Assembly (NCBI GenBank): GCA_014871385.1
Contig: CM026426.1
Coordinates: forward strand, 55,857,375 to 55,921,374
Length of the DNA: 64,000 nucleotides
Reading direction: 5' to 3'
Source: Ceratodon purpureus
Taxonomy: Eukaryota; Streptophyta; Bryopsida; Pseudoditrichales; Ditrichaceae
Shown: in pieces, positions 1-64,000 of the stretch
How positions within the stretch are numbered: the first letter of the stretch is position 1
How the letters are laid out: every line of letters begins with the position of its first letter
Made by a program: the position numbers and the translations under genes
Notes under the pieces: generated by a model
Seen by the model: the letters and a program-made list of their open reading frames with translations, nothing else
Databases searched by the model: none
What the model was told of the DNA's origin: nothing

Positions 1-770
1 AAATGATCCAAATTGCCAATTGCAAAGTATGTTGGAAAGATAATGGAGTCTTTTATACCATTATGTAAAAGATTTTCCAAAAAAAATAAAAAATATGTGC
101 TATTATACCATTTTCCTTATGTAATATCTACTATTTACCCTTAGCTCTTATTAGGGGCTTTCTACGTTGAGGTATGCCAGAAAATAGAACTTCAACCATC
201 TTCATAGAAAGCTCTTCCAATTCCTTTTGTATAAATGCAACTTCTTTTTAGAAAAAATATGAATTATACTTACCAAGAAGCTTAATTTTAGACTTTCATA
301 CTCTAACTGAAGTGTCACCATAAACAAGTGTAACTTCAAATGATCATATCTCTGACCTCAAATGACCAAATTTCATGAAACTAACACCAAATTGTCTAAA
401 ATGTAGTAAATTTCATCAAAACCATCTCTTATGTACTAATCCAAGCCACATGTGTAAGGAAATTTCATTAGCAATCATCGCACTTAAAAATGTGTATGTT
501 ACTATTTCACAAGGGACCACATCAACGCTTATCACGCCAACTCCATTCAATATTTGTCACATCTATACAAAGGGCATCAAAAGAGGTCTCTCAAGAGATA
601 ATAAGATTCTTTTTCTCAACATAGCTCACCACATGAAGGCCTTCGTAACAACGAAAGGTAGATACTAAAAAGTATGTTAAAATATGCTAAAGTTATTAGA
701 TAATTTTCCACTCTTTTTGGAATTTTTTCATATAATGGTAAAGAAGACTCTACTATCTTCCTTATGTAAT
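1..770. other. AT-rich stretch without recognisable gene
   Basis: I see no convincing coding sequence here. The only open frame (97 codons, plus strand) has no recognisable motif and a composition like its surroundings. Probably intergenic DNA or decayed repeat. Confidence 0.4.
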
Positions 771-869
771 TTGTACTTTGCAATTTAGATTAGTTTTGTG
801 GGCATGGTGGCCAATTGAAAATTGGAAGCATGTTATCTCTTACTGCTATGAACGTAAACTTGTTGGTGG

Positions 870-1440
870 GTACTGTACAGCAGCGCTCCCGCACTCCAAC
901 TTACAGGTTCAACGGATGCCAACTGGGTCACCTGCCCCGATACACTCCGCAGCATCGGCGCCTACCTATTCACAGTCGCAGGAGCACAAATTAGCTGGAA
1001 TTGGAAACGTCAACTCACCATCTCTCGATCATCAAAAGAGTCGGAGTACAAATCCTTGTCTGATGGCATACAAGAAGGCGTGTGGTTATCGAGGCTTCTC
1101 CACGAGCTTCATGTCTTACCCTCCACCAACATACCTGTGGCACAAACCAACTCCAAAATTCACAACAATCTGCTTCCAATTGAGATAAATTGCGATAGCC
1201 AGAGTGCACTCAAGCTTGCGTGAAATCTGGTATTCTACGCCATAAGCAAGCATATTGAGATTCATCACCACTATGTCCGCGAGCGGTTGCTAGAGGGGGA
1301 AATCACCTTGAAGTATATTAATACGTCGCAGCAACCTGCGGACTTGCTTACAAAATCCCTAGGGCGACTTAAGTTTGAGCTATACAGAAAAACCCTAAAC
1401 CTCTACAGCTTAGGGTATCTCGCCTCATCACCTCTCATGT
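870..1440 (+). pseudogene. Ty1/copia RNase H remnant (3' end of pol)
   Basis: One reading frame from about 900 encodes the typical copia RNase H end of Pol. It has a TDANWVTCPDT-like block, then SWNWKRQ, SSKESEYKSL, CDSQSALKLA, KHIEIHHHYVRERL, and the closing YINTSQQPADLLTKSL box. These are the conserved landmarks of the plant copia RNase H that degrades the RNA strand during reverse transcription. A TGA interrupts the frame right after SALKLA (about 1218), where the family usually has Arg or Lys, so a CGA to TGA change is likely. Reverse transcriptase and integrase are not recognisable upstream, so the element is truncated. The DNA after 1440 may be its 3' LTR, but I could not pair it with a 5' copy. 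Confidence 0.8.
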
Positions 1441-2560
1441 ACGCTGTTGCATCATCCAGGGTACAAAAGGACTTAAACTGCGCACCTTTATATCCACAAA
1501 CTCTCCTCTCACACTCTTCCCAGTCTCTCACAATTCCTACTACTCTGCCGCGCCTGACCGCATAGAACCGAGTCTTCACCGATTGTAAAACCCTAGGCTC
1601 CACCTTCAGTTTCCGACTCGACTCGCCCCTGTCGATTCTTCTCCGTGCTTCACCAACAACGGACTCGTCTCTCCAGCTTGCGTCATCTCCAGAATTCTGC
1701 TCAGCTCCTCTTGACCAGCGATCGGTTTTCCATGTAGTGCTATAAGACTTAGAAAGGATTGGGCACTCGGCCCAAAACCTTGATGAACGTGCTTGGGCGT
1801 TCTTCTTCCTCGGATTCCACAGCCTCCTACAAGTAAATACTAATGCATCTACTTTGGTCGATTTTAGGTTTGCTCTGAGTAGAACTATTGCCGCCATCGC
1901 TGTGGGTCTTGTCTTTTAGTGGCAACAATGGATCATCAGCAACTGTAGCAAGCTTCAACGCTGAAGATGAAGAAACATCCGCTTGTTGTAAAGTCCACCG
2001 CGGATTAAGGGGGCTATGAACGCCATACTCCAATTCGGCAGATCCACTTGCAACGCACTCTTGCGACGTGATAATGATGCCTGGGCGATCCAACCATTAG
2101 GAAGGAATTGCTCTCACCAGAGTCAGGTGAGCTGGCACAGAATACGATGAAGGTTGCCCCTGTCAAAGTTGCAGAGGTCCGTAGCGACGAGGTTGGGAAG
2201 GAACAACAATAAATGCGGCTGCCTGTTGGTGGGGTACAATTGCAGGTAAGAGTACATTCGGAACACCTCGTTGGACATGCACAGCTGGGACAAAGGTGAA
2301 GTTGAATGCATATTGACATACTCAAATTGATTTTGACTAGTTAGTGTCCATAGAAACAATGCGCCAGTGTTCAACAATGCTAGAACGATTGCATCGTGAA
2401 CTCGGATATTCTAAAAACCTCTGCGCTCATCGATTCTAGGAATTTCTAGAATCCACTCGAAGAGTTCTACTGCTGACTCGAGATGAGGAGGAGAGATTGT
2501 TGACATTGGCATTGTATTCTACACTGAGGTAATCTAATTCAATAAGAGAACAATGACATA
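1441..2560. other. Probable copia 3' flank or LTR, unresolved
   Basis: This moderately GC-rich stretch follows the copia Pol end. It has short open frames on both strands but none with recognisable motifs. It may include a 3' LTR and downstream repeat sequence. No second copy in the window confirms an LTR boundary. Confidence 0.3.
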
Positions 2561-3850
2561 ATCAGACTTAAAGAGGCCTTCAGTGACATCCTGGAGTAGA
2601 ATATAGCATTTGGAGAGGCCAAAATGGCGTCACTAACGACACTCCAGCTCCATCTCCATGATTCAGATTATAGACATGAAAGGCTGGGTGATCTTTATAT
2701 TAGAAAATCATATCCAGCTCCCATACAAATGATTGGTTACCTCCACGTAAGAGTCATATTATGAAACATATAGAAAGAGATATATCCTCTCAACTAAGAC
2801 ATAACCTTGAGAATAAGGTTAAATCTTCCTTTAATAATTTTAACCCCCACTCTCCAACACTTTAGAAATGAAATCGTATTCGAGGAAAAAGGAATATCAA
2901 GCAAAAACATAAATTAAAAAGTCAAAGAGAAGAGGATGGAAGCAATATCCAGAAAATTAAAAAAAATTAAAATGAAAATTAAAAGGTGAAGCAGAGAAAA
3001 GGAATTATTGGCAAAAAAATAAATAAACAAAAAAGGAATATAGGACAGAAGGAACTTAAGAAAGAAAAATAAACAAACAAATAGAAAACGATAAGGTACA
3101 AATATAAAAGATTAATAGTAGAGGAGAAATATTGAAGGAGAAATAATTTCAGTAAACAAAAAAATAAATAAAATAAAAAATAAGGACACATAAATGAGTA
3201 AAATTTATTAGACCATCTAAAAACAAGGATGTTTGAAGCATAAATAAGATGAAAATAATTAAAGAGAGAAGAGCTAAACTTGGACATGATAATTGAATTG
3301 ACTAATACAAATGGCAAACAATGCAAGTACTTCTTAAAGTTCTTTTAACACAAGGTAGAAAAGCATGTTATTATTCAACCACTCTCTAATATTAAAATCT
3401 TATAATTACAATTCTATTGTAGTACTTTAGTTAGAATCATTGAATTCAATATATAACTATATAAGTATATAAATGTATATTTAAATATGACCATATACAT
3501 ATAAATGTATGTCTACATACTAGTGGGACCCGTATCATTAAGCACGTTGATATTAGTTTAATGTCAACGACTTTTGTAAACTTCAAATAAGTTGATTCAA
3601 AAAATTTTTAAAAATAAATATCAAATGTATTTATTTAATAAAATAAAAAATATATTGAGAGCCTAGAATACAAGAGTAAAGAGATAATTTATTTGATGGA
3701 ATTTCATATGGAGCAGATCTGCCGAATATGGAATTCCAACGGCACTTAGAATGACACCTTGGTTTGTAAACATGCGTACAAATTCAAATCCATCTCCACA
3801 CTTCTACTTAACATTCAACAAATGTGTCCCTTGTAGAATTGCTCAATTCA
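2561..3850. other. AT-rich intergenic stretch
   Basis: A-rich on the plus strand at 2,880-3,300 and T/A-rich beyond. The 115-codon minus-strand frame at 2979-3326 is a low-complexity Phe/Leu/Tyr-rich product of the A-runs, not a credible protein. I see no gene here. Confidence 0.5.
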
Positions 3851-5775
3851 GATTTAAGAATCGGTATGAGAATCTGGAACAAGATTTAAAGTGCAATACA
3901 CCCTTTGCAAAATAGGAATGGCAACCTCCACTTGTCTAATATTTAGAATTTCAAAACTCTCCTTAGATAGCAATATTTTACACTGTTCGATTCCAAAATT
4001 ATGCTGGCAGCTCGGATGATGACACTCTATCTGCAAGGTTTCGATCAAGCAAATCTTCATCTCCGCATGCTGTTTGCAACACTCGGTGCAGTACGGATGA
4101 GCACAGGCTGCAAACAAAAGAATTCATTTAGCACATAAACAGATGATCTTCTGACAAGGCAAGGTGATGTGAGATACATGTCCAGTTGAAACTATGTGAG
4201 GCAATGACAAGAAGCAAACGTATATTGTATACAAGAACACACATTTTGTGCCGATGAACTTGGTGTGTGGTACTGCATGCGCGCACATGCTGCACTCTCT
4301 TTCCCACGCGGTGATGCATGCTAGATAGAAACCATAGTGGCAAGAACAACAGTCAATATATGTAGCTGATGCAAAGTTGCTAGTTTTAAGTTTTCTAACC
4401 GGTATGAAGACGGAGCAGTTTAGGAAGGGGCATTAAATCCTTTGCAAAGAGGGGGGGGGGGGGGGGGGCAACTTCCCTCAGTCTAAGATTTAGAATGTCC
4501 AAACTTGCTTCTCAGAGCAAAGTATTGCACTAGACATTGTAGGAAGGAAACATATGCTAAATTTACCTTCAGAGCATTGTCCTTGTCCACCTCTATGGCT
4601 CTTATACCCTGCATCAAATTCAACAACGTCAATAAGCTTGCGAAGTCGTTAGATCTTATGAAATCTGGTTGAAGTGTAGAAATCACAACAAATTGTATTG
4701 GCTTCTATTCCAAATCTTGTTTGATCTCACCTCATAGATATCATCTGTCATTGTGCCTCTCAAGGCATTGATAGTTAGGCAATACTTTCGCTTGAGGCAT
4801 TCTGCTCGAGAAAGGTTGCGCCTAGTTTGGATCTACAGATGATACCAAACAATAAGAATAGAACTCAAAAGAAAATGCTAACAACACAATGGACTATAAC
4901 CACTTGAACAAAGGCGGGATACTTGCAAAATTTAAAATACATTGCTATTCACACAATAGGAAGCTCCGATCATTGTGCTAGTATAAAGCAATTGAAATGT
5001 CTCCTTAGTTTGCACAACTTTATTGTGGTAAAGTTACACACGGGAGGGAATGTTACTCTCAAGCCTATGGGAGATGACATTTTCAAAATCTTTAAGGTTT
5101 CCTTGACCCATTGCTCTTGAGCCTATTCAAGCTCGATGTCCTGAGAAAACCCGAATTAGGTGTCACTTCATACGTTACAAGATTTTTTCTCAATTAAAAA
5201 AAAAAACACGCCATATCCAGAAGATGGGGGTCTCCAAAGATTACCAAAGCTTGAACGATGTCCTCAATTGAGTCCTTTGAAAAGATTCCGTCCATAGCTT
5301 CTTGTCTACATACACAATAGCAAAATCTCAATAAGCGCTACTACAGAAATTCAGTAAGAAACTTGCCTCAATACGGAATCCAAGAAAGAATGCTAAGTGA
5401 AGTCATTTCAATTAGAATTTGCTAAAAAGAGATATCTCGATCAGGAATGTGATAGTGAGAAACGTCAAGTGCACGGGATTGCTTACTTGTGAAGAATGGT
5501 GGTGGCAGAAATGGGGGCTCGGCTGTGGAAGGACTCAATGACTGCTCTTACAGCTTCTTCATCTCTAGACGGTAGCTCAGCTAAACGCTTCTTAAGATTC
5601 GGTAAGCTCTGATGAGCAACAAGTACAAGCATAAACTTAGTATAATATCATTTTGTAGAACCTTTACAACAACAACAAGTTTCATTTTGAATGCGCACCT
5701 GGTGTAGTAGTATCACAGTACCCTCCCACTGTACTGACCAATGTTCAATTCCCCGGCTGCGCAATTTCGTCTGTA
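3850..5775 (-). pseudogene. RBR-type (RING1-IBR-RING2) E3 ubiquitin ligase fragment, multi-exon
   Basis: Several minus-strand blocks with GT-AG borders read as one gene. From 5' to 3' they include TKLRSRGIEHWSVQWEG (about 5770-5700), SLPNLKKRLAELPSRDEE (5609-5487), QEAMDGIFSKDSIEDIV (about 5305-5245), AQEQWVKETLKIL (about 5140), RNLSRAECLKRKYCLTINAL (4840-4735) and GIRAIEVDKDNALK (4607-4565). The last blocks form a RING1: ECSMCA...HTKFIGTK (about 4290-4250), an intron, then CAHPYCTECCKQHAEMK and IEQCKILL (4107-3868). The Cys/His spacing and the SFEILNIRQVEVAIP segment match the start of plant RBR ligases, which pass ubiquitin through a RING2 cysteine. IBR and RING2 are missing, and one block has an in-frame TAG (DIELE-stop-AQEQW, about 5128). 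It is therefore a decayed or truncated gene. Exon borders are my estimates. Confidence 0.6.
4451..4468. repeat. Poly-G tract (18 G)
   Basis: An uninterrupted run of 18 G on the plus strand lies in an intron-like part of the RBR fragment. Runs of this length are polymorphic and error-prone, and can fold as a quadruplex. Confidence 0.9.
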
Positions 5776-5989
5776 AATTAAGTTTTAATTTTTTTGGTTT
5801 TGTATCAAAGTTCGGAGACTTTTTACCAACACTGTTACTAACTTAGTATATGTTACGTTCATTTTTCTAAGGGAAATGTTGTATCCAAGGAGTATAAAAC
5901 AAAGCCTCAAGATGGCTGAACCACAAAGCTTTAGACGGACTTTGTGGAATTTCACACGTGAGACAAACGTAGTGTATTAAACAGTTTCC

Positions 5990-8513
5990 TCAGTCAGTGA
6001 TTTCCATCACATTGGGTGCTGCGCTGCTTGGTCCACCTTCGTCCCTTTGTGCACAAGAGCTACCCACTTCGCTACTTTCTGCCCCATCACCACAATTGAA
6101 TTTACATTTGGCAGACCGTGTTCTTCTAGCGGGGCCATCTGCTCCAAGGATTGCTTCCATGTAGCTAGATTCTCGCATTTGACGAAGCACACGTAGGGTC
6201 CCTAGCTATGTTCTTTGAGCAAGTAATCAATTGCTAAGCTCTTGAATATAAGTCTCCGATCAATTCTACCATGTTCAAGGCATTGCACATAGTAAGGTCC
6301 TCGTCCGTCATTTGTAACATCTCCTTCTGCTGATCCGCGATCAATTTTCATTTGGCATCCCGCAGGAATCCGAGAGGATGAGGCCCGAATTAGAAACCCC
6401 TAGCAACTTTCATCCTAGTGCCCACCCATCACTTGGTAAAAGAAATTTCTCTTTCCTTTTACTTCTTTTGGGGTCTCGCCTATCTGAATCTTGTGGCACA
6501 CCCTTACAATTTCTGCTGGATCATTTTCCCAACCAAATTGGGTGCTCATATTGCTCTTGTAGGCCAAGTGCTTTCCCATACGGAAGTTACAAACCAGATT
6601 TTGACCTCACAAGTTTGGCATGTCACGTGTATTTTCCCCGTTTTTCTCCCAAGATGGTGGCATGTAGGTCTCCAATACAAAGTGCTCATAAAGACGCTTC
6701 TGAAAGGAGCCCTGCATTTTGCACAGAATCAACATATCCATGCATGGAAAATGAGGCACATTGGATGATACATGCATTGACACGATCCCAATGACCAACC
6801 TTCTTCTGGCCCAAATAGATTCCATCAAATGGGACATAGAGTTCCATCCATAACGTAGCGCGCTTGATTTGACCAGAGGATTCTCTTATCCTCTTTATTG
6901 CAAGATTGTGCAGTCTTGTACTCCCAACCCTCGTTCATCCAATCTATCGCACCTTTCTATGTGGGCAAGAAGTTCAAAAACATGGCATCTATATGTGCCC
7001 ACAAAGTAAGTCCGAAATCCCTCCTCTGATTTGTTTTGGAGTAGTCACTTTCAATCTTCACAAACTCATTGTACATTTGCCTGTAACGGTCTACGGACAT
7101 AATGCATGCAACCTCCCACTGATAGTATTGTTCGCTCATTTAGACAAGGTACGTCTTGAGCAACTCATTGGTAGCCTGCAATTCAATCACCAGCTGAAGG
7201 GACGGGTGGAGACATTGCTGTCAACAGAAAAGACAATGAATCCTGCATTTCTAGAGAATCCATCGGCACCACTTGCTGCGGGAGAGGATGCACCACTTGG
7301 CTTGCTAATGGGAATGGAATAATTGGCCTATGCCTAACTGGAATGGGGCTGGCTTCCAAGACACGATGCGTCGCCATATCAGTATTGGCGGCCACTTCAG
7401 CCTCATTCATTCCAAGGCTACCAGGGGAGCAATTTCGCTAACACCTTGTACCAAATTTGAATTTCTCGCAGCCGTAAGATGTTCTCTTTCTTCCCTTTTC
7501 TTCTTAATAATCTCATTTAGTCTCTCCAATTCAGACAATAGGTCCTGAATTGTGCTCTCCAAGTTAGCAATTACTGCATTTTTTTCGATGAGCTAAATAT
7601 ACAAAGCATCGCCTCCTTGTGGTTGGGCCCTATCATCATTTATTGCGACCTCCAAGTCATTTTTAGGTACTGCGTCCTCATCTTCACCAGCATTGCTCAA
7701 GCCCCCAACAATTGCAGGTAGAGCTTGATCAGCAATGCCCGGACTGCTAGTATTTGCTGGAAGAGCACGGATTCCTGCCATCAAGGACGCAGCTAATGCA
7801 GGATCTTTCTTACAAAGCCATGCCAATTTAGTTGCCGCCGCTGCTTTTGCCTTTGAAAGTGCGCGTGATGGCATACTGTTGGAGTCATTATCCTCTTCGG
7901 AGTCGCTCCATTGAAGAGGAACCCTTCCCGTTCCTCGCTCATTGAGATCGTAGTATGGCCAGCTGACCCCTGGGAATTTTAAAACACCTCTAGGTATAGT
8001 TGCGTCTTTAGGAAATTCCTTGATGCCCTTCGTGCAGTCTATCGTCCTCCAATCCACCTCCTTATGAAGTTCAAGCTCGATATACACCATTCTGCAGACA
8101 TACAAGGGAACCTCATTTCTTTTGTTGATTGGTTCATTGTATAGAAACTGGTACACCTCTAAAGACCGTTGACTAAATTCAGCGCACAAACACCACTTCA
8201 TGTTTGTCTTGTTTGTAGTAAAGTTTGCATGATGGCAATGTAGCAGGAATTTCTTGCCAATGTGGCACCATTCAATGAACTCCTCACATGTAGAGTAAGT
8301 CCATGATTTGGGTGCGGCTTCCCACCCTCCAAGTGCAAGCTTTGTAGGATTCGTCAGGACATGGACCCTCTTTCGATGTATGTTCCCGTGCCTTTCCCGC
8401 AGGGCATCCTTTTCTCTCTTCCTAGCCTCGGCCTTCGTCATTGCACTTAGTCGTTGCCGGTCCATTTGATGTTGGAGTAGATTGTTGCTAAAAGTTTTTG
8501 AAGTGGGCAACAA
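5990..8513 (-). pseudogene. Decayed mobile-element-type gene of unknown family with a coiled coil
   Basis: The best open part is 8513-7593 (306 codons; first in-frame ATG about 8465). It has a basic start (KAEARKREKDALRERHG), a middle with SWTYSTCEEFIEWCHIGKKF and CRMVYIELELHKEVDW, and an acidic Ser-rich tail. After a TAG at its end the same frame continues into an evident coiled coil (IANLESTIQDLLSELERLNE). Further minus-strand blocks follow in shifting frames: SEQYYQWEVACIMSVDRYRQ (about 7139-7080), ETYMPPSWEKNGENTRDMPN (about 6660) and YYVQCLEHGRIDRRLIFKSL (about 6260). They look like one broken protein. I do not recognise the family. It lies downstream of the gypsy pol remnant on the same strand, so it could be an extra 3' gene of that element or an older insertion. 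Confidence 0.4.
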
Positions 8514-8639
8514 TGACTAATCTACGATTACCCCCAATACTTCAATCACATTTACAATTTATAAACATTTACAACATCATCAAAGTTACCACCCCACCAC
8601 TACAGAAATAAAAAATAAAAAACGTGAATATGTGTGAAT

Positions 8640-9030
8640 GTGCTCGGATCCATCCAACTACCAAGCAATCAGCTACCCCGAGGTTGTTGAAGGCAAGATG
8701 CTTAGAGTGGGGAGGTGCAAAATGACCCAGGGAGTGGCTTTTTATACTCTCGGGTGCAATTCTACGGGCACGCACAGAGACGCTACGGGCGCGAGCAGCT
8801 ACCCTACGCGCACAAGCGGGTAGAGTAGCATGGGTACATGGTGGATATACCTACGAGCGCACGCGAGCCTCGGCAGACCGTTATCGGGCGCAAGCAGTGC
8901 ATGTGATGGGCGAGAGCGTCCTCAATCCGGCGAGATCTTACACGCGCAATCATTATTATGGCGGGCGCGAAGAATCTTCGGATAGGCGCAAGCAAACGCA
9001 AATACGCGCGCGCACGGACAGGCGCCATCG
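8640..9030. repeat. Degenerate GC-rich short repeats
   Basis: Variants of a GGGCGCAAGC/CGCGCACGAGC-like unit recur roughly every 25-35 bases between 8,760 and 9,030, in DNA otherwise poorer in GC. The open frames here are by-products of this repeat. Confidence 0.5.
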
Positions 9031-9111
9031 CATGGTAAACAGTAGTAAACTGTAATGTGTTATATCAATGTGTAATTTTACTAGACATTGTTGCTCGTCA
9101 GGTAAGGATGT

Positions 9112-9228
9112 TCAATTTGTCTGGTAAAAACACGTCCGTCACATGACAATAGCTTAGACCCCTTATCTGGTGTTCGGTTTGTCTGGTAAAAACACGTCCG
9201 TCAAATGACAATAGCTTAGACCCCTCGT
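9112..9228. repeat. Two direct repeats of about 48 bp
   Basis: The segment beginning TTTGTCTGGTAAAAACACG and ending near AATAGCTTAGACCCCT occurs twice, about 61 bp apart, with only one or two differences. It lies just downstream of the gypsy remnant and may belong to that element's 3' region. Confidence 0.8.
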
Positions 9229-9518
9229 CTGTCTAGTATGACAACCCTGGATGGGTCAGCCGGTTGGTAGCACAAAAGAAATGAGAGGAAAAGGGATGCG
9301 CGAAGGGTTTCGGAGGAGGAAGGGTGGGACAACATGGTAATGGCGGGGGACGAGGAGGCAGCTATTGCGAAGGCCATTATGATTTGGTGGAGCTCTAGAC
9401 AGGTTGATGGAAGGAGCCGTAGGAGGCCAGTGAGGAAACTCCTCCAAAAAATAAACGGTGGACTCTGTACGTAGGGGTATGTATTCAATGATAGAGCACC
9501 TGACAATAACTAGATCTA

Positions 9519-11817
9519 AAGGGTGTGCCAGGCTTTGGAATTTGACTGTGGGAGCTGGGTTCCGGATGTCATGAATGCAAGAGTGAGTAAGGTCAGGTCG
9601 ATAGAAACCGGGGCTACCATGGATGAAATAGAAGACTGGCAAAGGTCCCGAAGATGGACGGCGTTGGAAGTCACGTCTTTACTTAAATGTGTCGTAATTG
9701 TAGTAGCGGGGTCATAGAGGTGTCCTGCAGGCGTTGTGGACAAACCACGTGGCACTTGGTAAGGGATGAATGTGATGAACTGCTCTTGGAAGTAGAAATT
9801 GTAGGGTTTGAGCTTATTAATGTTGAAGATAATGGAATTGGATTCAATGTGGGCCTTGGTCACCAATAGAACGATATTGTTGAGTAAGCAATACTCGACT
9901 CGGTATGGCCCAAACCAGCGGCACTTGAACTTGCCTGCATGTCCCTTCTCTACTTTAGGATACTAGAGAACATGGTTGCCTACTTTAAAATCCTTTTGCC
10001 GGAAATGCTGCTGACTCAAGAGGGATCAACTCCACTGCCAATTTCCAACTTGCTCCTGTGCTACTAAGCGATGACACTCCAATTGTTTTAAGTGGGCCAT
10101 GCACGCCTACAACACTGGGGCATTGGTATAGTCTATGCCTTTATTTGTCTTTAGGGTAGGAATAGTATATTCTGTGGGCATTAATGGGTAGAGTTTATAA
10201 ACCAGCTGGAAGCGAGTGTGACCACTGTTGACCTTAAATGCGGTTTTGCAAGATAGGAGGGCCGTAATCAAATGCTCGTCCCAGTTGGCTCTATGGTCAC
10301 TAACTAGCTTTGTCAATAGCTAACCTAAGACCTTGTTTGCCGATTCCGCTTGTCCATTCCCTTGTAGATAGTATGTGGTAGAGGTTTGGTGTTGTAACAA
10401 AAAGTGCTACACAATGTACAAAATGGCCTCATTGATGAAGTGGGATCCTTGATCACTAACCAGAGATAGAAGGCAGCCGTAACGGGTGAGAATCTGTTTG
10501 TTTAAGAAATTGGCAGTAACAACCGCCATATTGGTTCATAAGGCCTTGGCTTCCACCCACTTAGTAGCGTAGTTAGTTGCCACTAATATATATATATATA
10601 TCGATTCTGTGTAGAAGCTGCTACCGGCTTAATCGGCCTCACAAATTCCAAGCTCCACTTCATGAACGACTCTATAGGTAAGCTAGTTACCAGCTGGGCA
10701 AGTCCAGTGTTGGCTTCTCCCCCAACTTGCTGGCACTTATCACAGGCTTTGTAGTATTCCGAATCATCCTTGTGTAATGTCAGCCACCAATAGCCGGCAT
10801 TTAAAATCTTGCGGGAGGTAATATTGTGCAAAAAATGACCCATTAGGTAAAAAATGACCTCACAAACGGGCCCTCTAAGACAACCGTGGTTAGGTAAACT
10901 GCCTGCCCAAAGGCCCCTCTCCTATTGGCAGCAAATGCCATAAATGCTCCCAAAGAATTAAAGAAGGGAGTTTTGTGGCCTAGAACAGAGCTCGTTGGCG
11001 CTCACATGGCTAGGGTTGAATGGTTGATTGTTTAGACTGTGCTAAAGTGTAACTTCTTCCTACAATACGATGCCAAATATCCCTATTAACATGAGCAGTA
11101 GGGCTCAAGATGTATGTACAGCAGGAGTGATTACTCTCAGCCTTGACATTGTAGCAATTCAACATACACGCCCTTCGATGAGGTGATTGGTTCAAACCTC
11201 CGCGCCCGCACTGTTGGCACCACGGTGGCACCTTGGGTGCCACCGTCAAAAGTGCACGGGCACCTTTTTTTCTTTTCTCACGTGCCAATTTCAAAGGCCC
11301 TTTCGTGACCTAGTTTTTCCCCAAAAGTTAGGCACAGCCGTAGTGCATCTCTCGCATCATTGTCTCGGCCTCGACCACAGCCAATATCCTTCGTTGGACT
11401 AAGTTTTGACCCTTTTTTACTAATACTCCCTAGTAGAGCGTATAAAGAAGGGCGCACAATAATAGCTTGTGCTTTTCGTCTTTAGTCATTGTCTCAGTTG
11501 GCTCGCATAGTTGAAAACGTCATGTAGCCACTCTGATTTGACATAGAGTAGACTGACATCATGGAGCTAATTTGATACAACGGTGGACGGCTACCCACTC
11601 AAAAGTCGGCTCAGCATATCGCCTGCACCATGAGTCTTGCCCAATTTCTGTACCATTGTAAATTAAAACTCCGGAAACAAGATCAGCCAACGTGCAATAT
11701 GACCCGATACTTGGGGCTTTTTAACAAGGTAAACCAACGCCATGTGATTGACTTAAAAAACTAGTTTGTAACCCAACAGATAGTGGCAATATTTAGTTCG
11801 AGCATACACCATAAACC
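9519..11817 (-). pseudogene. Ty3/gypsy pol remnant: RNase H and integrase
   Basis: Reading the minus strand from 11,817, a GFMVYARTKYCHYLLGYKLV block followed by VNHMALVYLVKKPQVSG and a GKTHGAGDMLSRL end is the gypsy RNase H. Integrase follows. It has the HHCC zinc region (CDKCQQVGG, about 10,735), core pieces including TNYATKWVEAKAL, LVSDQGSHF and TTYYLQGNGQAES (10,580-10,330), NWDEHLITALLSCKTAFKVN (about 10,280-10,230), and the C-terminal KGHAGKFKCRWFGPYRVEYC with INKLKPYNF (about 9,950-9,800). Several in-frame TGA and TAG codons show it is dead. Gag, protease and reverse transcriptase are absent because the sequence is cut at 11,817 by the inserted element copy and the MITE. Confidence 0.85.
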
Positions 11818-12067
11818 CAGGGTTTTCTATCCCGTCTGATCGTGACTATCCCGTTGCGACGTCGGAATGGGTCGCGACGAGGGTCCTCCGACGTCATAAT
11901 AGGTTTTGTAATGTAAAAATGAAAAAATATAAATGAAAAGGTTGCATTTTGGAGTTGGGCCGTCACAATAAAGACCGAATGGGACGTCCGGTCGTGACTC
12001 CAAACCGTCGTGACGTCCTGACATTATGATGCAAGAGGGCCAAGTCACGACCGAATAGAAAACCCTG
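11818..12067. mobile_element. Non-autonomous hAT-like MITE (250 bp)
   Basis: The ends are inverted repeats: CAGGGTTTTCTAT...CGTGAC on the left and its near complement GTCACGACCGAATAGAAAACCCTG on the right (24 nt with one gap). It is flanked by a perfect 8-bp direct repeat, CATAAACC, at 11,810-11,817 and 12,068-12,075. An 8-bp target duplication with CAGGG-type ends is typical of hAT-derived MITEs. It contains no coding sequence. Confidence 0.85.
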
Positions 12068-12592
12068 CATAAACCCCATATTCGTTATTTTGGGAGATTT
12101 ATCATCTTCCAAAATAATGCATTAGGTCTGGTCGAGCTAAAATGGGCACAATGGTCTCATACTTGGCAAGGAAAAGCTTATAAGCAATTTCCATTAATTT
12201 GGGACATGATCACACAGTAGTAATGGGAAATGAAAGAACCGGATGGATTACTAGAAATATATGAAAAAGTACAAGGTAGGTCGAACCACCCTAAATGAAC
12301 ATCATGCATATAACAAGAAATGAACCCAACGGATATCTTGGGCAAACTTTTATTATATATATGTGTGGAAATACAATTTATGTCGACACTCTTTAAATGT
12401 TGAATCCGTGACGTGCCCTTTTAGACTTGTACAAACATTCAAGTTGCCTCGACCAACATAGTTGCCTACAGTTTCGAAAATATGATATACAATCAAAGAA
12501 CATACGGACTTCAGTGTAGTCCCATGCCAACAAATGTATGTTATCGGCTCTACTTCAGAAATCGAAACTAGGAACTTCAACACTAGATGTCG

Positions 12593-12922
12593 TTTAGGTC
12601 GCCTCGACCTAAACGGCTAGTATGTGGCAGTACATATGATATAGAATCAACACTTTAGGGTACTAAGTAAAAATCTACAAGAAGAACTATAGGTGATCTG
12701 TTGGTATTCTGCACTCGTAAAGTACGAACTTCAACGCCAAATGTAGTTTAGGTCGCCTCAACCTAAACTGCTGCCTATAATGTGGTACACATGATAAATA
12801 AGGAATGGACATAAAGACTTAAGTAGTGTTCCCCCCAACAAAATATATGTAATTTGCTAGAATTCAAAACATAAACACTATCAACTAATACACAAAATGT
12901 CATTTAGGTCGACTCGAGCTAA
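12593..12922. repeat. Subterminal palindromes of copy 1 (3 sites)
   Basis: Three degenerate palindromes of the family lie near 12,593, 12,748 and 12,902. Their form is TTTAGGTCG-CTCGACCTAAA, a variant with GG where the internal sites have GC. They mark the inner side of the terminal inverted repeat, where transposase or other element proteins usually bind. Confidence 0.7.
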
Positions 12923-13055
12923 ACATCTTCCTTTGTCTAGAAAATATAATGTTGGATGAATGGATGAACAAAATTCAGTTTAGTCGTCTCCAAACAAATA
13001 TAAGCAATCTGCCTAAATTCAGAACTTCAAGACTACCAGCTTAAAAGCTACATGT

Positions 13056-15915
13056 TTATTCGGAATCCGAAGAAACAAATCTCTCCAAAGAGGCCTTTAT
13101 AATGTCTAATTGTTTGAGTGGGATCTTCAGCGTTGGATCCTTGCCAAGCCCCCGCTCGTTGACATTTTTTTCAACTTTTGATTTCCAAGCTGTTAGGACT
13201 GCATCGGTACTCTGCCACGACTCGGGTACATCCTTCTCTACTGTCCAACGAAGTCTTCCATCCACATCCCAGCCGGTATAGAATTTCAAAACATCTTCTT
13301 CTCGGGAAATTGGGCGGTAGAACTCTACTTGGAGCGTGTTCGGGAGGTCAGGGTTCGAATTAGGGTCAGTCAAGGCCCGCGCAAGCCAGAAAGGACGATC
13401 GTCTTCATCGCAGGGTCAAAGCGCCAAGAAGTACCCTGCAAAAAGGTCTCGCGCAACACGGAACGACGGTCCTGGGCGATCTCGTTTGTGACCAACAAAG
13501 TGATCATCCTCTGCGAACTCCTCGCGCAAAGTTCCATCTTCCTGAAACTCGTCTTCGACGGAGTAAGCGAGCCGCGTGGATGGCCAAAAACCATGCTCCA
13601 AGGCGGGGACAGCATCAAAGGGGATGGAAAGAGCCTCTTTAACATCGTTCCAATAGTATGAGAGTGGCTCATAGATTCTTCTGGACTCCACTGAATCCGA
13701 AGATAGCCTCTCCCAATGATCTACAAAACCCGACAAGCCTTTAATCACATTAGGCAGGTGCCGCATCTCGCGAGGCGCCACGGCACCAGGAACACCACGG
13801 GGCCATAAAGATCGACCTTCTGAATCCTCCTTCCACAACTTGATGCCACAACCATCTCCTTTTGGCAACCAGTCGTCGTCGTGACAGAAGATTTTATACT
13901 TCATGACTAGGCATCCTGAAGAATCTACATAGAATTTGAACTGATGAGCTTTAGTGTGACCCATTAACGTATCGTCGCCATCAAGCATCCACTCCGCGAT
14001 GAATTTCTTGAAATCTGGGACCTCCCGAATAAGATGCGGAATTGTTGGTACTGCTTCATTTTTCATGAAGGACTTCATGAGGAGAGGAACTGTGGGGAAG
14101 TCCTCTTCCGCAAAGCCATGCTCCATCATCCAAAAAGGGCATCAATATCGTCATGAGTATCGTCTACCAGCATGAAGTTCACGTACGCTTCGCGAAACAC
14201 CCGCTTTGCGAAACACCCGCTTCGCGAAACACCCGCTTCGCGACTAATAGGGACCAGAATGAAAATACAAACCTATTCTTGTTATCGCTGACAGCGTTAT
14301 CCATTTGGACGTTAAGAATGGGAGGCAACGGTTTAGCAGCAACAGGAACCTCAGGAGGAGGGCCAAGAGGATCCAAACACATCTCTGAACCATGCAAAAG
14401 CGCGGCATACAATGAATGAGAAGGATTTGCTTGAAAGAGTTCCCTAGAGGTGGATTTTGGGGGTGACTCAAGGTCCCGAAGGAGCTTCGCAAACGATCCA
14501 ACCATGTAATTAGCGTCGTGTGAGTAAATGTCAAGGCCATAATGGGCATAATGCTGATCCACATGCCCATGAGCAAGCATTCCCATAACATCAAGAGGAA
14601 GCTTCATGAGACCGTCTAAGTCTTTGACCTTGTGGAATAAGGCCGGCGACGCCGTCTTCGAGTGGTCCATCTTGTCATGCATAATTGTAAGAACTTCATG
14701 CGCAGTAGCCTTCAACGTGAATCGATTTAGGTAGTACAAGTCCCTATGCGCCATTGCAGAGTCATTGTGCAGCCTCATTTTCTTAGACCACAACAGGGAC
14801 GCCTGAGATCCTGTTACCGTCAACTTCTTCTGGGACTGGAACTCATCACATTTTGAGCAACGAGCGAAGTTGTCTCCTGCCCGTTTGGCGTAATATTCTG
14901 GATAGCTAAGCCTCCTGATTTTGCTCAAGTTAGAAGCGGACATAGGAGGCAATCCGCAGTCTGCTAAATGCTCATCGAGGTTGGGAATCTTTTCCTTCCA
15001 TTTTAAACTGGAAGGTAGAACTTTAGCTATAACTGCCTCCCCTGAAGGCAGAACACGACTCTTGTGGGGCATGTGGTCGGCATGCCTGTCCAGGATGGCC
15101 CCTAGGACGGCAGTTGCTACCACTATGTGATTTCGAGGTTTACGTAAACCAGTATTACCGTGAAATTGAGCCTCGAAACCAGCAGCAACATACGGGGCAT
15201 TTCTATAGAATGTACTGGAGCGCACTCCCATAATCTTCATCCAGGCGAAGGGGCAAACATCTATGTTCTCCAGAGTCACCACACTCCTCCCCGTTGAATT
15301 CTTGTGGATCTGTCTATGCACGTCGAGTTTTATGTGGTTTCGGAACTGCACTGTGGTCTTGTCGTACATACGTGACCGTAGAGTAGAGATTTTATCTCTG
15401 GGATAGTGTTGGACGCATAGGTGAGCGCAGCACGTGTTTGCCGCAATAGAGTTGATTGATGGTTGGGTCATCAGAGACTCAGCGTGACGTGATATAGGTG
15501 GGGGGGTATTCCTAGAGGAATTATCATACGATCGTGTACGATCACCCAGGGATCGGTTACGCTCAGCAACCCAACGGTTATACACATCACGTTGACTATG
15601 GTGCTCTAGGCTAACTCCATCCAGATAGACGTGGTTGATAGGCCACGTTTTGAAAGGGTAACTCCAATCATCCTCTGATTCTTCTTCGACTAACGAACGT
15701 GATACTTGGACGACGACGACGGAATCACCAAGGGGGTCAGATACCAAGCTGGACCGTGGGTTCTGGATCAAACCCTCTGCAAGTGGGATATTGTCGTCAC
15801 TGTAAATTGTAACAGTCTTGTTTTGCCACAATCTTGAGGGGACAACCACAAAGTCTAGAATCTCTGGGTTTAAGGGAGCTTCAACCGGTACCTCGTCATC
15901 TGAGGAGTAATCCAT
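13056..15915 (-). pseudogene. DUF7869-type transposase-like gene, copy 1 (broken)
   Basis: ATG at 15,915 follows an AG that probably ends a leader intron. An acidic N-terminus (MDYSSDDEVPVE) precedes a Cys/His segment (NTCCAHLCVQHYP), a CSKCDEF zinc-like pair and the conserved core LNVQMDNAVSDNKNRFVFSF. These are the hallmarks of DUF7869 proteins found in many algal, plant and animal mobile elements. Their catalytic role is inferred (transposase-like), not proved. A 16-bp unit near 14,180-14,230 (CTTCGCGAAACACCCG) is present three times here against once in copy 2. The extra 32 bases shift the frame before the VDDTHDDIDALFG block. Further lesions, shared with copy 2, are a TGA after DALFG, a 1-base frameshift, and a TGA after FLAL (13,416-13,418). 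The last part (13,415-13,056) ends normally. Confidence 0.75.
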
Positions 15916-16007
15916 TGTACTTGGAATGCAACAGATCCAATCATATGAGAACATATTTTACTCCTTGATGAAAATTCATTTCCAGTCAGAGACCATCGTC
16001 CAGACAC

Positions 16008-16082
16008 AGTTTAGCTCGAGTCGAGCTAAGCTGCATGGCATCCACAGAGCCGCGCAGTTTAGCTCAAATCGAGCTAAATTGC
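16008..16082. repeat. Two palindromes in the leader region of the copy 1 DUF7869 gene
   Basis: TTTAGCTCGA-G-TCGAGCTAAG and TTTAGCTCAA-A-TCGAGCTAAA occur upstream of the minus-strand start codon, in the inferred leader intron. The matching region of element B has four intact sites, so copy 1 has lost or never gained two and has point changes in the others. Confidence 0.75.
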
Positions 16083-16684
16083 ACTCCGCAAAAAGCGGCG
16101 CTTTAATAGGTCCTCACATCGTCAGAATTCAGAGTCGCGGACTCAGAGTACGCTGACATTTCCGCTCTCAAATGTTTCCGAGTATTAAAGAAAGACACTA
16201 CTAATACACCAAGAATTGCAACACTCGCAAGCATAGAACAACCAAAAATCAATGATACGTGTTAATAATTGAAGAAAACTGAAGAGAAGACGTGCAAGAG
16301 AAACGGCGCAATATAGCTCCTGCCCAGAAAACAACGACCTCCAAGAGAGTGCTGAGAGCTCCTACACGCGAGAGAAGCAAGTGAGTAGAGAAAAGACTTC
16401 GAGCGAGGACGATTCCAGATGTCATTCTCTAACGTGTGACCGTTTTTCATGCCGCTTTCCTTTTGAATATAGGCGGGAATAATGCCGGGCCATTCGTCCC
16501 TCCACATTTGGTGGTGTGAGGGAGCGCGGCAAATATAACAGTCCCTATTCTTGGGCCCTTTTCCTAGTTGCAGAAGCAAAATATTTGGAGCATTAATCGT
16601 ATCAAGTGGGAAGGGTTGGACACGTCATAGCGCCAGACAGAAAGTTGACTTTGAACCCTGAACTTATCCTCTTCCACTAGGGAA

Positions 16685-16765
16685 CAAGGTTCGGTATTCA
16701 TTGTTAAGGGTTTAGGGAATGAGGTCCACGGTTCAGGGTTTAGAGTATAGGGTTTAGGGTTTTAC
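16685..16765. repeat. Interstitial TTTAGGG-like repeats (copy 1)
   Basis: Imperfect GGGTTTAGGGTTT units, including GGGTTTAGAGTATAGGGTTT, resemble the plant telomere repeat. The same tract is at 36,600-36,690 in element B, so it travels with the element. Confidence 0.8.
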
Positions 16766-16869
16766 AGGAACATAAAATTTATAGAACATGGAAGAAAATT
16801 AAAATCCAAAATTGTTTGAATTTAATTGAATTTCGAGAGTAAGGTTCATATAGTGATGCACATTGTTAA

Positions 16870-19800
16870 ACACGGACAGAACTCGATGTACTAGTGGATG
16901 CATATTTTCTCAAATTCAGTATTTAATATGATGTGGGAATTCAAATCATTACATGTGAGATAATGAATAATTCTTGAGATACCTAGGTAGATATATATTT
17001 TTAAATCTACAAATAAATATTTATGTCAAAATTTAGTTTGTTATAATTATCATGTATCTATATTCATGACATATGTTTATTTAGTTCTTTATGTATTTCA
17101 GAGTGTATTCGTTTCGCCATGAATGGTGTAAGTTTATTTATTTTTTTGCTTTTTAGAATATTAATATGTTTATATACACATATCTAATCTATATTTGATT
17201 CAGATTATATACAAAGAGAAGTACTCCTTGAAATTCTGAAATCGGTGAAGTTTTGCTACAATTAGTAATATCATTACGAATCGGTTTTTTATATACGTTG
17301 TTTACATTTTTTGGGCACTTGGTTTTCCTTCTGTTTTTTTATTCTAGGTGTTTGAAATCCTTTTTGAAGTGGACTAGGTAGATCATGCAGAAAAATGATA
17401 TCGAGCCAAAAAAATAATTATGAGAATAAGGAAAATTGTCATGTACAAGCATGTACATAGATACTGCAAATTAAAATTTTCATTTTCATTATGGAATACT
17501 AATTTTAGTTATATCAAAATCACTGAATTGCAATATTAATATTTGTAAGGATTGCGAGTTAAATATTACTGTCACTTTTTTTATTTTTTTAATTGTATGA
17601 ACCTGATTCGGGTAGAGAGAAAGTGAAAATAACTTTTCTTAGGAAGTTACTTTAGAGATAGATAGTGCGGTTCAGTCTCCATATTGTTAATCCCACATGG
17701 TTTGGTAAACCTGCCCTTTCTTACCTTAAGTTGAATTCACCATGATGGCTCCAATAACTCACATGGGATTGGAGAACCATGTCCCTCAGTGTGTACTGTG
17801 AATGGGGTGCGTGGTTGCAAACCCAATGTGAGTTCCAATGAAAACTAAACAGGATAGGGAACTCATTTTTTTTATTTTGATGAAAAGTTTTGGGAATTTT
17901 TTACAATGCTTCAAGTCATGCTTGCAATATGTGAAGTTCGTATTGCATTTTGATTGTATTTGTTTTGGTCTCAATTTTGTCTGTGATACTTTGGTTTGCA
18001 TTATGCATGTGTTTTTTAAAAATGAGAAGAAAATTGGAAAGATATAAATTCTTGAATTTTCATTATTTTAAGACCTCTGAACTAATACAAATCTTAATTT
18101 TGGATGTATGTTATCAAATAATTGTAAATTTGTTTTCAAGACTTCGTTTTAATTAATCTCGAACGGTGTAGTTTTATTTTTGTTTTCGATGTTTAAAATA
18201 TTTAAATGTTCGTGGTAGTTAGCATATGTGTAGATATTTGGATTCATATAAATTTATGAATCTACATAGTTTTTGACTTTTGAACTTCTATGTATCAAAG
18301 ATAGAGAAGTATGTTTTCAATGTGTTTATTATTTTTTAGCCTCTCCATTACTAAATTTATAGTTAACCATGAAAATATTAGAATACAAAATATACAAATA
18401 TGAAAGCATCAAATGAAAGAATTCTTTAATTTAATACTACTATTTTTAATCATCATGTACTTCGTACATATACATTAATATACTTGAATATTCTTTTAAA
18501 ATTTGTATATAGTTTAATATACTTTTTTATTATCGTAGGGTTATTATTCGAATATATAATTGTAAATAAATATATTAGTAGCGTAGTTTACTATAATATA
18601 ATGTTATATTATAGAAAAATCATAATACTAATTTGTACTTTAAGAACATAACGATAACGTTTGCTTAAGTATGATTCTATACTAGAGCATAGTAAATTCA
18701 ATGTCATTGGTAATAGTATATTCATATTTGAGGCCATAGTTTTATTGCTCATAGTGTAATCATATTTGGTGCTAATATATTAACTTCATATATCTTTTTC
18801 GGAATATCATGTCTATCAAATACGTAGAGGTTCCATATTCAACATATTTAACTTATATAAATTTAAAAAACCTCAATTTTTTTTTTTTTTTCTGAAGTCT
18901 TTCAGTAATACATGAATATTAGTTGGGGTACAACATTGATTGATTTGTTTTAGTTTAATACATTTCACATGCTTGTTGAACTAATTTTTATTTATAAGGG
19001 TAAAATATTGTGATTGGCTTTTAGAATTGATTAATGAGAGGACGTAGTTTGTACGTGAGCGGAGAGCGGAGAGCGGTGAGCGGAGATTTGGAGAGCAGAG
19101 AGCACAGAATGGGGGACTGAACCTTGAAATAGATTTTTTTTTGCTAAAAATAAAATATAAAATTAGAAGATTCAAATATTCTCAATATATTTTTAGAAAA
19201 TTACTTATTTTAGTAACTTAATTGATCCTATAACCGTGGACTAATTATAGTATTCTCATTGAATTTGTAGTTCGTTTTTTCTTTTCTTGGTGATTAACTT
19301 TTTGACGCGCACAAATTACTATGCTCCACCTCCCTCTAACTAGTTCAGGCACACATTAATTCCCCTTATCCCCTCACATTTATATGCCAATTACTGCTTA
19401 AAATGTATTCGTATTGAACCTCTTAACAGGGATCAAGTAACCTTTAATATTGTAACATTTTCTTAACAATACTAGAACTCATCCATTCTAGTCTACGTGC
19501 CTTTACTCTTTTTTTTAATTTTATTTTTAATTATCTTGTATTTTGTATTAACTTCCTCTATTCTATCTATTTTGTTAAATGGGACGAAAGAGTCCTTTCA
19601 TTTATTTTTATCTTTCATTTTATTTTTTCTTTCATTTTCTTAATCTCCTTTATATTATTTTCACCCTTAATATTTAATTTTGCTTTTAATTACTTTTATA
19701 TTTTTAATTTCATTTTTTATAAATATTTTTTTTGTTTTTTTTTTCTTCTATATTTTTTTATTTTTTTTAAGTTTTTATAAATTTAATTTTTTTAAATGCT

Positions 19801-19900
19801 AAATGACTTCTGCCCAACCCTCTCCTTTTTCATTAAGTTTAGGAGGATGACAACTTTTGAATGAATGAAAAGCCGATTTTCAAGGGCACCAAGCATCTTC
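16870..19900. other. AT-rich stretch with an inverted module shared with element B
   Basis: This is mostly AT-rich without credible genes; the open frames of 60-70 codons are chance. The exception is about 17,650-17,960, which is the reverse complement of 39,650-39,960 and 40,770-41,090 in element B. That segment has balanced composition and high similarity. The element family is therefore represented here in inverted orientation. Confidence 0.6.
19055..19110. repeat. CGGAGAG heptamer repeats
   Basis: Tandem GCGGAGA/GGAGAGC units lie here, with their reverse complement (CTCTCCG units) at 52,405-52,450. Both flank AT-rich DNA of the element family, in opposite orientations. They may mark the far edge of that AT-rich module. 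Confidence 0.7.
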
Positions 19901-20083
19901 TTTAGGGATATTTAAGATGAAGATTATGGAATGTGTCTTCCTCTTTTGTGTTGGTGTTTTGTGAAGCTCTTTTCCGTAGTGGCGGACAGCGGTTACGGAA
20001 GACGTCAGAGATATTGTTGTTTCACTCGCTGACGATGTTTGCCCATTTCAACCATATGTTGAGGTGGATGACGAAGAGAGGTC

Positions 20084-20446
20084 ATGGCCAATAGCCAAGG
20101 GCATCATTTGACAACGGATGTTGATGTACAATCGGCTGTAAGAGCTGACCCTCTACGTTCAGAGAATTCGGATGATATCATAGTGCTGGAAGAGGACGCA
20201 GATGTGCCTTTGCAACCTCATGCATACTCCAAGGTTGGAAAGATCCTAAGGGGAACCTATTCCAGGGAATCAGTGAATCGGAGGCGGGGAGGTGGGCCAT
20301 TGCTGAAACGTTCATACCAAGGACACTTGCCAAGTGTGGGACCGAAAGTGAACGCGAATGTAGTTTGTCTTGTAGTACAGTCAGAGGCTGGCAGTCCTAC
20401 TGATAGTGTAGTGGGCAACCCTAAACGTGGTAGGATCAAAGATTAG
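20084..20446 (+). CDS. Hypothetical protein, 120 aa
   Basis: ATG at 20,084 opens a frame of 120 codons ending in TAG, with balanced composition after 3 kb of AT-rich DNA. The product starts MANSQGHHLTTD, has an acidic middle (SENSDDIIVLEEDADVPLQP) and a basic part (RRRGGGPLLKRS), and ends PKRGRIKD. It shows no membrane segment and no motif I recognise. It lies just beyond the 3' end of the Mutator-like transposase gene, tail to tail, so it could be an accessory protein of that element or a last exon of something upstream. Existence as a gene is uncertain. Confidence 0.35.
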   Translation: MANSQGHHLTTDVDVQSAVRADPLRSENSDDIIVLEEDADVPLQPHAYSKVGKILRGTYSRESVNRRRGGGPLLKRSYQGHLPSVGPKVNANVVCLVVQSEAGSPTDSVVGNPKRGRIKD

Positions 20447-20689
20447 GGCGTCTAATAACAAGTATATCTTGGCTGTAATAAAGGTTAAATGTCAGGGGTT
20501 TACGAGGTTTATAGTGCACTTGTTCAACATAGATTGTATTGAAATAGAATGCAATTAATGTGAACGACAAAGCCTTTATAATGAAAAAGTCAATACAGCT
20601 TCGGTATTGCTGACTTAGTACATGCGATAGTACTAAAATCATTCACTACGTGATCAATGGCCATAGTGGAAATGGCAGTTCTAAAGAAG

Positions 20690-23600
20690 GAGTGCTACCT
20701 ACTTCTTCGCCAAGGGGTGACGCAAGATTCCACTCTCCAGGTGTAGCTTGACCTTGTTGAAGCTGAAGGTAGGCGCATGGATGAAAAGTTCGGCTTCGGG
20801 ATCACGGTTGCAGACCTTCAATAGTATGTAGTACACGTGTTTACAGTACGTGAACTGAGTCCTGCCTCAAAACATAGTCATCGTCTTCTTGAATGCTGGG
20901 CAAGTGCAACCAGGGTAAGAACTGGTGGTAATCTGGTACCGTGTGATGTGCAGAGCAACGCCCGAGTCGAGCCCAATGATGCAACCGTTGCCCGGCTCAG
21001 GTATCATGGTGACGGAACGGAGGCGCGCTTTGAGGGACTCGGAGGAGCCCATGGAGAGTCGCCACGCCGGATTGAAACGAGTGGCAGTGCGCTTCACCAT
21101 CTTGCCGTCTCTCTTGCCTGGGTAGCGGTCAGCGTTTGCAGGGACTGGCACCGAGCTGAGATTTGCATGGGGCAGGGCAGAGGAGAAGAGGCGTCTTGGG
21201 GAGACCGGCTTCTACAGCGAAAGTTGAAAGCGTGCTGCTTCGAGGGCAAGAATCTCAATGAGTTTCAGGTTAGTACCTAGTTTCACTGGCCAGACCTCTG
21301 GAATGGAGGGCAATTCCTGGTCCTTTGAGTAGTCTTCTACCCATTTGCGCTTAGAACCTTTCACGCAGCGCTCAATATCATTGGAGCAGAAGAAGAACTC
21401 AGTCCTCTCAACTGAATTCCTTCGATAATTAGTCCAAAGCCCAGTTTAGGTCGGTGCAGCGGTGCAATTGGGCCCCCTGACAATTCGCTCAGTGCACTTC
21501 TTTTTCATATCAGCTCTTTGGGCCGAGCAACACTTTGTTGAAGCTTTAAGAAGTCTCGAAATGTGCCACTCCTTCACATTGACCTTGGTTTCTTCAACCG
21601 CGTTGACATGGCGAATGCCGGCCTTGTCCACAGGTGAAGGTAAAGGGGAATCAACTTCCTGGGCAGGAGATTGGGTACCTTCTACCTCGGTGTCTTGTTC
21701 GGAGTCGTCTTCCACAGTGACGGGCATCTGCAAAGGGCGAGCCCTGACGGCACGTCTTGGGCCTCTTGGGCGAGAGAAGTTTGTCTTGTCGGGGCAATGA
21801 GACTCCTCGTCAGCTCCGATGGGAACGTCGGCTTTTCGCTTCTGTGAACCAAACACTTCCGCTCCAGGCATGATAGGCTGACATGTGCAGAACTCTTCCG
21901 CTCCAAGCATATCGAGCATGGGGTCTTCGAGCAGTGTAGAATTTCCCCATTTCTTCGCGTTGCGTTCAGCCATCCAAAGCCTCAGTTCCTTCTTCGATGG
22001 TCCTGTTCCGCCAACGTCACCTTTGAGGAACTGGTAGTAGTTAACAACCGGTAGAAATGCCTGAACAAAATTGTCCACGGTAGCAACGTAGAGGTCGTTA
22101 CCGTTGTTTCCTGAAGCTTGGAGCCACTTGTTATGAACTGTTTTGGCGAGGCTACAGGTCGGCATCTCTGTGAGTTCTTCTTCCGTGAATTTCTGCAGTT
22201 TAGACAGTAGGAGCCGTTAGATTCAACGATTAGAGTTTTGTCAGGTTAGAGATAGGAAAGCAGTATCAAAAACATCAAAGGATAATACAAAAATTATACC
22301 GTGGTCATGAATCCCCCCCACTGGCGGAAGCGGTGGTGCCGGAATGACAGCCACTGATCGAGTTTGATGAGCCCGCTCTCGCCAACGACCCCGGTGGATG
22401 CCCACCAGGCTCGCAACTCGTGGTACAGAGTTTCCGCCTCTGTCATGCAAGTCGCATTCTTGTACTGAGTGCACATCTTCTTGTGCTGTTCCCAGAGTTC
22501 TTCGGGGAAGTGCTTCTGCGTATACGCCACCATGTTTTGTGTCCGGTGGAACAAGTAGACCTCTCCCGGTCCTCCATTGGATCCTCTTTGTTGCCATTGC
22601 CGTATAGGATTCGCACTCCATGCCCATTTGCCTGTGCGTTATCCGCCATGAACCCCTTGAAGTTTGACGCTGCAACGCCATTGATCTCCATGACCAGGTT
22701 CAGGTTTTCCAGAAGACGAGCTGAACCTCCGTGTCCTCGGACTGCATATCGCAACTGGCGATTGTCATCATGCGGCAGTAGGTGGCGTTGTACACATCGC
22801 AGGCCATTGTGGACCATTCTTTCACCCTTCGCACATGGTTGAACATGATCCAGGCGTTCTTGAGATCTCCGCTTGGTTGCATTTGATTGACGAAGTCAAC
22901 ACCACTACCCGGCCGGACTTCCGACATCTTGAAGTTAAAGACTTTGTCATGCAACGCTCCCTGGCCTCGAAACTCATTTTCTTGGACAAACGCCCAGAGA
23001 CTGTTTCCACGGAGCTTGGTGATACCTTCCATGATTCCGTACCTTCTAATGATTTTGAATGTCGCAACTTTGTTGCGGATGTTTGGTGACGCCATGTCTT
23101 TGCATCGATCCAGTACAGGAACCAGCTCCTCCATCGTCAGTTTCCTCGGTGGTGCATCCTCAGGCTGTAGCAAATAGCTCCAGATGAGGTGTTTGCTCGC
23201 CTCCAAGACAACAGCGCTCTTCGTTGCTTTGTTGTTCATCTCTACCTGCTCTTCTATTAAGCTACTAATCTCTGCTTTAGAGTCTCTGTAGTCTCCAACT
23301 TTCATTGGATGATCATGTGTTCTATGTAAATACAAGCTCTAGTATGATTCGCTTTTCCCACTACGTAATAAATCTTAGCCTCGCATGTAGCTACACATGA
23401 TGGAGGTTCTTTACATACCTTGCACACTAGCGTGGAATCAGATGGAGGAGGCTGATCCATGAGAAAAGCTTGGAGGGTACACCCTTCAAACTCAGTCTCG
23501 TTAATCTTAAAGATCTTCGGAACATGCTTCAAGAAGTCACATTCCTTGTTGCTGCAGTGCAGCCATCCGACGCAGGTGGCACTTCAAAAAGACAGTCCAA

Positions 23601-24376
23601 AGTCGTTTTTGATGTTTGTTGTGATTGTCTTGGTCCACAAGTGTCCGTTGTATCATTTGTCCATTCCCTGCATTGACTTCGCGGAGAGCTTAGAGGATCC
23701 TGGAGCAGCTGGGGCAACTCAAAAAGGACCGGACCATCAAACTTCGCAGGCAAGTACTCAACTCTCTCGTGTCTAATAGTGGAGTAGTCTATCTTCTTCA
23801 AAATGTTTTTGGACCCACGCGTCGTTGCAAGCTGTTTAAGGAGCAGAACTATGCTAACTGTGACCTGGGACAATGGAGGAGAGACATTGGAAGGAGGAGC
23901 ATCAGCGTGGACGTGAGGCACCAACTTGACGGGACTGACTTCGTCATCAGAAGAGAGAGATATGACGGACGGAGGAGGAGGTTTCTCTACATCTGAAGTC
24001 TCAGTACCAGGCTCGACTTTGACCTTGACATCACGAGGTAAGGGAGTCTGAATTGTGCAAGTAGAAGAGCGACGGGGGTGAGGATCTCAGTGAATGCAGC
24101 CATCAGAGAATCAGTAAGACCATAGAGTCTATAGGATCCAGGGAAAAGTCTCCACTGCAACATATTGTTCTCATCTCTCACTGAAGGTTGCTTGAGAGTG
24201 TGGATAACCTCGGCAGTAACGTCATCAAAGATCTCTTCCTCTATACTGATGGTATCCTTACAAAAATGAAATCTGAGACTCAGGCAAAGGGAGGACAGTG
24301 TAGCTAGACCATCGTCATCTACGCGAAACCTAAGAGGGATTCCCATGCCTTGGGCATACAAACAGACCATCCCCAT
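20690..24376 (-). pseudogene. Mutator-like (MULE) transposase with SWIM zinc finger, multi-exon, frameshifted
   Basis: The gene runs on the minus strand from 24,376. An N-terminal part (24,376-23,340) precedes the well-conserved block 23,335-22,290. That block holds NKATKSAVVLEASKHLIWSY, CDMQSEDTEVQ, the NFKGFMADNAQANGHGVR motif, and RAWWAST...HHRFRQWGGFM. This is the MULE-type DDE transposase core typical of plant elements. The next segment (22,165-21,446) has SLAKTVHNKWLQASGN and a Ser/Pro-rich linker. The end (21,151-20,690) reads YPGCTCPAFK then YCKHVYYILLKVC, a SWIM finger (CxC...CxH). Two one-base losses break the core. One is in the A-run of FWK-N-L (about 22,715), the other just before LFHRTQNM (about 22,555). 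It is therefore probably inactive. It may be the transposase of the larger element that carries gene A. Confidence 0.75.
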
Positions 24377-24956
24377 GTTCGCAAGGAACTAAATCGTTCT
24401 AGCGGATAGAGGAGGAGAGTGAGTGTACTAGCGAAGCAGTATCGCGAGAGCAAAGTGAGAGGAATGATGCACCGCTGTTGGTCATTTTATTCAAGTTGGA
24501 ATGACCATGTGGACGTCTAGATAATAATTCATTCTGTTAGGTAACGAATGTATGATTAAAGAGAGACGGCGCTAACTAATTAGAATGTAGCATTTTGCAG
24601 GCCCAAATGTACTAGGTAGGAGTTTTTAGAACTACGCATTTAATATTTGAATCGTGGAACCAATTATATTTGATGTGAAGTTTGGTAAGATTAGAGTGAG
24701 CCGTCAGTTGCTTCCATATTTGAAACAAGTTTACAAGTGCTTAATTCAAATCTTTTTTCTTCTTCCAATATAGATTGATCTCATCAGCTTTAATTCAAAT
24801 TGCATTTATTTATAGTATTAATTAATTTAAGTAGGTTAAGCATAAGGTAAATAGTTAGGGCTGAATCAGAGGGGTTGAAGGTTTGGAATATATAAGATAA
24901 AGGGAAATTGAAAGGAGAGCTATATTGTGAGGAGAGTTCTCTCGTTAGTTAGACAC

Positions 24957-25448
24957 ATGAAGGATAGTGGAGGGTCTACTCCCTCCACTTATGTTACTCC
25001 TAAACCGAGAAGAAAACCATGTAAGACAGATTTCACGAATAGGAGAGCGAGAAAGAGGAGAGCATCACGTAAGAAGGTACATTTGAAAGGTGATAACTTG
25101 AGTGCACCCGTGAAGAGGAGAGGAGCGGGTCTACCTGTAGCCTTGAAGTTTTGTAGCATTCGAAAACTCATTCTAAACAGTATAGTTGAGGTAAAGGAAG
25201 AGATCTTGGAAGACAGTGGAGTTGCGAATGAGGAGCACGAGATACCTTGTAGTGGGGTACTACGTGAGGAGCAGATGGAAGATTTAGAAATCAATTGTAG
25301 TCAAAGAGTAGAGTCCCCGCAGCCTTTCTTTGGGAAGAAGGATTCCCGCTCAAGGGAGATGCATTCACAATCAGACGAAGATTGTCTCTCTGAACTCGTA
25401 AGTGTACTACACTGTCTTAGCAAATGCCGTTTGTGTGTGCGTGAATAG
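24957..25448 (+). CDS. Hypothetical basic protein, probable nuclear
   Basis: A 164-codon frame from ATG 24,957 ends in TAG at 25,448. The N-terminal half is very basic (KPRRKPCKTDF, RRARKRRASRKK), like a nuclear localisation signal. The C-terminal half is acidic and Ser-rich (VEVKEEILEDS, SQSDEDCLSELV) and ends in a Cys pair (CRLCVRE). No family is recognised. It is divergent from the MULE transposase with about 580 bp between the two starts, an arrangement typical of second proteins of Mutator-type elements. The frame is intact. Confidence 0.4.
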   Translation: MKDSGGSTPSTYVTPKPRRKPCKTDFTNRRARKRRASRKKVHLKGDNLSAPVKRRGAGLPVALKFCSIRKLILNSIVEVKEEILEDSGVANEEHEIPCSGVLREEQMEDLEINCSQRVESPQPFFGKKDSRSREMHSQSDEDCLSELVSVLHCLSKCRLCVRE

Positions 25449-26789
25449 AATTAGGTTTTTGTAAGCACGTTTTATACAAAATGTTGAAGTTAAATATTCA
25501 ATGAATAAAGTTAAACAGTTGAAATAGGTGGAGGACGTAGTGGGAGAGGAAGAGCTGTGTCTTAAATGTCTAGGTGATTCCAGAGGAATGATTGTAAATA
25601 TCCATACTACATTCCATGGTACTTCCAGTGGTGAGCACGTAATTAATGGGGCTGGGTTTTAGATTTTTAAGTTATTGTTGAGAGCGGGCGAGAACCCGTT
25701 AAAAAATCTTCAGGCATTAAATAATACAAGTACAGCCCGCATATAGTCTGGGCCGCGTGCGGTCTACTTGCATAACGTACAGTACACGTGATTTTGATGA
25801 ATGTAATATTCCTTGGCTCGCAAAAGTCAAACGAGCTCCATAATTTGACTTCGACACTGCCATGGGGATAGAATTGTTTGAGATTTCAAAATTTCTCTTT
25901 ACACCTTGCTTGCATTGACCCTGAGAGGGTGTTGGTAGTCGACTTGACCCTGAGAGTTGCGCACACAGAGATTTCGAGTTGAGAGTGAGGAGGGTGAGGA
26001 ACTTCGTGGGTGTGCGAGGAGAGTTCGAGCGGCGACCATCGAGGCGGGTGGCGAATGTGTAGGAGGTGCTGGGCGAGAGAACTTAGGCGGGGATTTGCAG
26101 GTGGAGAATGTTCAGGTCGGTGATGGAGGAGTGGGATTCGATGGGGCGGGTGACGACTCTGCAGGAGGTGGGCGAGATTCGGAAGTAGAGGTTGTGCGTC
26201 AACGTCGACGTCTGCAGGAGGAGCGAGATTCTGAAGACGACGACGAGGTAGTTCTTGGTGACTCAAGTTTGTGGGGGATGGAGGATGCGGATTTGGATTC
26301 TTTGTGGGAGCTACGGGTTTGTTTGTTTTTGGGAGATGTGGGTTTGTGGATTGCGGCGTGGGCAAAGGTTGAATTTAGTTTGGAATGCGAGGATGCTGCG
26401 AGTTGGGGTGGTGGTGTAAGAGTTGGGGTGGGGGTTTTGTTTGTGGGAAATGTGGGTTTATTGGTTGTGGCGTGGGCAGGCGTTGAATTCAGGTTGGAAT
26501 GCGAGGATGCTGCGAGAGTTGGGGTGGTGGTGCGAGAGTTGGGGTTGAGTGCGCACCCCTTGGAAAATAAGTTTTCGGTGTTGGGGTTGGGGTTCTCTTC
26601 TCTGCTGCTGCTGCTTGGGTGTTCCACTTGCCTGCTTGCTTGCTCTTGGAATTGCTGTGGGTTGGAGAGTGAAGCTCCGCTGACGGAGAGAGGTGAGATC
26701 TTGCAGCTTGTTTGAGTGTGGTCTACCTTGACCCGCGCTGGTGAAGGGCCCTTTCCTCGGTGGAGCCACTTGTATGTGCATGGCCCCAG

Positions 26790-27025
<236 letters not shown>

Positions 27026-27379
27026 TTACCTGCATCCACGGCGTTCCAAGCGCCACTTTGAACCATTCGATGACCTGAGGGATCTCGTTTGTATGGAGAG
27101 CTTGAGGTGGGGAGTGTTTGTGCTTCCGTTTCTTGCCAGTAATTGCGTCTCTTGGGAAGGTCCCCCATGGTAATGGTACTTGTTGCGTTGTTGAAGAAAC
27201 TGGGTCTGCATTTCCTGGTTGCAGTTCTGTTGGACAAGAGGTCTACTAAGGACAGGAGATGAGTAGGCTCAGGATATATAAGAGACGATTCCGGATCACT
27301 AATGGCCGCGTTGATCAAAGTCGTATATGTGTTTCGCAATAATCACTATCGACATGTACGTTTGAAATTAATTCATTCA

Positions 27380-27553
<174 letters not shown>

Positions 27554-27622
27554 TCATTGATGCTGCTGCTTGGGGCTGGGAGGGTTTTTTTTTTTTTAAT
27601 TTATTTATTTGCTTGGCCCCAA

Positions 27623-27648
27623 GCCTACTATTGTCAACGACAGTAGGC
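27623..27648. repeat. 26-bp near-palindrome upstream of gene A, site 2
   Basis: GCCTACTATTGT-CA-ACGACAGTAGGC differs slightly from site 1, at 26,790. The dyad shape is kept while the bases between and around it vary. Confidence 0.75.
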
Positions 27649-28022
27649 CGGGGACCTTGTGATGGTTTCCGGGATTTTGTGAAAGTTGCTAAGGCGGAGG
27701 CTTACCTCAATAGGGTGGGCCGATGATGGTTGTGGTTTGTTATTAATTTAATTTGAATAAGTGAAAATTTAGTCTTGATAGTTGCTGTTTTTTCTAATAC
27801 TGATTACCTTGTTTATGAATAAGGAATCCGATGAAGATAACTTGGGGAGCGAACGTCAAGACCTGACGCCAGCGGAGACCGAGAAATTTCATTAGTTTCA
27901 CAATGAACATGGATTTCACATTTTTATAAAGTTAAGTTCGCCTAATAATACTACTCTTATAAAATTGGAATTTAACCCTCACTTCATTTCTTCTACTATA
28001 GGTATCAATCGATGCTCCTGAG

Positions 28023-31000
28023 ATGTCCGCCACTTCCTCCATCTCTGTGATAAACATTTCTGACCTCTCGGATTTCTTCGATCAGCCTTATTGTACATGT
28101 GATGTAGCAAACCCTATAGGTGTGGAAAGTGGACCTTTCAAGGTCCACTCTCCAATGTACATGCCTACATCCCCAGTGTATGAGCCTACCTCCCCGGGCT
28201 ACATGCCCACGTCTCCTCCACAGGGCTCACCGCCGATGTCTCCACCCTCTCCTTTCTTGCCTATTAGAGTGAGGAGGCCAGCCCATGTGGTCTTCACCCT
28301 TCCGGCAATTTTGTCGTGCCCTGTCCAACAAACCAGGCGATTTTGGAGGAGGCGCCGTCACTGGAATTGTAGACAGTCTAAGGAGTACTATAGTCGTGCA
28401 TCACGTAGATAGTTCCTACAAGCTCAGATGATAATTGGGTTGTTACAAAAGAGTTAACAGTATAAAGTTATATTGTTATTTTCTTTTATATACTTGTCTT
28501 CTTTGTATGACTTTCGTTGATTGCGATTCTTCTGTTAATTTGCACATCTTTTGGCAGGTTACGCAAACACAGGATGTGTTGGTCAAACCATCTTGTACGA
28601 TAAACTTGAAGAGTGCTAGAGAAGGGGAATTGCAATATCGAAAACAACATAAGGTGGACTCTATAGCCGTCATCAACAACCTCAGAATCAAACCATCGCA
28701 AAAGTCGAGATTGTTGGTGCCCCTGTGTAGGATGATCCCAATGGCAAAGGTTAGACCAGTGGGTGAAATGGGGGTACAGCATTTGGAGCGGGAGTTTGTT
28801 AAGGGATATAGAGATGGGGACCGCATCATGTACATCTCTATGTACAACAACGAAGAGCAGACAAGAGATGTTACGGATGAGGTCATGGCCGGTTGGAGCC
28901 CACTATGGAGGGACGCAAATGAGACTTTTGAAGATGAGATTCAAGGAGACGAGGAGTGGTCCCAATTCTTGGGCAAGATGTTTTTTGTCTGGGAAGGTAT
29001 CCATCGTCTCTCAGCATGGCTTTGTCATATCAACAAGCACCATGCAGACGACCCATCATGGCACATATCTGTGCACTACATAGTACTAGACCCCCGCGGC
29101 CCTGTTGGCAATCTTCTTCACGCAATGCATGACATCAATTAGTATGTACTTGTGTTTTTTTTCCAATTTTTTCATTTGTAAGCCTATCTAAACTCTATTA
29201 TTCATCTTACTTATTTTTATTTTTATAAGGTTGACTGAGAATGACCACGTTAAGAGTAATCTCCCTGCAAAATTGTTTCAAATCCGCTCATTCGGAATGA
29301 TGAAGCTCGATGAATTTAAAGACCTCCTCAGTCCTGAAGAATTTGATGCATGTTTGAAGAACAAGCCACCAAATCCCTCGTGGTTTCCCTTGACAACTAA
29401 AGTTTTCATCGCATTTCTGTACCGAGTAAGTTTTAGCTCTTCTCTCTCTTTGCTCGTTATTCTTCGATAATCATAGAATTTTCTAAGGTTTAATTATCTT
29501 TCTATAGCAGGAAATCGCGGTGGCCTCTGATGAAGCAGCTAGGGCCTACCTCAACAAGACACCCGAGGATGAGCAGTCTGCAAGTGCGGTTTGGGATGTC
29601 ATGAATGAGGCATCAGATAGAATGGTCGAAACCATCAAGGAGAAGGACTTTACCAAGTACTTGGCCATCGCAAATCCCAAGAATGGTGACGACTTCCTCA
29701 ATGAGGTGACTCCCTCATCATTGTTACGTTCATTATTTTGTATCACTACAACAATTTCTGTATTAATGCTTATTAAAACTTCGGTACTTCTTGCAGATCA
29801 ATCGCCATTTTGGTGACAACTCTAAACCTGAGATGTCACTCGATAAGCTTCAGAAGATTGTTCCAGCGGTCGTTGAGGCCAAATACAAGGCTCATTGGTT
29901 GAAGTGGTGGAACTCATCTCCGAGTTCCCGAATGTCATACAGATTTCTACCACCTGAATTCAAGGATACCAAATTTGACCCCTGGTTGAACAGGGCTTCA
30001 TTCTGGGCTGGGGTAAGTTTTGTTAAAAAACCTTTCCAATTTCATGTTCCTTTATTATCTTACTGAATTCTTTCTCGTTGCTACTGATGTGATTTTGGTA
30101 TTACGGTTGGAGGAAGCCGTCATCAACGAAGTCGAGGACATATGCAAGGCGGAAAACCTCGATATCAATTGGAGGGCATTACTTGATGTCCAACAGCCAA
30201 GCGATTATGTGGAGAGTTCACGTATTCTGTTGTGAGACAAGGCCTTCCCTACGTTCATTGGAAAGAAGGCTGAGAAGCCTTTCGACAAGAAGTCCAACTT
30301 CGCTAAATTCCCTGGAACCGATCAGGTTGTCAAGCGGGTAACTTACCGATACGTTACCTAACTTAATTTCATTTTGCATTTTATAATTTTCCCTCTATTT
30401 ATTACTGATACTAACCTTCTAAATGTCTTCCCTTAGGTACTTCAAACGAGAGCTTCTATTGAAGGGGGCCATCAAGGTCCAGCAGCTCCCCAAGTACTTC
30501 AGTGCTTGGACGTAGAGAAGCTCGGACCAGTGTATGTATTCTCCCCAGCAGTTGAAAAGGTACAAAGCTACTCACTTGGAAGCAGGATGCTGGTATCTTG
30601 ATTGTTCTTGTGGTTTCATTATTGACTCGGAGGCGGACGTCAAGATACTACACGATAGGGGTGAGGTTGTGGTCGAAGATTTGGTGGATGGTGCAGAGGA
30701 TCACGAAGGACAGCAGGATCAATCATCTGCTCCTCCACCGAAGAGAGGTAGAGGGAAGCGGCTGAAATCTCTTCGTTCTCAATCAGAGGCATCATAGCAA
30801 ACCGGTGCGGAGTCTTCCGCGCCAGGGCAAAAGGCACCAGAGCATTCTCTAGGTAATGTCGTTACGATGCCTTCTTCAACTTCTTCGCCGGCTCCTTCCT
30901 TGATCAGTGCTTCCGAGATCACCAGAGGTCTCCTTGAGCAGAGGAAGGCCAAGCAATTTCCGCAGACTACCTCTTCCGCTGCAACTCCGCATTCCACATA

Positions 31001-31906
31001 GGTTTATGTCATCAACTCCTCTCTGGATTCGGTTCTGCTTCGACACAAGGAGCTCTCTGACGTGGGTGGCGATCACGAATGGAACAAGGCTTTAGACATC
31101 GCTCGAATGGTATGATCCGTTGTTTAGTGCTTTCCCTTCAATACGTACATTACTGTAAATCTTATAATGTCTAACTTTGTTTTCTTGTTTACTCAAGTTT
31201 GGAGCAGGCTGCGAGAACCGAGTTCCGCCAAGATGCAAAGAGCAGAATCACTTGGGATTCGACTTGATCATTGCCGACATTCCTGAGAATCTTCCGGTCC
31301 CTACGATATCCAACCCCCCCTATGTCACTCCATCTTGGAACAAACGTCATAAGGAGTATTTGGAGGACCTCTTCGAATTTGCAAGACATTACTTGCAGTA
31401 TGATGGTGCTCTTTGCATAATCCACAACAACGACCAAGATTGGGCTTCGCAAATTTCTGAAGTGGCTAATCTTGATGGCTTCGTGCAGCACCGAGACTGG
31501 TGGGGCTTCAATGCACTAGGCTTGGCTCACCCTACGATCCCCGGCTCCTTGGTATGTAAATCATAATCATTCCTTGTCTATGCATTCTACTAAGCTTTCT
31601 TATTAATTACACTCACATATTTTGGTGTCTCGCAGTCTCTTCGATTCTGGGTGCGCGTCTTCATTTGTGGTGGTCATCCCCCATCCAAGTTCTCTTTTCA
31701 AACAAAGAAATCCGATGTCGTATACAGCGACCTCCAAATTACCGAGAGTGATGCCATTCTAAACTTCACCGATGTGGAATCGCAGCACATGAATGGGGAG
31801 GTGCCGTGGAGAGGGCCAAGTGAGAAAGCCCTTGAGATGATGCAGGGCATAATTGAGGAGATGTCAAAGCCCGGTGACATAGTCTTTGAGTGGATGGCAG
31901 GAACAG
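28023..31906 (+). pseudogene. Gene A, 5' part: CTD-like heptads, ParB-like domain, methyltransferase-like domain (multi-exon)
   Basis: The exon at 28,023 encodes three heptads matching the RNA polymerase II tail (YMPTSPV, YEPTSPG, YMPTSPP). The exon 28,558-29,147 has a ParB-like core, FFVWEGIHRLSAW (the GxHRxxA box) followed by WHISVHYIVLD and LLHAMHDIN. Exons with clean GT-AG borders follow: 29,230-29,425, 29,511-29,705, 29,797-30,012, 30,113-30,337 and 30,437-31,107. Exon 31,198-31,551 has GFDLIIADIPENLPV and SNPPYVTPSW. Exon 31,636-31,906 has the PSEKALEMM helix and GDIVFEWMAGTG, which is motif I of beta-class N4/N6 methyltransferases, placed after motif IV as in that class. The order ParB then methyltransferase resembles phage and bacterial ParB-methylase fusions. 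In-frame TGA (30,233) and TAG (30,513, 30,795, 30,999) and one frame change show decay. The gene continues at 50,488. Confidence 0.65.
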
Positions 31907-31934
31907 GTAATCCTTCATTAACAGTTTCTGCATT

Positions 31935-31962
31935 TAACACCATATTCGTTATTTTGGGAGAT
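31935..31962 (+). repeat. Left terminal inverted repeat of element B
   Basis: These 28 bases are the exact reverse complement of 50,401-50,428. The inner part continues into a local hairpin: ATTTTGGGAGAT (31,951-31,962) pairs with ATCTCCCAAAAT (31,968-31,979). Copy 1 has the same end at 12,076. Confidence 0.92.
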
Positions 31963-32452
31963 TTATCATCTCCCAAAATAATGCATTAGGTCAGGTCGAG
32001 TTAAAATGGGCACAATGGTCCCATACTTGGCAAGGAAAAGCTTATAAGCAATTTCCATTAATTTGGGACATGATCACACAGTACTAATGGGAAATGAAAG
32101 AAGGTAGTGGTTTACTAGAAATACTTGAAAAAATACAAGGTAGGTCGAACCACCCTAAATGAACATCATGCATATAACAAGAAATGGACACAACGGATAT
32201 GCTGGGAAATCTTATATTATATATATGTGTGGAAATACAAATTAGGTCGACACTCCTTAAATGTTGAATCCGTGACAGGCTCTTTCAGACCTGTACAAAC
32301 AATCAAGTTGCTCGACTAACATAGCTGCCTACAGTTTCGAAAATATGATATGCAATCCAAGAACATACGGACTTCATAATAGTCCCATGCCAACAAATGT
32401 ATGTTATCGGCTCTACTTCAGAGATCCAAACTAGGAACTTCAACGCTAGATG

Positions 32453-32788
32453 TCGTTTAGGTCGCCTCGACCTAAATGGCTGTTATACGGCAGTACATAT
32501 GATATAGAATCAACGCTTTAGGGTACTAAGTAAAAATCTACACTAAGAACTATAGGTGACCTGTTGGTATCCCGCACTCGTAAAATACGAACTTCAACGC
32601 CAAATGCAGTTTAGGTCGCCTCGACCTAAACTGCGGTCTATAATGTGGTACACATGATAAATAAGGAATGGACAGAAACATTTAAATAGTGTTCCCTCCA
32701 ATTAAATATATGTAATTAGCTAGTATTCAAAACATAAATACGCTAGAACTAATACGCTATAACTGATTAGGTCGACTCGAGCTAAACA
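32453..32788. repeat. Left subterminal palindromes of element B (3 sites)
   Basis: Sites near 32,456, 32,608 and 32,765 have the TTTAGGTCG-CTCGACCTAAA form or a hybrid with the internal GCTCGAG form. They correspond one to one with copy 1 (12,593, 12,748 and 12,902), in DNA that otherwise differs by several percent. Confidence 0.75.
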
Positions 32789-32907
32789 TCTACCTTTGTC
32801 TTGAAAACAAAAGGGACGAACAGTATTCAGTTCAGTCGTCTTCAAACGAATATAAGGGATCTGACTAAATTCAGAACTTCAAGACCACCAACTTCAAAGC
32901 TACATGT

Positions 32908-35745
32908 TTATTCGGAATCCGAAGACACAAATCTCTCCAAGGAGGCCTTTATAATGTCCAGTTGTTTGAGTGGGATCTTCAGCGTTGGATCCTTGCCAAG
33001 CCCCCGCTCGTTGACATTTTTTTCAACTTTTGATTTCCAAGCTGTTAGGACTGCATCAGTACTCTGCCACGACTCGGGTACATCCTTCTCTACTGTCCAA
33101 CGAAGTCTTCCATCCACATCCCAGCCGGTATAGAATTTCAAAACATCTTCTTCTCGGGAAATTGGGCGGTAGAACTCTACTTGGAGCGTGTTCGGGAGGT
33201 CAGGGTTCGAATTAGGGTCAGTCAAGGCCCGCGCAAGCCAGAAAGGACGATCGTCTTCATCGCAGGGTCAAAGCGCCAAGAAGTACCCTGCAAAAAGGTC
33301 TCGCGCAACACGGAACGACGGTCCTGGGCGATCTCGTTTGTGACCAACAAAGTGATCATCCTCTGCGAACTCCTCGCGCAAAGTTCCATCTTCCTGAAAC
33401 TCGTCTTCGACGGAGTAAGCGAGCCGCGTGGATGGCCAAAAACCATGCTCCAAGGCGGGGACAGCATCAAAGGGGATGGAAAGAGCCTCTTTAACATCGT
33501 TCCAATAGTATGAGAGTGGCTCATAGATTCTTCTGGACTCCACTGAATCCAAAGATAGCCTCTCCCAATGATCTACAAAACCCGACAAGCCTTTAATCAC
33601 ATTAGGCAGGTGCCGCATCTCGCGAGGCGCCACGGCACCAGGAACACCACGGGGCCATAAAGATCGACCTTCTGAATCCTCCTTCCACAACTTGATGCCA
33701 CAACCATCTCCTTTTGGCAACCAGTCGTCGTCGTGACAGAAGATTTTATACTTCATGACTAGGCATCCTGAAGAATCTACATAGAATTTGAACTGATGAG
33801 CTTTAGTGTGACCCATTAACGTATCGTCGCCATCAAGCATCCACTCCGCGATGAATTTCTTGAAATCTGGGACCTCCCGAATAAGATGCGGAATTGTTGG
33901 TACTGCTTCATTTTTCATGAAGGACTTCATGAGGAGAGGAACTGTGGGGAAGTCCTCTTCCGCAAAGCCATGCTCCATCATCCAAAAAGGGCATCAATAT
34001 CGTCATGAGTATCGTCTACCAGCATGAAGTTCACGTACGCTTCGCGAAACACCCGCTTCGCGACTAATAGGGACCAGAATGAAAATACAAACCTATTCTT
34101 GTTATCGCTGACAGCGTTATCCATTTGGACGTTAAGAATGGGAGGCAACGGTTTAGCAGCAACAGGAACCTCAGGAGGAGGGCCAAGAGGATCCAAACAC
34201 ATCTCTGAACCATGCAAAAGCGCGGCATACAATGAATGAGAAGGATTTGCTTGAAAGAGTTCCCTAGAGGTGGATTTTGGGGGTGACTCAAGGTCCCGAA
34301 GGAGCTTCGCAAACGATCCAACCATGTAATTAGCGTCGTGTGAGTAAATGTCAAGGCCATAATGGGCATAATGCTGATCCACATGCCCATGAGCAAGCAT
34401 TCCCATAACATCAAGAGGAAGCTTCATGAGACCGTCTAAGTCTTTGACCTTGTGGAATAAGGCCGGCGACGCCGTCTTCGAGTGGTCCATCTTGTCATGC
34501 ATAATTGTAAGAACTTCATGCGGAGTAGCCTTCAACGTGAATCGATTTAGGTAGTACAAGTCCCTATGCGCCATTGCAGAGTCATTGTGCAGCCTCATTT
34601 TCTTAGACCACAACAGGGACGCCTGAGATCCTGTTACCGTCAACTTCTTCTGGGACTGGAACTCATCACATTTTGAGCAACGAGCGAAGTTGTCTCCTGC
34701 CCGTTTGGCGTAATATTCTGGATAGCTAAGCCTCCTGATTTTGCTCAAGTTAGAAGCGGACATAGGAGGCAATCCGCAGTCTGCTAAATGCTCATCGAGG
34801 TTGGGAATCTTTTCCTTCCATTTTAAACTGGAAGGTAGAACTTTAGCTATAACTGCCTCCCCTGAAGGCAGAACACGACTCTTGTGGGGCATGTGGTCGG
34901 CATGCCTGTCCAGGATGGCCCCTAGGACGGCAGTTGCTACCACTATGTGATTTCGAGGTTTACGTAAACCAGTATTACCGTGAAATTGAGCCTCGAAACC
35001 AGCAGCAACATACGGGGCATTTCTATAGAATGTACTGGAGCGCACTCCCATAATCTTCATCCAGGCGAAGGGGCAAACATCTATGTTCTCCAGAGTCACC
35101 ACACTCCTCCCCGCTGAATTCTTGTGGATCTGTCTATGCACGTCGAGTTTTATGTGGTTACGGAACTGCACTGTGGTCTTGTCGTACATACGTGACCGTA
35201 GACTAGAGATTTTATCTCTGGGATAGTGTTGGACGCATAGGTGAGCGCAGCACGTGTTTGCCGCTACAGAGTTGATAGATGGCTGGGTCATTAGAAACTC
35301 AGCGTGACGTGATATAGGTGGGGGGGTATTCCTAGAGGAGTTATCATACGATCGGGTACGATCTCCCAGGGATCGGTTACGCTCCGCAACCCAACGGGTA
35401 TACACATCACGTTGACTATGGTGCTCTAGGCTAACTCCATCCAGATAGACGTGGCTGATAGGCCACGTTTTGAAGGAGTACCTCCAATCATCCTCTGACT
35501 CTTCTTCGACCAAAGAACGTGATACCTGGACGACAACAACGGAATCACCAAAAGAACCAGCCGGAGTCAGATACCAAGCTGGACCGTGGGTTCCGGATCA
35601 AACCCTCTGCTAACGGGATATTGTCGTCACTATATATTGTTACAGTCTTATTCTGCCATTGTCTTGAGGGTACAACCACGAAGTCTGGAAGGTCTGGGTT
35701 TACGGGCACTTCAACGGGTACCTCATCATCTGAGACATAGTCCAT
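32908..35745 (-). pseudogene. DUF7869-type transposase-like gene, copy 2 (broken)
   Basis: ATG at 35,745 (MDYVSDDEVPVE) follows a TTTCAG acceptor. The frame breaks at about 35,550-35,560, where this copy has 10 bases more than copy 1. From 35,513 to 33,981 it is open and includes NTCCAHLCVQHYP, FARCSKCDEF, the core LNVQMDNAVSDNKNRFVFSF and VDDTHDDIDALFG, the GHTHxDID-like block of DUF7869 proteins. The family usually has GH where this protein has DD. A TGA after DALFG, a 1-base shift into EEDFPTVPLLMKSF, and a TGA after FLAL (33,268-33,270) follow, then DDRPFWLARALTDPNSN and a normal end at 32,908. The role is inferred to be mobilisation of the element. As it stands the gene cannot make a full-length protein without readthrough and frameshifting. 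Confidence 0.75.
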
Positions 35746-35840
35746 TGTACCTGAAATGCAACAGACAAAATATTGTGAGAGCATATTATACTCCATAAAG
35801 GGAACCAATCTCTAAATTTGAGAACTTATCCTAGGCGCAG

Positions 35841-36005
35841 TTTAGCTCGAGTCGAGCTAAACTGTTCCTGGACTATGGGAAGCATGAGTTTAGCTCGAGT
35901 CGAGCTAAACTGCTGCTTCCCCAAAGGGGAGCAGAAGTTTAGCTCGACTCGAGCTAAACTCATGATGCTCTTTGGATACGGCAGTTTAGCTCGAGTCGAG
36001 CTAAA
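35841..36005. promoter_or_regulatory. Four-palindrome cluster in the leader of the DUF7869 gene
   Basis: Four perfect sites (arms TTTAGCTCGA, centre G or C) are centred at 35,851, 35,899, 35,948 and 35,995, spaced 48, 49 and 47 bp. They lie 100-260 bp upstream of the start codon, in what appears to be a leader intron. The 25-30 bases between sites are unrelated to one another. This suggests protein binding that regulates the gene. Confidence 0.8.
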
Positions 36006-36599
36006 CTGCAGTCCGCAAAAAGCGGCGCTTTAATAGGTGCTTCCGTCTTCGGAATTCTGTGACGCATACTCAGAGTACGCTTACGGTGTCCGATCTAAAA
36101 CGTCTGGAAGAAGTAAAGAGAGACACTGCATATACACCATGACTTGAATCAATGGAAAGCATACAACAAGCAGAAATCAACGAAGTGTACTGATGATCGG
36201 AGAGAACTAAAGGGAAGACGTACAAGAGAAACGGCGCAATACAGCTTCCGCCCAGAAAACAACCACCTCCAAGTGGGCGCCGAGAGCTCCTACAAGCGAG
36301 AGAAGCAAGTGAGTAGAGAAAGGACTTCAAGCGGGGACGATTCCAGAGGTCATTCTCTATCGTCTGACCGTTTTCATGCCGCTGGAATTTTGAAAATAGG
36401 CGGGAATCATGCATGACCATTCGTCTCCCCACATTTCGGGGTGTGAGAATGCGCGGGAATTACCACTTTCCATACTTCTCGGCCCTTTAGATAGATGCAG
36501 ATGCGAAATATTTGGTGCATTAAATCAAATGGGATGGGTTGGAAGTCCCTATAGCGCCAGACAGAGTGTTGACTTTTGGCCGCGAACTTTTCTTCCTCT

Positions 36600-36690
36600 A
36601 TCAGGGTTCAGGGTTTACGGTATAGGGTTCAGGGTTAAGGGTTTAGGGTCTTAGGTCCAGGGTTAAGGGTTTAGGGTTTAGGGTTAAGGC
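36600..36690. repeat. Interstitial TTTAGGG-like repeats (element B)
   Basis: About ten units of GGGTTTAGGGTT with variants (GGGTTCA, GGGTTAA). Located just beyond the first (untranslated) exon region of the minus-strand gene and conserved in copy 1. Confidence 0.85.
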
Positions 36691-36699
36691 ATTTCTAGG

Positions 36700-37860
36700 G
36701 ACATTAAATATGTCGTACATGGAATAAAATTAAATCGAAAATTGTTTGAAACTATTTGAATTTCGTGAGTCAGGTTGATACAGGGAAGTATATCGTTGCA
36801 AATATTTATACCTCCATTTACTAAATATGTATTTTTGCTCAATTTAATTATTATATGTGATATATGAAATCAATATGAAGTAGGTACTAATATATTCATT
36901 AACAATTTAATGTCCAGTTAAGAATAGTACGAGAATAATTAACTAAAATCTAATGTATACAAATCTTAAAATGATATACAAGTATATTCAAGTATATACG
37001 AAATACTTTGTTAAAAATTATAGTATTAATTATAGCATGGGGTGACCTAACTGCAAGCCTAATATTCTTAAAGTACATGATACTATCATAATTTAATTAT
37101 AATATAATAATATAGTATAGTATACCAAGGCTCTAATATATTCATTTACAATTTTATATTTAATTATTGATTAAAATACGAGAATAATAATCTATATTCA
37201 AGTATATACAAATCTAAAAATGATATACAAATATATTCAAGTATATATACGAAGTACATTATTAAAAATAAAAGTATTAAATTATAGAAATCAATTCATT
37301 TATTATGGCAAATTCTTTATATTTTTTAAAAGGTTTATGGTTTCTTATATTTATTCATGAGAAGCGAATATTTTAACCATGGTATGCCTTGTATGATAGG
37401 CATGGAAATTACACAAACTTTAATCAAGTCATTAATGTTCTACCTTGAGTTATATTTGTACAATTTTATTACATTCTCATAAGAAAGTGGAATGTTTGGT
37501 TCATTCATTTTTTTTAAAAAACTCTTAAATTATGGATTCAAATGAAACGTATTAAACCAATGATCATAATTATAATTGTAGTATTAATATATAATATTGG
37601 GAAAGGCTCTAGATGCTTGTCTAAGCATACAATTCCATAAATCAATTCTTTAATAATAAATTAAAATGACACATTTAAGTAAATCCGGACTTTCGAAAGC
37701 CCACATCGGTCAAAGTCCCGTTACCGAGTCTGGTCAAAGTCCTCTTCGTTACTCTGGAACATTCGGCTTCCCCCCCATGCTGCTTCATAAGCATAAGTTC
37801 CTTTGGGCGACGGAACAGTTGTTTCATTCTTAGTTTCCCATCTGTTTCATCTACTTGTAG
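36700..37860. other. AT-rich spacer inside element B
   Basis: Composition is very AT-rich with ATATAC-type simple sequence. No gene seen. Confidence 0.6.
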
Positions 37861-37873
37861 TTCATTTGCTGTG

Positions 37874-38209
37874 ATGAGGAGGTCGGGCGGTGGTTTTAGG
37901 GTGTCAAGTTACCCGCCTGACGAGTGGGAGGTGGTTGTTTCCCCACAAGGAGTGGAGGAGCTTTGTCCCTGGTTTATGGCTGTGGAACGCGCCCGTGGTC
38001 GCGGCGTAGAGATTCCCCCGTGGAACCTCATTGCACGCCTAATGCAGCCCGGTGTGGAGTGGGATTGGACTATTGCACATGGTCTAGAGCAACTGGAGAT
38101 TATGAACGCTTCCAACATCAAGTTTCCCCTCACCTCCGGCGAGGGCTTCTCTATGCCTAATTCTAATGAGGAGGGGACTGTGGATTTGGGGAGCCCACCA
38201 CATGAGTGA
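37874..38209 (+). CDS. Hypothetical small protein in element B, 111 aa
   Basis: ATG at 37,874 opens 111 codons of balanced composition inside AT-rich DNA. The product starts MRRSGGGFRVSSYPPDEWEV, continues with VEELCPWFMAVERARGRGVE and IPPWNLIARLMQPGVEWDW, and ends with an acidic PHE. The Trp-rich, compact middle suggests a folded domain, but I recognise no family. It lies between the divergent leader regions of the two main genes and reads toward gene B. Whether it is a separate gene or a first exon of a longer one is open. Confidence 0.4.
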   Translation: MRRSGGGFRVSSYPPDEWEVVVSPQGVEELCPWFMAVERARGRGVEIPPWNLIARLMQPGVEWDWTIAHGLEQLEIMNASNIKFPLTSGEGFSMPNSNEEGTVDLGSPPHE

Positions 38210-41200
38210 GTAGGTGAATTGTTATCTCCTCAGAACCCTTAACCTTGTCCTCAGTTTGATGTTTTCATAATAATAGATTGCGTTTGCTGTATGTATTGCA
38301 CAGAATTTTAATGGCTCATGCTGAGTTCGTTCTGATTGTTAGGAGGATGAGTCCTTGCTTTTGACATGCACTTTTCCGTTTTAAACCCTAAACATCATAC
38401 CATCTGATCCTGTTTTTCTCTTTTCTCCAGAACTTGCAGGCATCTTCGATATACTTCTACGGTTTTACTTTTTGCTGCTAATCAACTCAGATATGGAATG
38501 GGGACTTCAGGAGTAGTTAGCACGACCGTTAGATTATACAATATTTGGAAACCATAGATGTGAAAAGAGATGACTTTCATCTTATGGTAACTTTTGCTGA
38601 TGGATTGTAAACAATTTTTGGAATGGAATGCCTTCAAAACAGGGTTCTTCTAGACGATAACCAGTGTTTCATCTGATGCTTTCATATTTGCATATCTCGT
38701 ATTCTAATATGTCCATGCTAACTAGTAAATGTAGTAGTAAATTTCGTTTGAATCTATGAATTATGAATTTTGTATTTTAAAATTATGCAAATGAAGCAAG
38801 CATTCCACTTTCTTATTAGAATGTAATAAAATTGTAAGAATATTAGTCAAGGTAGAACGTGAATGAATTGATTAAGATTATTGTAATATACATGCCAATC
38901 ATACAAGGCATACCATGGTTTAAATATTCGCTTCTCATGAATAAATATAAAAAACCCTAAACCTTCTAAAAAATATAAAGAATTTGCCATAATAAATGAA
39001 TTGAATTCTAAAATTTAATACTATTATTTTTAACAATGTACTTCATATATATACTTGAATATACTTATATATCATTTTAAGATTTGTATATACTTGAATA
39101 TAGATTATGATTCTAGTATTATAATCATTAATTAAATATAAAATTATAAATGAATATATTAGTATCTTAGTATACTATACTATATTATTATATTATAAAT
39201 AAATTATGATACTAACATGTACTTTAAGAATATGATGACAACATTTATGTAAATATGTTTCCAATGAGAGTATATGAAATTCATTTTCATTGCTAATAGT
39301 GTATTCATATTTGATGCTTTAGTCAAATGATTACAAATTATTATAACATAAAATAAAAATGTACATTTTCATCCTTTACAATTGTTCATAATTTGTCCAC
39401 TTCGAAGCTCGAAATTGTGTATTTTTTCAAAACTTCCAAAATTGCATTCAATTTTTTTTTAATAGAATTTTAATTTATAAACCCTATTTGTTTATTTTGT
39501 ATTATAATATTTCCATATTTTACTGTAAATTTAGTAACGGGGAGGCTGAAAGCTAATAAAGACAATAAAAAACATACTTCTCTATCTTTCATTCATAGAA
39601 ATTTAGAAATCCAAATCTAATGTAGATTCATAAATTTATATGAATCCAAATATAATCAAAATGCAATACCAACTTCACATAATGCAAGCATGTTTTGAAC
39701 CATTGTAAAAAATTACCAATACTTTTCATCAGAATAAAAAAAAATGAGTTCCCTATCCTGTTTAGTTTTCATTGGAACTCACATTGGGTTGGCAACCTCA
39801 GCCCCATTCACAGTACACATTAAGGGACATGGTTCTCCAACTCCATGTGAGTTATTGGAGCCATCATGGTGAATTCTTCTTAAGGTAAGAAAGAACAGGT
39901 TTACCAAACCTTATGGGGTTAACAATATGGAGACTGAACCGCACTATCTATCTTTAAAGTAACTTCCTATAAAAAGTTATTCACTTCCTCACTACCCGTA
40001 TCAGGTTAATACAAATAAAATACAAAAAGGGACAGTAATATTTAATTCGCAATTCTTACAAATATTGATATTACCAATCAGTGATTCTGATATAACTAAA
40101 ATTATTATTCCATAATGAAAAGTATATTTTTAAATTGCAGTATCTATGTACATGCTTGTATATGAATTCTGAATTACCAAAATCTTCAAAATTGCATGGA
40201 ATTTATTTGGAATAGAATTCTAATTCATAATTAAACTAACAAGTTGTAGAAGAATAATATGATGATAACATTTGCGTAAATATGTTCCCAATTATAGCAT
40301 AGTAAATAAATTTTCATTGCTAATAGTGTATTTATATTTGATGCATTCGTAATATAATTACAAAACTATTTCGAATATATTTGTATATCATTTTTAGATT
40401 TGAGTATACTTGAATATAGATTATTATTCTCGTTTCATAATCAATAACTAAAAATAAATTTGGAAAAGAATATATTAGTACCTTAGTATACTATACTATA
40501 TTATTATATTATAATTAAATTATGTTCCTAACATGTACTTTAGGAATATGATGATTATATTTAGGTAAATATGTTTCCAATTTGCGTTTATGAAATTCAT
40601 TATCATTGCAAGTAGTGTATTTGAATTTGATGCTTCGGCAAATAACTACAAATTATTATTACAAAATTGGAAGAAGCATTATTGAATTGATTAAAATTTA
40701 GTTACTTCAAAAAAATCAAAAATCAAAATCTAATGTAGATTCATAAATGTATATAAATGCAAATACAATCAAAACACTAAACCAACTTCACATAATGCAA
40801 GCATGTTGTGTAGCATTGTAAAATATTACCAATACATTTCATCAGAACCCTGAAAAAACGAGTTCCCTATCCTGTTTAGGTTTCATTGAAACTCACACTG
40901 GGTTGGTAACCTCAGCCCCATTCACAGTACACATTAAGGGTCATGGTTCCCCAATCCCATGTGAGTTATTGGAGCCATCATGGTGAATTCTTCTTAAGGT
41001 AAGAAAGAGCAGGTTTACCAAACCACATGGGATTAACAATATGGAGAGTGAACCGCACTATCTATCTTTAAAGTAACTTCTTAAACAAAAGTTATTTTCA
41101 CTTTCTCACTACCCGAATCAGGTAAACACAAGTAAAATGAAAAAATAGACAGTAATATTTAACTCGCAATTCTTACAAATATTGATATTACCATTTGGTG

Positions 41201-41320
41201 ATTCTGATATAACTAAAATTATTATTCCATAATGAAAATTATTGACTACTCTAAACACCAAGAATTACCGAATTTCAATTTCGAAGCATTTTAAATTAAA
41301 TTTACAAAGAAACCCGCGGT
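38210..41320. other. AT-rich spacer with an internally duplicated conserved module
   Basis: No gene seen. Two copies of an about 310-bp balanced-composition module (about 39,650-39,960 and 40,770-41,090, offset 1,114 bp) stand out from 75-80% AT surroundings. A third copy is inverted at 17,650-17,960. The shared text includes GAGTTCCCTATCCTGTTTAG and TTGGAGCCATCATGGTGAAT. The flanking AT-rich DNA is duplicated too, at lower similarity. Confidence 0.7.
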
Positions 41321-42690
41321 AAAGGGCCACACGCTTTGGCGGCCTGGTCACAGGACCGTGCGAGGGGGCGGAACCAGACTCCGACTTCGTCCACTGTGTT
41401 TTTCCATTTTCTCCTGTGTGTGTGTTTTCATTCTGGCGCGCTCTTGTTGTGTAGTTTCGGTTCGAGTTTTCGTTTGTTCTTTTTGCCGCGAAGTGGTGTC
41501 AGGGTCTTGTTGCTTTGAAGTGTTTCCTTTGTACTGTTCGCAGTGTTTTGTAGTTTCGGGAGGATCAGAAGTAGGGTTTTAGGTTTTGGGGTTTCTTGAT
41601 ACTGTATCCGCAGTGTTTGTTCTTCATTAGGGTTTCAATAGTTTCTGGCGAAGAAGACTTCGTGGGTTCGTTTGATAACAGTAGTTGCGCGGGTGTTTTC
41701 CTCTCCGAGTCTGTGGACCATTTGTGGGTTTGTTATAGGTTTTGGGCAATTGGGTTCGTGCTGAATTTCTGCAACTATTATTTCGTGGAGCGGAGGTTCT
41801 ACAACGTCCATTTCAAAGTGCGGAGCGTCGTTCTTTCGATAGTCGCGGTGGAAGGTGGAGATTGCAGACTTCTTCGCAATACAAGTCTTCGAAACAACCT
41901 CGAGGTCAGTAGATCCCCCTCTTGCTATTCAATCAGTTCGCAGTTTACATAATCTTACTTCGTCAGTTCGAAACTGAATCTGTTTTCCGAAAGCTAGCAT
42001 GGATTTAGGTTTTCTTGAGGTCAAATCGAGTCATACATGCGTATTGTGGATTGCATACTGGTGTCTAGAATGAATTCAGCTATAACTTCTGTGAAAGTTA
42101 AGTTTTTGTAATTTACCACAATCTGTGAATTATCGCTGTTTTACTGTAATTGTAATGTATGAAAAACTTTGTGTGTCTATTTGAGAATTGTATCTGATTT
42201 TGTAAATCAGATTAAATACTGTCAACCTCTTTGTTAGATTCGTCCGAAGCCAAATCGCACGCTTTTGTTTATTTGATTCACTGTTCGAATGGCGCTTGTG
42301 TGAATCTTCTTGTATTTCTTTCTACTTGAAAATCATTGTGAACGGTATTTTGTTTTCGTGTCTGAATTATGTATGTTCTATTATAACTGTGTCTATGTAT
42401 GTGTGAATAAATTTATGATTGCAGTAGCATATTCGGTGTCTTCTGTTTTGGATTTCAACTTCGTCTGCATTGCCTTTGAAGTTCCCGTTTATGTTATTTG
42501 GATATCAATCTTGTTACAGTCCCCTTAGAATATGTTTATACTTCCGCATTTTTCGGGAATACGGTAATAGGATGTCACCCATTTGTATAATTCTCGAATC
42601 GTTTTCTTACCTATATAAATCCTTCCTTTTTGCAGGCAGAACAAGTTTGATCAGCTTTACAACGGCGGAATCTGAAGGAATAACAATAAA
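41320..42690 (+). promoter_or_regulatory. Leader exon and leader intron of gene B
   Basis: Balanced-composition DNA from about 41,320 ends at a donor near 41,904 (CTCGAG|GTCAGT). A T-rich intron follows, with an acceptor TTTTTGCAG at about 42,635. A short exon then carries the start codon in AATAAAATGGCCGACAG. The same structure, with the same acceptor and start context, is found at 54,110-55,542. That supports a genuine transcribed leader with an intron. Confidence 0.6.
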
Positions 42691-42753
42691 ATGGCCGACA
42701 GGTACTTCAAACTGTGGAAATTGCGTTAAAAATCCTTTGAAAATCAAGAACAG

Positions 42754-43253
42754 TTTAGCTCGAGTCGAGCTAAACTGATTGACGAAGACAACTATCGCTC
42801 TACAATTTAGCTCGACTCGAGCTAAACTCACATACACAATGAAAAAAATCATGATAAAAACTCTAAAAGTACTTCGAATTTCACTAATAAATTGCTTCAG
42901 TTTAGCTCGACTCGAGCTAAACTGTAGTCAGATACTACTGTCTATCCTGCAGTTTAGCTCGAGTCGAGCTAAACTGCAATTTAACTATGGTATCTAATTA
43001 CACTTTAGCTCGACTCGAGCTAAACTAAAGGTGAACTTCCCGAAACATACCCGGGAGATCCACTACAGTTTAGCTCGAGTCGAGCTAAATTGTGAGTGCT
43101 CCATCGTGTAGCCCAAGCAGTTTAGCTCGAGTCGAGCTAAACTGCTTGGGCTACCAAGGGCATCGTGTAGTTTAGCTCGACTCGAGCTAAACTCCTGGGA
43201 TGCCATCGGTTACTTGTTTAATAGAACCAACATTTAGCTCGAATCGAGCTAAA
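42754..43253. repeat. Nine-palindrome array in intron 1 of gene B
   Basis: Nine sites of TTTAGCTCGA-S-TCGAGCTAAA are centred at 42,764, 42,816, 42,911, 42,963, 43,014, 43,079, 43,131, 43,181 and 43,243. Centre-to-centre distances are 52, 95, 52, 51, 65, 52, 50 and 62 bp, mostly close to whole helical turns. Nearly all arms are perfect while spacers are unrelated. The array fills the intron just after the start codon. It resembles a clustered operator or parS-like platform. Confidence 0.9.
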
Positions 43254-44762
43254 TGGCTTCGAATTTGTCTAATGGTAAATGTGTCCTCCTTGCAGTGAGG
43301 AGAAAGCAAGGGTAATTGAGGCGCTACGACATTTCTTCAAGCCTGTTCCTATCTCTGATTCAGATGACGATGACGGGGATGACTCAAGCACATTTGAGGC
43401 ATGGACCTTCAAAGACCCCTCGAAGGTCAAAAATTGGACTCTGCGATGGGTTGCATACACATCATATCTAACGTTCGCAACCATTTTCAAGGGAGAAGTC
43501 GATGATCCCGAGGTCATCGACATGGATACAAAGGTCACCGAGTTTGACAATAAGGGAAAAGACCAAATAAAGATCCTCTGCTCATCTATCGGGGCTAATC
43601 CATACCTCTTCTCCATAGTAGTAGACGTAGCGGAGAACCTCTTCGACCCCATTTCCTTAATGGAAAGTCTGTCCAATTCACCTTTCGAGGAGATAGTCTC
43701 CACGATGAGACAAGAAATACTGGACAGGAAATGGGCAACAAAGGATGGACGAACTCTCGCGGCAAAATCCCTAGTGTGGAAACTGAGGAATGTTGTCTGC
43801 ACCCTTGCTCTCCGCGCAACGGAGGCAAAGGTGAAGCAGAACCTCGGAAAATCTCATGTTGACGTTTCTGGAGTGACAGCAACCGGGAGTCAAATGGGGA
43901 GCCAACAGACTGGACGCAGTAGGGGGAGAGCAATAGTTCCATCCCAAAGCCGAGGCGCTTCTGCAACTCCCACGCCCCACTCACCATTGAAGAAGAAAGG
44001 CCTTGAGAAGAAAACTGACAAGCCAAAGCCCAAGAAGGACTTGCTCTTATCTGCGGAGGACTTGGCAACAAGTTTGAACTCTGTTCTCGGGGAACTCCCA
44101 AAGGTGAACAAGGTAGGAGAGGTCCTCGACTTCAATAACGCCAATCGCATTTACCAGAATTTCTTTTCAGATTGCCAGGACGAGTTCGTCTTTAAAACGA
44201 ATGGGCAACCAAAGAAGTTCAGTGTGGACGTGACGCGGTGCAAGCCCGCACCGGCCGCATGGACTATCCGTGCATATGAGAAGCGGGGCATGGAGGAGAT
44301 GAAGAATTACTTGGTCAACATGCCTGATAGGGGTCAGAAGCAAACCCTGTGTCTGATGCCAGACACGAAGGCACGACCTCAACTAGAAGAGGATCTGGAA
44401 GGCTGTGAATTCCACATCATCAACGGGCAACACAGCGTGGCGGCGTCCAAATCTCTCATCGAGGATAACGCCAGTGAGGAGTTGTTGAGGGACTTCAGGA
44501 GGTGGGATGCGTACATCGTTTGGACGCATGATATAGATAAGCTGCGAAAGATCTCAGCATTCTATAATCGGGTGAACCATCTCGCACCCTTCAAGCCAAC
44601 TTGGGCGAGCAATATACTTGCCTCTAGAAAAGTGTGGCTGAAGTATGGTAAGCCCCAAAAGAAAAATGCTGCCGCTGGTGCTGCGGACCGCAGGAGTACA
44701 GGTCCGAAAAGTAATCCAGCGTCGAAGACATATGACGTAAGTTCACTGATTCATTAGCATTA

Positions 44763-44888
44763 GTAGTTTAGCTCGACTCGAGCTAAACTTCCTGCAGTTT
44801 AGCTTGAGTCGAGCTAAATATTGATAATCTTCTTGGTTTTCAATATTCTGGTGTATCTCGATCAATTTAGCTCGAGTCGAGCTAAACA
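44763..44888. repeat. Three palindromes in intron 2 of gene B
   Basis: Sites near 44,765, 44,798 and 44,865 lie wholly inside the intron 44,737-44,936. Two have perfect 10-bp arms; the middle one has a single change (AGCTTGAG). Confidence 0.85.
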
Positions 44889-46322
44889 GTAGTTCCGAGA
44901 CAGCATCATCTAAGGTTTCTTCCTATGCGTATGCAGAACTTTTTGAATGCAATCAGGGAGCGCTTCGCTATGATCGATGTGGCGAAGCATCAAGCCATGG
45001 TGGCGAAGAAGGGAGGGAAGAACACTATCTCCCTAACAAACGAGCTGTTTATCATCACATCCAGTGATGAAACATGGGACCTGTGGAAGGAGGTGATCGC
45101 GTCTGCGGCATGTGGTGGACTCATTGATCCCGACACCGAAGCTCCGCATAAGAAATTCTATGAGAAGAAGGGGTTCGTTCCGGACAAGGATGGGACGCTT
45201 CCGAGGGAGTTCTTCAAATGGCTCGGGAACTTGACAGAGGCAGATCACCAGAAGATGTGTAAGCACATCCTGCATAAGTCTGGGCCAAGTCGGAAGTACA
45301 CATATCCGAAGGTTACCATCAAGTAGAATACGAGTGTATTGGAGGACTGCTACTCGGTCAAGGAGTGGGCGGAGCGGAGAAAACGTAAGGCTGTAGCTCA
45401 AGCGGAGTTCAACAACATTAATCCAACGCTCCATTTATGTAAGAGAGACGGCCTTGATGTACCCGCTTGGAAGCATTTCAAGAAGACTTACTTTGTCTCC
45501 AAGGAGTCGAAGCACGTTCTGCTTGACTGGGGTATTCCAGACTCGTACTGGACTAACTCCAGAGCTACACAGTTCCGCAACAAGTCGGCCAAGGATCTCT
45601 CCCCATATGTGGTTGAGTTCTTCAAAACCTTCCTGAAGGTTCGACATGCATTTCAGTGTCCTTCAGCTGAGATGTGGTTCCTCCCATTTATCAGGGAGCC
45701 TTGACTCTCCTTCGGATCTTGGCCCTCCGATATATGGAGGTTGGCGGGCGACGCAGTCACATTCGGAATCATCGACTTCCGGTTCCTCCCAACCTACAAG
45801 ACGAGGCATAACTACACTTTGGAGAACCCCTTCTTCATGGAGTTTTTCAATATGATCGAAGAGTATGGGCAGCCCCAATTTAACGATGTTCGGCACTGGC
45901 TTCTCATTTGCGGAGACGATGAGGACTTCGCCCAGGTGCTCACTTGGGTGGAGCGAAACACCTTGAGTGGTCGTAGAAGATTCCCCTCTGAGTATTTACC
46001 CGCTCCTAACGAGCGACTTGGCGGACACCCCCCGAAGAGCAGAATCGCAATGGAACCCGTCAAACTCCTGTTTCTCATTGATGATAATGTACTTGAGAAC
46101 GTCGGGTCAACGCGAGTACCTCTGAGCAAGTACACAACTCCGGACCACCCACTGTACAAGGACAACAGGAAGTTCAACGAAAGGAGGTACGCAATGTATC
46201 CATCCGAGTTAAGGATGGAGTTCTACCTGCAGGTCCTCGACACTTTCTGCAGTACTGGGGTGGCGGTTTATCAGCTCTATGCGGGAACGAAGTCCCTCAT
46301 GGCCGCCGCGGTAAGTTTCCAC

Positions 46323-46420
46323 ACTTTAGCTCGAGTCGAGTTAAATCGTTCTGCTGTTTTGATCTTATGGACCATGTATGCATACACTTCCACACTTTAG
46401 CTCGAGTCGACCTAAACCTT
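46323..46420. repeat. Two palindromes in intron 3 of gene B
   Basis: Degenerate sites near 46,325 and 46,397 within the 137-bp intron. Each has an intact left arm (TTTAGCTCGA) and a changed right arm (GAGTTAAA, GACCTAAA). Confidence 0.8.
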
Positions 46421-47513
46421 GTTTACCTTGCCTTTGGTTTTTTCCAGATGCTTTCGATCTCGGCTTTTTTCGTCGCGGATGATAGTGACTTGTCTCATAT
46501 GATCGAAGCTCAGTCACTTGGTTTGACTGTGGACCCAACCGATTTTAGTGTCGACGCTTATTATGTCGATAAGGAACGCTTTCCGGCATATCGCAGAGCC
46601 GTGCGGAAAGGGAAAGGCAGAGCTGTGGAGGAGGGTGACGATGAAGAACTGGAGGAGGATGCCCCTACCGAAGAACAAACCCCCCCCCCTCCAGTGCTGC
46701 GGACATCAGCAATGAGAGCGATGCGCCGCCTTCTGATCCGATAAGTCAAACAGCATCTGAGGGTGGAGTGGGGAGAAGACTCGATTTCCCTGACGTCGAC
46801 ATTACACGTACGGACGATGAGAGACCGGGTTCTGCACCGGAGCTGGGATCCGGAAGTGGGAGAAAGACTGGCGGTGCGCGAAGTACTAGAAAGCCGGCTC
46901 AGAAGAAAAAGAGGGTCAATCCTCCAGCTCGGCAAGCCTCCCCGTTGGGGAGAGCCGCTCCCGATCCGGATATTCAAGCTATTCTCGCAGAATTGCAGGC
47001 GTCCAAGGATAGGAATCAAGCATTACAAGACCAGATGGCCCAGCAGAAAAAGGATATAGTAAAGACCGTGCATAAAAAGGATATAGAGAAGACCGTGCAG
47101 GCGGCACTGCAAGGTGTTCTGCAAGGCATGAGTAGTGCCACTCTTTTCCCGAATGCGGGTCCAGTTCTGCCCAATGTCCAGCCGATAGGTAGTGCCCTGC
47201 CTACTTCGTGAGTACTTGAGATTTTGGGCTCCGCTACAGGTGGTGCAAAATTGCCAGAGTCGGATCCGAGTCCCGCATCACTGCCTGGGCCAAGCCATCA
47301 TTCCACCGACCAGGTCATGCGTGACTCTAGTCCCAGTCCACCCCGTTCTCCCTCCCACAATCAGACTCAGGGAGATGCTCCCGAGACATCTTCAGGTCCC
47401 TCCCAAACTTAGATTTTTTGAACTCGGAATTTTGTAGATGAGGTGTTAATACCGGAGTAGTTCACTGAAATGTGCATTTTGTACCAAAACGATTGTAATT
47501 AATACAAATGGGC

Positions 47514-47540
47514 TGTTTAGCTCGACCCGAGCTAAACCGT
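47514..47540. repeat. Palindrome between the gene B tail and the HAD exons
   Basis: TTTAGCTCGA-C-CCGAGCTAAA has one mismatch and lies in the non-coding stretch 47,413-47,619. Confidence 0.8.
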
Positions 47541-47619
47541 TCAACTTTTTACCAATCCCTTCTATGTCAGCTTCATTGATCACTCTCTGATGATTCTATA
47601 GTTCTTTTGCAATGCCCAG

Positions 47620-48786
47620 GTCACGAAGTGAATGAGGAAGTGGAAGATCTTCGGATCGTGGATGATGTTGTCATGGCCCAAACTGCGGATGAGCCTGTAC
47701 GCACAAATATGGATTTAGATGTCACGGCCCAGTGTGCTCTGACCTTGCCAACGTGCGTAGAAGTCATTCCTAGCGATCAACCTCAGAATTCATTAGGGTC
47801 GATGGGTCCTGTGGAGGATCGGGATGTTGTAGAAGGCCAAGCCGAGGATGCTCAGGTATTTCATCTATCATTATATCTCGTTGCACTGTTTCCTTGGAGA
47901 ATGACTTGCCTTGCGACTGTCCTCATTGTATCATTCGTATAACCCCGTCCTAGTATAATATAGTAATGTCCATCTGTCATCGGTATTTCCTCTCCAGGTG
48001 CGCGAGGCATCTGGATAGGACGTAAGTTCTAGTGAAGAATTGAGTCCTGTCCCGACGCGACCTCAGAGTGGTTGGTTGAACGTTGTCCTCGACCTCAATG
48101 GAATACTCTGCTCCAGTACTCCTAATTGGCCTGGAAAATCATTCGTTAGCCATGACCTTAGCATCCACTCAGCGTCCAAGCCAGCAGTCGTGGGCCCCAA
48201 GCTTGTTTGTGTCAGGCCCAATTGCGCTGATTTCCTTCGTCGGTTGTCAGCATTCGCAACCATAACCGTCTGGAGTTCGATGAAGACTTTGACGACAAAA
48301 ATGATATGCGACTATCTGTTCGGTCCGATTCGTCCTGTCTATCCGCTCAGAATTCTAGGTCAAGAGGACTGTCAGAGAGTTCATATGGGCATAGATTTTC
48401 GAGGTCGTCCGGTATATATGAAGGAACCCGGGACTCAGAAGGACATCTTCCTTAAGCCGATGTCTGATGGTCTCTTTCGTAAATTTGGTGGCCTATATTC
48501 CGAAGCCAACACCATTTTTATCGACGACAGCCCGATCAAGCACTGTCAGAATAATTCTCACAATGTCCTTTTACTCTCCACTTGGAACAACGAGAATCCC
48601 GATGCCGCAGATGATCGTTTCTTGTTGTCGAAACTTTTGCCATATCTTGTTGACCTACACCACTTTGTGGGGACAATCGCTAGATTCAGGGCCGAGCGTC
48701 CGATCGGGAAGAAAATGTATTATGATGACCGTTCTACCTGCGAACAATACGCTAAGATTAATGAGGCAATTAGTCGTAGACCATAA
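47620..48786 (+). CDS. FCP1/SCP1-like HAD phosphatase-domain protein (two exons)
   Basis: Exons are 47,620-47,855 and 47,998-48,786, ending in TAA. The first encodes an acidic segment (NEEVEDLRIVDDVV). The second has the HAD fold of CTD-phosphatase-like proteins. Motif 1 is VVLDLNGILC, motif 2 ITVWSS, then LKPMSDGLFRKFGG, and motif 4 is NTIFIDDSPIKHC. FCP1/SCP1 enzymes dephosphorylate the RNA polymerase II tail through DxDx(T/V). Here the second Asp is Asn (DLN), as in some plant HAD-like proteins, so catalysis is doubtful. An in-frame TAG (48,016) precedes the domain. A donor-like CAG|GTCCCT at about 47,395 could join the gene B tail in phase to GHEVNEE, making the HAD domain the C-terminus of gene B. 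Confidence 0.65.
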
Positions 48787-49015
48787 TTTGGCATGGTTTC
48801 AGTTCTCTACTTTGTTAATAGACATTTCATAACTGCCGCGCAGCTATTAGTATGTTGTACATCTTTACCACTTGCGTAATCTTTGTATCCAGACTACTCC
48901 TTTTGTAATACGAAGTTTATTTTTCTTTCTTAATATTTTCTGCCCTTGCGACAAACCCTAAACCATTGCTGAATTATTGCGGGATGTATGTTTCTATTCG
49001 CTTTATGTATTGCAG

Positions 49016-49844
49016 GATAATGCATGTCGAGCCTCTGTGGATTCTTTGAATAATGCTTATGGCTGCGGGCCTTCTCTACGTAGCAGAGGGCTTTTGTTGC
49101 AATCGGTTGCAACAGCGCAGTCCACGATGGACTATTCAACCATGGCTGTCGACGAAGGGGTTGTGGACAGCCCGGTTAACCTGTCCGTTCCCAAGACCCT
49201 GAAATCCCCTTCTCCTATGTGGCCACGGACCGTACTACAGGTTCTATCTCCGAAACGACAGAGTTCTACCCCTACGAAGCGTGCTCTTTATAACAATGTG
49301 GAGGACATGCCGTCACCACCACCGGCAAAGGTTGGTTTTCATTCCTCAGTATTCGCTTTTCATTCCTTTCTGATGTTTCATCCCGTATGTTTCTTTCATG
49401 ATGTTTCATTCTGATGTCCTTATTTTAGCTCGAGGCCACCTAAAATGATTGATCTTCTTATACTCTCATCTAGGTCTAGTTCTAGCTTATGTTGGCCTCC
49501 TCGTTCAAGGTCCGTTCGACCTTTACACTTGCACTCAGCAGTTTAGGTCGATTCGACCTAAACCGAAATCTCTTCCCAATGCTAATTTATCCCCTTTGCA
49601 GATGCCGAGGCTACGATCAACAACTACTGGATCCGGGGCAAGGAAGTCCGCCGACTCCCACTCTAAACCATCTAGTACCCGTCGCCACTCTCTGCCAGAG
49701 TCAAGCATTGGTGACAGGCGTAGGCAGAAGTTGCAACGTCTTCTTGATAGTCCAATGATGCAGGTTGAGGGAACGTCGTGGACACGTCAGCGCCAACGGG
49801 AATTTGTCAAGTCAAGAATTGAGGCTTACGGAGGGACTCCATAA
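49016..49844 (+). CDS. Gene C: small basic Ser/Pro-rich protein (two exons)
   Basis: Exons are 49,016-49,330 and 49,602-49,844 (TAA). The first ATG in frame is at 49,128 (MDYSTMAVDEGVV). The protein has several SP/TP sites (KTLKSPSPMWPRTVL, LSPKRQSSTPTKRAL, DMPSPPPAK), like cyclin-dependent kinase targets. A basic end follows (RRHSLPESS, DRRRQKLQRLL, WTRQRQREFVKSRIEAYGG). It is probably nuclear and disordered, with a helical tail. The intron contains two palindromes of the family. Both exons are open. I recognise no known family. Its place between the HAD exons and the right end makes it an element cargo protein. Confidence 0.5.
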
Positions 49845-50275
49845 CCATATAGAGGATACTATGTACTGTATAGCAATGGCGCAGACAATATAGACGAGTA
49901 TAAGAGTCGTCTGTGTTATTTCAATGTAATTATGTTTTGAATAAAACGATTGATCTGTTTGTCAAATTTTCTCGTCTGCTATTTTTGCCTCATTGTCTTG
50001 CACACTTTTTGTCTTATTCAAATTTCCGAATGTAATTAATGTGATTGGACATTGCCTTTTATTGAAACCTTGGTTTAGAAAAGGTAACGGATTGTTACTA
50101 CTAAAAATACAGGGGACGTGGTATATTCTTTTTCCTTGTTTATATTGCGTTTAGGTGTGATCGACCTAAATGACTTAATCATCATCTCTCTTTAAACATG
50201 TTTTTAATGAATCAATGAGCATTACTAAGTTTTCTCCTCTATGTTCGTGCATTTAGATCCACTCGACCTAAATGA
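49423..50275. repeat. Right-side palindromes of element B (intron of gene C and right subterminal region)
   Basis: Degenerate or GG-type sites lie near 49,425, 49,543 (TTTAGGTCGA-T-TCGACCTAAA, perfect arms), 50,151 and 50,251. They mirror the GG-type sites at the left end. The subterminal class therefore differs by two bases from the internal class. Confidence 0.75.
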
Positions 50276-50400
50276 CATGGGCCTCATTGTTCCTTTAAGG
50301 TGTTTTTAATGATTCAATATTGATTTCCGCAAGATTGAAGTAAATGGGAGGGGACGAATGTCGCCATTTCTCTACACGCTGATTTCCCAAAATCAATAAT

Positions 50401-50428
50401 ATCTCCCAAAATAACGAATATGGTGTTA
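50401..50428 (-). repeat. Right terminal inverted repeat of element B
   Basis: Perfect complement of the left end at 31,935-31,962. A second partial copy of the inner motif (TTTCCCAAAAT) lies just inside, at about 50,383-50,393. Confidence 0.92.
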
Positions 50429-50487
50429 TTTCCATCCTCTGATTTTCTCCACAGAGACTCACTTCTTTCTTTTGCTACGTGTTTTAG

Positions 50488-51039
50488 GTGCCTTCATCAA
50501 GGCTTGCCAGAGTATTGGTCGTCATATTATAGCTTGTGTAGAGGACAAAGCCATATTCAACGCCCTTCTCAAACCGTATATGGCTACGCCATCCGCCATG
50601 GGCCCTCCAAAACATCTTAGACCGGCAGCAGTTGAAGATGCACCTCCAAAGAGAGCAAGATGAGATAAGTAGTGTAAGTTCTTCTTTAGTTCTCTTTGCT
50701 AGTTCTCTTTGCTTCTTTACTGATTCCATCTTCACCCACTTATACTTACTACTCTCGATTTTCGCTTGCAGAGTAGTTGCGGCAACATTGCCACATAGGC
50801 CAAGGCCCGTGTCCATTCCATCGTGGCGGCTTCATTCCAGTCCGATTCAGCCTTATATACTGCCGGATTATGCAGAGGGCTTAGCACAAGCGCTCCAATC
50901 TGGAGCCCTTACATATTTTCCTAGTCGGCCAACTACTTTTGATCCCAGGGCCCTTGTATTCGTCGATGCAGAGGCTATAGAAGGAGATTCAGAGTCATCT
51001 AGTTCTGAGCGTGGAAGTAGCGATTGTAGCATGTTCTGA
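50488..51039 (+). pseudogene. Gene A, 3' part: end of methyltransferase-like domain and C-terminal tail
   Basis: After a T-rich acceptor (GTGTTTTAG) the exon at 50,488 continues the codon split at 31,906. It reads GAFIKACQSIGRHIIACVED, the stretch that follows motif I in beta-class methyltransferases and holds the cofactor-binding acidic residue (VED). KAIFNALLKPYM and a basic PPKRAR follow. A TGA and a TAG precede the donor at 50,673, then a last exon from 50,772 reads RPRPVSIPSWRLHSSP, DYAEGLAQALQSGALTYF and a Ser/Glu-rich end, stopping at TGA 51,039. This shows that the 18.5 kb between 31,936 and 50,427 was inserted into an intron. Confidence 0.75.
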
Positions 51040-52400
51040 GTTTGAAGGAGGCTTCGGACTATCATTGTTTTCATCTGATTTGATTTGATTTAATTGGAGT
51101 TGATTGCATAATCCTTCGTCTACTCTACTGCAAACACCCTAAACTAGTTATGATTCTCATCTCCAGTTCGTTTCCGTGTATGTAAAGGATGAAATGTCAC
51201 AACTGTAATGCTCAAAATGTAACATGAACAATGAAATATTACAACTGAAATGCTCAAAATATATATAAAGCTGTAATTACTTTCTTAATCATTCAAAATC
51301 TCACATTTCCATAGTCATGTTAATTATTCTTGGGAGAGATCCAGATACCATCTCTCGGAGAAATTCTCTCTCCTTCCAGCACATCTAAGACCTGATTCCC
51401 ATTGGCCAATAGCAATGACCTCAACTGATCTAACTCAACACAACTAAGTTCTCCAAGGGACGTTGTCTCTAACCTCTCGTTGTAAATTGGATTTGAAAGT
51501 TTCCAAGAACCCCTAAAAACACTCGAGTTGATGTTGAACCGATTAACTTTGTATTTGTCCTTCGGACTCTAATGCCGACCCTCTTACGAAAAGTAATTCC
51601 TCCTCGCTAGCCGAAGGCATGCGTAATCATGACTGCTGTCAATCTCACACTTCCACCTCTTCGACACAGCACGAGCATTCAAACGTGATTACCGTCGGAG
51701 GAGTCCAACCTTGCGTTGCACTACTACCTATATGATACCAGGGGTTAGGCCCATCCGCCATCCGCTTAAGCAAATCCTGTAAAATCGTGTCACAGGCAAC
51801 GACCTCAAATGAATCGCCCATACCTTCAAACAACTCCCTAGCAAGTACAAGCTTAAGTTCTATAGAAATCATTGAGCTAATACAACTTCAAGGACGTCTG
51901 CTAACGTTTATATAGATCATTGCTTGACACTTAAGCTAGGAATGGTCTTATCTAAAGACAGAGAATTCTTTGACCAAGACAAGCACTCTGACTTGGTATA
52001 CATCTTGGTTTCAGCAGCTCCATTATTGTACACAAACTCTGAATTATTGCACGAACTTTTAAGACCATTTATTTTTGCTTCTTCCGCATTTTTTCTTTCC
52101 TAGAATTATCTATATTATCTATTCAAAATTTATTGATGTGATCTAAGAACATGATGCTGGAATACTCGTATCTAGATCGAATATGGGACCAAATTTAAAG
52201 GATTGTATACATGACGTCATCATGATATCAGCCCTAATTTGTACCAAGGACTATAAAGATAAGAAATTCTTACCAGAGATAACCTTGGATTCTACGGTAT
52301 TATACCCTAAACCCTAATAAAAGTAACAAAATCAGGCCTTTTTTAAGTATTTTTCCACGGTTATAGGGTCTACTTTACTTTTGAAAACTTGGCTAATTGT
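51040..52400. other. 3' flank of gene A
   Basis: AT-moderate DNA with AAATGT/ATGAAAT near-repeats at 51,185-51,260, probably the polyadenylation region of gene A. The end of the older element that carries gene A should lie in or beyond this stretch, but I could not see a terminal repeat. Confidence 0.35.
51645..51872 (-). CDS. Hypothetical 75-aa protein
   Basis: ATG at 51,872 opens 75 codons to TGA. The product has an amphipathic start (ISIELKLVLARELFEGMGDS), DTILQDLLKRMADGPNPWYH and a Cys pair near the end (FECSCCVEEVEV). Composition is balanced and protein-like. No family is recognised. It is tail to tail with gene A. Confidence 0.35.
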   Translation of the reverse strand: MISIELKLVLARELFEGMGDSFEVVACDTILQDLLKRMADGPNPWYHIGSSATQGWTPPTVITFECSCCVEEVEV

Positions 52401-52404
52401 CAAT

Positions 52405-52452
52405 TCTGTGCTCTCCATTCTCTGCTCTCCGCTCTCCGCTCTCCGCTCACAT
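52405..52452. repeat. CTCTCCG heptamer repeats
   Basis: Tandem GCTCTCCGCTCTCC units are the reverse complement of those at 19,055-19,110. They stand at the left edge of the AT-rich part of copy 3. Confidence 0.75.
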
Positions 52453-54109
52453 ACGAACTTTCTCCATAAATGAGATTGTATGCAAGAACAAGCATCTAGA
52501 GCCTTACTCAATATCATATATTAATACTACAATCATTATGATCATTGATTTAAGACGATCTGTTTGAATCCTAGAATTATGTATTTTTTTTTCTAAAATT
52601 ATGTGAATGAACTAAAAAATTCTACTTTCTTATTAGAATGTAATAAATTTGTACGAATATTGGTCAAGGTAGACGTTAATGAATCAATTACGATTTATTT
52701 AATTTACATGCCAATCATATAAGGCATACAATGTTTTAAATATTTGCTCCTCATGAATAAATATAAAAATTTTAATCCTCTAAAATATGTTAATAAATTT
52801 CCATAATAAATGAATTGAATTATTTAATTTAATACTATTATTTTTATGAATGTACTTTGTATATATACTTAAAAATACTTGAATATCATTTTATGATTTG
52901 TATATACTCGAATATAGTTTATTATTCTCGAACTATTATTAATTGAATATAAAATTTTAAATGAATATATTATAACTTAGTATATTATAATATATTATTA
53001 TTATAGATAAATTATAATACTAACATGTATTTTAAATAATAATATGATGATAACGTTTACATAAATATGTTCTAAAATAAAATATAGTAAATTAATTTTC
53101 ATTGCTAATAGTGTATTTATATTTGATGCTTTCGTTATATATATATACAAACTATTATTTAAACTCTAATCTTGTATATTCAAATTAAATTCGTCTTCGA
53201 ACAAATATTAACTTCATATATCTGAAAGGATTATTATGTTAATTAAATTTGTAGACGTCTCATATTCATATAATATTAAAAAATTTAAAATATATGCATG
53301 AACCAAATATTCTACTTTCTTGTTATAAAGTAATAAATCTGTACGAATATTTGCTTCTCATGTATATTTAATAAAAGTAGAATACTTGCTTCTTATGAAT
53401 ATATAATAAATGTACAATTTTATTACTTTCAAATTAGAAGCAAATTTGTACAAAAATCTTGCTTCTCATGAATATTTAATAAAATTTGTATATTTGCTTC
53501 TTATTAGGAAGTAATATATTTGTACAAAATTTTAATTATTTGCTTCTCATGAATAAATATAAAAATTCCAATTCCCTAAAAATTGTTAATAATTTGCTTA
53601 GCACGTAGATTGTATGCTAGTACAAGTGTCTATACCATTACACAATATCATATATTAGTACTACAACAATGATGATCATTGATGTAAGAGGATTCATTTG
53701 AATCCATAAAATGAAGATTATCATTTTTGGAATTATATAAAAGAGTAAGAAAATTAAGTTTCCGTCTAAGAAATTGAAAAATTTGAAGAAATATTTGTTA
53801 GGGTAGAGCGTTATTGAATTGATTAAAATTTGGTTAATTTCATGCCAATCATACGAGGCATACTATGTGAAAAATATTGTCTTTTGTTAAATAAAAGAGA
53901 AGATTTTCATGCTTTACAATTACTCATAATTTGGCAACTTCGAAGTTTAAAATTGAGTATTTTTTCAAAACATTCAAAATCGCGTGCAGTTTGTTTGGGA
54001 TAGAATTTTAATTCATAGCAATCAATACGCATATATTTATTTGTCTTTCACTAAAGAGCAATTATTTCGTAGTTCAAATTCATAGAATTTAAATTTTAAA
54101 AAATTAAAA

Positions 54110-54720
54110 CACTTGCCCGCGGGGACGGGCTTTGGACCCCGCGGTTACCAGTCTGCACGTGAAGGCGGCACGGTCTTCGGCCCCCGTGAGGGCGATGACA
54201 AGCTCCCCACTCCCGACCTCGTCGACGCAATGTTTGTACTGTTCTGTACATGAGTTTTTTTGTGTGGCGGAAGTGTGTTTTGTGGCGCGGAATAGTTTTG
54301 TTGTAGTTTGCGTTTACGGTGCAGACTATTTCCCGCGAGTTGAACTTCAATTACTTGTTAGAATTGTTGGGTCTACATTGGTTGAGCTGTTTCAGTGTAT
54401 TGTGTTTGTTGAAATTGATTTGCGATGTTTAGGGTTTAGGTTTTTAGTTTCGGTTTTCAGGTGCTTGTGCGCGAAGGAAGGGTTTGAGGTGTTCTGTTTA
54501 TAGAGTGTTGAAGGTTTATGCTTTGAGGGTATTGCGTCCGAGTGTTCATAGATGAGCAAGGCAATTAGGGTTTGAGTTGTATTGTTCGGACAATCTTGCA
54601 GAGATTTCCGTAGACTTAGAAGTTCGAAGTTCTGACCGCTTTAACAATCACGGAGTGAAGTGGAGATGGCGGAGGTGTAGCGAGCAGGGGTTTCTTGACA
54701 GGATTTTGAGGTAAGGCATC
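54110..54720 (+). promoter_or_regulatory. Leader exon of the gene B copy in copy 3
   Basis: A sudden change to balanced composition at 54,110 (GCCCGCGGGGACGGG) parallels 41,320 in element B. The exon appears to end near TTTTGAG|GTAAGG (about 54,710). The start region, including the GCCCG hairpin-like segment, may be the promoter. Confidence 0.45.
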
Positions 54721-54750
54721 ATCTTATACCTCTTTAATCAGTTCACGTGC

Positions 54751-54751
<1 letters not shown>

Positions 54752-54804
<53 letters not shown>
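54752..54804. repeat. Poly-T tract (53 T)
   Basis: An uninterrupted T run just inside the leader intron. Element B has no such run at the matching place, so it is a local expansion or a retroposed tail. Its length in the assembly is unreliable. Confidence 0.9.
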
Positions 54805-55531
54805 CCGAGCAGTGCAATCAGTTTCCGAAATTCGATCAGTTCAATCAGTTTCAATCGTTTTCCATTCTGTCTGGTCTCATTCTATGGAATATTATCGACA
54901 GATTAGGATTAGCATTTTATTTTTTTAAGACAAATTCAGCAGATACATGTGTACAGTTGCACGCAGCCTGTGGTACTTGTTTTGTTTATTTGATTTACTG
55001 TCCGAATTGCGTCTGTGTGAGTCTTCGTGTGTCTGTTTGTGTCTCATTCTGTGTGTTTGTGTCACTCAGTGTTTGTGACTGTGATTGAGTTCATTGTCTT
55101 GGTTTTGTTTTGTATCAAAGTTGTGGTCTGGATGGAAACTGTGTCTACTTGTATTTTTGTCTACTTGAAAATCATTATGAACGATGTTTATTTTTCGTGT
55201 CTGAATTAATGTCTGTTTTCTGATAACTATGTCTATATATGTGTGAATTAATTTATGCTTGCAGTAGCATATTCGGTGTCTTGTGTTTTACATTTCAACT
55301 TCATTTGCATTGCGTTTGAAGTTCCCAATTATGTTTATTTGGATATCAATCTTGTTACAGGCGCCTTAGAATCTGATTATACTTCCGCATTTTCTGGAAA
55401 TACTGTAACAGGATGTCAAACATTTGTGTCATTCTCGATTTGTGTTCTGACCTTTCAAAATCCTTCCTTTTTGCAGGCATAACACGTTTTATCAGCTATA
55501 CAACGGCGGAATCTGAAGAAAAAACAATAAA

Positions 55532-56779
55532 ATGGCCGACAGGTACTACATAGTCTGCAAATTGCGTAAAAAATCCTTTAAAAATCAAGAACAGTTTAGC
55601 TCGAGTCAAGCTAAACTGCTTGCGGAAGACAACTATCGCTCGACAGTTTAGCTCGAATCGAGCTAAACCCACTTACACAATGTACATATAAAGATAAAAA
55701 CTCTAAAAGTACTTTAAATTTAACTAATAAATTGCTACAGTTTAGCTCGACTCGAGCAAAACTGTAGTCAGATACTACTGTGTATCGTGCAGTGTAGCTC
55801 GAATCGAGCTAAACTGCACTGTCACTTTAGTATCTGACTACAGTTTAGCTCGAGTCCAGCTAAACTGCTGAGACTTCAGAAGGAAGCACTCTAGTTAGCT
55901 CGAGTGGAGCTAAACTGTATGTGAACCTCCCGAAACCTACCCGTGAGATCCACCTACAATTTAGCTCAACTCGAGCTAAACTGTTAGTGCTCCTTTTTTG
56001 AAGCCCAAGCAGTTTAGCTCGAGTCAAGCTAAACTGCTGGGACGTCGTCTTTTTATTCTTACATAGACCACCATTTAGCTCGATTCAAGCTAAATGACCT
56101 TCGAATTTTTCTAATGTTTAAGGTTTGCTCCTTGCAGTGAAGAGAAATCCCGGGTACTTAAGGCGCTACAGCATTTCTTCAAGCCTGTTCCGAATTCTAA
56201 TTCGGATGATGATGGCGGGGACAACTCAAGAACATTTGAGGCGTGGACTTTCAAAGACCCCTCGAAGGTGAAAAATTGGACATTGCGATGAGTTGCGCAC
56301 ATCCCGTATCTAACATTCGCTACCATATTCAAGGGTGAAGTCCAAGATCCCTAGGTCATCGACATCGAAACGAAGGTCATTGAGTTTGACCATAAGGGAC
56401 AAGAGATCATAAAGATCATGTGCTCATCTATGAGGAATAATTCATACCTCTTCACCATAGTAGTGGACGTAGCAGAGAAACTCTTCGACCCGATATCCTT
56501 AATGAAAAGTCTGTCGCCTTCTTGCTACGATGACATAGAGAAGACATTGAGGCAAGAGGTATTAGACAAGAAATGGGCAACAAAAGATGGACGTACTCTC
56601 CAAGCAAAGTCCCTAGCTTGGAAATTGAGGAATGTCGTCAACAGCCTTACGCTGGCCGGAACGGAGGCAAGGGCCAGGCTAACCCAGGGCAAATCTCCAA
56701 TAGACGTGTCTGGAGTGACATCAACTGGGAGCCAAATGGGAAGCCAACAGACCGGACGCAGTAGAGGCAGATACTAGTT
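55532..56779 (+). pseudogene. Gene B 5' fragment in copy 3
   Basis: ATG at 55,532 (MAD plus AG), intron 55,543-56,137, then exon from 56,138 with EEKSRVLKAL, FEAWTFKDPSKVKNWTL and VVDVAEKLFDPISLMKSL, matching gene B. A TGA replaces Trp after KNWTLR (56,288), and a TAG replaces Glu in DDPE (about 56,353). The sequence is cut before the ParB-like region, so only the N-terminal domain remains. Confidence 0.85.
55595..56094. repeat. Nine-palindrome array in the intron of copy 3
   Basis: Sites are centred at 55,605, 55,657, 55,751, 55,803, 55,854, 55,904, 55,970, 56,023 and 56,084. Spacings of 52, 94, 52, 51, 50, 66, 53 and 61 bp repeat the phasing of the gene B array. Most sites carry one substitution, consistent with decay after truncation. 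Confidence 0.85.
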
Positions 56780-58560
56780 GTTATAAAGTGTAATAGGTGT
56801 CTCTATGGAGTATTGATAAGATGTCATGCATGTACAGATGGATTTCTACTTGCATTTTTGGTCAACCTATCTCCAGGTGATTATTGGATTAGGTCGCATA
56901 TAATCACCTGGAGATAATCACCTGGAGAAATGTATGTTGCTGCATTTATTAGCTTTGGGTGGGATTTAATTATATGCGACCTAGGTCTAAAATTGAATCA
57001 AAAATTGCTTGTGAGTGTCACTGTGAGGTATGTGAGTCTTTCATAGGAGAGAGTCATTATTCTATTGAATCGTCCACTTTTGGTGGTGGTCTTGCTATGT
57101 GCAAATCTATTTTGTGACCAAAAAGTAATCACAATGAGTGGCACAGAAGATAATGTGTCTTTGAAATATTTCAAAATTGTGGAGGAGACTTTCTCTCTCT
57201 TTGCCCCATTGACGAAGATGGAACCTTGGTTCACAAAGTGAAATGGAAGCAATTCTCAATGGTAAATATTACCACCAGAAAAGGGCTATTAAAAAAGAAA
57301 CTAACATTGGTGAAACCACCAAAAAAGAGACTTCTTCTACTTAGCTGGTAAGATACCTGAAACCAAGCTCCAAGATTTTGTTCATGTTTTTGTGGCAAAA
57401 TGGGAAGATGAACAATTTAAAGGTTGTCTTGCAAATTTTAGTGTTGATACCATTGACTGAATGATAGACTTTGCAAAAGATTACTCTTTTGAGGTTAAAA
57501 ATGAAATATAATTGATGCATTGGTTTAGCTTTCAAATCATGTGTAGGATCAATTCTACATGTAACCAGCTGAAAGGAACATTTCAATACAAAAATTGAAG
57601 AAATCAGTAGTTAGGAAACCGGTAGGACTATATTAAGTATCGTAGATAGGAATAATTGACGGATAAGACGGTTGCCTCAAGAAATCTGGTTTTGAAGAAA
57701 ACAGGAGACCGGCAAGATACCCACGGCATCACCAATTGTCCTCCGCTCCGTCCGCTAATGGCGGCAACCAAAGTGATCACCAATTGGAAAACAGAATCAT
57801 TACCTAACGGCTAAGCGGCAACAATCGCTAAAAAATGGCCATGAATAACAGCTAACGGTTACCGGCCAGCAGAGAGGATGGATATATGAAGGGAACCAAA
57901 TATCCAGACAAACTTTCAGTTAAATTGTCATATTTTTTCTTTTTCCCATCATGCTAGTTTCTATCTTCTTATGTCTTATTCCAAAAGAACATATGTATGA
58001 ACAAATCTACCTTTATTACACATTAATGTATTTCCAATTTTTTTATTAGTCAATGATGATTAAAACTCCTGAATTTCACTTTCATTTTTCAATTACACCA
58101 CACTTCAACAACTTCTTCTTTCATCCTTCAACAATTTTAATTTGTTTTCCTCCTTTAATTTTTTTTCAATCTTTTATTCAATTTTATCCCATTTTTCCCC
58201 CTTACATTATTTTATTATTTCATGTTTTTTTCTTTTTTTATTCTTCCTTCATTTATTAATTTATCCATTTTTTCCTTCTTCTATTTAAATATTTCATATT
58301 ATTTTTGTTTTTATATTTGTCCTTCTTTTATTTATTTTTCTTCTTTCGTTTTTTTCCCATCTTGTAGTTTAATAATTCATATTTTTCTCCTTTTTATTTT
58401 ATCATTTTTCTTAAATTTTCTTTATCATCTATGTTTTGTTTTTTTATTTTTATTTTTAATTTTTTTAATTTTTTTTTATTTAAATTTTTAATTTTTTTTT
58501 TCCTTCCTTCTTTCATTTTAATTTTTCATACTTTATTTGGAGGGAGGGGAAGAAATGATG
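56779..58560. other. Unclassified repeat-like DNA and pyrimidine-rich tract
   Basis: An inverted repeat sits near the break of copy 3: TCTCCAGGTGATTAT at about 56,871 and ATAATCACCTGGAGA at about 56,900, with a further CACCTGGAGA at about 56,925. The frames at 56,998-57,586 have no motifs. From 58,030 to 58,510 the plus strand is T/C-rich low-complexity sequence. No gene seen. Confidence 0.45.
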
Positions 58561-58839
58561 TTCACACATTAATTTTTTAATATCAATAAAATATCTTAAA
58601 ATTGTTCTAGATGATAAAATGAAAAAATAAAAACAAAAAATGAACATACTATATAGAGTAGTTTCTTGCATTTTTGTTTTTCCACCATGCTAATTGCTCA
58701 AATTTTCATGTTCTCTTTTAAAAAATGATAAATTCTAGGAACATATATCCCTTCAACTTACAAAGGTTTATTTTCAAGTTGCCAAATTGGAGAACCATTT
58801 AGAATTCTAAAATAACAAGTGTACGGTAACCCACTGGAA

Positions 58840-59200
58840 AACGTCTACAACTTTTGGCGGGAAGAAATTTTAACGGCTGAGAAGCGTGATGATTTTGTGA
58901 ATGGCGCGTTCACCCAGAAAGACAATCCAAAAGAAGAGTGAATAGTGGAAGAGCTCTGAGATCCTGAAGCCCGGCTTGTGATTGAATTTCTTAATCCAGA
59001 ATTGCATCTGAAAAAGCCTAAGCGGGTGAAGGCCAAATGGGCATCATCCTTTCTCAAGGCAATGCCCGAAGAGATCAAGGTTGACTAGGCAATAATGATG
59101 AACGACATGATCATCCAGAAGATCCGAGACCTTCCGAAGGTGGAGAAATCTAGTATGGCCCTACCGAACATCCTGATATACCTGCACTCCGCCTAAGATC
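58840..59200 (+). pseudogene. Decayed protein fragment, unknown family
   Basis: One plus-strand frame reads GAFTQKDNPKEE, RLVIEFLNPELHLKKPKRVK, WASSFLKAMPEEIKVD and IIQKIRDLPKVEKSSMALPN, interrupted by two TGA and one TAG. It looks like a real, now broken, coding exon of a mobile-element protein. It ends shortly before the repeats of the last element. Confidence 0.4.
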
Positions 59201-59239
59201 TTCTAATTGATAAGGAACCTCTATTTTGGACGCCAAACA

Positions 59240-60370
59240 CTAGAGGAAAACAGTGTCCAAAGTAACGTCGTTTAACGCGGTTTTTAACGCGGTTTAACGT
59301 AGTTTAACGTGGACAGTTTTGTTGACGCAAAAATGGCAAAAAGGTCACGGACGTCGCATTGGTTTGATGTGCTGCGTCAACGTTATGTTGACCCGTTTAA
59401 CAGGAGATGACTTTATGTTAAAAGTGACGCAAAACACAGATTATGGAAGTTACCCAGGGTAAGTAACTTCGACGGTGACGTGGATATTTCCCGCGTCTAT
59501 GATGGATGAAAAATTGGCTGACATGGCACGGAAATCTGAAGTCTGGCTGAAGTTTTCAATGGCCAAGATTGTGACACGTGGCGTCATCTTCGATTTCCAG
59601 CATTCTCTGTTAACGTAAACGTAGAGTGACGTGTTTTTTTGGCGGAGACTGGATGTTATCTTTGACGGGTTGTGACGCAGAAACAAAGGCAATGCCTATG
59701 TGAACGCGTTTACGTAGACGTGTACAAGTACTGGATTATGTTTGAGAAAACAGGCAGATTATGCACCCAATTCCAGGTTTGTGTAAAAAGAAATACAACA
59801 TTATGTAAAGGTTGACGCTGATAAACATATTGGAGGTAGTTTAACGCGTTTATAGAGACGTCGGAGGACATAGAATCATGAAAGAGAAAACAAGCATTTC
59901 ATGCACCCAACTAGAATTTTGTGTAAAAAGAAACAGAATATAGTGTTGAAGTTGACGCTGCTAAACACATGGAACCCGGAATAACGCGTTTATTGAGACG
60001 GCTTTAGACGTACTGTGACACGGGCAATGACAATTATTTCAGGCATCCATTTCCGGGTTCCTGTTAAATGAAACAGAATGCGATGTTCATGTTGATGCAT
60101 GGACAGCGTTCAATGTAACGTACAGTGACACTCGTAAGGTGGAACGAAAACGTCAAAAGTGACATGAAAAAACGTTTTCCAAGACGCAGCTGGAAGGTCA
60201 TATATAACGTATATTCACGCAAACATAAACGTCACTTTAAACACAATATAACAAATTCGAACACGTTTATTGCGAAACGCGACTGAAATGTCACTGATGA
60301 GTACAGATCCTGCACAGTAGTTCAGGATAGTATGTACGCTAGGTTCCAATGGACAGTCATTCAATAGGAT
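59240..60370. repeat. Subterminal-type repeats of the last element, including 140-bp units
   Basis: The stretch is dense in AACGCGTTTA, TTTAACG and GTGACG/CGTCAC motifs. Three units starting AACGCGTTTAtnGAGACG lie at 59,703, 59,843 and 59,983, exactly 140 bp apart. They share internal text such as CATGCACCCAA and TTGACGCTG. No gene seen. Confidence 0.75.
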
Positions 60371-60569
60371 TATGCAAAATGGCTACCTGTGCGCAGTGAC
60401 AGATAGCACCTTCCTACAGAAACTGGCTACAGTCTATTTGTTGGAGATGCTAATTTCTCGTCCTGGATTCTTCTTAATCTGCACAATCCACATCACATAC
60501 CGAACAGTTAGAAAGCATAGCATTAAATGTCTCCTGATAAATCATCAATGGAACTTAGGATTTCAAGCG

Positions 60570-61414
60570 AAGGTAGATCTGTCGTACCTTCTTGTAGCAC
60601 TTCACGGGTTCTGTCGGTTTCTCAACCGCTGACTTCTCCAAATCCCCAGCTTCTCCCTGTATACACAATTGACTCATCATCACAGGGGTAGAGGAATGCA
60701 ACGGCCTGCGTCAACGCCTCCAAACGGGATCTACTGACCAGTTCAGATCGTAGGGGAACTCTGCGACACCGTGTACGACCAGAATATACCTGCAACTCAA
60801 CCGAATACAAAGGGCAGTCTACATGTAAAATGATGGTCAATTCAGTGTTCAAATCCCCCTCTAAGGTGTGCGGAAAAAGACGAGGGTGACCACTTACCTA
60901 TGTTGCCTCAGAGGCAACTCTTTTTTTGGAGTTTCCGGATTCGTCCTTACTTTGCGGTCGCTTGGATTGCGCCTTCTTTTCCGGGGGCAGGGACTTCAGC
61001 TTCTTCGAGGCCGCCCGTGTTGAAACTCGAAAATGGTCTGGAATTGCGGGGGGAGGGTCTTCACCAGCAGCCCCCAGTGCCGCTACCTATCCCTTCGACG
61101 GCGCCCACTGCCCCCACTGCCGGTGCTACCCCATCACTGGGTGCACGCCTGAGGTCGGTCGCGGGCCACCGAATGAAGTACCCGATGGCCTGATTCATGG
61201 TCACTACGTCTTCATCTCCTAGTGGGCATTGGAGGTCGTGGTCGTCCTTGATGCTTGTAGTCACCTGCACGGAGAACTCGTCATCGTCTTTTCTCTGGCA
61301 GTGGACCGACTCTCCTGGCATTCCGTGCAGCACTCCACAGCCAATCAAGGTGGTGAAGGCGTCGTCATAGGCGCTACTCAACAACTCCACCGCCATTCCT
61401 CTGGTGAATGTCCT
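60570..61414 (-). CDS. DUF8039-like domain exons of a mobile-element protein
   Basis: The exon beginning at 61,414 after TTTCAG reads TTLIGCGVLHGMPGESVHCQ, then SVQVTTSIKDDHDLQCPL and VTMNQAIGYFIRWPATDL. This matches the pattern of plant DUF8039 domains (A-x-G-x-V, HG, V-x-V, P-L, QA-x-G-x-FI-x-WP), usually found near the C-terminus of CACTA/transposon-related proteins of unknown role. After a frame change at a G-run (about 61,073) a basic tail follows (KKLKSLPPEKKAQSKR, NSKKRVASEAT), with a TAG at the donor near 60,898. A further exon at about 60,850-60,570 has ALTQAVAFLYPCDDESIV. It is likely one gene with the coiled-coil exon at 62,530-61,774. Confidence 0.5.
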
Positions 61415-61773
61415 CTGAAACGCCAACAATGTACATACGAGAACACGGGTACGTTAACTTTCACGAATGGTTACGTTTTGGTAACGTCACTGGAGACAAG
61501 CGCGTATGTCATTAGAAACGCAAATTCAAGTCATTAGATACGCGATTTTACGTCACATGGAACACAAATACATGTCATGTTTAACGCAAATGTTTGTCAA
61601 AGAAGACGTGCTGAGGGGAGTGATTCACAGGGAAATGTAACTTCTAACTTAGTTAGGACAGAGTTAATATGAAAAAAAAAGTGTGATCTACGTAGTCATT
61701 TACAAAGTCAGGTGCCTACGTCATCTGGAGCCGGCTTCTCGGTGGATAGGGTTGCAATCGCAGAGACAACGTC

Positions 61774-62530
61774 CTACTCGTCTGACGGAGGTGAGGAGAC
61801 CTTGTCCTCTACAGGTGCAGAAACACCGGAAGTGATGTCGTGTGGAACAGGAGCTGGAGAATGTTCGTCGTCGTCTGTCTCCGACTCCTCCGCCTCCACA
61901 TCCTGTTCTGGGCCCCTCTCTTCCGTGGTGGCACCTTCCTCGCGCCCATCGTGCACCATATCCTCGGCTGCATCTGCTTCCTCGATCGTCCCCGTTGTCG
62001 TGAGAGCCCCCTCATCCTGCGTTGCCTGAATACATTCTGAAATGACATCCGTCTTCGTGTCTACTTTCTCCTCCGATGTCACCATAGGTTTGGGGTCGGC
62101 AGCGTCCTCTCTTGCTGTGATGTCATCCTGGGACCGCGACGGCATTGGGGGAGTCTTCGAAGAGGTTGGAGGCGCCACGACTTCCTCTGCTGTGTTGCTG
62201 CTGGTCCGGTTAGGCCGAGGTCTTGCCCCAGATTTCCCCTTCTTCGGCTTCTGTTTGGGCGGCACGGTCTCCACGACTGGTGGAGTAGACACCCTCGTGA
62301 TGTTGGCGTGTAACTCTGTCATCATGTCCTCGATCCTCTTCAGCCTGGACTCCTGGGCCGCACATAGAGCTTCAAGCTTTTCCATCCTCGTATCCTGAGC
62401 ACCTGCAAGCTTTTGCTTCCTTGCAGCGGTGCGATCTTCCAAGTCTCTCTGTCGCATTGCCTTCACCTCCGCAGCAACTTCCGCTTCTGACGGCTGCCGT
62501 CCAAGTCTGATACTCTGCCACAGAAGTTTC
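61774..62530 (-). CDS. Coiled-coil and disordered exon of the same gene
   Basis: The frame from about 62,530 reads LWQSIRLGRQPSEAEVAAEV, then a clear coiled coil (ATG at 62,466; RMEKLEALCAAQESRLKRIE). A basic segment (PKQKPKKGKSGARPRPNR) and a long acidic, Thr/Glu-rich disordered tail (EERGPEQDVEAEESETDD) follow, to a stop at 61,774. A coiled coil upstream of a DUF8039 domain is the usual order in plant transposon proteins of this kind. The reading frame is intact over 230 codons from the ATG. It is flanked on both sides by GTCAC/AACGC-rich repeats. Confidence 0.55.
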
Positions 62531-62559
62531 CCACTTTGTCAACTCAATATTTCCTAGAA

Positions 62560-63060
62560 AACCGCAACAGTGCTCGGAAATAGTGCGTCACATGTAACAT
62601 TGAACGGTTCAAATACGTTTACTAAGACACAAACATGTTACCTCCCGTCCTGGTGAAACGCAAACTCATGTCACTTGAAACGCGAGTGACGTGTCAAAAG
62701 AAACATTATAAGAAACGCGAAGTAGCGTCACTAGTAACACCCACATAAATGTAACTTCAATAACTACCGTCAGGAGAAATGCAATCTGAGGGTAGAGTAA
62801 CGTAGAATTTTTGTTACTCGAAAGCAGAACTTCACTAGAAATGCAGACAGAGTAGCGAATGAACACTTACCAGCTAGGATAGGTGTACAAGGGAGGTTAG
62901 TACTCAGAGAGAAGGCCGGAAAACAGCCCATGATTTCAACATAACACGCATTCACATACTTCTACCTAGAACCGCCATTATGGAGTCAGAATAGAATTCA
63001 GAGAGGACATTAGACTAGAATGCTACAGCGAAATATGCGACCTAAAAAACTTACAAACAT
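62560..63060. repeat. GTCAC/AACGC motif field
   Basis: Units of the form GTCAC-n5-AACGC (for example GTCACTTGAAACGC and GTCACTAGTAACAC) recur about every 20-30 bases between the coiled-coil exon and the tandem array. They also occur at 61,500-61,610. They look like repeated binding sites of the last element. No gene seen. Confidence 0.65.
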
Positions 63061-63905
63061 TTTAAAAATAGAAGTCACTCATGCAAACAGTTAAAGAGGG
63101 TCTCGGCTTTGAGAAAATAGTGGTCACGTCACGTTAAACATAAAATTACGTCACTGGAAACAAAGACACACGTCATGCTCAACAAAAACTTACAAACTTA
63201 AAAAAATAAAAATCAGAAGGCTACCAAAGAGTTAAAGAGGGTCTCCGCTTTGAGAAAACAATAGTCACGTCACATTAAGCATAATGTTATGTCACAGAAA
63301 ACAAAGACACACGTCATGCTCAACAAAAACTTACAAACATTAGGGAAAAAAAAAACTCAGAAGGCTACCAAACAGTTAAAGAGTGTCTCGGCTCTGAGAA
63401 AACAGTGGTCACGTCACGTTAAACATAAACTTACGTCATTGGAAACAAAGACACACGTCATGCACAACAAAAACTTACAAACATTAGGAAAAAAAAACTC
63501 AGAAGGCTACCAAACAGTTAAAGAGGGTCTCGGCTTTGAGAAAACAGTAGTCACGTCACATTAAACATAATGTTATGTCACAAAAAACAAAGACACACGT
63601 CATGCTCAACAAAAACTTACAAACATTAGAAAAAAAAAAAACTCAGAAGGCTACCAAACAATTAAAGAGGGTCTCGGCTCTGAGAAAACAGTGGTCACGT
63701 CACGTTAAACATAAACTTACGTCATTGGAAACAAAGACACACGTCATGCTCAACCAAAACTTACAAACATTAGAAAAAAAAAAACTAAGTCCTGCAAACA
63801 ATGAAAGAGGGTTTCGGCTTTGAGAAAACAGTGGTCACGTCAAGTTAAACATAAAATTATGTCATTGGAAACAAAGACACGCGTCATGCTCAACAAAAAC
63901 GTCAC
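63060..63905. repeat. Tandem array, about six units of 140-144 bp
   Basis: The marker CGTCATGCTCAAC occurs at 63,171, 63,312, 63,456, 63,598, 63,742 and 63,882, with steps of 141, 144, 142, 144 and 140 bp. Each unit contains GGTCACGTCACGTTAAACAT, an A-run and GAGGGTCTCGGCTTTGAGAA. The open frames here are by-products of the array. Confidence 0.92.
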
Positions 63906-64000
63906 TGAAAACGCAGTGTCAGTAAAAGAAAACGCAAAATGGTGTCACTAGAAACACAATATAACTAGAAACGCTGAGAGTTGTAAAGGAACTTACCAGC

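Follow-up and report, generated by a model that had tools for sequence, protein, structure and literature searches.

Family-specific 21-bp dyads in a moss DNA transposon: a probable system of binding sites for an element-encoded protein

VANDAL elements of Arabidopsis are transposons of the MuDR type. Their introns and upstream DNA carry repeated motifs that vary from family to family and serve as binding sites for VANC, a protein encoded by the element itself, which removes silencing, as far as the accessible text of the two accounts goes (PMC5735166; PMC10398659). Giant algal transposons such as Sola1-1_Ec32 encode ParB-like and DNA methyltransferase accessory proteins that have been proposed to bind their own element, and the accessible part of that report describes no target motif for them (PMC12477816). 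A literature search (preprints excluded and few subscription papers included) returned no paper that names the domain DUF7869 or describes the dyads considered here. Two other systems are relevant to repeated protein-binding sites: the parS sites of bacteria, which are 16 bp long, and the subterminal repeats of the En/Spm (CACTA) transposons, which are bound by TnpA. Here, a transposon of the moss Ceratodon purpureus and its arrays of dyads are described and compared with these systems.

The window, that is, the whole stretch of 64,000 nucleotides that was analysed, lies on contig C6 (110.5 Mb) and contains a complete transposon copy (Table 1), the ends of which were found by comparing the window with two places on contig C1 and one on contig C2. 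Both of the complete copies that were examined, the window copy and copy E1 (C1:298018-316955; 18,938 bp), are flanked by a 4-bp target duplication, ATTT in the former and TTGT in the latter; with its terminal inverted repeats, the element thus has the features of a TIR DNA transposon. The exact terminal repeat occurs at 114 plus 119 places in the genome. Among 100 of these places that were listed, 31 neighbouring left-right pairs were counted; 23 of the pairs are 17.6-19.9 kb apart, the others are longer, and none is shorter. Broken further copies of the same transposon are present in the window at 12072-16946 (left part, with the transposase gene) and at 55144-56771 (right part, with an older dyad array). 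The small open frame between the two arrays, gene D, had no match in a Pfam profile search; judged by eye, it has a counterpart in a distant 678-aa family (L070:887-1432), and it appears to be tandemly duplicated in copy E1.

Table 1. Features of the transposon copy in the window (positions are those of the window).
Feature	Position	Strand	Basis
Complete transposon copy, 18,492 bp	31936..50427	none	Ends by comparison with E1 and other copies
Left terminal inverted repeat AACACCATATTCGTTATTTTGGGAGAT, 27 bp	31936..31962	+	Copy comparison; exact matches genome-wide
Variant dyads TTTAGGTCG...CGACCTAAA on the left side (32456, 32610) and a mixed dyad (32766)	32456..32786	none	
Gene A, DUF7869 transposase, frames broken in window copy	32911..35597	-	Open-frame list and Pfam
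Second dyad array, four perfect sites, 47-49 bp spacing, 5' of gene A frame	35841..36005	none	Site search
Small open frame (gene D) between both arrays	37679..38209	+	Resembles frame of 678-aa family, by eye
Gene B exon 1 (ATG GCC GAC AG)	42691..42701	+	Sequence; splice model inferred
Gene B intron 1, holds array	42702..43295	+	GT-AG, in frame; predicted from sequence
Array of nine 21-bp dyads TTTAGCTCGANTCGAGCTAAA	42754..43253	none	Site search
Gene B exon 2, with IINGQHS motif	43296..44736	+	Splice model from sequence
Three dyads within intron 2 of gene B, as modelled (44737-44936)	44767..44886	none	Site search
Gene B exon 3, open in E1 but with two in-frame stops in window copy	44937..46310	+	Open frames
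Two dyads within intron 3 of gene B, as modelled (46311-46447)	46325..46416	none	Site search
Lone dyad further downstream, outside listed frames	47516..47536	none	Site search
NIF-type (CTD phosphatase-like) open frame inside transposon	48019..48786	+	Pfam PF03031, E 2e-13
Right-side variant dyads at 49542 and 50252	49542..50272	none	Site search
Right terminal inverted repeat, 27 bp	50401..50427	-	Copy comparison; exact matches genome-wide

The transposon is inserted into another gene or element at 28002-31989, the last frame of which (31594-31989) runs into the left terminal repeat. In this region, methyltransferase-like frames (MTS E 0.00038 and N6_N4_Mtase E 0.02, both missing the cut-off) and an EGIHRLSA motif accompany an Rpb1 C-terminal-like repeat that narrowly misses its cut-off (Pfam E 0.0012), and the region resembles the ParB-like and methyltransferase proteins reported for algal transposons. 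No link between gene B and the window's second ParB-like gene was obtained (hhalign probability 0.2%).

Within the element, genes A and B are divergently transcribed. The piece of gene A at 33981-35597 matches Pfam PF25273 (DUF7869) with an E value of 1.2e-25 and 90.6 bits, against a curated cut-off of 26, and many other listed copies hold gene A as a 955-aa open frame. A total of 89 copies of gene B exon 2, out of 705 candidates, were scored, and these are 87-100% identical (the window's own copy included). Exon 2 evolves under purifying selection, with a dN/dS of 0.21-0.30 in the six pairs that four copies form. The 3' splice site of the modelled intron 1 reads TTGCAG in 39 of 44 copies. A gene B copy from the list lies within 20 kb of at least 94 of the 122 gene A copies that were scored, and is divergent in 92 of the 94, compared to a mean of 2.8 and a maximum of 7 in 200 trials of random placement; it should be noted that the gene B list comprised 150 listed entries plus two from the exon 2 search, and that the control omitted the two small contigs and took a guess for the length of contig C9. 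Among the listed gene B copies, the more diverged and broken ones are mostly on C6 and many open ones are on other contigs.

The initial annotation had labelled gene B as ParB-like. This label derives from an IINGQHS-type motif and from a likeness to algal transposon proteins that are called ParB-like in the accessible part of their report (PMC12477816), and the profile searches lend it no support. Searches of gene B against Pfam, NCBIfam, PHROGs, and PDB profiles returned neither a ParBc match nor a known DNA-binding domain; the matches in the PDB profile search were weak only, the best of them (E 0.01) being to an unrelated viral protein. The motif, in the form [IVM][IV][NG]GQH[SCT], is present in gene B of five families and also at locus L064. 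Relatives were sought in phages and viral contigs and none was found. A methyltransferase-like end of gene B was suspected from motifs and gained no support, as exon 3 gave no Pfam match and no meaningful PDB match.

The array itself had been described as nine 21-bp palindromes beside a gene, spaced 52, 95, 52, 51, 65, 52, 50, and 62 bp. A site search recovered all nine at these spacings, each with perfect 10-bp arms and with a centre base of G or C in eight and of A in one (43233). The dyads are indeed near gene B, albeit within its modelled intron 1 rather than beside the gene. In the window, 38 sites with up to three mismatches were found, compared to 0.00 expected from 100 shuffles; the nine dyads are genuine and far exceed chance expectation. 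Genome-wide (362.5 Mb, 151 contigs), the dyad of this family, hereafter family 1, has 2293 exact sites and the reversed control has none. The copy of the array at 55595-56094 has the spacings that had been given for it (52, 94, 52, 51, 50, 66, 53, and 61 bp), but its sites carry one or two mismatches.

A further proposal, that the spacings place the sites on the same face of the helix, found no support as a general rule in the spacings of 44 family-1 copies and of other families. In the 44 copies, 403 sites define 359 spacings, 219 of which are 52-54 bp, and spacings of 39 bp (24), 65-66 bp (34), and 88 bp (7) also recur. The second array is spaced at about 4.5 helical turns, and spacings in other families are approximately 25-26, 41, 53, 68, 73-77, or 127 bp. 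A count-weighted period test on the 44 copies did not favour 10.5 bp over longer periods, with an R of 0.68 at 10.5 bp that rose to 0.75 at 12 bp; with each of the 22 distinct spacings counted once, a weak vector peak is present at 10.5 bp (R 0.38), which favours the original claim. The 52-bp spacing is read here as the length of a repeated unit rather than as a helical-phase rule.

To evaluate conservation, intron 1 was read in these 44 copies, which are the window's and 43 of the other 88 gene B copies; 40 of the 43 were picked by hand and not at random (20 more and 20 less diverged), and three came from another search. In each copy, 700 bp upstream of exon 2 were read and 2-12 sites were called, although copies with 11-12 sites may hold more. 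Perfect arms were found in 326 of the 403 sites. In three groups of copies with like layout (7, 7, and 11 copies, or 25 of the 44), the arms differ by 0.8-2.7%, the spacers by 10-20%, and the exon (approximately 79 bp) by 5-7%; arm differences are thus lower than those of the spacers by a factor of 5-23, and lower than those of the exon as well. The DNA between sites drifts, as had been suggested, and the proposed comparison of arms against spacers favours the arms. Since sites were called at up to five mismatches, which favours conserved arms, a comparison of the last two sites is the fairer test: in all 44 copies, the arms of these sites differ by 2.0% and 2.4%, the spacer between them by 16.8%, the intron tail by 7.5%, and the exon by 7.2%.

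Beyond this array, related families in the genome were found to have 21-bp dyads of their own in matching positions. These families, read at one to five loci each, share a layout of two genes and two arrays, with dyads of the form 8-5-8. Four nearer families, in which the outer arms are common to both arrays of an element, have the dyads TTTAGCTC-GASTC (family 1), TTTAGCTC-ACWGT (family 2), TTATCCTC-GASTC, and TTCAACTC-GASTC; a family further off has GCGTCGGC-GGACA. Family 2 is a 966-aa DUF7869 family, with loci on C1 and C6, that encodes a divergent gene B with a core 37.6% identical to that of family 1. Its arrays have a 41-bp spacing beside gene B and a 26-bp spacing before gene A. The full dyad, TTTAGCTC-ACWGT-GAGCTAAA, with its outermost base pair mostly unmatched in the array before gene A, has 439 exact sites genome-wide (reversed control, 0). 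This dyad is kept at L071, L072, L073, and L084, where gene B identity is 89-96%, and variants in its centre or outer bases are present near gene A at L060, L061, and L062. Five loci with gene B at 55-58% identity carry TTATCCTC-GASTC-GAGGATAA with a variable outermost base; at one of them, on C5, the same dyad, mostly with one arm mismatch, is also present near gene A. On C3, a gene B with 36% identity is accompanied by TTCAACTC-GASTC-GAGTTGAA, which is also found in an array before a gene A 31 kb away, the two genes being taken as parts of the same element. In the distant 678-aa family, the dyad beside gene B is GCGTCGGC-GGACA-GCCGACGG, and those near gene A are CCGTCGGC/TAGTCGGC dyads with centres unlike those near gene B. 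Two perfect dyads of this family are within the long open frame of gene A, indicating that noncoding placement is not universal. L081 (38%) is a relative of family 1 that carries the family-1 dyad.

Not all loci have dyads. No array was found at L079, L082, or L083, where gene B is broken (40-52% identity). The one locus read of a 649-aa family, L064, encodes both genes, but 12.7 kb of sequence there yielded no dyad array of the 8-5-8 form, and none was detected in 4.5 kb upstream of gene A at L063 and L066-L068, where gene B was not located. As controls with DUF7869 but without gene B, L066 was uninformative due to a family-1 element upstream, and L064 proved to have gene B. At L066:56-208, three 17-bp palindromes CTTCTATYTCATAGAAG, 68 bp apart and 2.7 kb upstream of a distant DUF7869 gene, are possibly the dyad of another family.

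Overall, the dyads form a real, conserved, and family-specific system of probable transposon binding sites. An element-encoded ParB-like protein had been put forward as their reader. That the reader is encoded by the element is well supported at the sequence level, since the arms are conserved, the outer arms are shared by the arrays of an element, and the dyad changes with the family; gene B as that reader is plausible. The explanation preferred here is that the dyads are cis-acting binding sites for the transposon's own dimeric DNA-binding protein, most likely the gene B product, and its chances of being correct are judged to be about even. A protein dimer would contact both 8-bp arms, and divergence of the protein would go along with that of its site. 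By binding close to the 5' ends of both divergent genes, the protein would keep the genes of its own family active, either through autoregulation or by opposing host silencing, as VANC does on VANDAL transposons in Arabidopsis. In favour of this explanation, the family-1 sites are outside modelled exons, mainly in gene B intron 1 and just 5' of the transposase frame: none of the 25 element sites with up to three mismatches is in a modelled exon of gene A or gene B or in the phosphatase frame, while one (49542) falls inside a small open frame of uncertain status. The number of exact sites, the conservation of the arms and of the isolated intron dyads, the family-specific dyads, the joint occurrence of genes A and B, and the purifying selection on gene B exon 2 also count in its favour. 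Several observations count against it. First, no known DNA-binding domain was detected in gene B. Second, the L064 family lacks dyads, and L079, L082, and L083 lack arrays. Third, the dyad does not simply track gene B distance: identity to family 2 in gene B is 57.7% for the C5 family and 37.6% for family 1, yet it is family 1 that shares the outer arms of family 2; moreover, the two genes are about equally diverged between the C5 family and family 2. Fourth, dyads of the 678-aa family occur within an open frame and have unlike centres near its two genes.

Both genes are present together at the loci that were read on both sides, so co-inheritance cannot decide which of the two products is the reader. 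The DUF7869 transposase could instead bind the dyads, which would then aid assembly of the transposition complex or self-repression and leave gene B with another role; this is possible, although rather unlikely. The DUF7869 gene adjoins one array in the dyad-bearing families for which the gene A side was read, variant dyads (TTTAGGTCG...CGACCTAAA) are present toward both ends of the element, and binding of transposases to internal and subterminal repeats is common. However, the main arrays are internal rather than terminal. Further, family 1 has the terminal-repeat core AACACCATATTC in common with one of the two copies of family 2 but not the dyad centre, and recognition of ends and of dyads may therefore be separable. 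The core identity of gene B is lower than that of gene A in 10 of 10 family pairs and clearly so in nine (for example, 37.6 versus 54.4% and 30.3 versus 55.4%), the piece of gene A compared for the 678-aa family being 163 aa only; divergence is nearly equal in the pair of family 2 and the C5 family (gene B, 57.7%; gene A, 58.1%). The smaller divergence of gene A in nine of the ten pairs argues against the transposase as reader, and the lower identity of gene B might fit a specificity factor.

It is improbable that the dyads are functionless, that is, a self-spreading palindromic repeat homogenised by template switching or gene conversion. Some features of the arrays are in favour of this reading. 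The number of sites varies from 2 to 12 per copy in the 700 bp read, and the spacers are partly inverted copies of one another, indicating that units duplicate and invert and that copying between units may add to the uniformity of the dyads. The centre base (C 175, G 172, A 42, and T 14 in the 44 copies) differs by 33% and 39% among the copies of two of the three groups and by 4% among those of the third while the arms stay fixed, as copying in reverse orientation would give. The flips between G and C at the centre, with the inverted spacers, look as if palindromes drive template switching. Nevertheless, isolated dyads outside the arrays are conserved too: in introns 2 and 3 of four copies, 16 of 600 arm comparisons differ versus 120 of 1386 in the rest of these introns. 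The same family-1 dyad is present in two arrays approximately 7 kb apart, and dyads are at matching places in several families. Nor does a functionless repeat explain why the dyads stay symmetric and 21 bp long even as their sequence changes. Copying between units may account for part of the uniformity of the dyads under the preferred explanation of element-encoded binding.

It is very improbable that the dyads act as RNA, as pre-mRNA intron hairpins with a role in splicing or as a source of small RNAs. The gene model places most family-1 sites in introns, where they would be transcribed, and each can form a short stem; variant dyads are nevertheless also present toward both ends of the element. 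The substitution pattern disfavours such hairpins, as changes that keep a G-U pair are not preferred: among 78 arm departures (in sites with up to three mismatches), C>T plus A>G account for 25 and G>A plus T>C for 27. No symmetric pairs of changes were found among sites with two departures in the 44 copies. A total of 38 of the 78 departures are on the two CpG steps (positions 8, 9, 13, and 14), as methylation-driven decay would give. Equally improbable is that the dyads are sites for a host transcription factor used as intronic enhancers, since a single such factor, while fitting the location of sites near the 5' ends of both genes, would not suffice for dyads that differ by family in one genome and have outer arms common to an element's two arrays.

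With element-encoded binding as the preferred explanation, the nearest known behaviour is that of VANC and VANDAL in Arabidopsis, which the moss elements appear to resemble in sequence organisation without being members of that group. In both, as far as the accessible text on VANDALs goes, short element-specific motifs occupy introns and upstream noncoding DNA, an accessory protein is encoded, repeat number changes rapidly, and the motif differs by family (PMC5735166; PMC10398659). Family-specific arrays in noncoding DNA were found in the moss, with the two dyads of the 678-aa family in an open frame as the exception, and motifs change among related families along with the element genes, the L064 locus being without dyads. 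In contrast to the 21-bp dyad of the moss, the VANC motif consists of 9 bases in one orientation, and binding and demethylation have been shown for VANC, again within the accessible text (PMC5735166; PMC10398659), while the moss system was characterised by its sequence. Neither a MuDR-type transposase nor a VANC homologue was found, as the transposase is of the DUF7869 type and gene B has no meaningful Pfam match. Sola1-1_Ec32, in the accessible report (PMC12477816), and the moss element are both large DNA transposons of eukaryotes in which the accessory gene and the transposase gene occupy opposite strands (92 of 94 moss pairs are divergent). The moss transposase is a different one, and gene B, despite motif resemblances to the algal ParB-like and methyltransferase domains, matches no ParB or methyltransferase profile.

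The likeness to bacterial ParB and parS is limited to a possible ParB-like motif in the protein and to clustered palindromic sites; gene B has no ParBc profile match, the moss site is 21 bp long with a 5-bp centre, the sites are TTTAGCTCGANTCGAGCTAAA or family variants rather than parS-type palindromes, and no ParA match was obtained among the frames of the window that were scanned by profile. As in En/Spm, a two-gene transposon carries many copies of a short repeat, with protein binding known for En/Spm and proposed for the moss; unlike En/Spm, the moss element has no CACTA transposase domain in the frames scanned, its dyads are mainly internal, and its target duplication is 4 bp. A more far-reaching possibility, itself quite unlikely, is a superfamily of giant transposons in plants with a dimeric accessory protein of ParB-type fold and family-specific 21-bp dyads, in which the protein would load at dyads near both genes, spread along the element, exclude host silencing, and mark self versus other families.

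Family-specific dyads that diverge with the element suggest element-encoded dimeric DNA binding, as in VANC and VANDAL of Arabidopsis. The literature found on sequence-specific anti-silencing by transposons concerns the Arabidopsis VANDALs, and a moss element with a different transposase appears to carry the same signature. For the accessory proteins encoded by giant transposons, the dyads also provide candidate targets. In the exons that were searched, the frames are open in many copies, making a test practical, and the several family-specific sites in one genome would provide natural pairs of site and protein with which self-recognition by selfish elements could be examined.
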